Shown in pieces: positions 1-61,651 of a stretch of 61,651 nucleotides of DNA; positions within the stretch are counted from its first letter, which is position 1; the number at the start of each line of letters is the position of its first letter. The notes beneath the pieces are model-generated. The model ran no database searches. It was not told where the DNA came from and worked only from the letters and a program-made list of their open reading frames with translations. The position numbers and the translations under genes were made by a program. The stretch spans positions 1 through 61,651 of the forward strand of contig JAAYVG010000046.1 of assembly GCA_012517285.1 (NCBI GenBank). Direction: 5' to 3'. This DNA comes from Elusimicrobiota bacterium (lineage in GTDB: Bacteria; Elusimicrobiota; Elusimicrobia; Elusimicrobiales; UBA9959).

Positions 1-135
1 CGTTTACAGACCTTATTCAGGTATGCTCACTCCTCGTTCCTCGTCTCGCCCGCCTGCCTGCCGAAGCTGTTTCAGCGTAGGCAGGCTTAAAAAATTGGCT
101 AATTTATAGCTCAAATAGACTTTTTCAGTGACCCC
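1..135 (+). repeat. Right part of a MITE-like element (family A), cut by the window edge
   Basis: The end CTTTTTCAGTGACCCC is the same terminal inverted repeat found at the right end of the full copy at 20656-20932, and it is followed by TA. The upstream part also matches that copy (GTATGCTC, CCTCG, GCTCAAATAGAC) but has been interrupted by a GC-rich palindrome at 52-86. The left part lies outside the window. The restriction endonuclease gene starts only 36 bases after the element ends. Confidence 0.75.
52..86. repeat. GC-rich palindromic repeat nested in the MITE
   Basis: Imperfect palindrome GCCTGCCTGCCGAAGC ... GTAGGCAGGC. Related units occur at 23520-23553, 47127-47295 and 49417-49446. 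Its GC content contrasts sharply with the surrounding AT-rich sequence. It appears inserted into the family A element, because the full copies lack it. Confidence 0.7.
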
Positions 136-171
136 TAAATAGTAAAGAAGAAAGTTTGTTTAAAAGATAAT

Positions 172-1101
172 ATGGACATAGATATTTATAAAAAGTATCT
201 TAAATTGAATAATCAAGATGATATAGTTGATGAATTTATTAATACTCTTATAGATACAAATCGCGGATATAAATTTTTTGTTGATTGGAATAAAATTAAA
301 TCAAATGTAGAAAAGTATAAAATTGAATTAAATATATTGAATTCACTTATAGGTAGTAAAAATTTTGAAAAAGATCTTTATAATTTGATTTCTAAGTATC
401 CTGAAGTTGTTCCTGTTATTCCTGTTTTAATTGCTGTAAGAGAATTAAAATTCAAAGTGATGAATGATTTTTCAATTTCTGACTTAAGTGTTATTGAATA
501 TGATTTTAGAAAGTTAGAAAGAAATGAAGAAGAAATAAAAAAGTTAGTTGATTTCTGTGTTAAGACAGGTATTAAATATATGTTTGAAAACATTGCAACC
601 AAATCACTTATAGACTATCTTTCAGGTATTGAAGTTGGTATGGATACAAATGCCAGAAAAAATAGAAGTGGTAATGCGATGGAATTAGCTTTGATTCCTT
701 TTTTAAATAAGATTGAAAAGGATAATAAGGGAAAATACCAGATTTTATTTCAAAAAAAGTTTAAATATCTAACTAAGAAGTTTGGTATTAAAGTATTAAA
801 TAACATTAAAGATAGGAAAGCTGATTTTATCATTTTAAAAAATTCCCAAAAAGTTATTAATATTGAAGTCAATTTTTATTCAGGCGTTGGTTCAAAACCT
901 CAGGAGATTGTAGATTCTTATATAACAAGGCAATCAGATCTGGTAAAGAATGGTTTTAAGTTTATATGGATTACAGATGGATATGGCTGCTGGGCAGGGC
1001 AGAGAAATCAGATACAGAAAGGGTTTAAAGAAATTGATTACATATTGAATACAAATTTTGTTCGTATGGGAATATTAACAGATATACTGAACATAATGTG
1101 A
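172..1101 (+). CDS. DpnII/MboI-like type II restriction endonuclease (predicted GATC)
   Basis: A 309-residue protein of the DpnII family, which cuts unmethylated GATC in double-stranded DNA. The family signature is visible at residues 158-171 (DTNARKNRSGNAME). It is followed by a PD-(D/E)XK-like core with D218 and the E232-V-N234 F-Y segment, then a GSKPQE stretch; an ExN in place of ExK fits what I recall of DpnII relatives. No methyltransferase lies next to it in the window. The 171 bases upstream are a MITE end, so a partner may lie beyond the edge or have been lost. GATC sites are common in this window, so an active enzyme would require host GATC methylation. The start is the first ATG; no clear ribosome site is seen. 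Confidence 0.85.
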   Translation: MDIDIYKKYLKLNNQDDIVDEFINTLIDTNRGYKFFVDWNKIKSNVEKYKIELNILNSLIGSKNFEKDLYNLISKYPEVVPVIPVLIAVRELKFKVMNDFSISDLSVIEYDFRKLERNEEEIKKLVDFCVKTGIKYMFENIATKSLIDYLSGIEVGMDTNARKNRSGNAMELALIPFLNKIEKDNKGKYQILFQKKFKYLTKKFGIKVLNNIKDRKADFIILKNSQKVINIEVNFYSGVGSKPQEIVDSYITRQSDLVKNGFKFIWITDGYGCWAGQRNQIQKGFKEIDYILNTNFVRMGILTDILNIM

Positions 1102-1127
1102 TTGTATGATTAAATTACAATAAACTG

Positions 1128-1368
1128 TAGTACAAATAGACTTTTTCAGTGCTCCCCTATGTGTAATTTTTTTCTCAATGATAGAATTTCCAAAAAGTCA
1201 ATAATACTGATGTAGTGCCCATGAAAAAAGGATATTTTTTAAATTCCCCTATGAGAAAAGTTTTTTTAACTAAAAAAATGCGGAAGTCGGGAAGAGCCTT
1301 GATAAAGTATTGAATAAAAGCGTTGTAACCTGTCCAACCTACGAAGTTGGACAGAGGTTTTAGTTTGA
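1128..1368 (+). repeat. Repeat family B copy 1 with a MITE-type end and a TGTCCAAC hairpin; gap 1102-1442
   Basis: This fills most of the gap between the endonuclease and the AbiE pair. It opens with a degenerate family A end (CTTTTTCAGTGCTCCCC at about 1140-1156). It continues with about 210 bases nearly identical to 6440-6648, including AAAAAAATGCGGAAGTC. It ends in a hairpin TGTCCAAC-N7-GTTGGACA (1331-1353) followed by AGAGGTTTTAG. The hairpin could act as a terminator for either flanking convergent gene. No coding sequence is seen in the gap. Confidence 0.7.
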
Positions 1369-1442
1369 AACCACTTCAACCGCGTAGGTTACTTCAGGTT
1401 TGGAACATTTTTTGTTTTGTTTCACAGATTGGATCTGAAAAT

Positions 1443-2252
1443 TTATTTTTCAAAACATTCTTTTATAGTATTTATCAGTATTTCTTTCTTAAATAAATTC
1501 AATTCTGTCTTATCCTCAAGGAATCTTTCAACATCTTTTATTGCCATAATCATATCAACATTTGATAGCTTTTCTATCAGAAAATCAGCTATATTATTAT
1601 CGTTGAGATGAGGATTTTTCCCTGAAGTCTGTTTTATTGCATTATTAAGCATATTATAATTTGGTTTAATTCTCTTAGTCAAATACCATAAAAGATCATA
1701 AATATCCCTTCCTTTTGTATATCTTCTTGCTATACAACTATGAATTTTACCAGCGAACATTGAAGATATATCATAATGACATACAGCAAAGATATATTTC
1801 TTATTTACAACAGAATTTTTCACAAGCCACCCATCGGGTGGGTTAACGTCAACTTCAATCTTGATTGAAATATTCTGTTCCTTATGTCCTGATAACCCTA
1901 ACATAAGCGGCAATCCAGAAAATTTTATAAAAACAGAATTTATTGTTTTCCCATTTTTTTTAGAGGCAAGAGCATCAAGACCGTTTAAATGGAAACCATT
2001 CACAACACAATAAACTATCTTTTCAAAATCATAATTATTAGGATTGGAAACTGAAAAATCAAGATCCTCAGAAAATCTTCTGAGCCCGTAAATTATTCTA
2101 AGTGCTGTTCCACCAACAAAAGCGATATGCTCAAAAATATTGTTATCAGAAAGGAATTTAATCGCCATAATCTGCAAAAACTCCCTTGTTATATTAACCT
2201 TTTTTTCTAAACTCATATCAGCTGTAAATTGCTGCTTGATAAGTTCAATCAT
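1443..2252 (-). CDS. abiEii: AbiEii/AbiGii-family nucleotidyltransferase toxin
   Basis: A 269-residue nucleotidyltransferase-fold protein. The family motifs GGTALR (residues 47-52) and SEDLDFS (61-67) form the metal and nucleotide site. In type IV toxin-antitoxin systems of this family the toxin transfers nucleotides and gives abortive infection against phage. The start overlaps the stop of the upstream gene by 4 bases (ATGA-type coupling), as expected for an AbiEi-AbiEii pair. Length is near the shorter members of the family. The actual target cannot be told from sequence. Confidence 0.85.
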   Translation of the reverse strand: MIELIKQQFTADMSLEKKVNITREFLQIMAIKFLSDNNIFEHIAFVGGTALRIIYGLRRFSEDLDFSVSNPNNYDFEKIVYCVVNGFHLNGLDALASKKNGKTINSVFIKFSGLPLMLGLSGHKEQNISIKIEVDVNPPDGWLVKNSVVNKKYIFAVCHYDISSMFAGKIHSCIARRYTKGRDIYDLLWYLTKRIKPNYNMLNNAIKQTSGKNPHLNDNNIADFLIEKLSNVDMIMAIKDVERFLEDKTELNLFKKEILINTIKECFEK

Positions 2253-2887
2253 AAATCCTCTTTTATCATTTCACACAATATTTCGGCTATCGCATTCATT
2301 TTTTTTATTCCAAATAACCTGAAATAAAATCTAATTTTATCCTGATTGAGAAAATTCAAATTTTCAAAACGATATGATTCTAATAATACATCCTTAAGAT
2401 TGATTAAAGAAAACCTACCAATATTTAAATAAATAAAATCCGCCAGGGCTTTTTCTGATTCGGCCATAAAATATTCAAGTCCATTATCATCCTTCTGGCA
2501 TAAAAACCCACGAAAGAACTCAGGTTTTATCTTTTGATAAATAAAATTTCCAAACTCACCGGTAAAGCGTGAAGTTTTTCTTGTTGTAACAGATGTGATA
2601 TCACTGACCATCTCAGGAATTATTCCGTAATAATTCAAAGCAAACTCAAGACTGACATAAGAAGGTTGATAAATCTGTCCTGCTAAAAAAACATGGCTGG
2701 GTTCTATCCTTCTATCATTTTTCCCTAAGATATAAAGCCCCCGTCTAAGCTGAATAAGAAGTCCTTTCTTACACCATCGTTCGATCTGATTATAATCGGA
2801 ATATCTGGCAGCTGTTGAATTAAAAATAATCTTTGATGGTATAACAGTCAAATCCTTAAATCTTTCTTTAAATTCAATAAATTTCAT
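2249..2887 (-). CDS. abiEi: AbiEi-like antitoxin / transcriptional regulator
   Basis: A 212-residue protein with an N-terminal winged helix (about residues 20-60: KIIFNSTAARY, IERWCKKGLLIQLRRGLYIL) and a C-terminal region typical of 'transcriptional regulator of viral defence' proteins (SYVSLEFALNYYGIIPE). In AbiE systems this partner binds its own promoter and neutralises the toxin. The start chosen is the ATG at 2887; a longer reading would use a TTG seven codons earlier. It is translationally coupled to the toxin gene. No strong ribosome site is visible, and the promoter should lie in 2888-3000. Confidence 0.8.
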   Translation of the reverse strand: MKFIEFKERFKDLTVIPSKIIFNSTAARYSDYNQIERWCKKGLLIQLRRGLYILGKNDRRIEPSHVFLAGQIYQPSYVSLEFALNYYGIIPEMVSDITSVTTRKTSRFTGEFGNFIYQKIKPEFFRGFLCQKDDNGLEYFMAESEKALADFIYLNIGRFSLINLKDVLLESYRFENLNFLNQDKIRFYFRLFGIKKMNAIAEILCEMIKEDL

Positions 2888-3125
2888 AATATTTCTATAA
2901 TTAATCAAAAATAGTTAATTACAGAAATATTATAACAGAAAGAATGAAAGAAATCAAGAGATTTTAATCCATTTATTCTTAGCACTTATGCTTCATTATT
3001 CATCAATAATTTTTATGTCAGTGAGAGGATGGAATAATTTCGTCCAGCGGTTTTTAATACTTTTGTTGTTTTATAAATCTTCCCTTTCTCTTTTTTAATC
3101 TGTAAGTTTTAATATTCCGCAGTGC

Positions 3126-3153
3126 TTGGCAGATATAAATTAATTGATATAAT
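3126..3153 (+). promoter_or_regulatory. Predicted sigma-70-type promoter of mutS (leaderless)
   Basis: TTGGCA at 3126-3131, a 16-base spacer, and TATAAT at 3148-3153. Only six bases separate the -10 box from the ATG at 3160. Transcription would therefore start at or next to the start codon, and no ribosome site could be present in the mRNA. Confidence 0.6.
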
Positions 3154-3159
3154 ATTAAT

Positions 3160-5709
3160 ATGGAAACCGTAACAATGAATGATGCTGATACCCCTCTGAT
3201 GAAACAGTATAAAAAGATAAAATCAGAGTACAGCGATTGTATTCTTTTTTTTAGGCTGGGTGATTTCTATGAGATGTTTAATGAGGATGCAAAATTAGCA
3301 TCAAAGATTTTAGGGCTTATGCTCACAAAAAGGCAGCAGTCGCCGATGTGCGGTGTTCCATATCATTCGGCACTTACATATATTTCAAAGCTTATAAATC
3401 AGGGCTTTAAGGTTGCGATATGTGAGCAGGTTGGTGATGAGGATACAAAAACAAAGCTCTTTAAGAGAAAGGTTATAAGGGTTATAACACCGGGAACAAT
3501 AATAGAAGAAAACCTTTTAAACTCAAAATCGAGCAACTATCTCTGTGCTCTCGTTGTTGATATAGTTGGTTGGGGGATGAGCTGGCTGGATGTTTCAACA
3601 GGCGAGTTCTATTCCATTAATAATCTTGATGATAAAAATTTTAACGATCTTAATTCTCTGATATCAAGGGTTTCACCTAAGGAAGTAGTTGCAGATAGTA
3701 AAACAATAAAATTTTTAAACGATAACAGAATAAATTTTTTTAGGGATAATATATATGAGTTTCACTGTGATTTTTCAAGCGAGCCAGCATGGTCAAACGA
3801 ACCAGTCTGGCAGAACAACAAGCTTGCATTAAAGGCATCAATGCTTGCCCTTTCATATATAAAATCTGTACAGCCAGAGATAAATGCTGAGCTAAAGCCA
3901 TACTATTATGATGATAATAAAACTCTAAAGCTTGATGAAAGTGCCATAAAAACACTTGAACTTGTTGAGCCTGATTACGATGGTGGACATTCATTATTTG
4001 ATGTGATTGATAACTCAAAAACAGCTATGGGCTCAAGGCTTATAAAAAAATGGATTTTAAACCCACTCTATGACTATTATCTTGTCAACAAAAGACTCAA
4101 TGCTGTTGATTATTTTTATCAGAATGATGAGGCTGTGGAAAAACTCTGGGATGAGATATCAAGGATAGCAGATATTGAAAGGGTTAGCGGAAGAATAATA
4201 AATATGACAACAACCCCGGCTGATCTCATTGGTATAAAGAATGCAATAAAAAGATTAGATGATATAAAAAAGCTGCTCAATGAAAACGGATTTGTCAGTG
4301 TTATACCTGAGGTGGTAAGAAAGATAAACTCACTTGATACACTTAAAAATCTTTTCAAACTCATAGATGAGGCGATAGATGAAAACTCGTCATTGAAGGT
4401 TGGCGAGGGTGAGCTTTTTAAAAAAGGATATTCAGCTGATTATGATGAGCTCAAATCACTTATTTCAAACTCACAGGGCATAATATCAGGTATTGAACAG
4501 AGCGAGCGAGAGAGAACTGGAATATCATCGCTTAAGATAGGATATAACTCTAACTTTGGATATTTTATAGAGATAACAAAGGCAAACATATCAAAAACAC
4601 CTGAAAACTATATAAGAAAGCAAACACTGACATCATCTGAAAGATTTATAACCCCTGAGCTTAAATCAATAGAGGAAAAGATTTTGAGTGCAAGTGAAAA
4701 GATAAAAAAGCTTGAGCAATCGCTTTTCAGAGAGATCAAAGATCAGGTTTTGTTATCGCTTGATGAGCTTATGGAATACTCATCCTGCGTTGCTTACATT
4801 GATGCCATCTGTTCGCTTGCATACACTGCAAGAAAAAATCAGTATGTAAGGCCTGAGATAGTAAGCGATGATATAATAGAGATTGAAAATGGCAGGCATC
4901 CTGTTGTTGAACAGTTTTTGCCACCTCAAAGCTTTGTGTCAAACAATCTTAACTTCAACGAAAATTTGAGAAGCATCATACTCACCGGTCCAAATATGAG
5001 CGGTAAGAGTGTTTATCTAAGGCAGAATGCACTAATAGTGATTATGGCTCAGATGGGATCATTCGTTCCTGCTGATAAGGCACGATTGGGGCTTGTTGAT
5101 AGAATAATGACGAGGATAGGCGCTCACGACAGGCTGGTTCGTGGTGAGTCAACATTTATGGTTGAGATGAAGGAGACAAGCAGTATATTAAAGCTTGCAA
5201 CAAAAAAGAGTCTCATACTTCTTGATGAGGTTGGAAGGGGGACATCAACCTTTGATGGGATAGGAATAGCCTACGCAGTTCTTGAATACATACATAAGAA
5301 TATTGGCTCAAAGGTTTTGTTTGCCACACATTTTTTTGAGATAACGAAGTTAGCTGAAAAATATGACGGTGTAGAAAACTTCAACATATCAGTAAAGGAA
5401 TGGGTAAACTCAAAGGGGAAAACTGAGATATCATTTCTTCACAGGGTTGTAAAGGGCTCGGCTGATAAATCATACGGGGTACATGTTGCTCAGATTGCAG
5501 GACTACCTGAGGAATGCATTAAAAGAGCGAGAGAAATCCTAAACAAGCTTGAAACGAGGGAGATAGATTTAAACACAACTACAAATGTTCTTCCACTTTT
5601 TTCATCAAATCCACTGATTGATAAAATAAGAATGATTGATTTAAACAAACTCACGCCTCTTGATGCATTAAACATATTGAACGAGCTCAAAAAAGAAGCA
5701 GATGAGTAA
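3160..5709 (+). CDS. mutS: DNA mismatch repair protein MutS
   Basis: An 849-residue full-length MutS that finds mismatches and signals MutL. The N-terminal mismatch-reading motif GDFYEMF is at about residues 33-39. The C-terminal ABC-type ATPase has Walker A GPNMSGKS (about 610-617) and Walker B/signature DEVGRGTSTFDG (about 687-698), followed by the FATHFFE segment. The residue after GKS is Val rather than the usual Thr, but the metal-binding Ser is kept. The start at 3160 is supported by the promoter 6 bases upstream. The gene stands alone; mutL is not in the window. Confidence 0.97.
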   Translation: METVTMNDADTPLMKQYKKIKSEYSDCILFFRLGDFYEMFNEDAKLASKILGLMLTKRQQSPMCGVPYHSALTYISKLINQGFKVAICEQVGDEDTKTKLFKRKVIRVITPGTIIEENLLNSKSSNYLCALVVDIVGWGMSWLDVSTGEFYSINNLDDKNFNDLNSLISRVSPKEVVADSKTIKFLNDNRINFFRDNIYEFHCDFSSEPAWSNEPVWQNNKLALKASMLALSYIKSVQPEINAELKPYYYDDNKTLKLDESAIKTLELVEPDYDGGHSLFDVIDNSKTAMGSRLIKKWILNPLYDYYLVNKRLNAVDYFYQNDEAVEKLWDEISRIADIERVSGRIINMTTTPADLIGIKNAIKRLDDIKKLLNENGFVSVIPEVVRKINSLDTLKNLFKLIDEAIDENSSLKVGEGELFKKGYSADYDELKSLISNSQGIISGIEQSERERTGISSLKIGYNSNFGYFIEITKANISKTPENYIRKQTLTSSERFITPELKSIEEKILSASEKIKKLEQSLFREIKDQVLLSLDELMEYSSCVAYIDAICSLAYTARKNQYVRPEIVSDDIIEIENGRHPVVEQFLPPQSFVSNNLNFNENLRSIILTGPNMSGKSVYLRQNALIVIMAQMGSFVPADKARLGLVDRIMTRIGAHDRLVRGESTFMVEMKETSSILKLATKKSLILLDEVGRGTSTFDGIGIAYAVLEYIHKNIGSKVLFATHFFEITKLAEKYDGVENFNISVKEWVNSKGKTEISFLHRVVKGSADKSYGVHVAQIAGLPEECIKRAREILNKLETREIDLNTTTNVLPLFSSNPLIDKIRMIDLNKLTPLDALNILNELKKEADE

Positions 5710-5802
5710 GTTTTGTTCTTTATTATTTGTAAAAAAATTACACATAACTCATTTATTAAAAAAAAGAAATCTCATTTATCCCCATTGTATTAAACCAGTC
5801 TT

Positions 5803-6264
5803 TTAGGGCGATAATTTTTCCAATCCCGCTTTTATTTCTTCTAATACAATCTGAGATTGACTAGATACATCAGCATTTGAAGTCATGTCGGTAACTTTCT
5901 CAAATGCACTACCAGGATTGGTAACCAGTTCAGCCTTGAGTAAAACTCTAATGCCATCATTATTTTCTATCAGAGTAAAGGTTATTCTGCTTTCTGGAAC
6001 AGTATCATATTTGGAACCAAAGAGAAGTTGTGCCCCAAAACTGGTATTTTTTTGAGCAAATATAAGCAGGGAGTCACTTTGAGACTTAAGATCCCACCCT
6101 TTAGAAATCTCCCGATTTATTATTGCTTCAGAAACTTTCTTTTTTGTGGTCCCATAAATGGTCACTTCTGGCTTGCCTGATTGGGTATTAAATCTAACCG
6201 GAGCAGTCATACAACCTGCTAAAATACTGGCGGAGATTAAAATAACGATAATTTTTTTATCCAC
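5803..6264 (-). CDS. Small lipoprotein of unknown function
   Basis: About 153 residues. The start chosen is the GTG at 6264, preceded by GGGAGG at good spacing; the longer reading would place this ribosome site inside the gene. The N-terminus is a lipoprotein signal peptide ending in the lipobox L-A-G-C at about residue 18. The mature part is a soluble beta-rich domain (KVSEAIINREISKGWDL) with no catalytic motif that I recognise. It lies convergent to mutS. Role unknown. Confidence 0.7.
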   Translation of the reverse strand: MDKKIIVILISASILAGCMTAPVRFNTQSGKPEVTIYGTTKKKVSEAIINREISKGWDLKSQSDSLLIFAQKNTSFGAQLLFGSKYDTVPESRITFTLIENNDGIRVLLKAELVTNPGSAFEKVTDMTSNADVSSQSQIVLEEIKAGLEKLSP

Positions 6265-6408
6265 AAATGCCTCCCACTCAATGTTTTCACAATTTGCCAA
6301 CTATAAAAGTATATTAAAAATTTTAAACGGATTCAACAAATTTTTCGTATAAACAATTTAAAAGTTTTATAGACAATGCCGGGATGATGTATTAAACTAT
6401 TATTATTT

Positions 6409-6655
6409 CCCGACTCCCGCAATTTTTTAATAAAATTAAGGTATGTGTAATTTTTTTTCCTCAATGATAGAATTTCCAAAAAGTCCGTAAGGCCGATGTA
6501 GTGCCCATGAAAGAAAGGGTATTTTTAAAATTCCCCTGTGAGAAAAAATTTTAAAACTAAAAAAATGCGGAAGTCAGGAAGAGCCTTGATAAAGTATTGA
6601 ATAAACGTTATAACCTGTCCAACCTACGAAGTTGGACAGAGGTTTTACTGTTTGG
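6409..6655. repeat. Repeat family B copy 2 plus TGTCCAAC hairpin; gap 6301-6763
   Basis: The core (6409-6578) is bounded by inverted ends: GACTCCCGCAATTTTTT at the left and AAAAAAATGCGGAAGTC at the right. It is followed by a stretch shared with copy 1 that ends in TGTCCAAC-N7-GTTGGACA (6616-6638). A degenerate family A end (CTCTTCAGTGCTCCC) follows at about 6656-6672. No gene is seen in this gap. Confidence 0.7.
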
Positions 6656-6672
6656 GCTCTTCAGTGCTCCCT

Positions 6673-6757
6673 AAATAACTAAACAACCAGATAACTAGAC
6701 AACCAATTTGTCCGTCTTCATCTGCTGTCTTATCCGTTTACATCTCGATGATTACAT
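6673..6757. repeat. AT-rich dispersed repeat (family D)
   Basis: Runs of AAATAACTAAACAACC and GTCCGTCTTCATC ... TCTCGATGATTA. Close relatives lie at 23617-23665 and 45487-45630. Function unknown. It sits just downstream of the OPT transporter stop. Confidence 0.6.
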
Positions 6758-6763
6758 ACTGAC

Positions 6764-8944
6764 TCAGTTATTTTTTACGGTATGGCTTTTCTTTGCAAGA
6801 CGATAAAGCATGTATGCTATTGATAGATAAAGCACTGTTGAGAGTATAACCTCAAATGTTGGATTACCTATCTCAGGGTTTCTTACAACAAGATATCTAT
6901 CCACCTTTAAAACAGCAAGTCCGGCAATGAATATTCCCATAAGGGCATCGCCTGCTATAAGCCCTGATGAGAAGAGTGCTCCACCATCGTTTTCCTCGTT
7001 AACCTTTTGTTTTCGTTTTACAATGTATGATATAAGTCCACCAACAACTATCATTGGCCAGTTGCTTATTGGAAGGTAAAGCCCTATTGAAAAAGCAAGG
7101 GCTGAAATTCCTATCAGCTCGCATATAAGCCCTATAGCACCACCCAATATCAGCAAAAACCATGGGAGATTTCCACCAGTTGCTCCTTCAACAAGCTTTG
7201 CCATAAGCTGTGCCTGAGGGGCTTCAAGAGGATTTGGGTGTTCGGGTGTTGGACTTCCAAAACCATATGCCCAGAAAAGCAGAAGGAGTATAAAACCTGA
7301 TCTAACACTCGATACGAGAAGTCCTGAAATTTGAGCAAGCTCTATCTTCCACGGCGTTGCTCCAACAAGAGCTCCGCATTTAAGGTCCTGTGAAAGGTCG
7401 CCTGATGTTGATATAGCTATGCAGACCACAGCCCCTGCCATAATGGCACTTATTTTCGCAGTGGCTGGATTGTGTCCCATAAGCACAAAGACTATTGTCA
7501 TAAAAAGAAGTGCTGTTATGGTCATACCTGATACAGGTTGATTGGTGGTTCCAATAAGTCCAACCATCCTTGCACTCACAGCAACAAAAAAAACTGAGAA
7601 TATAACGACTATAACTGCCTCTAAAAAACTTAGGTCAAAGACAGGGGTAAGCCATAGTATTAAGAAGAGTACAAGAACTACAAAAAATATTATTGTTATT
7701 GGGATGTCCTGCTCAATCCTTAAAAATTTCTTTGAGATCTTGGCTGAGTTAATTGAGATTATGTGGAAGAGAAAGCCAAGAACAACAGCACCCACCCCGC
7801 CCATAAGGAGAACCCTTACTATTATTCCAAAAACCAGTCTCGTTGAGTTAGACCACCCTTCGGGTCCTAAATGCAATGGTGTATCAAGGCCGAACATACC
7901 TATCAATGCCCCTAATATTGCAGCAGATATAACTATTGACCTATGCTCATAATCCCTTTCAACTGCTGCCTCAGTTTCACTTGATGACTCTCTTTGCTGG
8001 AATAGTGCCTTAGATGTTTGGATGAGTGATGAAAATATCTCTGGCAAGGATTTTATTATGCTTATAAGTCCACCAAAAGCAACCCCACCAGCACCTATAT
8101 ATTTGATGTAGTTAACTCTTATGTCTTCAGTTGTCATCTGTGCTACAGGTATGGTTGCAGGAAATATTGTAGCGTTTGAGCCAAAGTAATTGATGAGTGG
8201 TATTATAACCCAGTATCCCAGTGCTCCTCCTGCAAACATAACAAGACTTATCTTTAAACCAACTAAATATCCTACTCCAAGAAAAAGTGGTGATATCTCA
8301 TAACCAAATCCTGCCTTATTAAGGCTTGGAAATGACCAGTTGAAGACATCCTTCATAAGCTTCATTGCACCAGTAAAAAACTTAAAAATCCCACCGATAA
8401 ACATGCCTATAAAAACTGGTTTTGCACTTGCTCCTCCTTTATCACCAGCTATCAAAACCTTTGAGCATGCAGTTCCCTCAGGAAAAGGAAGATTCTTGTG
8501 TTCTTTAACAACAAGTGAATGTCTTAAAGGGATCATTATCATCAATCCCATAAGCCCACCCACAGCTCCTAAAAGGAAGATTGTTGAGTTTTTAAACTCG
8601 CCACCCAAAAATATTATTGCTGGGACCGTAAATATTATTGCAGCAGCGGTGGACTCACCTATTGAGGCAAATGCATGGACTATGTTGTTTTCAAGTATTG
8701 TTGCATCCCTTTTAAAAAATTTTGGGAGTATTATCTTTAAGACTGCCATTGATATTATGGCTGATGGGATTGAGGCAGAGACTGTCATTCCTATCTTTAG
8801 TCCTAAATATGCGTTTGCAGCATTGAATATGACAGAGAGAATAAGTCCTAACATTGCTGCCTGAACAGAAAACTCAGCAATCTTTTTGTTTTCATTCACA
8901 TAAGGATCAAACTCATAACCGCTCTTTTTAAGTTTATCATTCAT
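6764..8944 (-). CDS. OPT-family oligopeptide/metal-chelate transporter
   Basis: A 726-residue, highly hydrophobic protein with about 14-16 predicted membrane spans. It belongs to the OPT superfamily of proton-driven transporters for small peptides or metal chelates. The N-terminal half has the family segment NAANAYLGLKIGMTVSAS and the PEGTAC stretch. A hydrophilic loop lies near the middle (about residues 330-350). The start at 8944 is chosen because GGAG lies just upstream. The substrate cannot be predicted. The gene is monocistronic. Confidence 0.9.
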   Translation of the reverse strand: MNDKLKKSGYEFDPYVNENKKIAEFSVQAAMLGLILSVIFNAANAYLGLKIGMTVSASIPSAIISMAVLKIILPKFFKRDATILENNIVHAFASIGESTAAAIIFTVPAIIFLGGEFKNSTIFLLGAVGGLMGLMIMIPLRHSLVVKEHKNLPFPEGTACSKVLIAGDKGGASAKPVFIGMFIGGIFKFFTGAMKLMKDVFNWSFPSLNKAGFGYEISPLFLGVGYLVGLKISLVMFAGGALGYWVIIPLINYFGSNATIFPATIPVAQMTTEDIRVNYIKYIGAGGVAFGGLISIIKSLPEIFSSLIQTSKALFQQRESSSETEAAVERDYEHRSIVISAAILGALIGMFGLDTPLHLGPEGWSNSTRLVFGIIVRVLLMGGVGAVVLGFLFHIISINSAKISKKFLRIEQDIPITIIFFVVLVLFLILWLTPVFDLSFLEAVIVVIFSVFFVAVSARMVGLIGTTNQPVSGMTITALLFMTIVFVLMGHNPATAKISAIMAGAVVCIAISTSGDLSQDLKCGALVGATPWKIELAQISGLLVSSVRSGFILLLLFWAYGFGSPTPEHPNPLEAPQAQLMAKLVEGATGGNLPWFLLILGGAIGLICELIGISALAFSIGLYLPISNWPMIVVGGLISYIVKRKQKVNEENDGGALFSSGLIAGDALMGIFIAGLAVLKVDRYLVVRNPEIGNPTFEVILSTVLYLSIAYMLYRLAKKSHTVKNN

Positions 8945-9198
8945 ATATGCTCCATAAAAATAGGGTTCACTGAACCTAATTATAAAAACCAATAAATATT
9001 TTATATAATATATTTAAGGAATAATAAACAAATTTTCCGTATCTTACAAGCTTTGATGGTATCCTTTAAAGCCTCAAGACTACCATTAAGGCAATGTCTT
9101 TCCTTATGTAAATGGAAAGCGCGGTAGGCTCTGCCCATCTATAGGGCTTATCACAAAGAGATGGAGTTAAAATAAAAACATTGCGGAGGAAAAAGGTT

Positions 9199-9867
9199 AT
9201 GAAAAGATTCAGTAGATTATGTCTTGTAGTTATGTTATCGCTTCCAATGAAGGCTTATTGTGGTTTGATGGATAGCGATCTTGTTGCGGAGTTTAAAAAC
9301 AATATTGAGCTTCAGGTAATACCTGATGTCGTAGCTCCTGTGAGGGATGATGGTGGATTTATAACGCTCAGATCAGATTATTTTCCAATAGACAAAAAAG
9401 CTGTTTATGTTTATGAATACACATCCACTGAGTTTGATGGAGTAAAAACTGTAAAGATTGAATTATTAAACTATTCTCAAAAGGATAATTTATCTAAGTT
9501 TAAAAAAACAGTGATCTATAATAATGACTCATCTGATGAAGTTTATGAAGTCTATATCACTGCTGATGGCGTTTATTCTACGAATGGACCGCTTAGCGAT
9601 CGAAGGATGGAGTTTCCAATACCAACTGTTGTTGGTGCTGTATGGAACAGGGACAGAAGTTCTAACACTGTTTCATCATTAACTGCAAGGATCAAACTTC
9701 CAGCAGGAAGTTTTTCAAACTGTCTTAAAATTACAACTAAAATTGCTGATGGTGATGCTGGCATATCAAAGAGATACTATGCTCCTCAAATAGGTCTTGT
9801 TTATGAACAGATTATGGCTGAGGACTCAGAGCATACATTAAAACTTGTTTCATATCAAATTGAGTAA
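9199..9867 (+). CDS. Secreted protein of unknown function
   Basis: 222 residues. The ATG at 9199 is preceded by GGAGG at 9185-9189; the upstream TTG at 9181 is rejected because it overlaps that site. A signal peptide (residues 1-22, ending near KAYCG) is followed by a beta-rich domain. Near the end is the segment YYAPQIGLVYEQ, which resembles a motif I have seen in periplasmic DUF3108-like or TapB-like beta proteins. No catalytic residues are recognised. It lies 80 bases before the division operon but has its own ribosome site. Confidence 0.65.
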   Translation: MKRFSRLCLVVMLSLPMKAYCGLMDSDLVAEFKNNIELQVIPDVVAPVRDDGGFITLRSDYFPIDKKAVYVYEYTSTEFDGVKTVKIELLNYSQKDNLSKFKKTVIYNNDSSDEVYEVYITADGVYSTNGPLSDRRMEFPIPTVVGAVWNRDRSSNTVSSLTARIKLPAGSFSNCLKITTKIADGDAGISKRYYAPQIGLVYEQIMAEDSEHTLKLVSYQIE

Positions 9868-9933
9868 TTGAAACAACTTTCTGCTTTTTATTATAAAGTT
9901 ATATTTGTAAATCAATGTTTTAAAACAATAATG

Positions 9934-9939
9934 TATAAT
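9934..9939 (+). promoter_or_regulatory. TATAAT box close to the ftsQ-like start
   Basis: TATAAT lies eight bases before the ATG at 9948. No good -35 box is seen. It may drive a leaderless or near-leaderless transcript of the division operon. Evidence is weaker than for mutS or the ArsR gene. Confidence 0.4.
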
Positions 9940-9947
9940 TTTATTTA

Positions 9948-10742
9948 ATGGCAAAAAAATATTCAATTAAAAGATATAAACCTAAAAAAAGAAAAAGAAA
10001 ACTTGCTGTAACCAAAACAGCAAATAACAGAAGCCTCCTTCTCTTTTTATCTTTTCTGTTTTTCTGTTTTTTTTCTATTTATCTTGTTAACAATCTTTCA
10101 AGTTTTAAGCTTAAGAAAAATATTATTTTTTCAAATGTGATACAGAATGTGGATGCTGACTTGAATGATGAGTTAATAAATAGTGATATCAAATCATATC
10201 TTACCAATTATAAGACATCTGTTTATGATAAAACGCTCGGCGATAAGATTTTATCATATATCAATCTAAAATATCCTTTTATGAAAAATTCAGATATAAG
10301 TTTTAATCCTGTAACAGGCAGCATTAAGGTTGAGGCAGAGCCTATAAAATCTATAGCATATATGGAAAAAAATACAGTCAGGTCTTATCTGCTTGAAGAC
10401 GGTAGTGTCGCCAGCTCCTCCTATAACCCTGATGATAATATTGTAAGAGTAGAATGTAATGATGAATGTCGCTTTGACAGTCAGAGGATAGATTTTATAA
10501 AAAAAATTAATAGTTATAAGAATGACTTTCAAAATATGTACATCAGCTTTGATAAGAATATTGCCTATATTAATTCTGATGATGTTTCAATTGTATGGGG
10601 TGATAACGAATTGTTTGATGAGAAGATAAAAAAGGTAAAATATATAATAAATGATGTTAAGTCAAAGATGAATGTTCCTTTTAAAATAGATTTAAGGTAC
10701 TTTAATCACGGAAAGGCTATTGTTGCCCCCAAAGGTTCTTAA
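9948..10742 (+). CDS. ftsQ: FtsQ/DivIB-like cell division protein
   Basis: 264 residues with a basic cytoplasmic tail (residues 1-26, rich in Lys/Arg), one membrane span (about 28-47) and a periplasmic domain. This is the layout of FtsQ, which bridges early and late divisome proteins. Sequence similarity is weak, as usual for FtsQ, so the call rests on topology and on its place directly before ftsA-ftsZ. A POTRA-like segment would be about residues 55-130. It may be the first gene of a long operon running to murC. Confidence 0.65.
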   Translation: MAKKYSIKRYKPKKRKRKLAVTKTANNRSLLLFLSFLFFCFFSIYLVNNLSSFKLKKNIIFSNVIQNVDADLNDELINSDIKSYLTNYKTSVYDKTLGDKILSYINLKYPFMKNSDISFNPVTGSIKVEAEPIKSIAYMEKNTVRSYLLEDGSVASSSYNPDDNIVRVECNDECRFDSQRIDFIKKINSYKNDFQNMYISFDKNIAYINSDDVSIVWGDNELFDEKIKKVKYIINDVKSKMNVPFKIDLRYFNHGKAIVAPKGS

Positions 10743-10835
10743 ATTTTGTAAAATAGTAGTAGTAAATATTGATCTGTTCGTTTTCTGATTTTATTAATGT
10801 TTTTATGAGGCATATCTTTTTGCTCTGGAGAAAAT

Positions 10836-12086
10836 ATGGATAAGGATGATATCATATGTTCGCTTGATATAGGAAGTGATAGTCTTGTGTGCGCTGTGGG
10901 TAAATTTACACCTGATGACAAAATAGAGCTGTTATATGCTGCTTCAAAAAAATGCAAGAAGGGAATAAAGGGTGGAGTGGTCATAAACATTGCCTCACTT
11001 TCAAATACCTTGAGGGAGCTCATGGATGAGGTTGAGTCTGAGGCTGGTATCAGGATAACTGAGGTATATGCGGCTGTAAGGGGTTCTCATTTAGAGTCGC
11101 TCAACAATCAGGGAATATACAATATAACAAGGAGTGACAGAGAGATCATAACAGAAGATGTCTATAGTGTTATAGAGAACGCTAAGACCATACACTTGAG
11201 GAATGAGAGAGAAATAATCCATGTGATTCCACAAAACTTTTCTGTGGATGGCGAAAAGGGTTTTGAAAATCCTGTTGGTATGGAGGGAAATACCCTTGAA
11301 ACAAGTGTTCATATAATTACAGGCAATATTTCACATCTCAATAATATTTCAAAGGCTATTGCTAACTCTGGCTTTAACATCAGCGAACATGTGTATCATA
11401 TCTATCCTTTGAGTGAGGTCGTTTTAAGTGAGGAAGAGAAAAAATTAGGTTGTGCGGTCATAGATATAGGTGACCAGATAACATCCATTGCAGTTTATTC
11501 TGATGGAAAGATAAGGTTTTCAAAGGATATCCCTCTCGGAAGCTATTTTATAACGCATGATATTGCACTTCTTGCCCATGTACCATTTGATGTTGCTGAT
11601 AGTTTAAAAGAGAACTACGGTTATGCTATTAGCTCTATGCTTGATAATGACTCTGAGATAGAAGTCCTTTCTATGGATAAAACTTCAAAGAAGAAGATAA
11701 ATCAGTCAACGCTGATTGATTATATAAAACCGAGGGTTGAAGAGCTGCTTGTTGAGATAAAGGAGATAATAGATAAAAATAAGGTGAGTATGCCAGAGCT
11801 TGAAAATATAAATGCTATAATTTTGACTGGTGGTGGCTCAATGCTTAAAGGTATGGATAAGGCATTTGAGAAGGTGTTTAATATAAGCGATGTAAGGTAT
11901 GGTAGAGTCAGTGATGAGTATGTCGTTATAAAGGATAAAAAGTATCTGAATCAAAAATACACGACAGCAATAAGTCTTTTGTGTTATCCTATTTTTATAA
12001 AACCTCAAATAGAACAGTTTTCAAACAATGTTGGGTCAAATGGTTTTATTCAGTTTTTGAAGTGGGTTAAAAATATTTTTTCATAA
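10836..12086 (+). CDS. ftsA: Cell division protein FtsA
   Basis: 416 residues, an actin-fold ATPase that anchors FtsZ to the membrane. The N-terminal phosphate loop is DIGSDSLVCAVG (about residues 8-19). SHLESLNNQGIYNITRSDR covers the 1C region, and the second ATP motif is VIDIGDQITS (about 209-218), with a GGGSMLKG adenosine loop later. The C-terminal segment FIQFLKWVKNIF is a typical amphipathic membrane-targeting helix. A GGAG site lies upstream of the ATG. Spacing to ftsZ is 10 bases. Confidence 0.95.
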   Translation: MDKDDIICSLDIGSDSLVCAVGKFTPDDKIELLYAASKKCKKGIKGGVVINIASLSNTLRELMDEVESEAGIRITEVYAAVRGSHLESLNNQGIYNITRSDREIITEDVYSVIENAKTIHLRNEREIIHVIPQNFSVDGEKGFENPVGMEGNTLETSVHIITGNISHLNNISKAIANSGFNISEHVYHIYPLSEVVLSEEEKKLGCAVIDIGDQITSIAVYSDGKIRFSKDIPLGSYFITHDIALLAHVPFDVADSLKENYGYAISSMLDNDSEIEVLSMDKTSKKKINQSTLIDYIKPRVEELLVEIKEIIDKNKVSMPELENINAIILTGGGSMLKGMDKAFEKVFNISDVRYGRVSDEYVVIKDKKYLNQKYTTAISLLCYPIFIKPQIEQFSNNVGSNGFIQFLKWVKNIFS

Positions 12087-12096
12087 AGAGATATTT

Positions 12097-13191
12097 ATGG
12101 ATAATTTTAATGTAAAAGAAGCAACTATAAAGATAATAGGTGTTGGTGGAGCAGGTGGTAATACCATAGATAACATCTATGCACATACATTTAAGAATGT
12201 GGATCTGATAGTTGCCAATACCGATGTCCAAGCTTTAAAACGAAATCATGCCCCGATAAAGATTTCGCTCGGTGAAAATCTTACAAGAGGCTTAGGAGCA
12301 GGTGGAGACCCTGAAAAAGGTATGCGAGCTGCTAAAGAATCATTGCCAGATATAGAGGATTGCCTTAGAGGGGCGGATCTTATCATAATAACAGGTGGCA
12401 TGGGTGGTGGAACTGGTACGGGTGGAATTCCTGTAATTGCAGAGGCTGCAAAAAAACTTAATAGTCTTGTCATGGCAGTGGTGACAAAACCCTTTAAGGG
12501 AGAGGGGAATTTTAAAGTTGAACTTGCAGAAAAAAGCATAGAGGAGCTAAAGCCTAATGTTGATGCGATGATCATAATTCCAAATGATAGACTTTTAACC
12601 CTTTCATCAGATATAACAAGCAAGGATGCATTCAAACAGGCTGATAATGTCCTGATTGAAACTTTAACAGGCATCACCGACATAATAACGACAGCATCAA
12701 CGATAAATGTTGATTTTGCTGATATAGAAAGTATATTGCGAAAATCAGGAACAGCACTCGTTGGAATAGGAAATGGGAGTGGTGTTAACAGGCATATGGA
12801 AGCGATAAAGAAGGCTCTTAACTTTCCGCTTATAGAAAATGCTGATATACACAATGCAAAGGGGCTTATATCATTTTTTAAGTGCAACGATAATTTTAAG
12901 GCAAAAGAACTTCAGGAAGTGATGGATTTTTTGAATAAAAAGGTTTCAAATCCGAGTGTGAAGATAAAATTTGGTGTATGCCTTGATAACTCCTTGCCTG
13001 AAAGCGATATATCTATAACACTCATAGCCTCTGGCTTTGGTTATGAAAACAATGGCCTTGATGTATCAAGAAAACATCTTTTAAAGATGGATGTTGAGCC
13101 TTGCATAGAAAACACTGAGGTGGAACAGACTGATAAGATGAACATAAATAAGCCAGCATATCTCAGAAGGAAGACATCAATACTGGATTGA
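12097..13191 (+). CDS. ftsZ: Cell division GTPase FtsZ
   Basis: 364 residues that form the Z-ring. GTP-binding features are GVGGAGGN (residues 15-22), NTD (41-43) and the tubulin signature GGGTGTG (103-109). The T7 catalytic loop is N204-V-D206-F-A-D209. The short linker ends in KPAYLRRK, a recognisable C-terminal peptide for FtsA binding. The stop overlaps the region just before pilT. Confidence 0.98.
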   Translation: MDNFNVKEATIKIIGVGGAGGNTIDNIYAHTFKNVDLIVANTDVQALKRNHAPIKISLGENLTRGLGAGGDPEKGMRAAKESLPDIEDCLRGADLIIITGGMGGGTGTGGIPVIAEAAKKLNSLVMAVVTKPFKGEGNFKVELAEKSIEELKPNVDAMIIIPNDRLLTLSSDITSKDAFKQADNVLIETLTGITDIITTASTINVDFADIESILRKSGTALVGIGNGSGVNRHMEAIKKALNFPLIENADIHNAKGLISFFKCNDNFKAKELQEVMDFLNKKVSNPSVKIKFGVCLDNSLPESDISITLIASGFGYENNGLDVSRKHLLKMDVEPCIENTEVEQTDKMNINKPAYLRRKTSILD

Positions 13192-13193
13192 TT

Positions 13194-14288
13194 ATGGTAA
13201 ATTTAAATGTATTATTAAAGATAATGGTTCAAAACAACGCAAGTGACCTTCATATAAAAAGTGATTCTCCTGTTCATTTAAGAATCAATGGCAGACTTGT
13301 CCCGGTAAAGGATTCAGTCTTTACTGCTGAACAGATTGAAGAGCTTGTAAAACCATTTATGGCAGGAAGAATCAAGCAGATATTTGATGAAAACCATGAG
13401 GTTGACTTTTCTTACGAGATTGAAAATCTGGGCAGGTTTAGATTTAACTATTTTCTTCAGAAGTTAAAACCATCTATTGCAATAAGGCATATACCATTTA
13501 AAATACCATCCTTTGAGGAGTTAAAACTTCCTGTTCAGCCTCTTAAAAAGCTTGCTTCAAATGACAGAGGGCTTATTCTCGTTACTGGAGTAACCGGGTC
13601 TGGTAAGTCTTCAACGCTTGCTGCTATGGTTGAATACATAAATCAGAATTCTGACTCACATATTATAACAATAGAAGACCCTGTAGAATTTTCATTCAGT
13701 GATAAGAAAAGCATAATAAGTCAGAGAGAGATCGGGAGCGATACCAATAGCTTTGTTGATGCTTTAAGGGTTGCATTAAGGCAGGACCCTGATGTGATAA
13801 TGGTTGGAGAGATGAGGGATCTTGAAACGACAAAAGCTGCGATAACTGCTGCTGAGACAGGTCATCTTGTTCTTTCAACGATGCATACGATGAATGCTGT
13901 ACAGACAGTTTCAAGGATAATAGATCTCTACCCACCACATCAGCAGACTCAGGTTCGTCTTCAGCTTTCAGAGACCTTGAAAGGAATAGTATCGCAGAGG
14001 TTGCTTGCCTCATCTAAGGGTGGAAGAATAGTTGCGATAGAGATAATGATAAACACACCACACATAAAAAAGCTTATAGCTGATAATAATCTTGATGCTA
14101 TAGCACAGGCTATATCCAAGGGTGGTTATTATGGTATGCAAACTTTCAATCAATCACTTGTTAATATATATAAATCAAATTTAGCATCGCTTGATGATGT
14201 TCTTGCCTCTGCATCAAATCCTGATGATGTTCTGCTTGCTATAAAGGGCATAGAACAGGAAACTAAGCATGAAGGAATTGAACCATAG
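13194..14288 (+). CDS. pilT: PilT-type twitching/retraction ATPase
   Basis: 364 residues, a hexameric ATPase of the GspE/PilT family that powers type IV pilus retraction. It has Walker A GVTGSGKSS (about residues 132-140), the Asp box IITIEDPVEF, Walker B with DPDVIMVGEMRD, and the His box TMHT. The start chosen is the ATG at 13194, two bases after the ftsZ stop; a TTG two codons earlier would overlap that stop. No pilin or PilB genes lie in the window. Joining pilT to ftsZ is an unusual arrangement. Confidence 0.92.
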   Translation: MVNLNVLLKIMVQNNASDLHIKSDSPVHLRINGRLVPVKDSVFTAEQIEELVKPFMAGRIKQIFDENHEVDFSYEIENLGRFRFNYFLQKLKPSIAIRHIPFKIPSFEELKLPVQPLKKLASNDRGLILVTGVTGSGKSSTLAAMVEYINQNSDSHIITIEDPVEFSFSDKKSIISQREIGSDTNSFVDALRVALRQDPDVIMVGEMRDLETTKAAITAAETGHLVLSTMHTMNAVQTVSRIIDLYPPHQQTQVRLQLSETLKGIVSQRLLASSKGGRIVAIEIMINTPHIKKLIADNNLDAIAQAISKGGYYGMQTFNQSLVNIYKSNLASLDDVLASASNPDDVLLAIKGIEQETKHEGIEP

Positions 14289-14346
14289 TAAAATGATCTG
14301 TTTGTATCAGATCTTTCTATAAATTTTTTTGATAACTGGAGGCTTT

Positions 14347-15042
14347 ATGTTTGCTGAGGGATATATAGGCATAGCAGGAATAATAGGTGTTGGCAAATCC
14401 ACATTAACAGTTGAGCTTGCAAAGGCGTTAAATTTTGAACCAGTTCTTGAAGAGGTAAGTGGCAATCCTTATCTATCTAAGTTTTATGAGGATATGAAGG
14501 GATATGGAACCATGATGCAGATATGGCTCTTGAACCATAGATTCCGTCAGCACAGAGAATTTGTTGCAAGGATAAGTCTCGGTAAGATAAATGGAGTTGT
14601 TCAGGACAGAACAATATGGGAGGATACTATATTTGCAAGGATGCTGAACCAGCATCCTGAAAAGGTTATAAGCGATCTGGATTACAACACATATCTTGAC
14701 CTGTTTGATAATATGGTGCTTCGCGAGCTTGTTTTTCCCCAGCTTCTTATATTTCTTGATTGCAGCGTTGAAACAGCTATGAAGAGAATCAAGATGCGAG
14801 GCAGAGAAATGGAGAAGACCATAACACTTGATTACCTTAAAAGTCTTCAGGATAACTATTATCAGTTTGTAGAAGAGATGGAGACTGCAGGTGTGAGAAT
14901 TTTAAGGATAGACTGGGAGACTTTCAAGCCAACAAAAGAGGTTGTGAGGCTTGTTAACGAGTATTCGCTTAAACCATCAAGCTTTACAAAATGGGTTAGA
15001 CCACTAAGAAAATCCCCAGAGGAAAAGGTTGTCAAGGTTTGA
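14347..15042 (+). CDS. Deoxynucleoside kinase (dGK/dCK family)
   Basis: 231 residues. The family phosphorylates deoxynucleosides for salvage into dNTPs. It shows a P-loop G11-IIGVGKS-T19, the EEVSGNPYLSKFYED substrate segment with its Glu, the DRTIWED (DRS/T-type) motif, and the lid Arg cluster RIKMRGREME. The start at 14347 is set by GGAGG at 14338-14342; an upstream TTG reading is rejected. It sits one base before cmk, so two nucleotide kinases are co-transcribed. Which deoxynucleoside it prefers cannot be told. Confidence 0.88.
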   Translation: MFAEGYIGIAGIIGVGKSTLTVELAKALNFEPVLEEVSGNPYLSKFYEDMKGYGTMMQIWLLNHRFRQHREFVARISLGKINGVVQDRTIWEDTIFARMLNQHPEKVISDLDYNTYLDLFDNMVLRELVFPQLLIFLDCSVETAMKRIKMRGREMEKTITLDYLKSLQDNYYQFVEEMETAGVRILRIDWETFKPTKEVVRLVNEYSLKPSSFTKWVRPLRKSPEEKVVKV

Positions 15043-15043
15043 T

Positions 15044-15736
15044 ATGAGAAAAAATGGAATAATAATAGCCATAGATGGCCCTGCTGGTGTTGGAAAATCA
15101 AGCGTTGGAAGGGATGTTGCCTCAGAGATAGGATATAAGTTTATAAGCAGTGGTAAGATGTATAGAGCTGTGGCATGGCTTTGTGTTAAGAATAAGATAA
15201 ATCTGAATGATGAGGATTCTGTGCTTCTTGTCGCTCAGAAAAATCCAATCACATTTTTAAACAGTGGTGATGTGGAACCTGTCCTTATGGTAGGAGGTAC
15301 AAAGCTTCAAGAAGAGCTATATGATGAGAATATAGCTGCAGCAACGAGCTATGTATCAAGGCTTAGAAAGCTAAGGAATTTTCTTGTTGAGGAACAGAGG
15401 AGAATAGGCAGTGATGGTGGAATGATAATGGAGGGAAGGGATATAACAACAAATGTTTTTCCCGATGCTGAACTTAAAATATATTTAGATGCATCGCCTG
15501 AGGCAAGGGCAGAGAGAAGGGTTGCCCAGCTTAAGGGAAAGGGACTTGAAGCAAACTATGATGAGATTCTTGGTATGATAAAAAAAAGGGATGAGCAGGA
15601 CAGCAGAAGGGAGTTTAATCCGCTTAAAAGATCTGATGATAGTATATATCTGGATTCAACATCATTATCAAAGGAAGAGGTAGCAAATAAAATCATAGAA
15701 CTTTATAAGGCTACTGTTAAAAATCTCAAAAAATGA
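15044..15736 (+). CDS. cmk: Cytidylate kinase
   Basis: 230 residues, phosphorylates CMP and dCMP. The P-loop is G12-PAGVGKS-S20, followed by the substrate segment SSGKMYRA. It then has GRDITTNVFPDAELKIYLDAS and the RDEQDS(R) lid typical of CMP kinases. The start at 15044 follows the previous stop by one base; an earlier TTG would overlap it. It overlaps plsC by 4 bases. A cmk-plsC-rpsA order is found in many anaerobic bacteria. Confidence 0.96.
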   Translation: MRKNGIIIAIDGPAGVGKSSVGRDVASEIGYKFISSGKMYRAVAWLCVKNKINLNDEDSVLLVAQKNPITFLNSGDVEPVLMVGGTKLQEELYDENIAAATSYVSRLRKLRNFLVEEQRRIGSDGGMIMEGRDITTNVFPDAELKIYLDASPEARAERRVAQLKGKGLEANYDEILGMIKKRDEQDSRREFNPLKRSDDSIYLDSTSLSKEEVANKIIELYKATVKNLKK

Positions 15737-16317
15737 AAGACTTCTCTTGTTTTATAGTTCGTGTATTCTTAAGATTATTTTACACAGTTAAAATAATTGG
15801 TTTTGAGAATTTACCTCAAAAGGGACGGATAATCGTAGCATCAAATCATATATCCAATATAGATCCTCCTGCTATACTTTCATTCATAAACAAGCTTAGA
15901 AATGATACAACAGCTCTTGCTAAAAAAGAGCTCTTTGACAAACCATTTTTAGGATGGTTCCTTAGAAAGATGGATATGATAGATGTTGATAGAGAAAATG
16001 CTGATATATCTGCAATAAAAAGATCTGTGAGGGCACTTCAGGCTGATAGATGCCTTCTCATATTCCCTGAGGGCACGAGGGCTAAGGATGGTGAAAAGCT
16101 TCAGCCAAAGACAGGAATATCGTATCTTGCAAAGAAAACAAAGTCTAAAATTTTGCCTGTTAGAATTTTTAATGACAAAAACGGGTTAAAATTAGGTAAA
16201 ATAATAATAGTATTCGATAAACCTGTCGATACAGATATGTATAACTTGAATGATAAAAAAGTCTTTAATGAATTCCCAGAGATCATAATGAATAAAATAT
16301 TTTCAATTAAAATATAG
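15733..16317 (+). CDS. plsC: 1-acylglycerol-3-phosphate acyltransferase (PlsC family)
   Basis: 194 residues, a short membrane-associated acyltransferase that makes phosphatidic acid. The catalytic HX4D motif is H39-ISNI-D44 and the glycerol-phosphate motif is FPEGTR (111-116). An N-terminal hydrophobic segment anchors it. It is coupled to cmk by a 4-base overlap and followed by rpsA after 13 bases with its own AAGGAG site. Confidence 0.93.
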   Translation: MKDFSCFIVRVFLRLFYTVKIIGFENLPQKGRIIVASNHISNIDPPAILSFINKLRNDTTALAKKELFDKPFLGWFLRKMDMIDVDRENADISAIKRSVRALQADRCLLIFPEGTRAKDGEKLQPKTGISYLAKKTKSKILPVRIFNDKNGLKLGKIIIVFDKPVDTDMYNLNDKKVFNEFPEIIMNKIFSIKI

Positions 16318-16330
16318 TTAAGGAGTACTT

Positions 16331-17596
16331 ATGGAAACAAACGAAACAGAAAAAAAACAAGAGATAGAAAACAACCAGGATACGGAGATTAATGACGATT
16401 TGAACGCTATTCCACAACCTGAGGAACTTTTAGATAATAGTGATGATAATGTTATTCCTCAGAATGATACTGCCCAAGATGAAAATGATATAAGCATGGA
16501 TGAGCTTTTAAAGATTGAAGAGGGAATATCTGAAAAGCTCTCCAGCGGAGAGCTTGTGTATGTTAAGGTGGTTGATGTTAGAAGTGATTATATCTATGTT
16601 GATATAGGCCAGAAGAATGAGGGACTGATTCCTGTCAAAGATTTTGAGGGCTTTAAGCTTCCAAACATCGGAACAAAGATAGTTGCTGTTCTTGATAGAA
16701 TGGGCAACAGCGAAAGGAATACAATCCTTTCATACAGAAAGGCCAAAGAAAATATTACTATGAAATGGCTCTCCAAGGTCTTCAATGCTCATGAGAGAAT
16801 AAAGGGAAGAATAGTCAAGCAGGTTAAGGGAGGTTATATTGTGAGCATAAATGGTCTTGAGGCTTTTATGCCACTTTCCCTTTCAGAGTTAGGTGGAGCA
16901 CCGAGGCATTATCTTCCAGTTAATGCAAAGGTTAAGTTTTATGTGATTGACTTTAATCCTGATAACAGAAAGATCATAATATCAAGAAGAGCGGTTTTAG
17001 AAGAGGATGAGAAGGTAAGAAGAGAGGAGATACTTTCTCAAACAAAGGAGAATGATTTTACGAGAGTTGTTGTCTCAAAGATTGTTGACAATGGGATATT
17101 TGTAAGATACCAAGGAATGGAAGGATTTGTCAGATTAGAGGATGTTGACTGGAAAAATCCTAAGGAAGAGATAACAAAGTATGCAAGGGGTCAGAGGATA
17201 AAGGTGAAGATAATATCAATAGATAAGGAAAAACAAAGGCTTTATTTTGGAATAAAACAGACCAAACCAAATCCTGTTGAACTTTTGAGAAGGAGATTTC
17301 CTGTGAGAAGTATGGTTAAGGGAAAGGTTGTGGAACTAAATGATAAAGGGGCTAAAATTCATATAGTTGATGATATATACGGTATTGTAAATGAAGAGGA
17401 TTACAGCTATGAAGGTGCCCCTCAAAAGGATGAGGTTATAGAAGCAACCGTTACAGGTGTTGAAGCCGAAACATATGAACTGAGGCTCTCCATAAAAAGA
17501 TACGAACAGTTTGAAAACAGAAAAAGAATAGAGCAGTATTCCAAACAGTCTCCGAGAATAACACTCGGTCAGCTGCTAAAGGATGAGAACAAATAG
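16331..17596 (+). CDS. rpsA: Ribosomal protein S1-like, four S1 domains
   Basis: 421 residues. An acidic N-terminal tail (1-70) is followed by four S1/OB RNA-binding domains at about 73-138, 154-222, 242-309 and 326-390. Canonical S1 of enteric bacteria has six, so this is the shorter form seen in Gram-positive and many deep-branching phyla. It would help 30S subunits bind mRNA. The upstream site AAGGAGTACTT fits the start well. Confidence 0.93.
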   Translation: METNETEKKQEIENNQDTEINDDLNAIPQPEELLDNSDDNVIPQNDTAQDENDISMDELLKIEEGISEKLSSGELVYVKVVDVRSDYIYVDIGQKNEGLIPVKDFEGFKLPNIGTKIVAVLDRMGNSERNTILSYRKAKENITMKWLSKVFNAHERIKGRIVKQVKGGYIVSINGLEAFMPLSLSELGGAPRHYLPVNAKVKFYVIDFNPDNRKIIISRRAVLEEDEKVRREEILSQTKENDFTRVVVSKIVDNGIFVRYQGMEGFVRLEDVDWKNPKEEITKYARGQRIKVKIISIDKEKQRLYFGIKQTKPNPVELLRRRFPVRSMVKGKVVELNDKGAKIHIVDDIYGIVNEEDYSYEGAPQKDEVIEATVTGVEAETYELRLSIKRYEQFENRKRIEQYSKQSPRITLGQLLKDENK

Positions 17597-17619
17597 TTCC
17601 TCTGTTTCAACAGAAAAAT

Positions 17620-19206
17620 GTGAAAAAAAAAGTTTTTTTATCCTTTCAAATATTATTGATATTATTTATATCTTCTGATGTCTATCTTTTCCCATCAACA
17701 ACTCAGAAAACAATATGGGACAGAATAATGGCAGAGCAGAGTGAGCTCAATATTTCAAGAGGAGTTCACTTTATGAATGCTGCTGATTATTCAAAGGCAT
17801 CAATAGAGTTCTTGATGGCAATAGAAAAAAATCCTTCTTCCATGGCTTATACAATGTATGGAGCATCGCTTTATTGGATGGGTGATAATGAGGGTGCAAT
17901 ATCAAACTATGATAAGGCGATATCAATGGATTCGAACAATGATATAGCATGGCAGCTTAAAGGAATATCACTTGCAAGGGATATGAAGCTTAAGGATTCG
18001 CTTGATTGTTTTAAGAAGGCTATGGAAATAAACCCTAATAGAGGTGATGTTTTGATGAACATTGGCTCTGTATATTTTTCATTGAACAATATAACTGATG
18101 CAATCTCTTATCTAAAAAAAGCGATAAAGGTTGATTCTTCAAATTCACTCTACTACTATCAATTAGGGCTTATATATTTTAGCACAGGTGATTATTACAA
18201 GGCTATAGAAAACTTTGATAGGGCATATTCACTTAAAAGTGATTATGAGGATGCAGCCTTATGGCTTGGAATATCATACGAAAAGGGTGGTGATATAAAG
18301 AAAGCTCAGAAGTTTTATAAAAAAGCAGTATCATTGAAGCCATATGATTTTTTTGCAAGATATAAATTAGCTCGGCTTGAAAAAGTACCAAAAAATTTAG
18401 AAAATATAATAGAACCATGTTTTGGTCTTACCCGTAATGATGAAAAAGGTGGAATACCACTTCAGATATCTTACTCAGTAAGTAAGTTTGATAGCTCTTC
18501 TGATTATGTAAATCCTGCAACAAAATCACTTTATGAAAATCTTATAAGAATAGATGAAAATCAAGATGCTACCGTCAGTGTTGATATAATAGAGATGAAG
18601 AATTTTACTCTGGAAAAAAATACAGGAACTGAACTTAAAAAAAATCTTCAATCAAGGTTCAATCCTCTCACGTACAATATTAAATCAAAAACATATTCTG
18701 TTTCTGCGAGTAGCCTTGAAGAGAAAAAAAAGCAGATAAAAAAGATTACTGATGACATAAATTCACTGCTTAAAAATGATGCTGATTATAGAATTAATTT
18801 TAATATCCAGACACATAATAAAGCTGAGGCAAATGAGCAACAGAAAAATGATTTAACATACATACCGAGAAATGTCGGTAATGATATGGGGCTTTGGATA
18901 ATAGGAAATCCATGGATAGCTGTCATAGAGGAGGACATTGAAAATTCAAAGAATTTTAAAACTTCTACGGAAAGGATAACTGCTGCACTTGGGATGTTGC
19001 TGATAGGAGATATAAGTGGTTCGGAAAATCTCTTTATGGAAAGCGAGTCTGATTTCGAAGTGATTTCATATTTAGGACGTGGTGTCATAAGCTTTTTAAA
19101 TGGTGATAGAGAGACTGCTATAAAGTACTTTGATATGGCTCTTAAAAAAGATCCATCTAATAAAATCGCTAAAAAAAATATAACGTGGTTGAATGAGAAC
19201 AAATGA
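17620..19206 (+). CDS. Exported TPR-repeat protein
   Basis: 528 residues with a GTG start. It has a signal peptide or anchor (residues 4-26), then about five to six TPR units between roughly 50 and 255 (repeated A..Y..GLIYFSTGDYYKA patterns). A middle region without recognised motifs spans about 270-430, and one or two further TPR-like units lie at the end (about 475-525). Such proteins are periplasmic or envelope scaffolds. It overlaps murC by 4 bases and lies in the division operon, which suggests an envelope role, but no function can be named. Confidence 0.8.
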   Translation: MKKKVFLSFQILLILFISSDVYLFPSTTQKTIWDRIMAEQSELNISRGVHFMNAADYSKASIEFLMAIEKNPSSMAYTMYGASLYWMGDNEGAISNYDKAISMDSNNDIAWQLKGISLARDMKLKDSLDCFKKAMEINPNRGDVLMNIGSVYFSLNNITDAISYLKKAIKVDSSNSLYYYQLGLIYFSTGDYYKAIENFDRAYSLKSDYEDAALWLGISYEKGGDIKKAQKFYKKAVSLKPYDFFARYKLARLEKVPKNLENIIEPCFGLTRNDEKGGIPLQISYSVSKFDSSSDYVNPATKSLYENLIRIDENQDATVSVDIIEMKNFTLEKNTGTELKKNLQSRFNPLTYNIKSKTYSVSASSLEEKKKQIKKITDDINSLLKNDADYRINFNIQTHNKAEANEQQKNDLTYIPRNVGNDMGLWIIGNPWIAVIEEDIENSKNFKTSTERITAALGMLLIGDISGSENLFMESESDFEVISYLGRGVISFLNGDRETAIKYFDMALKKDPSNKIAKKNITWLNENK

Positions 19207-20576
19207 ACACAATAAATAATACAAGAAAAATACACTTTATTGGTGTCGGGGGAATAGGGATGAGTGGGCTTGCAGTCATAGCCAGAAGAAAGGGCTATTC
19301 TGTAAGTGGCTCTGATATAACAACTAATTATATAACAGAAAAATTGAAAAAAGAGGGTATAAAATTTTTTTTAGGTCATAGAAAAGAAAATGTGAAAGAT
19401 GCGGCTCTTGTTGTTATGAGTTCTGCCATAAAGCCTGATAACCCTGAGCTTGTAGAGGCTCAGAGGCTTTCAATACCGGTTATGCTTAGAGCAAAATTTT
19501 TATCGATGCTCACGTCCAATTCAAAGCTTATAGCTGTGGCTGGAAGTCATGGTAAAACTAGTACAACAAGTATGATAACATCAGTGTTTGAAAGCTCAAA
19601 CAAACAGTACACTTCTGTTATAGGTGGCATATCCAAGCACATAAACTCAAACATAAAATTTGAAAAGGGAGAGTACTTTATTATAGAGGCAGACGAATCA
19701 GATGGTAGTTTTCTCTATTATTCCCCGCTTGTGGTTTGTGTCACCAACATAGATAATGATCACCTTGATTTTTATAAAAATATTGATAATATAAAAAAGG
19801 CATTTGTAATGTTTATGAACAGAATTCCATTCTATGGCAGGGCTGTTATCTGTGGTGACGATAAAAATATAAGAGATATAATTCAGTATCTTGATGTCCC
19901 ATATTACACATATGGATTTCAAAGTGACAATATATGGACGATTAAAAATCTCAGCAATGATAGAGATGGCATAATATTTGATATATATTATAAAAAATCA
20001 AAGGAATCTCAAATAAAGCTTAATGTCTTTGGAGTGCATAATGCTTTAAATGCCACATCCTCATATATAGCAGCCAGATATGTTGGGTTTGATAAAAAGG
20101 ATATAGAAAATGGGCTTTTATCATTTAAAGGTGTTAAGAGAAGGCTTGATCTTATTGGTAGCGTAAACAATGTTCTTTTTTATGATGATTATGGTCATCA
20201 TCCAAATGAGATCAAAAGCACTTTGAATTCACTCAAAACTTTTTATCCGGATAGAAGACTTGTTGTAATATTCCAACCACACAGATACACGAGAACAAAA
20301 TTTTTATACAGAGACTTTGCAGGCTCTTTTAATGATGCTGATAAGCTATATGTTATGGATATATATCCTGCAAGCGAAAAGCCGATAAAGGGGGTCTCAA
20401 GCAGGCTTATAACTGATACTATGAGAAAGAATGGTAAAAAAAATGTTTATGATTTTACAACATCTATAGATGTTGTAAAGGATATAATGAGCGGTGATAT
20501 AATACTATCGCTTGGAGCAGGTGATGTCTATAAAACACTTGGTGATATAAAAATAAAATACGAAAACATAGCTTGA
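19203..20576 (+). CDS. murC: UDP-N-acetylmuramate-L-alanine ligase MurC
   Basis: 457 residues, adds L-alanine to UDP-MurNAc in the cytoplasm. It has a Rossmann loop GVGGIGMSG (residues 14-22), Mur-ligase ATP loop GSHGKTSTT (114-122), EADESDGSF (the carbamate/metal region) and the DDYGHHP motif. It is the last gene of the operon that begins with the ftsQ-like gene. In many bacteria murC precedes ftsQ; here it has moved to the far end. Confidence 0.97.
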   Translation: MNTINNTRKIHFIGVGGIGMSGLAVIARRKGYSVSGSDITTNYITEKLKKEGIKFFLGHRKENVKDAALVVMSSAIKPDNPELVEAQRLSIPVMLRAKFLSMLTSNSKLIAVAGSHGKTSTTSMITSVFESSNKQYTSVIGGISKHINSNIKFEKGEYFIIEADESDGSFLYYSPLVVCVTNIDNDHLDFYKNIDNIKKAFVMFMNRIPFYGRAVICGDDKNIRDIIQYLDVPYYTYGFQSDNIWTIKNLSNDRDGIIFDIYYKKSKESQIKLNVFGVHNALNATSSYIAARYVGFDKKDIENGLLSFKGVKRRLDLIGSVNNVLFYDDYGHHPNEIKSTLNSLKTFYPDRRLVVIFQPHRYTRTKFLYRDFAGSFNDADKLYVMDIYPASEKPIKGVSSRLITDTMRKNGKKNVYDFTTSIDVVKDIMSGDIILSLGAGDVYKTLGDIKIKYENIA

Positions 20577-20605
20577 TGGAGTTAACCTGATCTTTGCTCA
20601 ACCCG

Positions 20606-20626
20606 AAGTAACCTACGAGGTTACTT
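20606..20626 (+). terminator. Possible terminator hairpin after murC
   Basis: AAGTAACC-N5-GGTTACTT forms a perfect 8-base stem with a TACGA loop, 30 bases after the murC stop. The T-run after it is short (TTTTGG), so termination may be weak. A related sequence, GCGTAGGTTACTT, occurs at about 1382-1395. Confidence 0.45.
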
Positions 20627-20655
20627 TTGGTATGAAATATCTGTGTTACTAAATA

Positions 20656-20932
20656 GGGGTCACTGAAAAACTCTAACGAAAGATAATTTTTCCAATGAAT
20701 AATTGTCTTGATTATAGTAGATTATTGTTTTAAAAGTGCACGATTTTTAGGGTAAGGTTGCAAAAAACCTTGCACTTTTTTATCTTTCTTTTGGCAATAA
20801 AGATAATGCTTTTCTACTACGGCTTCGTCAGAATTCGCTTACAGACTACTTTGTAGTATGCTCGCTCGTTCTTCCTCGCCTCATAACGAAAATCATTGCT
20901 TTATTGCTCAAATAGACTTTTTCAGTGACCCC
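20656..20932 (+). mobile_element. MITE-like element, family A copy 1 (complete)
   Basis: About 277 bases with terminal inverted repeats GGGGTCACTGAAAAA / TTTTTCAGTGACCCC, flanked by TA on both sides. This fits movement by a TA-targeting (IS630/mariner-like) transposase supplied in trans. It has no coding capacity. Inside are an AAGGTT-N6-AACCTT hairpin next to GCACTTTTTT, and a variable palindrome ACTACTTTGTAGT. The second full copy at 28632-28905 is in reverse orientation. Confidence 0.8.
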
Positions 20933-21038
20933 TAAATAACGAAATAACAATAAACTGTATAACAAATAAACTTTTTTTCAGCGTTTCCTTATGTTAATAT
21001 ATATTTATGATATGATTATGTAAAAAACTGGAGGAAGT
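20933..21038. other. Gap after MITE with a second, degenerate MITE-type end
   Basis: Between the MITE and the amidase gene is another eroded end (AAATAAACTTTTTTTCAGCG at about 20964-20983) and an AT-rich stretch. The amidase ribosome site GGAGGAAGT lies at 21030-21038. No gene is seen. Together with the murC hairpin and the MITE it fills the 462-base gap. Confidence 0.5.
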
Positions 21039-22814
21039 ATGTTTGTTATAAAATTATTTTTAGCGATTTCAGGTTTTTTATACTCTGATACCATTTCTAC
21101 AAATACTCTTACAGCTGGTTCTGTAAATGTTAGTTCTTCTATGGCTCAGATAAATGTTGTTTATCCATGGGAGAAGCAGAGCATTCCCGATGTTTCAAAA
21201 ACTTTTATTTTTGGAAATGTTAAGCCTTATGTCTCAACAATAACAATAAATGGTAGCATTGTAAATGTCTATAGAAATGGTTCATTTATTGCCTACATAC
21301 CTGTTTCAAAGGGAGAGTTTAAGTTTAATATAGTTGCACAGAGCACTGCTGGAGTATCAGTATATACAAGAACAGTATTTGTTGGGGATGGAAAAGGGGT
21401 TTCAGAGTCGCCTTTGTTTGAACTGATATCACCATCAACATTTACAGATGTTAAAAGAGGAGATGATCTTTTCATATCTGTTAAGGGATTAAAATCAACA
21501 ACTGTTTATTATGAGATAGGGGATCTGTGCAGCGGTTATCTCACTGAAAAAGGGCAGAGCAGCGGTATATACAATGGGATGTGTTATATAAAAAATAATA
21601 CGAAACCAGATAAATATTCACTTTCACTTAAATACAAGACTGGCGATAAAAAGGGTGATAAAAAAGTTTTTTCAGATCTTATCAGGGTGATTGAGAGCGA
21701 TTTTATTATAAAGACATCAACAGATGGAGTTGTATTGAAGAATGATGCTGGTGGTTATGTTAGATTCATTCCAGAAAACGTTGTAATGCTTTCAGATAGA
21801 AGGGAGGGAAATAGATATCGTGTTAATCTTGGTGGGAGTAAGCTCTGGGTCAGTGCTGATAGTGTCAATGTTATGGGGTTCAAGACGTCACCATTTTATG
21901 CTGAGACAGGAACTGTTGCTGTTAAAAAAAACTCATCTACGAGCGTTTCAGCAAAGATTACCATTTATCAAAATGTTCCATACTATGTATGGGAAGAAAA
22001 CAGCAGGCTTTACCTTGAGCTTTATTATTCCAATCTTAGAACAAACTATGTTATTTATGATTCAAGTGATGATATAACACAGAGCGTAAGATTCAGTCAG
22101 GAGGATGACAATCGTGTCCTTTTTGTATTTGATTTTGATGCTTCTCGTAACCTTTGGGGATATGATATAAATTATTCATCAGACAGTGCACTCAATATAA
22201 ATTTTAAGTTTAAACCTCTTTTAAAAGATAGTAGTTCTAAACCTCTTGGAGGTTTGAACATAGTTATAGATCCCGGTCATTCTGCAAAATTTTTGCCACC
22301 ATATGATGGTGCTGTTGGACCTTCTGGCAGTTATGAATTTAAGTACAATCTGGGTATAGCTTTAAAATTAAAAGACAGGCTTAATGGACTTGGTGCAAAT
22401 GTGATTTTGACAAGGATGACAGATAATGAAAAGGAACAGATCCCGCTTGCTGAAAGACCAAGGATAGCTAAAAGAGTTAATGGTGATATCTATATAAGCA
22501 TACATAACAATGCAATAGCTGATGGTGAAGATCCATATTCAAAACCACGAGGCTTTCAGATATATTATTATCATTTACATTCTAAAAAACTGGGGGAGAG
22601 CATTCATAACAGCTTTGTTAAAAATATCCCTCTTGCTGATGAAGGTCTCAGATATGGTGATTACCATGTTGTCAGACTTACAGCTATGCCGGCGGTTCTG
22701 GTGGAAAATGCTTTTATGATACTGCCGGAACAGGATGAGATGCTCTCAGACCCTGATTTTCAGGGCAAGCTTGCTGATTCAATAGCCTCAGGAATTGTTG
22801 AGTTTGTGAGGTGA
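21039..22814 (+). CDS. N-acetylmuramoyl-L-alanine amidase (Amidase_3) with N-terminal Ig-like region
   Basis: 591 residues with a signal peptide. An N-terminal Ig-like beta domain spans about residues 30-120, a further beta region about 120-395, and a C-terminal zinc amidase about 405-590. The amidase shows IDPGHS with zinc ligand H414, the E in SYEFKYN, SIHNN, and the catalytic E in LVENAF. It cleaves the amide between MurNAc and the stem peptide during growth or separation. The strong site GGAGGAAGT precedes the ATG. Two small genes follow closely. Confidence 0.92.
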   Translation: MFVIKLFLAISGFLYSDTISTNTLTAGSVNVSSSMAQINVVYPWEKQSIPDVSKTFIFGNVKPYVSTITINGSIVNVYRNGSFIAYIPVSKGEFKFNIVAQSTAGVSVYTRTVFVGDGKGVSESPLFELISPSTFTDVKRGDDLFISVKGLKSTTVYYEIGDLCSGYLTEKGQSSGIYNGMCYIKNNTKPDKYSLSLKYKTGDKKGDKKVFSDLIRVIESDFIIKTSTDGVVLKNDAGGYVRFIPENVVMLSDRREGNRYRVNLGGSKLWVSADSVNVMGFKTSPFYAETGTVAVKKNSSTSVSAKITIYQNVPYYVWEENSRLYLELYYSNLRTNYVIYDSSDDITQSVRFSQEDDNRVLFVFDFDASRNLWGYDINYSSDSALNINFKFKPLLKDSSSKPLGGLNIVIDPGHSAKFLPPYDGAVGPSGSYEFKYNLGIALKLKDRLNGLGANVILTRMTDNEKEQIPLAERPRIAKRVNGDIYISIHNNAIADGEDPYSKPRGFQIYYYHLHSKKLGESIHNSFVKNIPLADEGLRYGDYHVVRLTAMPAVLVENAFMILPEQDEMLSDPDFQGKLADSIASGIVEFVR

Positions 22815-22816
22815 TT

Positions 22817-23056
22817 ATGAATTTTTCAGGCATTAAAAAGATTCTGGATGTTCATCTCTATAAAATAAAAGAGATAATAATTGATGCTAAAAATAATAAG
22901 CTTGTTAAAAAGGGTAAAATTTTATGTAAAATAAATAGTCTGGATAAAAAAATATGCTTTAGCAGTTTACACATAAGAAATACTGATGGAAGCGTAACAG
23001 GAACTGCTATAATATTTGAGGATATGACTGGTGAGTCTAAAACTGATAAGGAGTGA
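22817..23056 (+). CDS. Small protein of unknown function
   Basis: 79 residues. The ATG at 22817 follows GAGGTG; a GTG two codons upstream would overlap the amidase stop. It has a mixed alpha/beta pattern ending in GTAIIFEDMTGESKTDKE, which faintly resembles the end of a PAS domain. It is coupled to the amidase and followed 8 bases later by the PLDc_N-like membrane protein. Function not recognised. Confidence 0.55.
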   Translation: MNFSGIKKILDVHLYKIKEIIIDAKNNKLVKKGKILCKINSLDKKICFSSLHIRNTDGSVTGTAIIFEDMTGESKTDKE

Positions 23057-23064
23057 TATAAAAT

Positions 23065-23361
23065 ATGGAACACTTTTTAGATAAAACGAATTATTTTTTT
23101 TCTAATCATTTTGCGCCATCATCTACGCTTTTTATGGTTTTTGGTGGGCTTTCGCTTATAATTTCTATAGTGCTTGGTCTTTTGTGGATATATGCATTTT
23201 ATGATTGTTTAAAGTATGAAAAGGATAAAAAGACAAGGAACATATGGCTTGCCATAATAATAGCTGGCAAGTTTCTTGGAGCTCTTTGTTATATATTTCT
23301 TGAGAGAATAGTTAATAAGGAGTCACTTAAAAAGCCTAACGGTGAAGATTTAGGGCAATAA
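23065..23361 (+). CDS. Small PLDc_N-like membrane protein
   Basis: 98 residues with two membrane spans (about 24-47 and 60-82). The pattern LLWIYAFYDCLKYE ... WLAIIIAGKFLGALCYIFL matches the N-terminal 'phospholipase D nuclease' membrane domain that also occurs as a stand-alone small protein. There is no catalytic HKD motif. Role unknown; the operon context is with the cell-wall amidase. Confidence 0.65.
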   Translation: MEHFLDKTNYFFSNHFAPSSTLFMVFGGLSLIISIVLGLLWIYAFYDCLKYEKDKKTRNIWLAIIIAGKFLGALCYIFLERIVNKESLKKPNGEDLGQ

Positions 23362-23700
23362 AAAAAGTTAAGATTAAGATTGAAGTTAAGAAGAAAACGA
23401 CAAATCTCCATCAAAACAGTGATCAGTGGACAGAAGACAGAAAACAGAGAACAGACAAATAGGGAATTTTCTTAAATTCTGCTTTCTTAAATCCTGTTTC
23501 GTGCTTTATGTCTTTTGACCCTGCCTGCCGAAGCCGCCTCGGCGCAGGCAGGCTCAATGGTCAGCAAAACCAAAATAGTGGTCAGTGATTAGTGATCAGT
23601 GCCTGCCCTTTCTTTCCTAAATAACCAAACAACTAATTAGTCCGTCTTCATCTTGATGATTAGACTTTTTCAATGCCTCTTTCTTAAATAGTATAATATA
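23362..23700. repeat. Repeat-filled gap before dut: purine tract, GC palindrome, family D unit
   Basis: The order is: a TTAAGATTAAGATTGAAG tract; an ACAGAAGACAGAAAACAGAG tract (about 23425-23457); a GC-rich palindrome CCTGCCTGCCGAAGCCG ... GGCAGGC (23520-23553); a family D unit (23617-23665); and a degenerate family A end (GACTTTTTCAATGCC, about 23663-23677). A TATAAT at 23692-23697, just after this, probably serves dut. No gene is seen. Confidence 0.65.
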
Positions 23701-23715
23701 ATTAGAGAGGTGATT

Positions 23716-24177
23716 ATGAGAATTAAAATAAAGAAATTGAATCCAAACGCTCAGATCCCTGAGAGGGCATACGAGAATGATGCAGGTGCGGATCTGTTTT
23801 CATTGGAAGATGTTACTGTCTCCCCTCATAGTCCTGCTCAAATAAAAACAGGTATAGCTGTTGCCTTGCCTCCAAAGACCTGTGGTTTTTTATGGGGTAA
23901 AAGCTCCATAGAATCAAAAGGTCTTATAATAACTGCTGGCCTCATTGATGAGGGATATCGTGGAGAGGTTATAGTCTGTGTCTTTAATCTCACAGATAAG
24001 ATACAGATAGTTGAGAAGAATCAAAAGATAGCACAGCTTGTTGTTATGCCTGTTTATTATCCGAAATTTAAAGTGGTTAAGGAATTACCTAAATCAAAAA
24101 GGGGAATCTTTGGCTTTGGCAGCACCGGCTTAAAAAAGGAAACCACAAAGATTACAAATACACCAAAAGAACTGTGA
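23716..24177 (+). CDS. dut: dUTP diphosphatase
   Basis: 153 residues, trimeric dUTPase that hydrolyses dUTP to dUMP. Motifs in order: AGADLFS, GKSSIESKGL, AGLIDEGYRGE, and the C-terminal GFGSTG arm. The ATG at 23716 follows AGAGGTG; a GTG two codons earlier is less likely. A TATAAT box lies 19 bases upstream (23692-23697). First gene of the dut-kdsC-ccdA-pyrF-pyrE operon. Confidence 0.95.
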   Translation: MRIKIKKLNPNAQIPERAYENDAGADLFSLEDVTVSPHSPAQIKTGIAVALPPKTCGFLWGKSSIESKGLIITAGLIDEGYRGEVIVCVFNLTDKIQIVEKNQKIAQLVVMPVYYPKFKVVKELPKSKRGIFGFGSTGLKKETTKITNTPKEL

Positions 24178-24180
24178 TAT

Positions 24181-24780
24181 ATGAGAAAGTTGAAGGATAT
24201 AAAGATTTTTTTAATGGATGTTGATGGCGTGCTTACAGATGGAAAGATGTATTATTTTGTTGATAACAGAGGTATTGCCCATGAGTTTAAGGCATTTGAT
24301 TCTCATGATGGTATAGGGCTTACAACACTCAGCAAGTTTGGCATAATAACTGGTATCATAACAGGAAGGGAGTCCGAGAGCGTTTATGAGAGGGCAAAGC
24401 TTTTAAAAATAAGCTTTGTTTACGAGGGGTTCTTTTCAAAGATGGTTGTTCTTGATGAGATATTGAGTAAGACTTCACTTGATTATGATGATGTCTGTTA
24501 TATAGGTGATGATCTTCCTGATATACCAATTTTAAAAAAGGTTGGATTCGCAGTATGTCCTAATAATGCTGTTAAAGAGGTAAAAAAAGTTTGTGATTAT
24601 GTAACAAAGAAAACTGGTGGTAATGGTGCTGTAAGGGAGGTCTGTGAGCTCATATTAAAAGAAAAGAATCTTACCAGCTTGGTAAAAAAAGGCTATGAAT
24701 ATGGAAAATGGCCTGATACTCCTGATAACATAAAAACAGAGGATATACTTTATTCTAAATGGAAGTTAAAGAATAAATGA
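24181..24780 (+). CDS. kdsC: KdsC-like HAD phosphatase (Kdo-8-P phosphatase family)
   Basis: 199 residues. The HAD motif I is DVDGVLTDG near the N-terminus, motif II is IITGRES, and motif III/IV includes YIGDDLPDIP. These are hallmarks of the small, cap-less KdsC tetramer that makes Kdo for lipopolysaccharide. The family also contains close phosphatases for other nonulosonates, and no other Kdo gene lies nearby. A C-terminal tail of about 30 residues extends beyond the usual end. It overlaps ccdA by 4 bases. Confidence 0.85.
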   Translation: MRKLKDIKIFLMDVDGVLTDGKMYYFVDNRGIAHEFKAFDSHDGIGLTTLSKFGIITGIITGRESESVYERAKLLKISFVYEGFFSKMVVLDEILSKTSLDYDDVCYIGDDLPDIPILKKVGFAVCPNNAVKEVKKVCDYVTKKTGGNGAVREVCELILKEKNLTSLVKKGYEYGKWPDTPDNIKTEDILYSKWKLKNK

Positions 24781-25457
24781 AGGAATATATAATTGCCTTT
24801 TCAAGTGGTATTGTGAGCTTTGCCTCGCCATGTATTCTTCCTCTAATCCCCGGTTATCTTTCAATAATATCTGGATTTTCTGCAAGGGATATACTTAGTG
24901 ATGATGGAAAACTGATAAGCAGTAAGAAGCTTCTGTATTTTTCGCTTGCTTTTGTTTTAGGTTTTTCAACAGTTTTTACTCTTCTCGGTGCATTTTCAGC
25001 CACAGCGGGCGGCTTCTTTTATAAAAACAGACTGATGATAGAAAGGGTGATGGGTGTTTTAATGTTTTTGATAGGGCTGCATATCTCAGGTTTTATAAAA
25101 ATCAATTTTTTGAACTACGAAAAAAGAAAGATTCATAAATCAAAGGCATCAAGTTATCTCTCAAGCTTTATAACAGGTGTTAGTTTTGCTTTCGGATGGT
25201 CTCCATGCATAGGTCCATTTCTTGCGAGCATACTTATGATAGCTTCAACACAGTCCGTAAGCAAGGGTGGCATGCTTCTGTTTGTTTACTCATTAGGGCT
25301 TGGAATTCCATTCATAGTTGCTTCGCTGCTCTCAGGTGCTTTTTTTAAGTTTATTTCTAACAATAAAAAGTTTTTTTTCTATCTTGAAAAGATTGCAGGC
25401 GTTTTAATAATGCTCATAGGAGTTTTGATATTTTTTGACAGGTTCTCATTGGATTGA
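24777..25457 (+). CDS. ccdA: CcdA/DsbD-like thiol-disulfide transmembrane protein
   Basis: 226 residues with six membrane spans. Each half of the inverted repeat carries the conserved cysteine with Pro: ASPC19ILPLIPGY and GWSPC144IGPF. These pass reducing power from cytoplasmic thioredoxin across the membrane, for cytochrome c maturation or disulfide repair. The periplasmic partner is not in the window. It is coupled to kdsC and followed by pyrF after one base. Confidence 0.93.
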   Translation: MKEYIIAFSSGIVSFASPCILPLIPGYLSIISGFSARDILSDDGKLISSKKLLYFSLAFVLGFSTVFTLLGAFSATAGGFFYKNRLMIERVMGVLMFLIGLHISGFIKINFLNYEKRKIHKSKASSYLSSFITGVSFAFGWSPCIGPFLASILMIASTQSVSKGGMLLFVYSLGLGIPFIVASLLSGAFFKFISNNKKFFFYLEKIAGVLIMLIGVLIFFDRFSLD

Positions 25458-25458
25458 T

Positions 25459-26136
25459 ATGGCTGAGTTAATAATTGCACTTGACTGTGATATCAAAAGG
25501 GCAGAGGAAGTAGTGGAATGTGTTGGTGGAAGGGTGAATTTTTTTAAGGTTGGCCCTGTGATGTTTATCAGATATGGAAGAAGCATAATAGATTTTCTGG
25601 TGTCAAAGAATCTGAAAGTTTTTCTTGATCTAAAGCTTCACGATATTCCAAACACTGTTTCAACCGCTATAAAAAACGCTGCTGATATGGGAGTTTATTC
25701 AATCTCTGTTCATACACTCGGTGGTTCTGAGATGCTTGAAAAGGCTGTTGCTGTTGCTCGTGGGAGCATAAAGTTATGGGGTATAACTGTTTTAACGAGT
25801 ATGATGGATGAAGATCTTATTAAGATTGGCATAAAAAAATCTGTTAATGAAGAGGTTTTAAATTTAGCAAAATTAGCAAAGTGCTGTGGGGTTGACGGAA
25901 TTGTCTCATCAGCCAGAGACCTTGACTATATAAAAAAAGACATATCAGGACTCAAGTTCATAACACCGTCAATAAGGCTTATGGATAGCGGTGATGATCA
26001 AAAACGGTTTACCTCTCCCAGCTTTGCTGTTGAACATGGTTCTGATTACCTTGTTGTTGGAAGGCCTGTGATTGAAAGCAATGAGCCGTTAAAGGCTGTT
26101 GAAAAAATATTAGAGGAGATGAATGGAAAAAGATAA
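25459..26136 (+). CDS. pyrF: Orotidine 5'-phosphate decarboxylase
   Basis: 225 residues, last step of UMP synthesis. The catalytic array D57-x-K59-x-x-D62 lies in FLDLKLHDIPNT, and the phosphate loop ends in VVGRPV. The start at 25459 is the ATG just after the ccdA stop; a longer TTG reading would overlap it. It overlaps pyrE by 14 bases, so the final two UMP enzymes are co-translated. Confidence 0.96.
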   Translation: MAELIIALDCDIKRAEEVVECVGGRVNFFKVGPVMFIRYGRSIIDFLVSKNLKVFLDLKLHDIPNTVSTAIKNAADMGVYSISVHTLGGSEMLEKAVAVARGSIKLWGITVLTSMMDEDLIKIGIKKSVNEEVLNLAKLAKCCGVDGIVSSARDLDYIKKDISGLKFITPSIRLMDSGDDQKRFTSPSFAVEHGSDYLVVGRPVIESNEPLKAVEKILEEMNGKR

Positions 26137-26701
26137 GATAATAAGTATGCTTGATGAGAGTGGAGCCATTCAAAAGGGACATTTTATACTTTCAAGCGGA
26201 CTCCACTCAGACAGCTATGTACAGTGTGCACTTGCACTGAGATATCCTGATATAGCTGATAGCTTTTCTTCAGAGCTTTATGAAATGATGAAGAATATTT
26301 CACCAGATATAATTGTTTCGCCGGCTATGGGAGGGCTTATAATAGGATGGGAGGTGGCAAGAAAATTCAACAAACCATTTATATTCACTGAAAGAGAAAA
26401 TGGTGTTTTTAAGCTAAGACGAGGCTTTGGTATAGAGAAAAATGATAGGGTTATAATAGTTGAGGATGTTTTTACAACTGGTAAATCTACAGATGAGGTT
26501 GCAAGTGTTGTTGAGAGCTATGGCGGTGTGGTTATTGCAGCCTGTTCTATAATAAAACGGGGAAAGCTGAATCTTAGATTCCCATGCTTTAGCCTTGTAG
26601 AGTTAAGCTTTAAGACATATGAAGCTGAAAAATGCCCACTCTGTGCAAATAAAATTCCTGCTGTAGAACCCGGCTCAAGAAATTTGAAAAAAAATATTTA
26701 A
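26123..26701 (+). CDS. pyrE: Orotate phosphoribosyltransferase (Thermus-type)
   Basis: 192 residues. The PRPP loop is VIIVEDVFTTGKST and the upstream segment is VSPAMGGLIIGWEVAR. The C-terminal CPLCANKIPAVEPGSR is typical of the Thermus-type subgroup. GAGGAG lies just before the ATG, inside pyrF. Last gene of the operon. Confidence 0.95.
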   Translation: MEKDKIISMLDESGAIQKGHFILSSGLHSDSYVQCALALRYPDIADSFSSELYEMMKNISPDIIVSPAMGGLIIGWEVARKFNKPFIFTERENGVFKLRRGFGIEKNDRVIIVEDVFTTGKSTDEVASVVESYGGVVIAACSIIKRGKLNLRFPCFSLVELSFKTYEAEKCPLCANKIPAVEPGSRNLKKNI

Positions 26702-26921
26702 AAAGGTATAATAAAAAGGGAAGAAGTAATAATAGGGTAATAGGGAAAGGATTGAATCAACTCTGAGCCTTATTCCCTCTTAACCTTGATCTTAATCTGT
26801 CGTAATAGTGGCGGGTTGATATTGAGAGCAAGAATTTAAGAAAAAATTTTGTTTTTCTCCATCTTAACCTTAACCTTGATCTTAACCTGCCGTAATTACC
26901 TGTCGTAATTGGAGGATTGAT
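26702..26921. other. Gap with CTTAACCTTGATCTTAA repeats before the P5C dehydrogenase gene
   Basis: CTTAACCTTGATCTTAAT occurs twice (about 26777-26794 and 26869-26886), each followed by a CTG(T/C)CGTAAT unit; a further TGTCGTAATT lies at about 26901-26910. The last unit runs into GGAGGATTG, the ribosome site of the next gene. No coding sequence is seen. The sense of the repeats is opposite to the TTAAGATTAAG tract at 23368-23390. Confidence 0.45.
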
Positions 26922-28553
26922 ATGAATAATACAATAATAAAATTGGATATGCCAAAAAATGAACCAAATCTTACATACGCTCCAAACAGCCCGGAGAGAA
27001 AGGAGCTTAAGGAAAAACTCAAAAAGATGAGTTCTGAGACAATAGAGATACCTCTTATAATAGGTGGTAAGGAGATAAGAACTGGTAGAATGGGCGAGGT
27101 AAGGTTGCCACACAATCATAAAAAGGTCATAGCTAAGTATCACAAGGCAGGTCCTAAGGAAGTTGAGCTTGCAATAAATGAGGCCATGAAAGCAAGAAAG
27201 ATATGGTCTGATATGAGATGGGAAGAGCGTGTTAAGATATTTTTAAAGGCTGCTGATCTCTTAACAGGTCCATACAGACAGACTGTAAATGCTGCCACTA
27301 TGTTAGGTCAGTCAAAGACTCCATTTCAGGCTGAGATAGATTCTGCTTGTGAATTAGCAGATTTTTTTAGATTCAATTCCTATTTTTCAACAATTGTTTA
27401 CTCCAATCAGCCTTTTTCACCTGCTGGAAATCTTAATTATATGGAATACAGACCACTTGAGGGTTTTGTTTTAGCAGTAACACCATTTAATTTTACATCA
27501 ATAGCAGGAAATCTTCCAAGCTCACCAGCAATCATGGGAAATACTGTTTTATGGAAACCAGCATCAACAGCGGTTTACTCAGCATATCATATTGCAAAGA
27601 TATGGGAGGAGGCAGGGCTTCCTGGTGGTGTTATAAATATGGTTATGGGCAGTGGTGGTGATGTTGGCAATCCTGCCATTGATAGCGAATTTTTTGCAGG
27701 ACTTCATTTTACGGGTTCGACAGCGGTTTTCCAGAGTATGTGGTCAGCTGCTGTGAAGAATATAAGCAAGTATAAGAGCTATCCAAGAATAGTTGGAGAG
27801 ACTGGTGGAAAGGACTTTATATTTGCACATAGTTCCTGCGATAGAAAGGTTTTGATGACAGCACTCATAAGAGGTGCTTTTGAATACCAGGGTCAAAAGT
27901 GTTCCGCTGCTTCAAGAGCATACATACCTGAAAGCGTATGGAATGAGATAAAGGATGAGCTTGTTGAACAGATAAAGTCAATAAAGATGGGTGATGTAGA
28001 GGACTTCTCAAATTTTATGAATGCTGTAATAGATAAAAGTGCTTTTGATAACATAAAGGGATATATAGATTATGCAAAGAATTCCTCTGATGCAAAGTTG
28101 ATTGTTGGTGGTAAATGTGATGATAGTGTGGGATACTTTATAGAACCGACAATTATACTTGCTGAGAATCCAAAGTTTAGGACAATGTGCGAGGAGATAT
28201 TTGGCCCGGTTCTGACTGTGTATGTCTATAAGGATGATAAGTATGAGGAGACATTAAAGATCTGTGACGAGACTTCCCCTTATGGACTTACAGGCTCAAT
28301 AATAGCTCAGGACAGATTCGCAATAAACAAGGCTATGGATATGCTTGTTGATGCTGCTGGAAACTTCTATGTAAACGATAAGCCAACTGGAGCTGTTATA
28401 AATCAGCAGCCTTTTGGTGGTGCGAGAGCAAGTGGAACAAATGATAAGGCAGGTTCATGGCTGAATCTTATAAGATGGACAAGTCCAAGGGGTGTTAAGG
28501 AAAACTTTGTACCTCCTAAGGATTGGAAGTATCCTTATATGATTGAACCGTAA
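26922..28553 (+). CDS. L-glutamate gamma-semialdehyde (P5C) dehydrogenase
   Basis: 543 residues, the ALDH4-type enzyme that oxidises P5C/glutamate semialdehyde to glutamate with NAD. The catalytic Cys327 is in GQKCSAASRAY and the general-base Glu293 in VGETGGKD. The C-terminal QQPFGGARASGTNDK is typical of the ALDH4/RocA group. It is a stand-alone enzyme rather than fused to proline dehydrogenase as in PutA, and no proline dehydrogenase lies nearby. A good GGAGG site precedes the ATG. Confidence 0.93.
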   Translation: MNNTIIKLDMPKNEPNLTYAPNSPERKELKEKLKKMSSETIEIPLIIGGKEIRTGRMGEVRLPHNHKKVIAKYHKAGPKEVELAINEAMKARKIWSDMRWEERVKIFLKAADLLTGPYRQTVNAATMLGQSKTPFQAEIDSACELADFFRFNSYFSTIVYSNQPFSPAGNLNYMEYRPLEGFVLAVTPFNFTSIAGNLPSSPAIMGNTVLWKPASTAVYSAYHIAKIWEEAGLPGGVINMVMGSGGDVGNPAIDSEFFAGLHFTGSTAVFQSMWSAAVKNISKYKSYPRIVGETGGKDFIFAHSSCDRKVLMTALIRGAFEYQGQKCSAASRAYIPESVWNEIKDELVEQIKSIKMGDVEDFSNFMNAVIDKSAFDNIKGYIDYAKNSSDAKLIVGGKCDDSVGYFIEPTIILAENPKFRTMCEEIFGPVLTVYVYKDDKYEETLKICDETSPYGLTGSIIAQDRFAINKAMDMLVDAAGNFYVNDKPTGAVINQQPFGGARASGTNDKAGSWLNLIRWTSPRGVKENFVPPKDWKYPYMIEP

Positions 28554-28570
28554 TACATGGCAATCTTTTT

Positions 28571-28609
28571 ATGGGAAGGATAGTTGAGTAACTATCCTTC
28601 CCATTTTTT
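28571..28609 (+). terminator. Rho-independent terminator after the P5C dehydrogenase gene
   Basis: A perfect 15-base stem (ATGGGAAGGATAGTT, 28571-28585) pairs with 28590-28604 across a GAGT loop, followed by TTTTT. This is the clearest intrinsic terminator in the window. It should separate the dehydrogenase gene from the histidine kinase. Confidence 0.9.
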
Positions 28610-28631
28610 AAAAAGACAAATTGCTATTACA

Positions 28632-28905
28632 GGGGTCACTGAAAAAGTCTATTTGAGCAATAAAGCAATGATTTTCGTTATGAGGCGAGGAAGAACGAAC
28701 GAGCCCCGATATATCGGGGTAAGCGAGTTCTGACGAAGCCGTAGTAGAAAAGCATTATCTTTATTGCCAAAAGAAAGATAAAAAAAGTGCAAGGTTTTTG
28801 CAACATTACCCTAAAAATCGTGCACTTTTAAAACAATAATCTACTATAATCAAGACAATTATTCATTGGAAAAATTATCTTTCGTTAGGCTTTTTCAGTG
28901 CCCCC
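28632..28905 (-). mobile_element. MITE-like element, family A copy 2 (complete, reversed)
   Basis: About 274 bases. It starts GGGGTCACTGAAAAA and ends TTTTTCAGTGCCCCC, followed by TA. The reverse complement matches copy 1 almost throughout. The clearest difference is at the internal palindrome, which here reads CCCGATATATCGGG. It fills the space between the terminator and the kinase start, ending 12 bases before the ATG. A kinase promoter must therefore lie inside it or very close to it. Confidence 0.8.
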
Positions 28906-28917
28906 TATTATAGAGGG

Positions 28918-30699
28918 ATGATGAACGCCGATATTAACGATGCTATATCTGACTTTTTAAAGTCTTTTACAAAGGTTATGGTTTATGCTAGTCTTTATGC
29001 TGTGGATCATCCTCAGGTAAAGTCTTCCTCTGCCGATGTTATAAGAAAAATTAAGGCTCTTTTGAGTATTCTTTCAACCGATAAAATATTTTTAACAATT
29101 TCAGATAATAAATTTCTTATCAATGGTGCCTCACTGTTTACGGTTGATAAGCTTCCTAACTCCTTATTGCATATATATAGAGACTGTCATATCGATACAA
29201 TCATTATAAGCTCAGATGTATCTGAAAATGAGATTATAAAATTTTCTAAGATATCTGCGTCAAAAAAAGACCCTGAGACCTTTTTGTCAGAAAATTCCAT
29301 AAAGAATATTAAGCTTTCAAAGGATGTTTATGTAAAGGCTAATGTTAAAAAGAGCATATCGGTTGATACTGCAGATATAACCTCTATTGAATCTGATATA
29401 GAAAATCAGAATTTTATTGAAAGTCTTAAAAGCATTGTTTCAAAGCTTACTACTAACTCGGATCTTCAACAAAGGATTATTGATAACCTGATAAAGAAGT
29501 TTAAAAGGGAAGTTGAGTCTGCTATAGAAACAGCAATCAAAGAAGTAAAAATTGAAAAAAACAGGATTAAGAACGATTATACAAGAACTGAAAGCATAAT
29601 AGCCAATATAGCTGGTAGTGAGATAATGGTTGATAAAAATGGGAATATTATAATGGCCTCTGCAAACGCTCATAACATAACAGGTAAGGAGCTTAAGGAT
29701 ATAGCAGGTAAAAAGATTTTTGATATAGTGAATCAGGATGATAAAATAATAAATATTGCTGAGGAAACCAAAACGGTATCTGATGAAAACATAAACAGCA
29801 AGGTTATTACTAAGGGTAAAGAGGATATTGTTAATAGCCTAAAAAATTCAACAGCAATAATAAAAAATGAAGAAGGAAAAATAATTGGTACTGTTTCAGC
29901 TCCATCTGATATTGTAAAAATGAATGAGGTTGAGCAGTTGAAAAATGATTTTATATCCTCAGTAACACATGAGCTGAGAAGCCCGCTTACATCAATAAAA
30001 ATGGCTCTTGATCTCATCTCAAAAGAAGATATATCAAATCCCAGCACAAAACTGATGTTGAACTCTGCCATAAGAAATGCAGAAAGACTTAACTCAATAA
30101 TAAATGAAATACTTGATTTCTCAAAGTTACAATCAGGTAAAATGATATTTAATTTATCAGATGAATCGGCCAATGATATAGCTCAATCTGCTGTTGATTC
30201 TATGAAGGCGTGGGCTGAATCAAAAAAAATAGCTTTAACGCTTGTTAAGATGCAGGGTTATGATCGCATATATGCTGATAAAAGAAAGACTGAGCAGATA
30301 CTTATAAATCTTTTATCAAATGCAATGAAATTTACTCCGGAAAATGGAATGGTTGAGGTTGCTGTATCCCCTTCAGGTGAGTTCGTGGAATTTTCTGTTA
30401 AGGACAGCGGCTGTGGTATAAGAAAAGAGGATCAAGAAAAGATATTTGAGAAGTTTGTTCAGTCTGTAAATGGTGAAAAAGCAGGAGGAACGGGTCTCGG
30501 GCTTGCTATAACAAAGGCTATGGTCGTGATGCAGGGTGGGAGAATATCAGTTGAAAGTGAGGTTGGAAAGGGTTCTGTTTTTAAGGTCTTAATACCTATT
30601 TACAAGGATCATATTTCTGATGTTGAGGTAAAATTAAAAGAAGAGGTAAAAAAATCGGACGGAGAGAAAAACTGGTGGAAAAAGATTTTTAAAATTTAA
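28918..30699 (+). CDS. Sensor histidine kinase, PAS-HisKA-HATPase (orphan)
   Basis: 593 residues without membrane spans. The N-terminal region (1-150) is unrecognised and is followed by a linker helix (about 155-225). A PAS-like domain spans about 230-335. HisKA has the phospho-acceptor H351 in VTHELRSPL. The ATPase has N-box NLLSNAMKFTP, G1 DSGCGI and G2 GGTGLGLA. It is a cytoplasmic sensor that would phosphorylate a response regulator, but none is adjacent. Two ATGs in tandem (28918, 28921) follow GAGGG. Confidence 0.9.
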   Translation: MMNADINDAISDFLKSFTKVMVYASLYAVDHPQVKSSSADVIRKIKALLSILSTDKIFLTISDNKFLINGASLFTVDKLPNSLLHIYRDCHIDTIIISSDVSENEIIKFSKISASKKDPETFLSENSIKNIKLSKDVYVKANVKKSISVDTADITSIESDIENQNFIESLKSIVSKLTTNSDLQQRIIDNLIKKFKREVESAIETAIKEVKIEKNRIKNDYTRTESIIANIAGSEIMVDKNGNIIMASANAHNITGKELKDIAGKKIFDIVNQDDKIINIAEETKTVSDENINSKVITKGKEDIVNSLKNSTAIIKNEEGKIIGTVSAPSDIVKMNEVEQLKNDFISSVTHELRSPLTSIKMALDLISKEDISNPSTKLMLNSAIRNAERLNSIINEILDFSKLQSGKMIFNLSDESANDIAQSAVDSMKAWAESKKIALTLVKMQGYDRIYADKRKTEQILINLLSNAMKFTPENGMVEVAVSPSGEFVEFSVKDSGCGIRKEDQEKIFEKFVQSVNGEKAGGTGLGLAITKAMVVMQGGRISVESEVGKGSVFKVLIPIYKDHISDVEVKLKEEVKKSDGEKNWWKKIFKI

Positions 30700-30793
30700 C
30701 TGTGTGGGTTTACTTAAAAATCTTAATGATTGAGGTACTATAAACCAAGGTCTGTCAGATAGTTTTTTCAGTGTCCACTAATAGGAGATAGTT

Positions 30794-31801
30794 ATGGATA
30801 AACCAACTGTTTCTGTCGTTGGTGCTTTCGGGCTTGTTGGAAGAGAGCTTATTGAGCTTATAGAAAAGAGAAAAATTCCATTCAGTGATATAAAATTTTT
30901 TGGTTCTGGAAATAAAAAAAGATACATAACATTTAAAAATAAAAGATATATACCTGCAAAGCCTGATATGAAATCACTTATGTCTTCTGATATTGTTTTT
31001 TTTGTTAGCAGTGACGAGGTCTCTAAGGAATATGCAAAAAATCTTGCTCAAAACGGTATCTGGTGTATAGACGATTCATCAGCGTTCAGGATGGATAGGG
31101 ATGTTCCGCTTGTCATACCTGAGATAAATGGAAACTTAATAAACGAGAAAAATAGATTGATAGCAGGACCTAACTGCTCGCTAACACCGCTTGCCGTTTC
31201 CTGCTTTAATATTCATAAGAAATATCAAATATCAGAGATAAGGCTTTCTACATATCAGGCAGTATCTGGTGCTGGGTGGAGAGCTTTGAATGAACTCTTT
31301 GATGAGACCAAAAGTTTTATTAAAGGTGAAAGGCTTGTCATGAAGGATAAGGTCTTGCCAAGACAGATTGCATTCAATCTCTTTCCTCAGGTTGGATCAT
31401 TTGATGAGGATGGAAACAGTGTTGAGGAAAACAAAATAAGCGATGAGATGAGAAAAATATGGAATGACGATAAGATAAAGATAAGCTCTTATGCTGTTAG
31501 AGTGCCTGTGATAAGAGGGCACTCACTTTCTGTCTGGATTAAAACAAGAAAAGAATGGAATTTAATTGATATAAAAAAGATACTTTCTCATACCGATGGA
31601 TGCAAATTCTTTCCCGAGCATAAGGACTATCAGACACCTGTTGATGTTGAAAAAAAATACTATGTTACAGCATCAAGGCTCAAAAAAACACCTTTTAAAA
31701 ATGAATTTTCCCTATGGTTGTGTGGGGATAATCTTTACAAGGGTGCTGCGTTAAACTCGGTTCAAATAGCAGAAATAATAATTAAAAAATATTTTAATTA
31801 A
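30794..31801 (+). CDS. asd: Aspartate-semialdehyde dehydrogenase-like protein
   Basis: 335 residues, a member of the Asd/ArgC fold. It has the NADP loop VGAFGLVGREL, active-site Cys128 in AGPNCSLTPL, substrate segment TYQAVSGAGWRALNEL, and RGHSLSVWIKT with the catalytic His. It makes aspartate semialdehyde for Lys, Thr, Met and diaminopimelate. A GGAG site precedes the ATG. The 94-base gap upstream contains a degenerate family A end (GTTTTTTCAGTGTCC, 30760-30774). Confidence 0.92.
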   Translation: MDKPTVSVVGAFGLVGRELIELIEKRKIPFSDIKFFGSGNKKRYITFKNKRYIPAKPDMKSLMSSDIVFFVSSDEVSKEYAKNLAQNGIWCIDDSSAFRMDRDVPLVIPEINGNLINEKNRLIAGPNCSLTPLAVSCFNIHKKYQISEIRLSTYQAVSGAGWRALNELFDETKSFIKGERLVMKDKVLPRQIAFNLFPQVGSFDEDGNSVEENKISDEMRKIWNDDKIKISSYAVRVPVIRGHSLSVWIKTRKEWNLIDIKKILSHTDGCKFFPEHKDYQTPVDVEKKYYVTASRLKKTPFKNEFSLWLCGDNLYKGAALNSVQIAEIIIKKYFN

Positions 31802-31804
31802 AAC

Positions 31805-31969
31805 TCAGATCTTTTGAAGTATCACATGGAGCAGAGCACAGACAATGGTTGTTATGGCTGAAATCTTATGAGCCTTCATCCCAAACTTTCTTATTTTAAA
31901 ACCTAAAAAAGCAGTTACAAAAAGACCTATTACTGCTAATTCTCCAAATGGTTGAAACGGAATATGCAT
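31805..31969 (-). CDS. 54-residue two-span membrane protein
   Basis: A short open frame with a textbook TGGAGGT ribosome site and 5-base spacing before its ATG. It has a first hydrophobic segment at about residues 10-25, a basic loop (KIRKFGMK), and a second segment at about 35-52. Two histidines, H34 and H48, flank the second segment 14 residues apart. That pattern recalls heme-binding helix pairs in small cytochrome b-like domains, but this is only a guess. It lies convergent to asd and directly upstream of nothing on its own strand. Confidence 0.6.
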   Translation of the reverse strand: MHIPFQPFGELAVIGLFVTAFLGFKIRKFGMKAHKISAITTIVCALLHVILQKI

Positions 31970-32008
31970 ATATACCTCCATAAAATATTTTATAGCTTTA
32001 TTGTAAAT

Positions 32009-32713
32009 TTATTTTTTAGATCTCAATTTATCTTCCGCGAGCCTTACATCCATAGCATCATCAATGTCAAAGCTTTCGTTAAAATTATAAAAGGATACCA
32101 GCTTTTTATTAAAATCTATCTGAGATAAAAACTCTCTAAGTGCTCTGTAATCTTTGGGCTTTATATCATTTATAGCCTCATAGCTCAGACAGTATATGCC
32201 ATTTGTTGCATATCCACCACTCTTGCCTATTGATTCAATCCTGTTATTATTTTTATTGATCTCAACAAGAAGTGGCTTTTCATCATTTATGCACTCAGTT
32301 ATGCCTAATGTTATATATGAGTTTTTTGTTGTGTGAGTTTCAACCATAGCTTTAAGCTCTTCCTTGTTAAGTATGCTATCAACAGTTGAAAGAACAAGAG
32401 TTTTTCCTTTTTCTTTTAAAAAATTGGATATGGTGAAAAAACTTTCAAAGGATGTCTTTGAGTTTAGCATCACAGTTTTTATATTATAGTTTTTCTTTCT
32501 TAAATAATTATCTATTATATAACCGCTTTCAAGATTAAGCAAAACACCTATGTTTAGAGGGTTTAAACTTAAAACGTTTTCTATTGCATATTCTATCAGT
32601 GTTTTGTCGCAGACGCTGACAAGTGGCTTTGGGATATCAGGGAAATCTTTTTTAAGCCTGTCTCCCTTTCCTGCTGCAAATATCCCAGCATTTATGTTTT
32701 TTAATTCAGACAT
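32009..32713 (-). CDS. NTP transferase (MobA-like / sugar nucleotidyltransferase family)
   Basis: 234 residues. The N-terminal AGIFAAGKGDRLKKDFPDIPKPL is the nucleotide-binding motif of the NTP_transferase superfamily, followed by an S-T-V-D-S-I-L segment that carries the metal-binding Asp. The C-terminal part is short, so no acyltransferase or hexapeptide domain follows. It could activate a sugar phosphate or similar substrate. The start overlaps the HAD gene by 8 bases. Confidence 0.8.
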   Translation of the reverse strand: MSELKNINAGIFAAGKGDRLKKDFPDIPKPLVSVCDKTLIEYAIENVLSLNPLNIGVLLNLESGYIIDNYLRKKNYNIKTVMLNSKTSFESFFTISNFLKEKGKTLVLSTVDSILNKEELKAMVETHTTKNSYITLGITECINDEKPLLVEINKNNNRIESIGKSGGYATNGIYCLSYEAINDIKPKDYRALREFLSQIDFNKKLVSFYNFNESFDIDDAMDVRLAEDKLRSKK

Positions 32714-33389
32714 AATCGGATAGCTCCGTAAGATTTCTTATTGTAAAAAATTTATCACAGCATTTTTTAATACTGTTTGTATTATCCTGAGTCAGATAGA
32801 AATGATACATACCTAAATTATGAGCTCCAACAATATCCCTGTGCATAACATCACCAACCATTGCTGACTCCTCAGGTTTTGCATCAATGCTGTTTAATGC
32901 CCAAAGAAATATTTCCTTATCAGGTTTTATATGCCCGATAACTGATGAGTCTGCAATTGTATCAAAGTATTTTAGAATATCAAGCGATGAGAGAACATCC
33001 CTCAGATTGCCATAAAAGTTTGATATCACACCGAGCCTTATTCCTTTTTCTTTTAAGCTTTTAAATACGCTGATATTTTTTGATATGGATTTCTTTGTAT
33101 CACTGATAAATTCTTCTGCAATCCTTCTTGCTTTTAAATCATCATCTAACCTTAAATATTTAAATACATCATTTACATTAAAATTTACTGTTTCATCAAT
33201 ACCACAACCTTTAAGATTATGCCTTAGACTCAGGTTATCATCAGAATCAAAAAAAGCCTTTGAAAAATCATCATATGAGATTTCAATGCCATTTTTAATA
33301 TATAGATCATAAAATCTTTTTCTCCAGTGAACGCCATTAGAATCAATTGTTCCGCCATAATCAAAAAAAATATTTTTTATCCGTATCAT
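32706..33389 (-). CDS. HAD-family hydrolase
   Basis: 227 residues. Motif I reads FFDYGGTID: the nucleophile Asp is present, but the usual second Asp (general acid) is Gly, as in one branch of HAD proteins. Motif II is VISN, and motif III/IV is HIKPDKEIF followed by MVGDVMHRDIVGA. A small helical cap lies between motifs I and II. Probably a phosphatase acting with the overlapping nucleotidyltransferase in one small pathway; substrate unknown. Confidence 0.82.
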   Translation of the reverse strand: MIRIKNIFFDYGGTIDSNGVHWRKRFYDLYIKNGIEISYDDFSKAFFDSDDNLSLRHNLKGCGIDETVNFNVNDVFKYLRLDDDLKARRIAEEFISDTKKSISKNISVFKSLKEKGIRLGVISNFYGNLRDVLSSLDILKYFDTIADSSVIGHIKPDKEIFLWALNSIDAKPEESAMVGDVMHRDIVGAHNLGMYHFYLTQDNTNSIKKCCDKFFTIRNLTELSDYV

Positions 33390-33527
33390 AAATACTATTT
33401 TATAAAATTAGAGTTGATAATTAATACATCTTATATGAAAAATAGGATACTTGTTGACATCTATGCCTTTTATTTAAAATTTAATGGTTTGTTTGACAGT
33501 TTATATGATATTTAGTATTATTATATT

Positions 33528-33549
33528 ATTGACTGACTGTTCAGTCAAT
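33528..33549. promoter_or_regulatory. Perfect palindrome (TetR-type operator candidate) over the efflux promoter
   Basis: ATTGACTGA-CTGT-TCAGTCAAT: two perfect 9-base arms around four bases. It contains TTGACT, usable as a -35 box, with AATAAT 16 bases later as a weak -10. The arrangement is typical of TetR/AcrR-type repressors controlling efflux pumps. No TetR gene lies in the window. The site is about 130 bases before the tolC-like gene. Confidence 0.65.
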
Positions 33550-33680
33550 AAATAATTGAATATTTTATGCAATAATTTTTAAACAAAATCGTTATTATAA
33601 TAGAAGGTAGCTTTTTGCTTAAAAATATTTTTTTATTTTTTTGTGCTGTTTGGCTAATAGTATGCTACCGGAGGTGAATG

Positions 33681-34949
33681 ATGAGAAAGTTTTTTATTTT
33701 TTTAACTGTGGTCGTATCACTTTTTGTTTCATTTTCTTCTTATGCTGCTGAGCTCAGCCTTGATGATTGTATAAAACTTACATTTGAGAACAACCCTTCG
33801 CTTAAGGCTCAGCTCAATGATCTTGAGGCTGCAAAGTACTCATATCTTACCTCACTGAATTCATATCTGCCAAAGGTAAATCTTTCGCATAGCTTTTCAA
33901 AATCAGGTGGTGATGGACGGGATACATCCAGCAACTTTTCTCTTTCAGCGAGCGTATCTCAGAATATATTTGATTATAGCTCTATTTCAAACATAAGGAC
34001 ATCAAAGCTCAGCTATGAAATGCAGCAGATCAACTACGAAAACTATCTGGTTGGTTTGAGACAGGATTTATACAATGCCTTTTTCACACTTCTTTTTGCC
34101 CAAGAATATGTTAAGGTCAATGAAAACATAGTAAACATCAGAAAAAACAATGCAGATCTTATAACGCTTAAGTATCAGAGTGGTTTTGAGTCAAAGGGTG
34201 ATATGCTTTATGCTGTGGCACAGTATGAGATGTCCAAGCTAAACCTCAGTAAGGCAAAAAGACAGCTGAGGATTTCATCAAACAATCTTAAAAGTATTAT
34301 GGGCGTTAGTATGAATGATGATATAACGTTAAAGTATGCTATCAATATAGATTCTAATCCTCTTGAGCTTTCAGACATAGAATCCTATGTGAGATCCAAC
34401 CCGAAGTACAAAAATTATCAGAAGAGCATAATGCTTGCTGAAGAAAAATTAAAGAATTCTGAAAATGAATGGTTTCCCAAATTAACATTTTCGGCCTCTG
34501 ATGGATTGTCTGGCAAATCTGAATTTCCTGATAACAATTCATGGTCTGTTGGTTTGAGTTTAAGTATGCCAATCTTTTCATCAGGTGTTACATATCATAA
34601 GAATAATAAAAGCATGTTGGAGGAAAGCCTTAAATCCACTCAGGAGGAGCTAAACGCTTATGTGATCACGCTTTCAAACAGTATCAAGAGCAGTTATGAG
34701 GAATATATAAATTCCATAGATACCGCAAATACATATAAGGTTCTGCTTGCTGCAAATGAAGAAAGATATAAAGAAGCTGAGGTTAAATATATGGCAGGAA
34801 AGATGAGTTATATAGATCTTGAGAATATTGAACAGAATCTTATAGATTCTAACCAGAATTATAACAATTATTTACAGAATGTTTATTTAAAAAAAGTCGC
34901 TTTTGAAAGTTTGTTAAACAAAAAGTTATCTAAAATAGAAGAGAGATGA
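33681..34949 (+). CDS. tolC: TolC-family outer-membrane efflux protein
   Basis: 422 residues with a signal peptide ending near SYAAE. Two OEP repeats of long helices and short beta segments follow (ENNPSLKAQLNDLEAAKYSY; second repeat SNPKYKNYQKSIMLAEEKLKNS). It forms the outer-membrane duct of tripartite pumps. GGAGG at 33670-33674 fits this ATG better than the adjacent one at 33678. First gene of the efflux operon. Confidence 0.92.
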   Translation: MRKFFIFLTVVVSLFVSFSSYAAELSLDDCIKLTFENNPSLKAQLNDLEAAKYSYLTSLNSYLPKVNLSHSFSKSGGDGRDTSSNFSLSASVSQNIFDYSSISNIRTSKLSYEMQQINYENYLVGLRQDLYNAFFTLLFAQEYVKVNENIVNIRKNNADLITLKYQSGFESKGDMLYAVAQYEMSKLNLSKAKRQLRISSNNLKSIMGVSMNDDITLKYAINIDSNPLELSDIESYVRSNPKYKNYQKSIMLAEEKLKNSENEWFPKLTFSASDGLSGKSEFPDNNSWSVGLSLSMPIFSSGVTYHKNNKSMLEESLKSTQEELNAYVITLSNSIKSSYEEYINSIDTANTYKVLLAANEERYKEAEVKYMAGKMSYIDLENIEQNLIDSNQNYNNYLQNVYLKKVAFESLLNKKLSKIEER

Positions 34950-35063
34950 CAGAAAACAGAAGACAGATAACAGAAAACAGAGGACGGAAGACAGAAGTCA
35001 GATTTTAAAGGAACTCCATTCTGTCCTCTGTCTTCTGACCTCTGTCCTCTGACTTCTGTCCTT
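34949..35063. repeat. Purine/pyrimidine inverted repeat inside the efflux operon
   Basis: A run of ACAGAAAACAGAAGACAG-type units is followed, after ATTTTAAAGGAACTCCA, by its complementary run of TCTGTCCTCTGTCTTCTG. The RNA could fold into a long hairpin between tolC and the adaptor gene. The same unit occurs at about 23425-23457 and 58912-58946. It leaves the adaptor ribosome site GGAGG (35066-35070) free. Confidence 0.7.
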
Positions 35064-35074
35064 TTGGAGGAATG

Positions 35075-36052
35075 ATGAAAAAAACAATAATAATTTTGAG
35101 CGTTCTGGTAGTTGCTGGAGGTATATATTTTTTAACCAGAAGCAAATCTAAAACTGAGGAAAATGTTTACAGCGAGCTGACTGTATCATTTCAAAGAGTA
35201 AATGAGTATGTGGAGACTACCGGTGAGGTCGACCCTTTAAACCGTGTTGAGATACTTCCACCATCCTCAGGAAGGATAGAAAAGATATTTGTTGAAGAGG
35301 GTGCTACTGTTAACACTGGTGATGTTCTCTGTCTTATGAGTTCATCGGACAGGGTTGCTATAATAGATGCTGCAAGATCTATAAGCGACAGTGAATATAA
35401 AAAGTGGGAGGATTCATATAAGCCAATAAAGGTTTTAGCCCCTATAAGCGGAAGGATAATATTAAGAAATATTGTTGAAGGGCAAACTGTCGGGGCATCA
35501 ACAGTTTTGTTTGCTATGTCTGATACACTTATTGTTGTGGCAGATGTGGATGAATCAGATATTGGCAAGGTTAGAGTTGGTCAGACTGCTCTGATAACCC
35601 TTGACTCATATCCTGATACCCAGATAAGAGGGAAAATTTTTCAGATACTTGATGAGGGGAAAAATGTTAGCAACGTGATAATCTATAAGGTAAAGATAAG
35701 GCTTGATAAAATTCCATCATTTTTAAAATCACAGATGACCTGCAACATCAAAATATCAGCAGATAGCAAAAAGATTTTAGCAATTCCAATGAATGCTATA
35801 GAGTATTCAAAGGATGGCAATGTTTATGTGATAACAGGCTTTGATAGCAAAAACAATCCGATAAAGAAGAAGATATCAGTTGGTAAAACTTATGAAAACC
35901 TTATTGAAATAACCAAAGGACTTAAGGATGGAGATGTTATATATCAAAAGGTAACAAAGTATTTAAAACAGAATGTTGACAATGGAACAAATCCGTTTAT
36001 GCCTCAGAGGAGTAAGAACACAAATAGACAACAGCGTAGGGCAGGAGTTTAA
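35075..36052 (+). CDS. macA: MacA/HlyD-type periplasmic adaptor with a very short hairpin
   Basis: 325 residues with an N-terminal membrane anchor (about 4-22). A lipoyl/barrel-sandwich domain is split by a very short segment (AARSISDSEYKKWEDSYKP) where MacA normally has a long alpha-hairpin. Beta-barrel and membrane-proximal domains follow. It links the inner-membrane pump to the TolC-like duct. The basic, Asn/Gln-rich tail (about 305-325) is unusual. The start at 35075 suits the GGAGG spacing; the ATG three bases earlier is an alternative. Confidence 0.85.
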   Translation: MKKTIIILSVLVVAGGIYFLTRSKSKTEENVYSELTVSFQRVNEYVETTGEVDPLNRVEILPPSSGRIEKIFVEEGATVNTGDVLCLMSSSDRVAIIDAARSISDSEYKKWEDSYKPIKVLAPISGRIILRNIVEGQTVGASTVLFAMSDTLIVVADVDESDIGKVRVGQTALITLDSYPDTQIRGKIFQILDEGKNVSNVIIYKVKIRLDKIPSFLKSQMTCNIKISADSKKILAIPMNAIEYSKDGNVYVITGFDSKNNPIKKKISVGKTYENLIEITKGLKDGDVIYQKVTKYLKQNVDNGTNPFMPQRSKNTNRQQRRAGV

Positions 36053-36102
36053 AATAAGTACGATTCAAATCAATCAAGTGGCGAAATAATGATGGAGAGA
36101 AG

Positions 36103-38040
36103 ATGATAAAACTTTCAAAGATAAGAAAAGTTTACAAGATGGGTGAGGAGTTGGAGGTCTTAAAGGGAGTTGATCTTGAAATAAAAGAGGGTGAGTTTGT
36201 TGCAATAATGGGGCCAAGTGGTTCTGGCAAATCAACGCTGATGCATATAATAGGTTTTCTTGACAGACCAACAAGCGGTAAGTATGAAATACTTCAAAGA
36301 GATGTTACAAACCTTTCTGACAGCGAGTTAGCATACCTCAGGTCAAGGGTTATAGGATTTGTCTTTCAGCAGTTCAATCTCCTTTCAAAGCTTACAGCCC
36401 TCGACAATGTATGTTTGCCGCAGATATATCTGGATAAGATAAATCCCGAAAGAGGAAAACAACTCCTTGAAAAGGTTGGTTTGGGAAATAGAATGAATCA
36501 CAGGCCAAACCAGCTCTCTGGCGGTCAGCAGCAGAGGGTGGCTATAGCAAGGGCACTTATAAACGATCCTCTTGTGGTACTGGCAGATGAACCTACAGGA
36601 AATTTGGCGAGCGATCAGTCCAAAGAGATAATGGATATCTTTACAAAGCTTAATGATGAGGGCAAGACTGTTATAATAGTAACCCACGAACCTGATATAG
36701 CAGCGTTTGCCAAAAGGGTTATAAAGATAAGGGATGGAAACATATATGAGGATATCATAAATAGAAAATCCGAATTTAAAAACAATGTGGCCAAAATTGA
36801 ACTTAAAAAATCAAAGTTTAATATTCAAGAGTTTATTGAAAACACAAAAACCTCATTTAAATCAATAATATCAAACAAGGTTAGATCATTTCTTACAATG
36901 CTTGGAATAATAATAGGGGTCGCTTCCCTTATTGCTATGCTTGCTGTTGGATATGGTGCTCAAAAATCAATTCAGGCAAGCCTCTCATCGCTTGGTTCAA
37001 ATCTTTTAATGGTATTTCCGGCAAGAGTAAGATCAGGTGGAGTCAGTGGTCAAAGAGGTGATGTATCAAGATTGAGAATAGAGTATGCAGAAACGTTAAA
37101 GCAAAAACTTCCATATATAAAAAACTATGATGTAAACGTTAATGGACGGGTTCAGGCAGTTTATAAGGATCAAAATACCAACACATCCGTTATAGGAACA
37201 ACACCAAACTATGCCACAATGCGAAATGCTGTTCCATACTATGGAAGATTTTTCACGAAGAGTGAGGATAATTCATTGAGAAGGGTTTGCGTCTTAGGAC
37301 AGACTGTTGTCAATGATATCTTTGGTGATGAGGATCCAATAGGAAAAGAAATAAAAATAAATAGAAAGAATTTTACTGTTATAGGAATATTGCCTCAAAA
37401 GGGAGCAAGTGGCATGAATGATCAGGATGATGTTATAATTGTTCCCGTTAACACAGCAATGAAAATACTTTTGGGCAGGGATTATGTTAATCAGATATGG
37501 GTTGAGGTTGAGTCTGCTGATTATATAGATAGAGCTATGGAAGATATTGTTAAGGTCATGAGAGATGTTATGAACACACCATCTTACAAGGATGATCCTG
37601 TGAGTGTGTTTAATCCATCTGATATAAAAGATATGTTGAATCAGACGACACAAACATTCAGTTTGCTGCTGGGCATAATAGCAGGGATATCACTAATAGT
37701 TGGTGGAATAGGGATAATGAACATAATGCTTGTTAGTGTTGTTGAAAGAACAAAAGAGATTGGACTTAGAAAAGCAATAGGAGCGACAAAAAGGGCTGTG
37801 CTCTGGCAGTTTCTAATAGAGGCTGTGATAGTTTCTGTTGCAGGCGGCATCATAGGTATAATTTTTGGCAGTGCTACATCAATGGTTCTCGGAAAGGTTA
37901 CAAAATGGAGCATATACATACCACCTGTGGCTATAATAATGTCTTTTTCATTTTCAGTTATTGTTGGAGTGGTTTTTGGATTTTGGCCAGCGAAAAAAGC
38001 AAGCGACTTAGAACCAATAGAAGCACTAAGATACGAATAA
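36103..38040 (+). CDS. macB: MacB-type ABC transporter (ATPase fused to FtsX-like permease)
   Basis: 645 residues. The N-terminal ATPase has Walker A GPSGSGKST (about residues 39-47), signature LSGGQQQR and Walker B VVLADEPTG. The C-terminal half has a first membrane span (about 265-285), a periplasmic domain of roughly 220 residues, and three more spans ending at the GFWPAKKAS motif typical of MacB/LolE. MacB-type pumps act mechanically on periplasmic substrates (macrolides, toxins, lipopeptides) with an adaptor and TolC, both encoded just upstream. Confidence 0.94.
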   Translation: MIKLSKIRKVYKMGEELEVLKGVDLEIKEGEFVAIMGPSGSGKSTLMHIIGFLDRPTSGKYEILQRDVTNLSDSELAYLRSRVIGFVFQQFNLLSKLTALDNVCLPQIYLDKINPERGKQLLEKVGLGNRMNHRPNQLSGGQQQRVAIARALINDPLVVLADEPTGNLASDQSKEIMDIFTKLNDEGKTVIIVTHEPDIAAFAKRVIKIRDGNIYEDIINRKSEFKNNVAKIELKKSKFNIQEFIENTKTSFKSIISNKVRSFLTMLGIIIGVASLIAMLAVGYGAQKSIQASLSSLGSNLLMVFPARVRSGGVSGQRGDVSRLRIEYAETLKQKLPYIKNYDVNVNGRVQAVYKDQNTNTSVIGTTPNYATMRNAVPYYGRFFTKSEDNSLRRVCVLGQTVVNDIFGDEDPIGKEIKINRKNFTVIGILPQKGASGMNDQDDVIIVPVNTAMKILLGRDYVNQIWVEVESADYIDRAMEDIVKVMRDVMNTPSYKDDPVSVFNPSDIKDMLNQTTQTFSLLLGIIAGISLIVGGIGIMNIMLVSVVERTKEIGLRKAIGATKRAVLWQFLIEAVIVSVAGGIIGIIFGSATSMVLGKVTKWSIYIPPVAIIMSFSFSVIVGVVFGFWPAKKASDLEPIEALRYE

Positions 38041-38133
38041 AAGATTTTTGTGAGCAGTCAGTTATAAAGACTGGTTATTCCTTTTTTGAAATAGCTTCAT
38101 TCTTCTTTCCTTTTAATTTTATTAAAATATATT

Positions 38134-39189
38134 ATGAGTGAAAATTCACCTCTTAAATGGATAGCATTTGAAACCACAAAAAGATGCAATCTTAACTGCG
38201 TTCACTGCAGATCAAAAAATACTGATTTAAAATACAAAGATATAGACAAGAAAAATGTTTTTTTACTGATGGAGAGGGTGGCTGAGTTTTCAAAACCAGT
38301 TTTTGTTCTTTCAGGTGGTGAGCCACTTCTAAGAAGCGATATATTTGAAATAGCCTCATACGGTAATGGTTTGGGTTTTAAAATGGCTATGGCAACGAAT
38401 GGTATGCTTATAAATGATGATATTTGTAAAAAAATCAATGAAAGTGGAATAAGAATATGCTCAATCAGTCTTGATGGTTCAAACAGTGATATTCACGACA
38501 GCTTCAGGCGGCAGCACGGAAGCTTTGATGGAGTGGTCAAAGCCACAGAAATCTTTAAACGGCACAACATACCATTCATAATAAACTCATCATTTACAAA
38601 AAAGAATCAGTCTGATATAGAAAACACATACAGACTTGCAAAAAAATTAGGTGCATCAGCATGGTATATGTTTATAGTTCTTCCTGTTGGCAATGCCAAA
38701 GATGATATGGAAGAGATAATAACAAAAGAAGATTATGAAAAAATACTTGAGTGGCATTTTGATATGGAGATATCAGAAAAGGATATGAAGGTAAGACCAA
38801 CCTGTGCCCCATCATACTACAGAATTTTTGCTGAGAAGGCAAAAAAACTTGGCAAAAACTTAGAAAGACGAAACCTCTCATTTTCACCAGATGGTTCAAA
38901 GGGATGTGTAGCTGCTGAATCCATAGCATACATAGATGCATATGGAAACTTCTATCCTTGCAGTTATTTTTCACAATCTGCTGGAAACATATTTGAAAAA
39001 AGCGTTAAAGAACTCTGGAACTCAGAGATATTTTCATCAATCAGAGACACGTCAAAATACATTGGCGACTGTGGGGTCTGTGAGTATAAAAAAATATGCC
39101 AAGGATGTAGAGTAAGATCTGCTGTTTATAATGGTAACTATCTCTCAAAAGACCCGTTCTGTGATTACAAACCCAAAAATAATCATTGA
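38134..39189 (+). CDS. Radical SAM/SPASM protein, AhbD/NirJ-like
   Basis: 351 residues. The radical SAM cluster motif is C18-NLN-C22-VH-C25, followed by SGGEPLL. The segment with PTCAPSYYR and a later GC..A / YPCSYF region resembles AhbC/AhbD/NirJ enzymes that modify heme or siroheme side chains. The C-terminal SPASM cysteines are CGVC...C..C...C. The window also encodes a hem operon with hemH and hemG, so its exact role (heme, heme d1 or a peptide) is open. It stands alone between the efflux and sulfur operons. Confidence 0.75.
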   Translation: MSENSPLKWIAFETTKRCNLNCVHCRSKNTDLKYKDIDKKNVFLLMERVAEFSKPVFVLSGGEPLLRSDIFEIASYGNGLGFKMAMATNGMLINDDICKKINESGIRICSISLDGSNSDIHDSFRRQHGSFDGVVKATEIFKRHNIPFIINSSFTKKNQSDIENTYRLAKKLGASAWYMFIVLPVGNAKDDMEEIITKEDYEKILEWHFDMEISEKDMKVRPTCAPSYYRIFAEKAKKLGKNLERRNLSFSPDGSKGCVAAESIAYIDAYGNFYPCSYFSQSAGNIFEKSVKELWNSEIFSSIRDTSKYIGDCGVCEYKKICQGCRVRSAVYNGNYLSKDPFCDYKPKNNH

Positions 39190-39314
39190 TAGATGATAAA
39201 TTGTCAGTTAAATCAATAGAGTTACTGGCAATAATTTATTTTTTTTGATAGGTCTTTTTTTATCTCTCTTTGCAACTATTGCCTTTTAAAATCATTACTA
39301 TTTTAAGTGTTAGC
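39190..39314. other. Short gap between radical SAM gene and sulfur operon
   Basis: An AT-rich gap without a recognisable gene or terminator stem. It leads into the ArsR promoter. Confidence 0.4.
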
Positions 39315-39349
39315 TTGACAGATTGTTTAGTATTTGCTAAACTACTAAA
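39315..39349 (+). promoter_or_regulatory. Promoter and operator of the sulfur operon
   Basis: TTGACA (39315-39320), a 17-base spacer, and TAAACT (39338-39343) preceded by TGC (extended -10). A perfect inverted repeat TTTAGTA-N10-TACTAAA (39326-39349) covers the spacer and the -10 box. A dimeric ArsR regulator bound there would block RNA polymerase. The ATG at 39351 follows the -10 by only seven bases, so the regulator mRNA would be leaderless. Confidence 0.7.
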
Positions 39350-39350
39350 T

Positions 39351-39659
39351 ATGATAAGAAAACAGAAAAATTTTGAAGAGGCAAAAAAGGTGTCTGAAAT
39401 ATTTGACTGCCTTTCATCAACGATAAGGCTGTTAATTGTTTGCTCTCTCATTGATGGAGAAAAAAGTGTCGGTGAAATAGTTGATATCACTGGCACTACA
39501 AAGGGTAATATATCTCAGCATTTAAGAATACTTGAAGATAACGACATAATCACTGGAAAAAAAGATGGTAATAGGATCTTTTATTCAATAAAGGATAAGC
39601 GAATAAAAGAATTAATAAAAAGAGTGAAAAAACTTTTTTGTGCAGATATAGATTTATAA
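39351..39659 (+). CDS. ArsR-family regulator, SqrR/BigR-like persulfide sensor candidate
   Basis: 102 residues with a winged helix (recognition helix about 50-63, TTKGNISQHLRILE). Cysteines are at 20, 31 and 97. C31 lies in RLLIVCSLIDGEKSVGE and C97 in KKLFCADI, 66 residues apart. This matches, in context and spacing, the two cysteines that form a polysulfide bridge in SqrR/BigR-type sensors. The start is moved from an upstream in-frame codon to the ATG at 39351, because the promoter lies in the longer reading. It probably represses itself and the downstream operon until sulfane sulfur appears. Confidence 0.85.
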   Translation: MIRKQKNFEEAKKVSEIFDCLSSTIRLLIVCSLIDGEKSVGEIVDITGTTKGNISQHLRILEDNDIITGKKDGNRIFYSIKDKRIKELIKRVKKLFCADIDL

Positions 39660-39704
39660 CAAGGTTTTTTATACAAAAATTAGTTAATTTTTGAGGAGGA
39701 GATT

Positions 39705-39950
39705 ATGGATCTTAATTCTTTAAAACCAGCAAAGGTTGTTGATGCAAGAAGTATGGCGTGCCCTGGTCCGCTTCTTGAGGCAAAAAAAGGAATAGCATCA
39801 GTTAAAGTTGGAGAAATTCTTGAAATACAATCTGGCGATCAGGGATCAAGGGAGGATCTCCCTGCATGGTGTAGCAAAACTGGTCATGAGTATTTGGGTT
39901 TTTTAGAAAAAGATGGTTATGATGCTCATTATTTGATTCGAAAAAAATAA
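39705..39950 (+). CDS. tusA: TusA-family sulfur carrier protein
   Basis: 81 residues. The family motif C19-P-G-P carries the persulfide-bearing cysteine at the start of the first helix. The rest follows the TusA beta-alpha-beta-alpha-beta-beta fold. A second cysteine (PAWCSKTGH) is common in the family. It shuttles sulfane sulfur between enzymes in the cytoplasm. A very strong site GAGGAGGAG precedes the ATG. One base separates it from the next gene. Confidence 0.94.
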   Translation: MDLNSLKPAKVVDARSMACPGPLLEAKKGIASVKVGEILEIQSGDQGSREDLPAWCSKTGHEYLGFLEKDGYDAHYLIRKK

Positions 39951-39951
39951 A

Positions 39952-40338
39952 ATGCAGCAGAATAATAAATCAAAGATTCTTATCATAGCTACAAATCACA
40001 GCTCATATCCCGGAGCCAATGCTGTTGGTCAGGCTCATATCTCATATCCATCAAACACATATATAATAAGGGTTCCAGATCCTGTTATGTTTCCTGAGGA
40101 TTTTTATATCAATTCTTTTAAAAAGGGAATTTCAGGAATAATAATAATGTCAAGTGGATCTGACTGCCCTTACGAAGGTGCATATAAGAGGCTTTCAAAA
40201 AGAATTGAGAATGTTTATATAAAAATGAAAGAACTTAATATTAGCACTGAAAGATTAAGGCTTACAACGATATGCACGGTTTGTCGTGAGGCTTTTATAA
40301 AAGAAATATCTGATATGGAGAGGATTGTCTCAAAATGA
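39952..40338 (+). CDS. Stand-alone MvhD/FlpD-like protein with lost iron-sulfur ligands
   Basis: 128 residues. The pattern KILIIATNHSSYPGAN ... YPSNTYIIRV ... GISGIII ... ERLRL matches the MvhD/FlpD family, which binds a [2Fe-2S] cluster and passes electrons to HdrA; sulfate reducers carry it as the C-terminal part of QmoB. Four of the usual cysteine positions are replaced here (T14, S17, D43, S67/S68). Only the DC72 position is kept. A CxxC (C108, C111) appears near the end. It may be structural, or handle sulfur rather than carry a cluster. It overlaps qmoA by 4 bases. Confidence 0.75.
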   Translation: MQQNNKSKILIIATNHSSYPGANAVGQAHISYPSNTYIIRVPDPVMFPEDFYINSFKKGISGIIIMSSGSDCPYEGAYKRLSKRIENVYIKMKELNISTERLRLTTICTVCREAFIKEISDMERIVSK

Positions 40339-41627
40339 AAGAAATTAATATTGATGTTGCTGTCATAGGAAGCGGTATAGCAGGGCTTGAGGCCTCGCTT
40401 GATGTGGCTGATGCAGGATACAAAGTTGCTCTGATTGAAAAATCTCCAAGCATAGGTGGAAGGATGATATCGCTGAGCAAGGTTTTTCCCACACTTGATT
40501 GTGCAAGCTGTATAACAACACCAAAGATGGCTGCTGTGTCTCATCACCCATTCATAAATATGATGACATATACAGAGGTTAGGGAGATAAAGAAAAATGA
40601 TGATGGGTTTGATTTGTATGCTATTAAAAAGCCAAGGTATATTAATGAGGGTGAGTGCATATCCTGCAAAAAGTGTGAGGAGGTTTGCCCTGTATATATA
40701 GAGGATGATTTTGAGCATGAGCTTAGTCCTAAAAAGGCGATTTCTATTCCTTTTACAAATGCAGTTCCACAGTTGCCGGTGCTTGATATGAATAAGTGTA
40801 TAAGATGTGGAGCATGCGCAAGGATATGTCCAAAGGATTGTATAGATTATTTGCAGAAAGCTGAAGAAATACATATAAAAGCTCATTCCGTTATCATATC
40901 AACCGGCTATGATATAACACCTATGAATGCTAAGAAGGAATACAATGCTATATCAATACCAAATGTTATATCGCCGCTTCAAATGGAAAGGCTTTTGGCA
41001 CCACATGGACCCTACGGAAAGGTTATAAGGCCTTCTGATGGAAAGATACCTGAGTCAATAGCCTATGTCCAGTGTGCTGGTTCAAGGGATAAGAGCATAG
41101 GAGTGCCATACTGTTCAAGGGTATGCTGTATGTATGCTATAAAGCAGGCCATGCTTTTGAGTGGCTCACTTCCGCTTGCAGATATAACAATTTATTATAT
41201 GGATATAAGAGCATTCGGTAAGGGATATGAGGAGTTTTATTCCGAGGCAAGAGCGATGGGAATAAATTTTGTTAAGGCAAAGGTGGCAAGGATTACTGCT
41301 GATGAAAAAGGTTCTCCAGTTTTGAGGATTGAACATCAGGAAGAAGCTTCAAAACCAAAAGAGATAAAACATGACCTTGTTGTTCTTTCTCAGGGAATGA
41401 TTCCTGCAGTAAGAGATTTTTTAGGACTTGATTTAGAAATAAATGAATATGGATTTGTAAGCTCAAGAGATAAGACTTTAAATCCCTCTCAAACAAATAT
41501 TGATGGGGTTTTTGTTTGCGGGGTGGCTCGTGGACCAAAGGATATACCTGATACAATAGCTGATGCAGGTTCAGCAGCAGTTTCTGCTGTAAATTATATA
41601 AAGTCAATCAAAGGGAAATCTTTATGA
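40335..41627 (+). CDS. qmoA: QmoA/HdrA-like FAD iron-sulfur protein
   Basis: 430 residues. An FAD loop is at about 9-18 (AVIGSGIAGLEA). The HdrA signature FPTLDC56ASC59ITTPKM follows. Two inserted [4Fe-4S] ferredoxin motifs use C108/C111/C114/C118 and C155/C158/C161/C165, and further thioredoxin-reductase-type segments include CAGSRDK and ICSR/CCMYA-like motifs. It lacks the N-terminal HdrA domain, as QmoA does. In Qmo complexes this subunit mediates electron transfer between the quinone pool and a sulfur-oxidising or reducing partner. Four-base overlaps on both sides place it in one operon. Confidence 0.88.
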   Translation: MKEINIDVAVIGSGIAGLEASLDVADAGYKVALIEKSPSIGGRMISLSKVFPTLDCASCITTPKMAAVSHHPFINMMTYTEVREIKKNDDGFDLYAIKKPRYINEGECISCKKCEEVCPVYIEDDFEHELSPKKAISIPFTNAVPQLPVLDMNKCIRCGACARICPKDCIDYLQKAEEIHIKAHSVIISTGYDITPMNAKKEYNAISIPNVISPLQMERLLAPHGPYGKVIRPSDGKIPESIAYVQCAGSRDKSIGVPYCSRVCCMYAIKQAMLLSGSLPLADITIYYMDIRAFGKGYEEFYSEARAMGINFVKAKVARITADEKGSPVLRIEHQEEASKPKEIKHDLVVLSQGMIPAVRDFLGLDLEINEYGFVSSRDKTLNPSQTNIDGVFVCGVARGPKDIPDTIADAGSAAVSAVNYIKSIKGKSL

Positions 41628-43405
41628 GTGATAATAATCTGAATGAAGCTCAAAAAAGGGTTGGTGTTTATGTCTGCCACTGCGGTGGAAATATATCAGA
41701 TGTTGTTGATATAAAAAAGATTGTTGATGAAATCTCAAAATATCATAGTGTTGTTGTGGCAAGGGATTATGTTTTTATGTGTTCATCAAATGGACAGTCA
41801 CTAATCGAGGATGATATAAAAAACATGGGGATAAACAGGATTGTTGTTGCTGCCTGTATGCCATCGCTCCATGAACTAACATTTAGAAATGCTATTCAAA
41901 GGGCAGGACTTAATCCTTATCTTTATGAACATATAAACATAAGGGAACAGGTCAGCTGGGTTCATAAGGATAATCCTCAAGGGGCCACATCAAAGGCGAT
42001 ATTGCTTATAAAAGCTGGAGTTGAAAAGGTTTTGATGCAAGATCCCCTTAATGCTATCAGGGTTAATGCCGAGCACAGAGTGTTGATTATTGGTGGTGGA
42101 ATAAGCGGTATGAGGGCAGCCGTATCATCAGCTGATAATGGGATTGAGGTTGTTATTGTAGAGAAAGAAAAAAAGCTTGGTGGAAAATTGAACAGGGATG
42201 GATATGTCTATCCTTCAGATGAAAAAGCTGTTGATATAGTTAATAAGTTTTCTAAAAAGATTTTGTCAAATCCACTAATAAAGGTTTATACAGAGTCAGA
42301 GATAATTAATATTGGTGGCTATGTCGGAAACTTTGATATAAAAATAAAAAAAACTGATGGTGATATAGACAATATAAAAGCAGGAAGTATTATAGTTGCT
42401 ACAGGTTTTGATCACTACATGCCATATGATGGAGAATACGGATATAAAAAGTCTGATTATGTGCTAAGGCTTAAAGAGTTTATAGAACTTCTTTCAAAAT
42501 CTGATGGTTTGGAATTTGTTTTTAAAGGTAAGAAAATAAACAGTATAGGATTTATTCACTGTGTTGGATCGAGACAGAACGAAGGAATTGATGCCCCTCA
42601 GGCAGATGGCAAGGTAAATGAATACTGTTCACGGGTATGCTGTACATCTGGAATTTATACAATGAATAAGCTTAAAGAAAAATTTCCTGATGTCAATGTT
42701 TATGATGTGTATGCTGATATAAGGACATATGGAATGGAGTCAGAATCATTATATGAAATAGCATCAAAGCACGATGTCATATTTTTTAGAAGGCCACTTG
42801 ATGAAAGACCGCAGATAACATTTGAAGGTGATAAAATAAAGATAACAACAACTGATATACTTAGCTTTAATGAAAGGTTGGAGATGGAAGTTGATATGCT
42901 TGTTCTGCTTACAGGGATGAAACCTTCTGAGATTGATGATATCTCTGGATATCTCAAGCTTTCAAAAAGCACAAACAGATTTTTACAAGAAGTTCATCCC
43001 AAACTTCGTCCTGTTGAGATGAATATCAATGGTGTCTTTGCAGCAGGAACATCCCTTTCACCTATGGATATAACAGAATCATTGCAATCAGCACAAACGG
43101 CTGCAATGAAATCAGCTATACTGCTTTCAAATCCTGATATACCACTTGATCCATTTGTCGCTGTGGTTGATGAAGAGAGATGCACTGGGTGTGGAAGATG
43201 TGTTGAGGAATGTTTATATTCTGGTGCCGTTACTATTACAGAAAAAACCATAGATGGAAATATTAAAAAGGTTGCATATGTTAATCCTGCAATGTGTAAG
43301 GGTTGCGGGGCCTGTGTCGCTGTTTGCAGTGAGAGAGCAATAGATTTAAATGGTTCAAGGCTTTCACAGTTTGAGGCTATGATAGATGCCATAGTTAAGG
43401 AGTGA
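41624..43405 (+). CDS. qmoB: QmoB/HdrA-like FAD iron-sulfur protein without MvhD domain
   Basis: 593 residues. The N-terminal HdrA domain begins VGVYVCHCGGN (C18, C20). An FAD domain starts near residue 149 (VLIIGGGISGM), and two C-terminal [4Fe-4S] motifs use C520/C523/C526/C530 and C558/C561/C564/C568. The protein ends just after these. The MvhD-like extension found in QmoB of sulfate reducers is absent and instead appears as the separate protein at 39952-40338. HdrA-type subunits can bifurcate electrons; whether this one does is unknown. Confidence 0.87.
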   Translation: MSDNNLNEAQKRVGVYVCHCGGNISDVVDIKKIVDEISKYHSVVVARDYVFMCSSNGQSLIEDDIKNMGINRIVVAACMPSLHELTFRNAIQRAGLNPYLYEHINIREQVSWVHKDNPQGATSKAILLIKAGVEKVLMQDPLNAIRVNAEHRVLIIGGGISGMRAAVSSADNGIEVVIVEKEKKLGGKLNRDGYVYPSDEKAVDIVNKFSKKILSNPLIKVYTESEIINIGGYVGNFDIKIKKTDGDIDNIKAGSIIVATGFDHYMPYDGEYGYKKSDYVLRLKEFIELLSKSDGLEFVFKGKKINSIGFIHCVGSRQNEGIDAPQADGKVNEYCSRVCCTSGIYTMNKLKEKFPDVNVYDVYADIRTYGMESESLYEIASKHDVIFFRRPLDERPQITFEGDKIKITTTDILSFNERLEMEVDMLVLLTGMKPSEIDDISGYLKLSKSTNRFLQEVHPKLRPVEMNINGVFAAGTSLSPMDITESLQSAQTAAMKSAILLSNPDIPLDPFVAVVDEERCTGCGRCVEECLYSGAVTITEKTIDGNIKKVAYVNPAMCKGCGACVAVCSERAIDLNGSRLSQFEAMIDAIVKE

Positions 43406-43407
43406 TT

Positions 43408-43701
43408 ATGGGTTCTGATAGAGATAACAGGATCAAACAACAGCTTGAAATACTTAATGATGAAATTGGGCCTGTATCAAGGACACTGATTGATTATTCA
43501 GCAAAAACAAACAGACTTTTTAACAATGTTTTAAATAGTATTAAAGTTGAGCCTAAGGACATAGTTCAGATATCCGATGAAACTGGATTGGATTCTAAAA
43601 AGGTTTTATGGATACTGGCTGGGCTTGTTAAATATGGAAAAGCTGAGCAAATATCTAACAAAAGTGGCTATATGAAATACAGAGCCAAACAAGAAAAATA
43701 A
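43408..43701 (+). CDS. Small probable winged-helix protein inside the qmo-like operon
   Basis: 97 residues. A helical N-terminal half (1-50) is followed by a likely winged helix (about 50-95: DIVQISDETGLDSKKVLWILAGLVKYGKAEQ). AAGGAG precedes the ATG at 43408. It lies two bases after qmoB and two before qmoC, so it is made with the complex. It has no cysteine and no obvious cofactor site. It might be an assembly factor, a structural subunit or a second regulator. Confidence 0.65.
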   Translation: MGSDRDNRIKQQLEILNDEIGPVSRTLIDYSAKTNRLFNNVLNSIKVEPKDIVQISDETGLDSKKVLWILAGLVKYGKAEQISNKSGYMKYRAKQEK

Positions 43702-43703
43702 AA

Positions 43704-44792
43704 ATGACAAAAAAAGTAAATCCAAAGCTTTTAAAAGAAATAAAAAAATATGGAGCATTTGATATATCTGCGTGCTTTAACTGTGGAAACTGTAGTGCAG
43801 TATGCCCTTTATCAAAGGAAGAACTATCATTTCCGAGGGTGATGATAAGACATGCTCAGATAGGTGATAAACAATCTATACTATCATCGCTTGAACCATG
43901 GATGTGCTATTACTGTGGCGAGTGTTCATCAACCTGTCCGAGGGATGCATCGCCAGGTGAATTTATGATGAGCTTGAGAAGATATCTTATATCGGAGTAT
44001 GATATCACAGGTATATCAAAGATATTTTATAGATTTCCATACATACAGAACATATTTGTGATTTTTATATTTGCCATAGCTCTCATAACTTTTTTAAAAT
44101 TTAATGGTGACTTTGGAAGTCTTGCAGCTAAGATAGAGCTTGTTTTTCCTTTTTATATAACGCTTTATATAATCTCATACCTGTTTATAATGTATAAAAA
44201 AACTATTTTGGATAGGTTAAAAAAATTTGTTGTTTCTTTAAATCCTTCAAATATAAAAAATATGATAGTTCATGGGTTTACTCAGAAAAACTTTATAGCA
44301 TGCTCTGAGAAGGATTATGTAAGATGGTTCAGTCATCTATTGGTTATGAGCGGATATATATTAACGCTTATAATCTCAAATCTTCATATCCTTGAACCTT
44401 TAAAAAAGCAATATTTACTTTTTACTCCACTCTCTGTGCTTATCTATTATTCATCGCTTTCACTTATTGCTGGAGGGTCTGTTATGATTTTTAGAAGATT
44501 GTTTAAAAAGGGACAATCATCAAAGTTTTCACATTCAACAGACTGGCTTTTTGTTATTATGCTTTTTTTGATAGGCCTTTCTCTCTTTCTGACATACACA
44601 TCAAACATAGTTTTTGGAGCTGATAGCAATCTTCTTGAGATTATTTACAAAATAAACATTGCAATTGAAATTTCATGGATATTAATTGTTGTCCCATTTA
44701 CTAAGTGGATACATATGTTTTTTAGACCTTTTGCAATATATTTAAATGGACTTAAAAAAGAAAATTCTCAAGTTATTGTGGAGGAGATATGA
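43704..44792 (+). CDS. qmoC: QmoC-like membrane iron-sulfur protein (HdrC-HdrE fusion)
   Basis: 362 residues. The N-terminal HdrC-type domain has two [4Fe-4S] motifs (C24/C27/C30/C34 and C68/C71/C74/C78). The C-terminal membrane domain has about six spans from residue 107 on, of the HdrE/NarI type that binds heme b and exchanges electrons with quinones. The layout is that of QmoC. No HdrB (CCG-domain) subunit is encoded, so a soluble heterodisulfide site is lacking. It overlaps dsrE2 by 4 bases. Confidence 0.88.
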   Translation: MTKKVNPKLLKEIKKYGAFDISACFNCGNCSAVCPLSKEELSFPRVMIRHAQIGDKQSILSSLEPWMCYYCGECSSTCPRDASPGEFMMSLRRYLISEYDITGISKIFYRFPYIQNIFVIFIFAIALITFLKFNGDFGSLAAKIELVFPFYITLYIISYLFIMYKKTILDRLKKFVVSLNPSNIKNMIVHGFTQKNFIACSEKDYVRWFSHLLVMSGYILTLIISNLHILEPLKKQYLLFTPLSVLIYYSSLSLIAGGSVMIFRRLFKKGQSSKFSHSTDWLFVIMLFLIGLSLFLTYTSNIVFGADSNLLEIIYKINIAIEISWILIVVPFTKWIHMFFRPFAIYLNGLKKENSQVIVEEI

Positions 44793-45340
44793 GTGATATA
44801 AAAGATCTCGAAAAACAAATAGATGAATTGAAAAAGGAAATATATGAATTGAAGGCAAATGCTCCCAAGGACCAGCTTTCAATGATATTAATGAGTGGTG
44901 ATATGGATAAACTTATAGCAGCCTTGATAATAGCCACAGGGGCAGCTGCAATGTATGAGAGAGTTGTTATATTTGCAACATTTTGGGGTATATCATTTTT
45001 TAAAGATCCTGATAAAAAGATTAAGAAGGATATGATATCAAAGGCATTTGAGATTATGCTCCCTAAACACACAAAAGGCTTAAAGCTATCAAAAATGAAT
45101 ATGTTTGGTGTTGGTCCTGTTATGATAAAATCTATTATGAAAAAAAATAATGTTAAAACTCTATCAGAATTAATCAAACTTGCGGGTGATATGGGAGTGG
45201 AGATTTATCTCTGTCAGATGTCTATGGATCTTATGGGCTATAAATGGAATGAGATTATAAAATATCCAAACATTAAATCAGCAGGAGTTGGAAAGTTTTT
45301 GTCTGAAGCTGGCCAGAGTCGTGTCACCCTTTTTATATAA
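44789..45340 (+). CDS. dsrE2: DsrE2-like sulfur-transfer protein
   Basis: 183 residues. An N-terminal coiled coil (about 4-24) precedes a DsrE/F-like domain with the family segments SGDMDKLIAALIIATGAA, ATFWGISF and SKMNMFGVG. The active cysteine C142 lies in LCQMSMDLMG. DsrE-type proteins relay persulfide sulfur to or from TusA. The last gene of the operon, so the sulfur carriers TusA and DsrE2 bracket the redox subunits. Confidence 0.92.
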   Translation: MSDIKDLEKQIDELKKEIYELKANAPKDQLSMILMSGDMDKLIAALIIATGAAAMYERVVIFATFWGISFFKDPDKKIKKDMISKAFEIMLPKHTKGLKLSKMNMFGVGPVMIKSIMKKNNVKTLSELIKLAGDMGVEIYLCQMSMDLMGYKWNEIIKYPNIKSAGVGKFLSEAGQSRVTLFI

Positions 45341-45883
45341 CAAATTTTGGCTAATTTATTTATGTTAGATAAGAATCGTTTAAAGCTCCCAGCTAAGTCA
45401 TTCAAAGATGTTATAAAAATAATTACCATGATTTTCTTTTTAGTGAATGTTGATAATTTTATAAAATAATAAAATTTTCTTCTTAAACAATCAATTACTC
45501 CGTCTTCATCTTGACTTAATCTGTCTTCATCTCGATGATTGTTCTTCCCAAATAACTAATTTCTCTTTCTTCCCATATAACCAAACAACTAATCTGTCTG
45601 TTTACATCTTGATGATTAGACAACTAAATAAAAAAGGTTAGATTCTTGGGGACATAATTTTGATCTATCCAGCTTATATTCAGGGACAAATATTATGATC
45701 TAATGCGTTTGACGCTACAAAGATTTAATATTTGGTATAATATAACTTATAAAATAAATAATTATGGCAGGCAGCCGAAGAGGCGTCAGTGCGCATCAGG
45801 AATAAATGACTTTTGAGGAAGTCCAGAAGAATTGATATATAATTGCACAAAAATAAGCGATTGGGCTCTACGGGGAGGAATCA
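45341..45883. other. Gap with family D repeats and the left direct repeat
   Basis: Family D units fill 45487-45630 (AACTAATCTGTCTG, TTCATCTCGATGATT and similar). A direct repeat starts at 45710. TATAAT at 45736-45741 preceded by TGG (extended -10) may serve the methyltransferase gene. A 35-codon frame (45362-45469) has no ribosome site and is not called. No terminator stem is seen after dsrE2. Confidence 0.5.
45710..45739 (+). repeat. Left copy of a 30-base direct repeat flanking the methyltransferase gene
   Basis: TGACGCTACAAAGATTTAA followed by TATTTGGTATA. The right copy at 46634-46663 differs at only a few bases. The pair encloses about 900 bases including the gene at 45884-46624. Confidence 0.7.
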
Positions 45884-46624
45884 ATGGCATTAAGAGAAGA
45901 TTTTGAAAAGGAGGGAAACTGGTTATTTCGATGGAGAAGCTACCTTCCTCTTGCAGCGTTTGGTATAGTATTGTTGGCAATCCGAGATTACGAGTATCCG
46001 GGTCATAGCGAGACTCTGGACCATATTTGGGAAGCAATCTGCCTTCTTGTCAGCTTTTTCGGTCTGGGTATCCGGATTCTGACTATTGCTCATACACCAA
46101 AGGGAACATCTGGCAGGAACACAAAAAAACAAATTGCAGACACTCTTAATACAACAGGCCTCTATTCTGTTGTGAGAAATCCGTTGTATTTGGGAAATTT
46201 CTTTATAGGGTTGGGCGTATCGCTATTTGCCCATCTCTGGTGGTTGTCACTGATTTATATTTTGGCTTTTTGGCTTTATTATGAACGGATTATTTTTGCT
46301 GAAGAGGAATATCTAAGAGGTAAATTTGGAAATGTTTATCTTGAATGGGCAGACAAGACACCTGTTTTTGTCCCCAAATTGAGCCTATATCGAAAAGCAG
46401 ATTTGCCATTTTCATTAAGAAATGTACTTGGGCGGGAATACCATAGCTTCCTTACGATGATCATCGCAATGTTCGTTTTGGAAATCGTCGGTGATTTGTT
46501 TGCTGAAGGTAGGCTGGATTTTGATTTTGGATGGATAGTGTTATTAGGTATCGGTTTTACCATCTGGATTATATTAAGAATTTTAAAGAAATATACAAAC
46601 ATCCTCAATGTAGAAGGTAGGTAA
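45884..46624 (+). CDS. Isoprenylcysteine carboxyl methyltransferase-like membrane protein
   Basis: 246 residues with five to six membrane spans. The signature VVRNPLYLGNFFIGLGVSL followed by YYERIIFAEEEYL is that of the ICMT/phospholipid methyltransferase superfamily, which uses SAM at the membrane face. The substrate in bacteria is usually unknown. GGGGAGGA precedes the ATG. Base composition and codon use are less AT-biased than in the neighbours. With flanking direct repeats, this suggests acquisition by transfer. Confidence 0.85.
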   Translation: MALREDFEKEGNWLFRWRSYLPLAAFGIVLLAIRDYEYPGHSETLDHIWEAICLLVSFFGLGIRILTIAHTPKGTSGRNTKKQIADTLNTTGLYSVVRNPLYLGNFFIGLGVSLFAHLWWLSLIYILAFWLYYERIIFAEEEYLRGKFGNVYLEWADKTPVFVPKLSLYRKADLPFSLRNVLGREYHSFLTMIIAMFVLEIVGDLFAEGRLDFDFGWIVLLGIGFTIWIILRILKKYTNILNVEGR

Positions 46625-46633
46625 ACGCCGTTC

Positions 46634-46663
46634 TGACGCTACAAAGATTTAAGATCTGGCATA
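46634..46663 (+). repeat. Right copy of the 30-base direct repeat
   Basis: TGACGCTACAAAGATTTAAG followed by ATCTGGCATA, ten bases after the methyltransferase stop. See the left copy at 45710. Confidence 0.7.
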
Positions 46664-46770
46664 GTCCAATGTGTATAGATATACTACAGATGTTCACCCG
46701 TGTGAAGTATTTGCAGAAGCCATTAAAAATAAAAGGTTAGTTTGATTTGGAGATATAGTCGTGTCAAAAT

Positions 46771-46909
46771 AAACCTAACCATTAATAACCTCCTTTTTTA
46801 AGATTTTTTCCAGTTCTTTTAAAAAAGTGAGAAGTTCTGGATTATTCTTGATAAGTATTTCATATGGAATTGGTAGTCCGGTTTGTCCATAAGTACCTCC
46901 TGATAATTA
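46771..46909 (-). pseudogene. Remnant of a small gene (possible two-gene unit)
   Basis: On the minus strand a frame reads GQTGLPIPYEILIKNNPELL and continues with a Lys/Glu-rich helix to a stop near 46771. It lacks an in-frame start. The frame that has a good AGGAGG-ATG start (ATG at about 46891) stops after 23 codons. A second site, AAGGAGG-N6-ATG, follows with only a short frame. This looks like a frameshifted leftover of a small two-gene operon such as a toxin-antitoxin pair; identity unknown. Confidence 0.3.
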
Positions 46910-47126
46910 AATTATAGACATTCCGGATTTCGGTCAGGTTATTTTTGATTTGATGATACATGTTATAGTTAGATTATATTTGATTTGATTCGGCAGATTT
47001 TCTTTTATTAATAAATTTATATATAATTTAGTTTGTAATATATTGATTGCTCTTTTTTACGGGCGTAGTCCCAAGTCCGCCGAAGATATATCAGCAAAGT
47101 GGCGAATAGCCACAGTTGTTTTGATG

Positions 47127-47295
47127 ACCTGCCCGCCGATGGGCAGGCGGGTATGTTTATCGTAGGTGGAAAAGCACACCCACCGTCGTTTGACATGCCG
47201 TCAAAAAGGCAGCGACTATTCGTCGCCTGCCTGCGCCGAAATGGCTTCGGCAGGCAGGCCTGTCTGCGCCAAAGCAGCTTCGGCAGGCAGGTATT
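47127..47295. repeat. Cluster of GC-rich GCAGGCAGGC palindromes; gap 46625-47380
   Basis: Several units such as CCTGCCTGCGCCGAAATGGC with complementary CTTCGGCAGGCAGGC lie close together, far richer in GC than the surroundings. Short open frames on both strands here are products of the repeat. Apart from this cluster, the remnant at 46771-46909 and the direct repeat, the 756-base gap holds nothing recognisable. Confidence 0.7.
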
Positions 47296-47344
47296 GACGG
47301 TATAACTTTCAGCGGGCATGCTCGCTTTGCTGACGTTTTGGGTG

Positions 47345-47373
47345 TTGGCATTCGTGATTTAATGAAATAAAAT
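47345..47373 (+). promoter_or_regulatory. Predicted leaderless promoter of the nuclease-like gene
   Basis: TTGGCA (47345-47350), a 17-base spacer, and TAAAAT (47368-47373), then seven bases to the ATG at 47381. No ribosome site is present. Confidence 0.6.
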
Positions 47374-47380
47374 TAAAAAT

Positions 47381-48457
47381 ATGGCTATTATTATTTCAAA
47401 AAACGGCAAAAACGCTAAGAAAGTGGAGAAATCTGATTTTGAGAAAGAGGATCGTTTACAAAAGTATATTTACGATAATCCCGAAAGTATTCCTCTTTAC
47501 GATATAAAAGAAGATATTCGTCTTTTGATTTTATCAAGAGAATTTTCTACCAATAGCGGTCCAATTGACGCGTTAGGAATAGACAAAGAAGGCGAAATTT
47601 ATCTTGTGGAAACAAAGCTTTATAAAAATCCGGATAAAAGATTAGTGGTCGCCCAAGTTTTGGATTATGGAGCTTCCCTTTGGCATTCTTATAATAATTT
47701 TGATGAATTTATCAGAGTTATTGATAACGAAGTGAATAATAAATTTGGAGTAAGATTTAATCAAAGAGTCAAAAATTTCTTTGGCATCGGGGACGAAGAA
47801 ATTTCCGTCTTGATTGAAAATCTAAAAAAGAATCTTAACGAAGGCAATTTTAAATTCGTTGTTTTGATGGATAAATTACGTAGCCAATTAAAGGACTTGA
47901 TTGTTTTTATTAACGAAAATAGCCGGTTTGATATTTTCGCGGTTGAAATGGAGTATTACAAACACGAAGATTACGAAATAATGATTCCAAAATTATTCGG
48001 AGCGGAAGTTAAAAAAGATATTGGAGTTTCATCTTCTTCTGCTAGAGGAGAGTGGAATAAAGAAAGATTTTTTCAGAGTCTTGAACAAAATCTTGAAAAA
48101 TCACAAGCAGAAAAAATGAAAGAAATCTATAAGAATTTTGAAAAAATTTCCGACAGGATAAAATGGGGAACCGGAACTTCTGTTGGCTCTTATGCTCCGA
48201 TAATAAATAACATTTGTCCTAATAGGTCTCTATTATCTGTATTTTCAAACGGAAAACTAAGTATAAAATTTAGTTGGTTCCATAACGATGAGAACGAGAA
48301 AGAAGCAGGAAATAAATTTAAAAAATTATTATCCAAATATGCCACAGGTCTAGAAATTCCGGAAGATTACAAAAATCTTGAAGTAAGATTTGAATTAAAA
48401 GAATGGCTACCATATGAAAATGGCATATTGAAATCATTTGAGAAATTAAAGAGTTAA
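47381..48457 (+). CDS. PD-(D/E)XK nuclease-like protein of unknown function
   Basis: 358 residues. Near the N-terminus is a nuclease-fold core similar to the NucS C-terminal domain: D63 in GPIDAL, E77-T-K79 in YLVETKLY, and Q92...Y96 in AQVLDYG. The remaining 250 residues have no motif that I know. Such proteins are often found near defence or mobile genes. It lies in the accessory stretch between repeats, with its own promoter. Substrate and role unknown. Confidence 0.7.
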   Translation: MAIIISKNGKNAKKVEKSDFEKEDRLQKYIYDNPESIPLYDIKEDIRLLILSREFSTNSGPIDALGIDKEGEIYLVETKLYKNPDKRLVVAQVLDYGASLWHSYNNFDEFIRVIDNEVNNKFGVRFNQRVKNFFGIGDEEISVLIENLKKNLNEGNFKFVVLMDKLRSQLKDLIVFINENSRFDIFAVEMEYYKHEDYEIMIPKLFGAEVKKDIGVSSSSARGEWNKERFFQSLEQNLEKSQAEKMKEIYKNFEKISDRIKWGTGTSVGSYAPIINNICPNRSLLSVFSNGKLSIKFSWFHNDENEKEAGNKFKKLLSKYATGLEIPEDYKNLEVRFELKEWLPYENGILKSFEKLKS

Positions 48458-49060
48458 ATTTAACTTATGGTGATTGATATTTTTAGTATAATTTTTTCTA
48501 TTGTTGCGATTATCATCTCTGTTTATTCTTAGCATAAATCAATAGCAATTTATGGTATATAAAAATACAAATTTCCGAAAAATAATATTGAAATTGAATA
48601 AAAGTTTTGATACTACCCATCTATTGCGTTTTTTTGATTTTCCGATAAGTAAAAATCATTGCTACTACATCCTCTGATTGACTTTTCTAAAAAGGTAGGA
48701 GATAGATTCCAGCTGGAGTTTACCCCTTTGGATTCCCGCTTACGCGGGAATGACAAAAAAGGACGGGAATGACAGAGGAGGGGGGAATGGCGAAAACTTG
48801 CGCCGATTTAATATCCAAAGTCGTTAATGGAAAAACATGTCCTCACGAAAGTTGGGATTGATGTAAGATAAGATGTCATACCCGCCCCCTCTTTTCAAAA
48901 GAGTGGGAAGTTTATATCATACACTGGGTATGCGAAACGGTTTTACCACCGCTTCCCGTTCCCCACTTTCGTGTGGACAAGCTTCACGAGGACAAGTTTC
49001 GCGGGAGGAGAAATAGAAGGTTTTTTACTACCTCCTACTTAGACGAATAAACCTTTCTTA
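48458..49060. other. Long gap, left part: degraded sequence with borrowed repeats
   Basis: A 21-codon hydrophobic frame (48466-48531, MVIDIFSIIFSIVAIIISVY) looks like the start of a truncated membrane protein. The stretch 48725-48790 contains inverted GGATTCCCGC / GCGGGAATGAC units and repeated CGGGAATGACA. The stretch 48880-49020 has more GC-rich repeats around CACTTTCGTGTGGACAAG. No intact gene is seen. Confidence 0.45.
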
Positions 49061-49141
49061 TTGTCCAATATCTTTTTGAACTTTTTCAGCATCCATTGTA
49101 TGTTGTGGAATATGTCCTTTCTCTAAAGCGTAATAATACAT
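49058..49141 (-). pseudogene. 27-codon frame, possible gene remnant
   Basis: A short frame on the minus strand starts MYYYALEKGHIPQH and ends KVQKDIGQ. Its composition looks protein-like, but it has no clear ribosome site and no recognised family. It is probably the tail of a decayed gene. Confidence 0.25.
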
Positions 49142-49460
49142 TTTTCCATTTTAATATCTTGTCAAACCTTGGCCAACTTACGATGTTGGACAAGGATTTG
49201 GTTAGAAAATGATAAAGCTATGGTTTAATTTTTATAAAATATTATAAGCTAAGTGTATAGCAGTTTAGAAATATAGTAACATAAAATACTTGACAACTTA
49301 GAGGTATAGCAGTTTGGTAGTTTTGGAGAATAATATCTGAAAGGATAAAAATGGATAGAAAATAGATGTGATTTTTCTCTGGCTCTTACTTATTCTCTTT
49401 TTGTCTTTGATGGCCATGCCTGCCGAAGCCACTTCAGCGTAGGCAGACACTGATTTATTT
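49142..49460. other. Gap before hemE with hairpin, short direct repeats and a GC palindrome
   Basis: It holds a variant of the TGTCCAAC hairpin (GGCCAACTTACGATGTTGG, about 49174-49192). GTATAGCAGTTT occurs twice (49255-49266, 49304-49315). A GC-rich palindrome GCCTGCCGAAGCC...GGCAGA lies at 49417-49446, only 14 bases before the hemE ATG. No clear ribosome site is seen for hemE. Confidence 0.5.
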
Positions 49461-50441
49461 ATGATTTACGATATATTGAATGGCAAAAAAACAAAAACTC
49501 CTGTGTGGTTTATGAGGCAGGCTGGAAGGTATATGGCATCATACAGGGCTCTCAAAGAAAAATATGATTTTGTTACAATGTGCTTAATCCCCGAGATTTC
49601 AGCAGAGGTTGCTATTATGCCTGTGAGGGAGTTTGGTTTTGATGCTGCAATATTTTTTTCTGATATACTTATACCGTTTATTAAATCTGATATTGATCTC
49701 AAATACAAACCGGGACCGGTTATTGGAAAGGAGATTAAAAACAAGAATGACTTTAATAATTTAAAGGTTTGTGAGGTTGGCGATTTTGATTTTGCCTCAA
49801 AGGCGATAAAGATTCTTGCTGCTGAGCTTTCGTCTGATAAGGATCTTATAGGTTTTGTTGGCTCACCATTTACTATTGCATACTATCTTCTTAATGGCGA
49901 TATAAAGCGTTTAACTGATTTAAAGGATGAAGGGCTTTTTGACGAGTTTATGGAGAAGGTAACACTTAACATATTAAATTTTGCAAAGGCTCAGATAGAT
50001 GGCGGTGCAAGGATAATTCAGATATTTGATACAAAGGCATATCTTTTGCCAGAGGATGATTACAGAATTTTTTCACTTCCCTATGCAAAAAAATTAAATG
50101 ATGAGATAAAAAAATATGGGGCAAAGACAATATATTTTTTTCTGGGAGGACTTGGACTATCAAAGGCTGCTCTCGAGGTTGGGGCTGATTGTTTTTCGGT
50201 TGATTCGTCTGCCACAATATCTGAGTTTGCTGATGTTTTTAAAAATTTACCGCTTCAAGGAAATTTAGCACCTGATGCACTTTTAGTCGATAAAAAGGAT
50301 ATAGAGAGAAGGATAAAAAGTATAGTTGACGAGGGAAGGAATATAAACGGACATATATTTAATCTCGGACACGGGCTTCTTAAAGAAACAACTGAGTCAA
50401 ATGTCGCCTTTGCGGTTGATTTGGTTCATAGATACAGATAA
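49461..50441 (+). CDS. hemE: Uroporphyrinogen decarboxylase
   Basis: 326 residues, converts uroporphyrinogen III to coproporphyrinogen III. The N-terminal signature FMRQAGRYM (R19, R23 region) binds substrate carboxylates, and D68 in FFSDIL is the catalytic Asp. The C-terminal FNLGHGL segment is also present. Slightly shorter than the usual 340-355. First gene of the hem operon; one base separates it from hemH. Confidence 0.96.
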   Translation: MIYDILNGKKTKTPVWFMRQAGRYMASYRALKEKYDFVTMCLIPEISAEVAIMPVREFGFDAAIFFSDILIPFIKSDIDLKYKPGPVIGKEIKNKNDFNNLKVCEVGDFDFASKAIKILAAELSSDKDLIGFVGSPFTIAYYLLNGDIKRLTDLKDEGLFDEFMEKVTLNILNFAKAQIDGGARIIQIFDTKAYLLPEDDYRIFSLPYAKKLNDEIKKYGAKTIYFFLGGLGLSKAALEVGADCFSVDSSATISEFADVFKNLPLQGNLAPDALLVDKKDIERRIKSIVDEGRNINGHIFNLGHGLLKETTESNVAFAVDLVHRYR

Positions 50442-50442
50442 T

Positions 50443-51312
50443 ATGAAAAGGATTTTGATAACTCATATGGGCGTTCCTGATAATCCAAGCGAGGTTAAGG
50501 AATATCTTTTTAATATATTTTCTGATGATGCTATGATGTTACTCCCATTTCAAAAGACTATGGCAGAGATTATATCAACGCTTAGGGCAAAAAAATCGAC
50601 TCAAAGATATAACAGCATAGGATGGACACCGCTTAGGAGATACACCGATGAGATTGTGGAAAAGCTTTTGAAAAAATTTAAGTATGATAATATCTTAATA
50701 AAAGCAGCATACACTCACTCAAAGCCTTACATATATGATGAGCCACCTGATTCACTTATATTTCCACTCTATCCAGAGTATTCCATCTCGCTTTTCGGGC
50801 CTATAAAAAAGAGGATGAAAAATCCAATGATATTGAGGGAGTGGTATTATGAACCAGAGTTTATAGATGTTTTTTCAGAGCGAATAAAACTAACACTCCA
50901 AGGTCTTTTGCCACAAAAAACTGCACTTCTTTTTTTAGCTCACGGAGTTCCATCATCGCTTAAAAAGAAGGGCGATCTCTATGAGGATGAGGTTAAGGAA
51001 AGCTATGAGATTTTTAGAAAAAGGTTTGCTGATTATAAAAGTTTTTTGGGATATATAGGCAAGGTCGGGCCTGCAAAGTGGAGCAGGCCGTATGCAGATG
51101 AGCTTGTTTATATGATTAAAGGATATGATAATGTGGTTGCAGTTTTTTTAAGTTTTCCAGTGGACAATCTTGAGGTTTTATATGATATAGATATAGTTTT
51201 AAAACAGAAGGCAGAAAAAGCAGGAATAAAAAATTTTTTAAGAGCTCCGCTCTTAAACGCTGATGATGATTTCATTGAAGCACTTTATAAAATAATAAGG
51301 AGAAGATTATGA
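50443..51312 (+). CDS. hemH: Ferrochelatase
   Basis: 289 residues. The start is placed at the ATG one base after the hemE stop; the longer reading lies inside hemE. The invariant His is H167 in LFLAHGVPSS. The C-terminal metal-path motif, normally S/A-D-H-x-E-x-L-Y-E/D, reads V-D-N242-L-E244-V-L-Y-D: the Glu is kept, but the His is Asn. It inserts iron into proto- or coproporphyrin. Which porphyrin is used cannot be told from sequence. Confidence 0.9.
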   Translation: MKRILITHMGVPDNPSEVKEYLFNIFSDDAMMLLPFQKTMAEIISTLRAKKSTQRYNSIGWTPLRRYTDEIVEKLLKKFKYDNILIKAAYTHSKPYIYDEPPDSLIFPLYPEYSISLFGPIKKRMKNPMILREWYYEPEFIDVFSERIKLTLQGLLPQKTALLFLAHGVPSSLKKKGDLYEDEVKESYEIFRKRFADYKSFLGYIGKVGPAKWSRPYADELVYMIKGYDNVVAVFLSFPVDNLEVLYDIDIVLKQKAEKAGIKNFLRAPLLNADDDFIEALYKIIRRRL

Positions 51313-52637
51313 AGATAGCTGTCATAGGTGGCGGTGTGTCAGGGCTTGTCTCTGCTTATCTCATATCAAAAGAGTCAGAGAAAAGAGGGATTAAGGCATC
51401 AATAAAGCTTTTTGAAAAGGAATCAAGATGTGGTGGAACAATATCAAGCACTACAAAGGATGGATTTACTGTTGAAAGCGGACCAAATGGTTTCCTTGAC
51501 AGCAAAAAGGAGACTTTAGAGCTTATAAAAAGTGCAGGGCTTGGTAGCGAGCTTCTCCCATCAAGTAGAGAAAGCGAGCTCAGGTTTGTTTATGATGGCA
51601 AAAAGCTATGGAAGGTTCCTGAAAAGCCGATTGAGTTTGCATTCAGCGGGCTTATAACACCATTAGGAAAGGCAAGGATTTTATCAGAGATATTTATAAA
51701 AAAAAGTGATATACCTGATGAAACTGTTGGCGATTTTGTTAGGCGAAGGTTAGGGCGTGAGGCAGCAGAAAAGCTAATAGACCCGATGATAAGGGGGATA
51801 TATGCAGGGAATCTTGATGAGCTTGATTTAGATTTTGCATTTCATCGGATGAAGGAGCTTGAGCGGGATTACGGCTCACTTTTTAAGGCGATGTTTAAAC
51901 TCAAAAAAGGTGGCCCACCGCCAGGACATCTTACATCGTTTAGAAATGGTATGCAAGAGCTTATAGATACGATTGAAAAAATTGGCGGTTTTGAGGTGAT
52001 AAAAAATTTTGAGATTAAAGAGGTTCTAAAAAATGGTGATATGTGGCGGATTAAGGCAGAAAATTATGATGAGGATTTTGATAAGATCGTTTTCACACTC
52101 CCTGCATATGCACTTGCAAAAATATTCAAGCCTGTTTCAAAATACGCAGAAAGGATATCATATCAACCAATATGTGTTGTCCATCTCGGATATGAGGAGA
52201 AGCTTCTTGAAAAAAAGCCTCAGGGATTTGGCTTTATAACCCTTGAGAAAGCAAAGCTTAAGATATTAGGAACGATATTTTCATCAAATATATTTTCAAA
52301 CAGAGCCCCAAAAGGGATGATGCTGCTTTCGTCTATGGTTGGAGGAGCGTTTAATAAAGATGTTTTGAATATGAGTGATGATGAGGTTATAAATTATACT
52401 GTTAATGAGGTTTCTAGGATATTTAAGTCAAATGGAAAGCCCTCTTTTATATCGTTCAAGAGGCACATAAGAGCAATACCGAACTACAACCTTGAATCAA
52501 AGAATATGAAGAAACTTATCATAGATGAGCTTAAAAAAGAAAAAGGGCTTTATTTAGGTGGGAATGCTTTTTTTGGTATAGGCGTAAATGATACAATTAA
52601 AAGAGCATACGAGCTTTCATCAGAGGTTTTTATATGA
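51309..52637 (+). CDS. hemG: HemG/HemY-type protoporphyrinogen (or coproporphyrinogen) oxidase
   Basis: 442 residues. The FAD loop G7-GGVS-G12 and the motif FEKESRCGGTISS follow the amine-oxidase fold of HemY. The C-terminal segment LYLGGNAFFGIGVNDTIKRA closes the FAD site. This soluble or membrane-associated oxidase uses oxygen or another acceptor. It overlaps hemH and hemA by 4 bases each, so all are co-translated. Confidence 0.93.
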   Translation: MKIAVIGGGVSGLVSAYLISKESEKRGIKASIKLFEKESRCGGTISSTTKDGFTVESGPNGFLDSKKETLELIKSAGLGSELLPSSRESELRFVYDGKKLWKVPEKPIEFAFSGLITPLGKARILSEIFIKKSDIPDETVGDFVRRRLGREAAEKLIDPMIRGIYAGNLDELDLDFAFHRMKELERDYGSLFKAMFKLKKGGPPPGHLTSFRNGMQELIDTIEKIGGFEVIKNFEIKEVLKNGDMWRIKAENYDEDFDKIVFTLPAYALAKIFKPVSKYAERISYQPICVVHLGYEEKLLEKKPQGFGFITLEKAKLKILGTIFSSNIFSNRAPKGMMLLSSMVGGAFNKDVLNMSDDEVINYTVNEVSRIFKSNGKPSFISFKRHIRAIPNYNLESKNMKKLIIDELKKEKGLYLGGNAFFGIGVNDTIKRAYELSSEVFI

Positions 52638-53896
52638 GAAGATTGAATGTCTTAGGGATAAGCCATAAGAGGGTTAATCAGGAGAATCTTTCAAAGTTTC
52701 ATATCAATGAAAAAGAAATCCCTGAGCTTTTGAAAAAAATTACTTCAATAAACGGCATCGATGAAGCAATGATACTTTCAACCTGCAACAGAACGGAGAT
52801 ATATTTTGTAACATCAAACAGAAGGATTGATAACAAATACATCTCTGATCTCATAATGAAAGAATTGGGGTTTTATAACGATAGTATGCTTTTTTACCAT
52901 TATGATGGTAAAAAAGCTGTTAGGCATATTTTTAGTGTTGCATCGTCGCTTGATTCTATGGTCGTTGGTGAGAATGAGATAACAGGCCAGTTTAAAAAGG
53001 CATTTGATACTGCTGTTAAAAGTGGGACTGTAAAAAAGATTTTATACTTTGTTTTCAGAGAGGCTATGGTAACAGTTAAAAGGGTACAGCACACGAGCGA
53101 TATATCAAAGGGAACTGTATCAGTTGGACGAACAGCTGTTATGGAGATGAGGAGAATATTTAAAGATATTTATGATAAAAAAATTCTTGTTGTTGGTGCT
53201 GGTTATATGGCAGAGCTTGTTTTAAGAGTTCTCATTGAAAATGGGGCAGAAAGGGTTTTTATTTCAAACAGAACATATGAAAAGGCAAAAAAACTCTCAG
53301 AAAAGTATGGATTTGAAACATTTGATTTCAATCTTTTAAATGAAAGTATAGCTGAATTTGATGCAGTATTTCTTGCAACATCATCATCAAAACCTTTGCT
53401 CCATTACCACAACATCAAGGACAGCATCTCAAAAATTAATAAAAAACTTTATCTGGTTGATATATCACTCCCACCCAATGTTGAAGTGAAAATAAAAAAT
53501 ATAAAAAATGTGGTTCTTATGAATATGGACTATTTCAAAAAGCTTACAAAGAAAAATATAAATGCAAGAAGGGAAAATATGAGGGTGGCATCATCAATAA
53601 TAGATGATAGTGTTATAAAGTTTGAAAACGATTTTGCGTTTAACGAGATAATACCGCTTTTTGAGATGATGAAAAAAAAGGCGATAGAATTTTCTGAAAA
53701 TGAGCTTGCTAAAACAGTAAGGATGAATAAGATTGATTTAAAAACAGAGCAGGTTATGAGAAATTATAACACAATGCTTATAGACAAACTGATAAAAAGG
53801 CATATGTCAATGGTTAAAAATCTTATGGGAATGAAAAAAATGAAAAGCGATTCTTTTGCTGATATGATAGAGATGATTATAAAAACTTATGAATAA
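52634..53896 (+). CDS. hemA: Glutamyl-tRNA reductase
   Basis: 420 residues, the first committed step of the C5 pathway. The active-site Cys51 lies in STCNRTEIYF, followed by SSLDSMVVGENEI. The NADPH domain has the loop VVGAGYMAELV, and a C-terminal dimerisation helix ends the protein. It shows that the organism makes 5-aminolevulinate from glutamyl-tRNA. hemL and hemB are not in the window. Confidence 0.97.
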   Translation: MRRLNVLGISHKRVNQENLSKFHINEKEIPELLKKITSINGIDEAMILSTCNRTEIYFVTSNRRIDNKYISDLIMKELGFYNDSMLFYHYDGKKAVRHIFSVASSLDSMVVGENEITGQFKKAFDTAVKSGTVKKILYFVFREAMVTVKRVQHTSDISKGTVSVGRTAVMEMRRIFKDIYDKKILVVGAGYMAELVLRVLIENGAERVFISNRTYEKAKKLSEKYGFETFDFNLLNESIAEFDAVFLATSSSKPLLHYHNIKDSISKINKKLYLVDISLPPNVEVKIKNIKNVVLMNMDYFKKLTKKNINARRENMRVASSIIDDSVIKFENDFAFNEIIPLFEMMKKKAIEFSENELAKTVRMNKIDLKTEQVMRNYNTMLIDKLIKRHMSMVKNLMGMKKMKSDSFADMIEMIIKTYE

Positions 53897-54830
53897 ACTC
53901 AGGATAGGTTCAAGGAAGAGCAGGCTTGCGATGCTTCAGTGTGAGATGGTTAGGAAGCAACTTTTTGATATTGGAATTGAAACTGAGATTGTAGGAATAA
54001 CAACTGTCGGGGATAGTGATCTTAAAAATCCGCTTTATAAAACAAAATCAACTGGAATTTTTGTAACTGAGATTGAGGAGTATTTGAGAAACAAAAAAAT
54101 AGATATAGCTGTTCATTCGTTAAAGGATTTAACAGATATAAACAGCAACGGGCTTGTTGTATCAGCAATACTTAGAAGGGAAAACCCTGTTGATGTGTTT
54201 GTCTCAAAAAAATATTCATCATTAGAAATGGTTAAAAGCGGTGATTTTGTTGGTACATCAAGCGCAAGAAGAATAAGCGAGCTTATGTCACTCAGAAAGG
54301 ATTTAAAAATAAAAAACATAAGGGGAAACATTGAAACAAGGATTAAAAAAATTTGCTCTGGTGAGTATGATTGCGGCATAATGGCATTTGCTGGAATCAA
54401 AAGATTAGGGCTTTTGAGCGAGGTAAAAGAGATATTAAGTCTTAAAGATTTTACACCGGTTAGAGGACAGGGGATGATTGCTGTTGAGACAAGGAAATCT
54501 GATGAGGAGTTAAACAAAATATTAAAAGAGATTGATGATAGCCAGACCAGAAAATGCTTTAATGTTGAGTTGGCTTTTTCAAATATTGTATCAGGTGGTT
54601 GTTCATCACCTGTTGGGGTTTGCTGCATAAGTGAAAATGGGAGTTATACAATATATGCATACATTGGTGATATAAAAGGAGAGATGTTTATAAAGAGGAG
54701 TATTGTAAAGGATGATGTGTCCGATGAGGATGGCATTCGGTTAGCAAATGAAATCTTAGAAAGCGGAGGGAGAGAAATCCTTGAAAAAATTAGAAAAGAA
54801 AAGAGTGATACTCACAACCACATACAGTGA
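53889..54830 (+). CDS. hemC: Hydroxymethylbilane synthase
   Basis: 313 residues. The N-terminal RIGSRKSRLAMLQ and the middle GTSSARR are substrate-binding, and the cofactor-attaching Cys238 lies in SGGCSSPVG. It polymerises four porphobilinogens. It overlaps hemA by 8 bases and hemD by 50 bases. Confidence 0.97.
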   Translation: MNKLRIGSRKSRLAMLQCEMVRKQLFDIGIETEIVGITTVGDSDLKNPLYKTKSTGIFVTEIEEYLRNKKIDIAVHSLKDLTDINSNGLVVSAILRRENPVDVFVSKKYSSLEMVKSGDFVGTSSARRISELMSLRKDLKIKNIRGNIETRIKKICSGEYDCGIMAFAGIKRLGLLSEVKEILSLKDFTPVRGQGMIAVETRKSDEELNKILKEIDDSQTRKCFNVELAFSNIVSGGCSSPVGVCCISENGSYTIYAYIGDIKGEMFIKRSIVKDDVSDEDGIRLANEILESGGREILEKIRKEKSDTHNHIQ

Positions 54831-55512
54831 GTATAAAAAAATTTCTAAAACAGCAAGACAGTGCGGGCTTGTCCCGTTTTTTTTTGGCTGTATAAAAATA
54901 AAATTTCTAAAATTTAAACCCCTTGATAAAAAATATGACTGGGTTATATTTACAAGCAAGAACGGAGTTAATGCCTTTTTTAGAGGAGCTGAAAAAGGAT
55001 ATATAAATGATAAAAAAATTGCTGCTATTGGCGAAAAGACTGCTGTTGAGATAAAAAAATTGTTTGGAAAAAAACCAGACTTTGTGCCTAAGAGATTTAA
55101 TTCAAAAGATTTTTTTAAAGAGTTTAAAAACAACTATAATCTTAAAGGACTTAATATTTTGATAGTGACATCTAATCTCAGTGATAACTTTTTAAAAAAA
55201 AGTTTTACCACTGATGGTGCCATTGTGGATAATCTTGTTGCATATAAAACTCTAAGGCCTGAGATAAGCATATCAAAAAAGCAAAGACTTGTTAAAAACA
55301 TAAAAAATTCATTTATTGTTTTTTCTAGCCCCTCAGCCTTTAAAAATTTTATTGATATGGTTGGCAGTAAAATATTAAAGGATGCTTTTGCTGTTCCCGT
55401 AGGTTTAAAAACAAAGAAGTCAATGGATGAGTATGGAATAAAATCATTTTTTGTGCCTTCTGAGTCAACATTTGATTGTGTCTTTAAAAGTATAAAGGAT
55501 TATAATTTTTAA
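54781..55512 (+). CDS. hemD: Uroporphyrinogen-III synthase
   Basis: 243 residues, a divergent family recognised by the two-lobed pattern: DWVIFTSKNGVNAFF in one lobe and FIVFSSPSAFKNFID in the other, with the loop SNLSDNF. The start chosen is the TTG at 54781, preceded by GGAGGGAG; a GTG at 54805 is possible. It overlaps the end of hemC. Last gene of the hem operon. Confidence 0.88.
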   Translation: MKKLEKKRVILTTTYSEYKKISKTARQCGLVPFFFGCIKIKFLKFKPLDKKYDWVIFTSKNGVNAFFRGAEKGYINDKKIAAIGEKTAVEIKKLFGKKPDFVPKRFNSKDFFKEFKNNYNLKGLNILIVTSNLSDNFLKKSFTTDGAIVDNLVAYKTLRPEISISKKQRLVKNIKNSFIVFSSPSAFKNFIDMVGSKILKDAFAVPVGLKTKKSMDEYGIKSFFVPSESTFDCVFKSIKDYNF

Positions 55513-55679
55513 CGAACCGTTACATGGTTTGGCTGGATAACTCTTAATTTGGCATAAAAATGCTAAAATAGTATTAGTAGTAGGTTTAGTTAACGGATGA
55601 CAGAGCTTGGATGTAGAAAAAGTGTTTATGCCAGTCAAACCTGTGATGATGAAATGTCACCGTATATACTGGAGGCCTT

Positions 55680-55904
55680 ATGAGAAAAAAAGTTGAAAAT
55701 ATAATAAATAAAATAAAACCAATGCTTGAGGCTGATGGTGGTTCAATAGAGCTTGTGGACGTGGATGAAAAAAAGGGCGTGGTTAAGGTAAAGTTAGTGG
55801 GAGCATGCGGAGCATGTCCGTTTTCGGTTATGACATTAAAAAATCTTGTTGAAAAAACAATTAAAGAAGAGATCCCTGAGGTAAAGGAAGTATTAAGCGC
55901 CTGA
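55680..55904 (+). CDS. nfuA: NifU C-terminal domain (Nfu-like) iron-sulfur scaffold
   Basis: 74 residues. MLEADGGSIELVDV and GACGACPFS with the CxxC are the Nfu hallmark. It binds or transfers [4Fe-4S] clusters as a dimer. TGGAGGCCTT gives a strong start. The many iron-sulfur proteins nearby (Qmo-like complex, NadA, radical SAM) are plausible clients. Confidence 0.93.
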   Translation: MRKKVENIINKIKPMLEADGGSIELVDVDEKKGVVKVKLVGACGACPFSVMTLKNLVEKTIKEEIPEVKEVLSA

Positions 55905-55928
55905 TCGGCCTTTTTGAGTGCGGCTTCT

Positions 55929-56735
55929 ATGCGAATTAATCTTCACACACATTCCAACTATTCCGATGGTACAATTTCACCGAGAGAGATAATATCTCTT
56001 GCAATCAAAAAGGGGATAGGATATCTTGCTTTGACGGATCATGATACAGTCAATGGATTGATGAGTATTGCTGCTGATGATAAGAAGGATATAAAATTTA
56101 TAAACGGTATAGAGATAAGCACAAGGGATCATGATTATCTTCATATATTAGGTTATAATGTTGATATAAAGAATAGAAGTTTTTTATCCGATATAGAAGA
56201 CTATCGCGAAAGAAGGATTTCAAGGGCTAAAGAGATAATAAAAAGGTTGAATGATATAAAGATTGATATAAGCTTTGAAGAGCTTGATGTCTCAACTCAA
56301 ACAACTGTTGGAAGACCTCATATAGCTGATCTGCTCGTTAAAAAGGGTTATGGCAAAAGCAGGTCGGATGTGTTTCATAAATATCTTATTGAAGGATGCT
56401 ATCCATATGTAAAGCCACGAGGGCCTGATATAGAGGAAGCAATTAATACGATTAGAAAGGCAAACGGGCTTGTTATTTTGGCACACCCATCAACGGTTGA
56501 AGGCAGCTTTAATGTGGAAGAGCTTGTAAAAAAAGGCTTTGATGGTATAGAGGTTTATTATCCAACACATACTAATAATAAGATAAGGAAGTATTTTGAT
56601 ATAGCAAAGAGGAATGATCTCATAGCGACAGTTGGAACAGATTTTCACGGACCTAACACTGATAGAAATATTATAGATACATTTGAATATGACAGTGAAA
56701 AACTCTTGAACATTGATAGGATATTAAACATATGA
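55929..56735 (+). CDS. PHP-domain phosphoesterase (YciV/TrpH-like)
   Basis: 268 residues. The metal-binding motifs of the PHP family are HTHSNYSDGT, LTDHDT, GIEIST, the mid-protein HPS segment, and GTDFHGP near the C-terminus. Relatives act as 3',5'-nucleotide phosphatases or 5'-3' RNA/DNA exonucleases. The start is the ATG at 55929; a TTG five codons earlier is an alternative. It overlaps nadA by 4 bases. Confidence 0.9.
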   Translation: MRINLHTHSNYSDGTISPREIISLAIKKGIGYLALTDHDTVNGLMSIAADDKKDIKFINGIEISTRDHDYLHILGYNVDIKNRSFLSDIEDYRERRISRAKEIIKRLNDIKIDISFEELDVSTQTTVGRPHIADLLVKKGYGKSRSDVFHKYLIEGCYPYVKPRGPDIEEAINTIRKANGLVILAHPSTVEGSFNVEELVKKGFDGIEVYYPTHTNNKIRKYFDIAKRNDLIATVGTDFHGPNTDRNIIDTFEYDSEKLLNIDRILNI

Positions 56736-57742
56736 ATGAAGAAGTAAAGAATGAGATTCTTAGGCTTAAGGAAAAGGGTTTAACAAATATATGTGTTGAA
56801 GGCGAGCTGGAGCAGATTGCTGAGCTCACTGTTGAAATAAACAGGTTAAAGAAGCTCAAAAATGCTGTTATACTGGCCCATGTATATCAGAGGCCTGAGG
56901 TTATATTAGGGATAAGCGATCTGGTAGGTGATTCCTTTAAGCTTTCAAGTGATTGCTCAGGTATTAATGCTGATATAATAATATTCTGCGGTGTGAATTT
57001 TATGGCTCAGACTGCCAAAATATTGAATCCGAATAAACGTGTTTTTGTCCCATCGCCTGATGCTGGATGCAGTCTGAGTGATTCAATAAAAAAGGAAGAT
57101 GTTATAGCTTTGAGAAAAAAATATCCTGATGCACCTGTCGTTACATATATAAACACTGAGGCTGAGGTAAAGGCATACAGTGATGTTATAGTAACAAGCT
57201 CAAATGCGGAAAAGATTTTGAGCAATCTTTATAAAAAAAATAAAAGAATAATATTTATACCTGATAAGTTTATGGGGAGAAACCTTGCAAGGAGCCTTAA
57301 TAAAAGGATCGGGGATGAGATGATACTCTGGGATGGTTCATGTATTGTTCATGAAAAATTTGATGTAGCTGTTATAAAGGAATACAGAAAGAAGTATCCT
57401 AATATGATGGTTATGGCACACAGCGAATGCCCTTCAGAGATAATAGAAAATGTCGATTTTATGGGATCCACATCTGATATGTTGGCGCAGATAAAAAATA
57501 CCAGTGCTGAAAGCTATATGCTTGTAACTGAGTGCGGACTGGGTGAGCTTGCGACAACAATGTTTCCTGACAAAAAATTTATTGCAATGTGTAGGCTATG
57601 TCCGTATATGAAGATGACATCGCTTGAAAATGTTTTAGAAACTCTTAAAAATCTTCCTTCCAATAATGAGGTCATCCTTTCAAAGGATCTTATAGAAAGA
57701 TCAAGAAAATCAATAGATATGATGTTTGAACTTGCCAGATAA
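56732..57742 (+). CDS. nadA: Quinolinate synthase A
   Basis: 336 residues, condenses iminoaspartate with dihydroxyacetone phosphate in NAD synthesis. Cluster ligands are C86 (FCGVNF), C204 (DGSCIVHE) and C290 (CRLCPYM). The substrate motif ILAHVYQRPEV lies near the N-terminus. nadB and nadC are not in the window. Confidence 0.96.
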   Translation: MNEEVKNEILRLKEKGLTNICVEGELEQIAELTVEINRLKKLKNAVILAHVYQRPEVILGISDLVGDSFKLSSDCSGINADIIIFCGVNFMAQTAKILNPNKRVFVPSPDAGCSLSDSIKKEDVIALRKKYPDAPVVTYINTEAEVKAYSDVIVTSSNAEKILSNLYKKNKRIIFIPDKFMGRNLARSLNKRIGDEMILWDGSCIVHEKFDVAVIKEYRKKYPNMMVMAHSECPSEIIENVDFMGSTSDMLAQIKNTSAESYMLVTECGLGELATTMFPDKKFIAMCRLCPYMKMTSLENVLETLKNLPSNNEVILSKDLIERSRKSIDMMFELAR

Positions 57743-57758
57743 AATATGCCGCGAGTTA

Positions 57759-58844
57759 TCAGAGCATTTTGCCTATCACTGAAGCTTCTTTTTCTATAGC
57801 ATCAGTTATGTTTTTTGTCAGGTATGAGATCTCATATTTTTTTGAAAGATTAATTATTTCAGTTCCTTTAATCCTTTTCTTATAATCATCCACTGCTGTT
57901 ATAAAGATTATTCTTTTCTTGTGTTTAAGAGCAACCCTTATTATCTCACCTGTTATCTTGCCATAAAATGTTGAGCGGTCTAACCTACCCTCACCCGTTA
58001 TAACTAAATCACATCTTTTCAAATCATCTAAAAATTTTAGTTTTTTAAATATAAAATCTGAGCCTGATATAATTTTAGAGTTTAAAAATCCATAAAGTCC
58101 AGCACTCAAACCTCCTGCAGCAGCCCCACCATTTATCTTTGATATGTCCCGTCTCGTTTCTTTCTTTAATACAATGGTTAAATTCTTTAAAGCTTTTTCT
58201 ATAATCTCTACATCGGTTTCGCTTGCTCCCTTTTGTGGCCCAAAAACCCTTGCAGAGCCATACTTGCCTAAAAGCCTGTTCTTTACATCGCAAACACCAT
58301 AAAATTTTGTTCTATCAGAAATATTAAATTTTGAAAAATCAATTTTTTTTATATTGATCATTCCATATATATTGTTCTCTACATCATCTCCATATCCATC
58401 TAAAAATCTTATACCGAGTGCTCTTGCCATACCAAATCCACAGTCATTTGATGCTGTGCCACCAAGCCCAATATAAATTTCTTTAGCTCCCCTTCTTACA
58501 GCATCCATTATTAATTCTCCAACACCATATGTTGTGGCATTGATTATATCAAGCTGGTTTTTTTTAAGATATCTTATACCCGATGCTTCAGCTATTTCGA
58601 TATATGCCACTTCACTATCCAGAACATATTTTGCTTTAACCTTCATATGATAAAGTGGCCCTGTGACGATTTTTTTTATGACTATTCCATTTTTTTTAAA
58701 ACAATCAATAAATCCATCACCGCCGTCTGATATGTTTTTAATTAAAACAGAGTGTCTTTTGGAAAGAATTTTTGAAATAACTTTGTTTAATTCAGAAGAA
58801 CTTGCAGTCCCTTTAAAGGCATTTAATGCAACAAGTATTCTCAT
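57759..58844 (-). CDS. Glycerate kinase (GarK/GlxK family)
   Basis: 361 residues. The DGGDGF motif near the N-terminus and GLGGTASNDCGFGMARALG in the middle define the family, which phosphorylates D-glycerate. A further VITGEGRLD segment also fits. The start is the ATG at 58844, five codons after an in-frame TTG. Convergent with nadA. Phosphorylation at C2 or C3 cannot be decided. Confidence 0.93.
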   Translation of the reverse strand: MRILVALNAFKGTASSSELNKVISKILSKRHSVLIKNISDGGDGFIDCFKKNGIVIKKIVTGPLYHMKVKAKYVLDSEVAYIEIAEASGIRYLKKNQLDIINATTYGVGELIMDAVRRGAKEIYIGLGGTASNDCGFGMARALGIRFLDGYGDDVENNIYGMINIKKIDFSKFNISDRTKFYGVCDVKNRLLGKYGSARVFGPQKGASETDVEIIEKALKNLTIVLKKETRRDISKINGGAAAGGLSAGLYGFLNSKIISGSDFIFKKLKFLDDLKRCDLVITGEGRLDRSTFYGKITGEIIRVALKHKKRIIFITAVDDYKKRIKGTEIINLSKKYEISYLTKNITDAIEKEASVIGKML

Positions 58845-58864
58845 ATTAATATAATACAATTTTA

Positions 58865-58893
58865 TTGAAAATTATTGGTTTAACTGTTATAAT
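58865..58893 (+). promoter_or_regulatory. Predicted promoter of the zinc-ribbon gene group
   Basis: TTGAAA (58865-58870), a 17-base spacer, and TATAAT (58888-58893). The transcript would begin near 58900 and carry an ACAGAAGACAGAAGTCAG tract (58912-58946) in its leader before the ribosome site at 58974. Confidence 0.65.
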
Positions 58894-58911
58894 ATTAGAA
58901 AGGAATGTAAA

Positions 58912-58946
58912 ACAGAAGACAGAAGTCAGATGACAGAAGACAGAAT
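58912..58946 (+). repeat. Purine-rich ACAGAAGACAGA tract in the leader
   Basis: Same unit as at about 23425-23457 and 34949-35063. It creates an apparent in-frame ATG at 58930, upstream of the real ribosome site, and could mislead gene callers. Confidence 0.6.
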
Positions 58947-58983
58947 AAAAAAAATGTCTGATTCTTGTTCCATAGGAGATCTT

Positions 58984-59388
58984 ATGATAACAGTTAATGT
59001 AAAGTGTCCACACTGTGGAAAATCACTAATAGACAAAAAAAAATTGATTGATGGAAAACCTGCAATAGGGGTTAAGCTAACATATGCTGGCAAAAATTCT
59101 ATGCTTTATCTGAGCTCCGTTTATGGGAGTTACAGTGTGGAAACAGATCTGAATGTTCCCAACGGTAAGATAGCTGGTTTTAGATGTCCTCATTGTAATG
59201 CTGATCTTAAAAGCACAAGAAAGTGTGATGTCTGCAATGGACATATGGTTGCCTTTGATCTCAAGGATGGCGGTCAGGTTCAGATATGCTCAAGAAGAGG
59301 ATGTAAAAAACATATAATAGAGTTTGAAGACCCGAAAAGGGAACTTGAAGCTTTTTATAAATCATATCTAAAGGCTTATAACGAATAA
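58984..59388 (+). CDS. Zinc-ribbon protein of unknown function
   Basis: 134 residues. The start at 58984 is set by AGGAG at 58974-58978; in-frame ATGs at 58930 and 58954 lie in or just after a repeat tract and lack such a site. Metal-binding pairs are CPHC near the N-terminus, CPHC and CDVC in the middle, and a C-x5-C pair (CSRRGC) near the end, giving likely two zinc sites. A helical tail follows (LEAFYKSYLKAYNE). Soluble, role unknown. It may be co-transcribed with the next two genes. Confidence 0.75.
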   Translation: MITVNVKCPHCGKSLIDKKKLIDGKPAIGVKLTYAGKNSMLYLSSVYGSYSVETDLNVPNGKIAGFRCPHCNADLKSTRKCDVCNGHMVAFDLKDGGQVQICSRRGCKKHIIEFEDPKRELEAFYKSYLKAYNE

Positions 59389-59422
59389 TTATATAAAATA
59401 AACAGTTTATTATATCAGAAGT

Positions 59423-60136
59423 ATGAATAAGAGGTTTCTTATTTTTGTGATTTTACCTGTTGTTATTGCTGGTTTTTTTGTATGGTATTTTATAAACAGA
59501 AGTGAGGTAAACGATGGGGCAGGTAAAACAGATAACACAGTGGTCCAGTTTTCTAAAGAGATAACCACCAATGATAAAAAAGAAGATATTGATCAGAATG
59601 ATCCTTCATCCATATCTGCACTTGGTATAATTGGTGACGAGGATTTTAAAACAAAAATAAAGGATTCTCTTCGTCTGTTGTGGCTTTATGACAGAGATGG
59701 TAGCTTTATGCTTGTAAGACGATATATATTTGAGATAAGGCAGTCTAACAGGACAACTTTTTTTATGTATGATGATAAGCCAGTTTGTGAGATATCGGAT
59801 GAGAGATATAAAAATTCATCTGAGGAATATCTTGCATCTGTCATAGCTCATATGGCGTGGCATGGATGGTATGCCTCGCAAAACAAAGTCAAAAAGCTTG
59901 CAAAGGAAGTTCCGCTGCCAGGCACTGAGAGCATAGATAAAACACTCCCTGATCCAGTTGGAGTGAAGTTTAAAAAGCTTGATGATCTTTATAAGGTTGA
60001 AGGAGAGGCGTTTGATTATCAGATATCGGTGCTAAAAAAGATAAAAGCAAAAGGTTATGAAATAAAGCTTGTTGAAAAGAGAGAGTATACAGATTTTTCA
60101 CCTGCCCATGATGGAAATTATTTTATAGATTTTTGA
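59423..60136 (+). CDS. Membrane-anchored protein with a degenerate metallopeptidase-like motif
   Basis: 237 residues. One N-terminal span (about 5-25) is followed by a polar linker to about 60 and a soluble domain. The segment YLASVIAHMAWHGW resembles the HExxH zinc helix of small metallopeptidase-like proteins, but the catalytic Glu is Met (H-M-A-W-H). Further on, EGEAFDYQISVLKKI resembles the downstream Glu helix. It may be a non-catalytic relative that still binds metal. A weak SD precedes the ATG. It precedes dus. Confidence 0.65.
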   Translation: MNKRFLIFVILPVVIAGFFVWYFINRSEVNDGAGKTDNTVVQFSKEITTNDKKEDIDQNDPSSISALGIIGDEDFKTKIKDSLRLLWLYDRDGSFMLVRRYIFEIRQSNRTTFFMYDDKPVCEISDERYKNSSEEYLASVIAHMAWHGWYASQNKVKKLAKEVPLPGTESIDKTLPDPVGVKFKKLDDLYKVEGEAFDYQISVLKKIKAKGYEIKLVEKREYTDFSPAHDGNYFIDF

Positions 60137-60141
60137 CCAGT

Positions 60142-61104
60142 ATGTATTTAAATCCATTAACTATTAAGAATCTCAAACTCACTGGTAATATATTTTTAGC
60201 ACCTATGGCAGAGATCACTGATTATCCATTTAGAAAGATATGCCTTAAGTATGATTGTGATATGGCGATATCTGAGATGGTTTCTGCTAAGGCTCTGTGC
60301 TACGGAAGCAAAAGGGCTATGGATGCTATAAAAGTAAGGGATGACAGGCCTATATGTTTACAGATCTTTGGGAGTGATAAAAACTCCATGCTGAATGCTG
60401 CTCTCCTATGTGAGTCCTTTGGCTCTGATATGATTGAGATAAATGCAGGATGTCCTGTTAAAAAAATAACCAAAACAGGTGCAGGCTCAGCTCTTCTTAA
60501 AACATCATCAGTTCTTTTTGATATTGTTGAATTAATTGCATCAAAAATTAAGATACCACTTTCTGTTAAGATAAGAACCGGATTAAATAAGGATGATAAG
60601 AATGCTATTATGATATCAAAAAATCTTGAATCCTCTGGTGCAGACATAATTCATCTTCATATGAGAACGGTGGAACAGGAACACACTGGTGAGGCTGATC
60701 TTAGTCTTGCTGCTGAGGTTAAATCAAAAATAAAGATTCCATTAATAGCAAATGGCGGTATAACAAATCCTCTACAGGCTGTTGAGTGTTTTAAAAAAAC
60801 TGGATGTGATGCAATATCCATTGGTCGTGGTGCCATATCAAATCCTTTTATATTTACTGAGATAAAGGATTATATAAAAAATGGTAATGCTAAAGAATAC
60901 TCATTGAGCGACAGAATAAATGCCTTTATTGAGTATTTAGAGATAGCCTCATCAGAATACGGTGAGGAGCGAGCCCTTATAAGGGCAAGAAGGCTTGGTG
61001 GTATGTGGCTATCAAAATTTAAAAATGCTACTGATGTAAGAAGCCAGTTTATGAAAATGAAAAAGCTTGCTGATGCTAAAAAACTTCTATCATCACTTTT
61101 ATAG
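60142..61104 (+). CDS. dus: tRNA-dihydrouridine synthase
   Basis: 320 residues. The FMN barrel has LAPMAEITDYPFRKI, the catalytic Cys in INAGCPVKKI with KTGAGSALL, SVKIRTG, and the phosphate loop GRGAISNPF. A C-terminal helical domain follows. The family reduces uridines in tRNA; DusB-like is the most likely branch. The start at 60142 avoids overlap with the preceding stop; a TTG at 60133 is an alternative. Confidence 0.94.
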   Translation: MYLNPLTIKNLKLTGNIFLAPMAEITDYPFRKICLKYDCDMAISEMVSAKALCYGSKRAMDAIKVRDDRPICLQIFGSDKNSMLNAALLCESFGSDMIEINAGCPVKKITKTGAGSALLKTSSVLFDIVELIASKIKIPLSVKIRTGLNKDDKNAIMISKNLESSGADIIHLHMRTVEQEHTGEADLSLAAEVKSKIKIPLIANGGITNPLQAVECFKKTGCDAISIGRGAISNPFIFTEIKDYIKNGNAKEYSLSDRINAFIEYLEIASSEYGEERALIRARRLGGMWLSKFKNATDVRSQFMKMKKLADAKKLLSSLL

Positions 61105-61108
61105 ATCA

Positions 61109-61281
61109 CCCAGACTTCCGCATTTTTTAAGATAAAAAAACTTTTCTCATAGTGGAATTTTAAAAATGCCACTTTTTCATGGGCACTACATTGGCTTTGC
61201 CCGTTCTTTCAAAAAATCTGTCATTGGGGGAAATAATTACGTGGAATTCCTTTTTTCAAAAAAATGCGGAAGTCGGAAATA
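61109..61281. repeat. Repeat family B copy 3 (reversed, both ends present); gap 61105-61459
   Basis: Bounded by GACTTCCGCATTTTTT at the left and AAAAAATGCGGAAGTC at the right. The inner CTTTTTCATGGGCACTACAT is the reverse complement of the core at about 1210 and 6500. It starts 5 bases after the dus stop and may act as a terminator through its stem. The rest of the gap, to 61459, holds no gene. Confidence 0.7.
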
Positions 61282-61459
61282 CATTAATACTCATAATCAA
61301 AATCCAAAAGTATTTGTTTGGACTGCTTCCGTTGAAAGCGTTATGTAAAGAACTGCTTGTAACACCACACTATAACATGGTGTAATAGTCTCGGAGTGAT
61401 ACTGGCGGAGTGATGAAAAGCAAAATAAATTTGATAAAATAAACAGCAGAGGTAATAAT

Positions 61460-61651
61460 ATGAAAAAAAAATACATTATAATCTTAATTTCTCTAATATT
61501 TATTGCTTCCTCTTCTTATGCGGACAATTATGACGACATAGCAAATGAATTGATTAAACATATCAAAGAAAACTCAATAATTGCGGTGGTTGATTTTGAA
61601 TATGATGGTGATAAAGATTCAAGAACACCGTTTGTTTTAAGTGAAAGGGTC
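61460..61651 (+). CDS. Secreted protein, truncated by the window end (FlgO/CsgG-like start)
   Basis: The first 64 codons only. A signal peptide (1-21, ending SSSYAD) is followed by NSIIAVVDFEYDGD, a first strand similar to those in FlgO/CsgG-type envelope proteins. GAGGTAA precedes the ATG. The C-terminal part lies outside the window, so the family is a guess. Confidence 0.6.
   Translation, partial: MKKKYIIILISLIFIASSSYADNYDDIANELIKHIKENSIIAVVDFEYDGDKDSRTPFVLSERV

Follow-up and report, generated by a model that had tools for sequence, protein, structure and literature searches.

A Qmo-like operon linked to the sulfur carriers TusA and DsrE2 in Elusimicrobiota, putatively encoding a sulfane-sulfur:quinone oxidoreductase

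On the forward strand of the 61,651-nucleotide stretch of Elusimicrobiota DNA analysed here (the window) is an eight-gene operon, 39351–45340, proposed to encode a persulfide-regulated, membrane-bound sulfane-sulfur:quinone oxidoreductase that is fed by the carriers TusA and DsrE and, in this host, runs oxidatively toward cytochrome bd. We assign this reading a probability of about 0.5. That sulfane sulfur is the substrate, in whichever direction the electrons move, is likely. A broader proposal is put forward more tentatively: that the operon represents a previously undescribed respiratory complex of more than 12 phyla, a cytoplasmic counterpart to sulfide:quinone oxidoreductase, which would pass electrons directly between TusA/DsrE persulfide and the quinone pool by way of HdrA-type flavoproteins, with no HdrB, APS reductase or sulfite reductase.

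Operon organization and subunits

All eight genes are intact and run in the same direction, in the order ArsR, TusA, FlpD/MvhD, QmoA-like, QmoB-like, small winged-helix protein (wHTH), QmoC-like and DsrE2. Open reading frames and profile matches agree with the original prediction of eight genes with junctions from 45 bases to overlapping: 45 bases lie between the end of ArsR (39659) and the start of TusA (39705), one base between TusA and FlpD and two between wHTH and QmoC, and the pairs FlpD/QmoA, QmoA/QmoB and QmoC/DsrE2 each overlap by 4 bases. Neither an LbpA gene nor a YedE-like gene is present within 39351–45340.

The sulfur carrier TusA (39705–39950; PF01206, 71 bits) bears a CPGP motif with Cys19, a residue invariant in 79 sequences. 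DsrE2 (44789–45340; PF13686, 152 bits), a carrier of the DsrE2 family, has Cys142, invariant in 42 sequences, and a single membrane-helix-like hydropathy peak.

Between the carriers are the subunits of the putative complex. The FlpD/MvhD-like electron-transfer protein (39952–40338; PF02662, 64 bits) has three cysteines, C72, C108 and C111, that are kept in 92–100% of sequences. The QmoA-like subunit (40335–41627) is of the HdrA type (HdrA2, 469 bits; 336–378 bits with HdrA in the PDB) and comprises an FAD domain, two [4Fe-4S] ferredoxin motifs and the HdrA cysteine motifs, its cluster cysteines all being invariant across 80 sequences. Also of the HdrA type is the QmoB-like subunit (41624–43405; HdrA2, 485 bits), which forms a clade of its own and has the N-terminal domain of HdrA and, at its C-terminal end, two ferredoxin motifs, with most cluster cysteines invariant (71 sequences). 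The QmoC-like subunit (43704–44792; NF038018, 140 bits) combines an HdrC-type dicluster domain, the cysteines of which are invariant, with about six transmembrane helices, seen as six hydropathy peaks. In its structure model (pLDDT 89.5) the N-terminal part matches HdrC, and a Foldseek search with the membrane part gave no confident match.

Inserted between QmoB and QmoC is the small winged-helix protein (43408–43701), which could start at GTG 43402 or ATG 43408, the ATG fitting the orthologues better. The AlphaFold2 model (pLDDT 90.4) is a winged helix with two long N-terminal helices; its Foldseek matches are weak and generic (ArsR/MarR-like, all above E 0.001). The protein has no Pfam match, and 18 of 44 homologues match HTH_20. 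Because its place between QmoB and QmoC is fixed in all phyla, wHTH may equally be a regulator, a subunit or an assembly factor.

Regulator and candidate operator

The first gene (39351–39659) encodes an ArsR-family repressor of the BigR/YgaV/SqrR type. These three regulators are its best PDB matches and have in common with it the ArsR fold and two conserved cysteines, with which C30 and C96 of the operon's protein (numbering from residue 2) align. Both residues are invariant in 12 family orthologues. It is distinct from BigR itself, scoring 67 bits on the BigR model against a cut-off of 155, and its target operon also differs. The cysteine pair is seen in 25 of 46 ArsR proteins overall, and elsewhere many operons either lack an ArsR or have one of another type, a point against the proposed reading.

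Upstream of ArsR is a promoter-like site, TTGACA-17-TAAACT (39315–39343, forward strand), the best match in the region, with the end of its predicted −10 element 7 bases 5′ of the ArsR ATG. Because promoter-like sites in the region total no more than expected by chance, the weight given to this one rests on its conservation across genomes. Overlapping the −10 element is a candidate palindromic operator, GTTTAG-TATTTG-CTAAAC (39325–39342, assigned to neither strand), which occurs once in the whole window. The corresponding palindrome, TTTAG-N6-CTAAA, lies 5′ of ArsR in 20 of the 24 loci whose ArsR scores higher, among them loci of Spirochaetota, Bdellovibrionota and Fibrobacterota. By this arrangement the cysteine pair of ArsR would detect reactive sulfur, such as persulfide, and ArsR would then leave the operator, so that the complex would be produced when reactive sulfur builds up.

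Distribution and linkage to sulfur carriers

At least 10 further genomes of Elusimicrobiota share this gene order, one of them belonging to the same genus. Scanning GTDB genomes with a QmoA alignment gave 439 relatives, the best 80 of which were analysed; among these, 56 of the 59 loci with room for it have the whole core TusA-FlpD-QmoA-QmoB-wHTH-QmoC in this order. As the order recurs both within Elusimicrobiota and in this six-gene core, the operon is not a chance arrangement or an artefact. The six core proteins also covary in their pairwise distances (QmoA–QmoB r 0.84, TusA–FlpD 0.69, TusA–QmoA 0.61).

The carriers had been predicted to be tied to the complex, and wherever this was tested they are: among the best 80 of 439 relatives, TusA is detected at 78 of 80 loci, and a DsrE or DsrE2 gene is nearby in all 53 testable loci. 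Since the loci were picked by similarity to QmoA, and not to TusA or DsrE, this linkage is not built in by the selection. Such co-conservation is strong evidence, at the level of gene content, that the cassette is linked to sulfur, and it is plausible that persulfide sulfur itself is the electron donor or acceptor.

HdrA and FlpD modules are used in many electron-transfer complexes, and no persulfide catalytic site was recognised in the operon, from which HdrB is absent; the flavin subunits could be pure electron carriers for another partner. It is conceivable on these grounds that the operon encodes a general ferredoxin- or NADH:quinone complex and that TusA and DsrE merely supply sulfur for the maturation of iron–sulfur clusters, tRNA or cofactors. 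Its strict association with genes for TusA and the DsrE family and a regulator of the reactive-sulfur type point instead to a sulfur substrate, and we regard the general complex as rather improbable.

By record labels, the cassette is spread over more than 12 phyla, most records being metagenome bins: Elusimicrobiota, Armatimonadota, Chloroflexota, Planctomycetota, Acidobacteriota, Actinomycetota, Myxococcota, Thermodesulfobacteriota, Spirochaetota, Bdellovibrionota, Krumholzibacteriota, Margulisiibacteriota, FCPU426 and Fibrobacteres. Among 341 Elusimicrobiota genomes, 23 carry the operon's TusA, and all 23 belong to one family; for one of the 23, that TusA is the sole evidence. The view of the gene combination as an oddity of one genome thus gives way to that of a widespread cassette, overlapping in concept with the type II Qmo (PMC10504309).

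In a census of neighbouring genes, those of the DsrE family rank first on the upstream and on the downstream side, and those for a FadL-type outer-membrane protein rank second downstream. FadL lies 3′ of the operon at most loci of Elusimicrobiota and at some of Armatimonadota, and is not in the window. A role for it as a sulfur importer is only a guess, and the one relevant paper found does not support it.

Relation to canonical Qmo

The subunit plan resembles that of canonical (type I) QmoABC, with two HdrA-like flavoproteins, an MvhD/FlpD module and a QmoC with an HdrC domain and membrane helices, in which H211 and H337 are invariant, canonical QmoC included. The operon differs in its unfused FlpD, in its TusA/DsrE linkage, in the lack of apr and sat, and in a TLDCxxC motif where canonical QmoABC has PKLCPPxCG. 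Canonical QmoB matches the same FlpD profile (PF02662), and so the separate FlpD of the operon corresponds to the C-terminal domain of QmoB, unfused. MvhD is therefore not an extra subunit, and an additional link to a hydrogenase was rejected for the same reason.

In the tree, the A and B subunits of the operon each form one clade (SH-aLRT 100), and canonical QmoA and QmoB make up a separate clade (SH-aLRT 99). The A subunit branches with HdrA (support 92); the B subunit falls outside canonical Qmo, its exact place varying with the root. The QmoC-like subunit, at 140 bits, is under the QmoC equivalog cut-off of 300 bits, and the best of 40 family QmoC members (E 1.5e-65) is likewise read as below it. 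The subunits first named as QmoA- and QmoB-like are nearer to the HdrA type than to canonical Qmo.

The host genome, whose relatives are Elusimicrobiota, is a draft of 1.96 Mb in 52 contigs, 97% complete, the gene content of which was judged by single-family profile searches. These found no AprA over the cut-off (a weak superfamily match of 25.6 bits against 642), no ATP-sulfurylase and no NIR_SIR protein (DsrAB, AsrC) in the genome. Nor is an HdrB recognised there, as the sole protein with a CCG domain looks GlcF-like and adjoins a GlcD-like gene. The absence of apr, sat, dsr and HdrB, first noted for the operon, therefore extends to the whole draft.

An ordinary Qmo serving an APS reductase, suggested by the subunit plan, is very improbable given the missing AprA and Sat, the separate clades of A and B and the QmoC score; these same features uphold the view that the operon is something other than a standard Qmo. 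An apr-sat locus accompanied by Qmo subunits branching with those of sulfate reducers was looked for and not found in the draft, and the ordinary Qmo is rejected for this genome, barring an apr-sat locus in the missing 3%. AprA exceeds the cut-off in just 7 of 38 other carriers of the cassette, with a split AprA in 1 more. Several AprA-bearing carriers, including Desulfospira joergensenii, have a canonical aprBA-qmo locus and the cassette separately, which also argues against the cassette being the Qmo of sulfate reduction.

Comparison with other sulfur systems

The closest known system is the type II Qmo (Neukirchen et al. 2023; PMC10504309), compared here through its published description. 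That paper describes it from Ammonifex degensii and Vulcanisaeta moutnovskia as HdrA-like and present whether or not Apr and Dsr are, with a function stated to be unclear. Shared with the operon are the presence of QmoC and QmoA/QmoB proteins nearer to HdrA than to canonical Qmo; in our tree HdrA is likewise a nearer relation of the operon's A and B than canonical QmoAB is, the place of B being root-dependent. The main text of the paper makes no link from type II Qmo to a winged-helix protein, an unfused FlpD, TusA or DsrE.

Taken together, the TusA/DsrE linkage, a regulator of the reactive-sulfur type and an operator that is conserved would offer a concrete substrate for HdrA-like (type II) Qmo without Apr or Dsr. 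If this is true, genomes without dsr or apr, those of uncultured lineages included, gain an unrecognised route in the sulfur cycle, and surveys that score matches to HdrA or QmoC as sulfate reduction misread them. In the CC-licensed PMC literature, we found no description of a cassette of TusA with Qmo, HdrA or FlpD and no published function for the gene set.

In the sHdr system, Hdr-related proteins occur with TusA/DsrE carriers, as they do in the operon. The sHdr system has HdrB, whereas the operon lacks it and has a membrane subunit. Moreover, the operon's A subunit is of the full-length HdrA type, scoring 378 bits with methanogen HdrA against 136 with 6tjr, which we take to be an sHdrA. 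An sHdr identity was rejected, as there is no HdrB. A related possibility is a partial sulfur oxidizer that converts carrier persulfide to sulfite, as proposed for sHdr, using an unrecognised catalytic subunit. In published models of disproportionators, Qmo/Hdr-type complexes may convert sulfane sulfur to sulfite (an older proposal; PMC4911364), but as the operon lacks HdrB and none was recognised in the rest of the genome, we consider this improbable.

The YTD cluster of sulfur disproportionators (PMC12998232) shares TusA and a DsrE-family gene with the operon; that cluster is defined by YedE, whereas the operon locus has a Qmo-like complex and no YedE.

Proposed electron flow

From the features above we infer how the complex may assemble, its substrate, product and stoichiometry, the direction of the reaction and the role of wHTH. 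In the sulfane-sulfur:quinone oxidoreductase reading, the invariant cysteines of TusA and DsrE2 would carry persulfide sulfur to a complex that faces the cytoplasm and is made up of FlpD, a pair of HdrA-type flavin/iron–sulfur subunits and the QmoC-like membrane subunit. This complex would exchange electrons with the quinone pool. The likeliest direction here is oxidative, with electrons of sulfide or persulfide passing through the complex to menaquinone, cytochrome bd and oxygen; the sulfur would stay on the carriers after the electrons are removed.

Three observations favour this direction. The host genome has CydAB; a genome of the same genus has CydA some 5 kb 3′ of DsrE2, encoded on the strand of the operon; and within the family, CydA occurs in 7 of the 9 genomes that have the operon and in 3 of the 14 that do not (Fisher p 0.013, uncorrected for relatedness). 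Also in favour of the reading is a MenA-like prenyltransferase gene in the genome, adjoining one for a polyprenyl synthase; the absence of the futalosine-pathway genes MqnA/D from the genome counts against it.

The same complex might instead run reductively, as a cytoplasmic sulfur or polysulfide respiration in which quinol electrons, or confurcation with a low-potential donor through FlpD/HdrA, reduce TusA/DsrE persulfide to sulfide. Consistent with this, the HdrA-type subunits retain the cysteines and FAD folds of Hdr, and some carriers of the cassette are sulfate reducers with canonical apr-qmo as well. Electron transfer from menaquinol to persulfide is, however, energetically uphill unless coupled to bifurcation; the genome has cytochrome bd and no molybdopterin oxidoreductase (PF00384); and sensors of the BigR/SqrR type usually govern sulfide oxidation or detoxification. 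For this host we therefore judge the reductive direction unlikely, albeit the foremost of the alternatives. The direction may differ between hosts, as the sulfate reducers and Anaerolineae that have the operon do not necessarily respire oxygen.

Elsewhere in the genome is one rhodanese with an apparent signal peptide. Haem genes are located in the same window as the operon.

Promoter and surroundings of the operon

Only 7 bases separate the end of the −10 element from the ArsR start codon (window 39338–39351), and the ArsR mRNA may therefore be leaderless or initiate within the annotated ArsR gene. Located upstream of the ArsR start in two related database loci (L070 and L087) is the palindrome of the putative ArsR operator, GTTTAG-N-CTAAAC, in tandem duplicate.

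Preceding the operon is a region (33678–39189) comprising an efflux operon with TolC-, HlyD- and MacB-like proteins and then, immediately upstream of the operon, a radical SAM/SPASM-like protein (38134–39189). Farther away, at 1443–2908, is an apparent AbiEii/AbiEi-type toxin–antitoxin or abortive-infection pair, recognized by reading only.

Downstream of the operon is a short, GC-richer repeated sequence (47017–47351) that gives rise to repetitive ORFs on both strands. Lying 4 kb downstream of the operon is a haem biosynthesis cluster (49461–55512; by appearance hemE, hemH, hemG/Y-like, hemA, hemC and hemD), which is consistent with a haem-containing QmoC and cytochrome bd.

Related operons in other records

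Many Elusimicrobiota operons (L045–L060) carry additional DsrE-like and CGGC-domain genes between QmoC and DsrE2. Grouping inside the Elusimicrobiota operons are those of L058, L043 and L044, from bins labelled Planctomycete or Margulisbacteria, a nesting that would reflect either gene transfer or mis-binning. In record L083, a single 918-aa ORF scoring as QmoA (9947–12700) reaches the contig end, and may be a QmoA–QmoB fusion.
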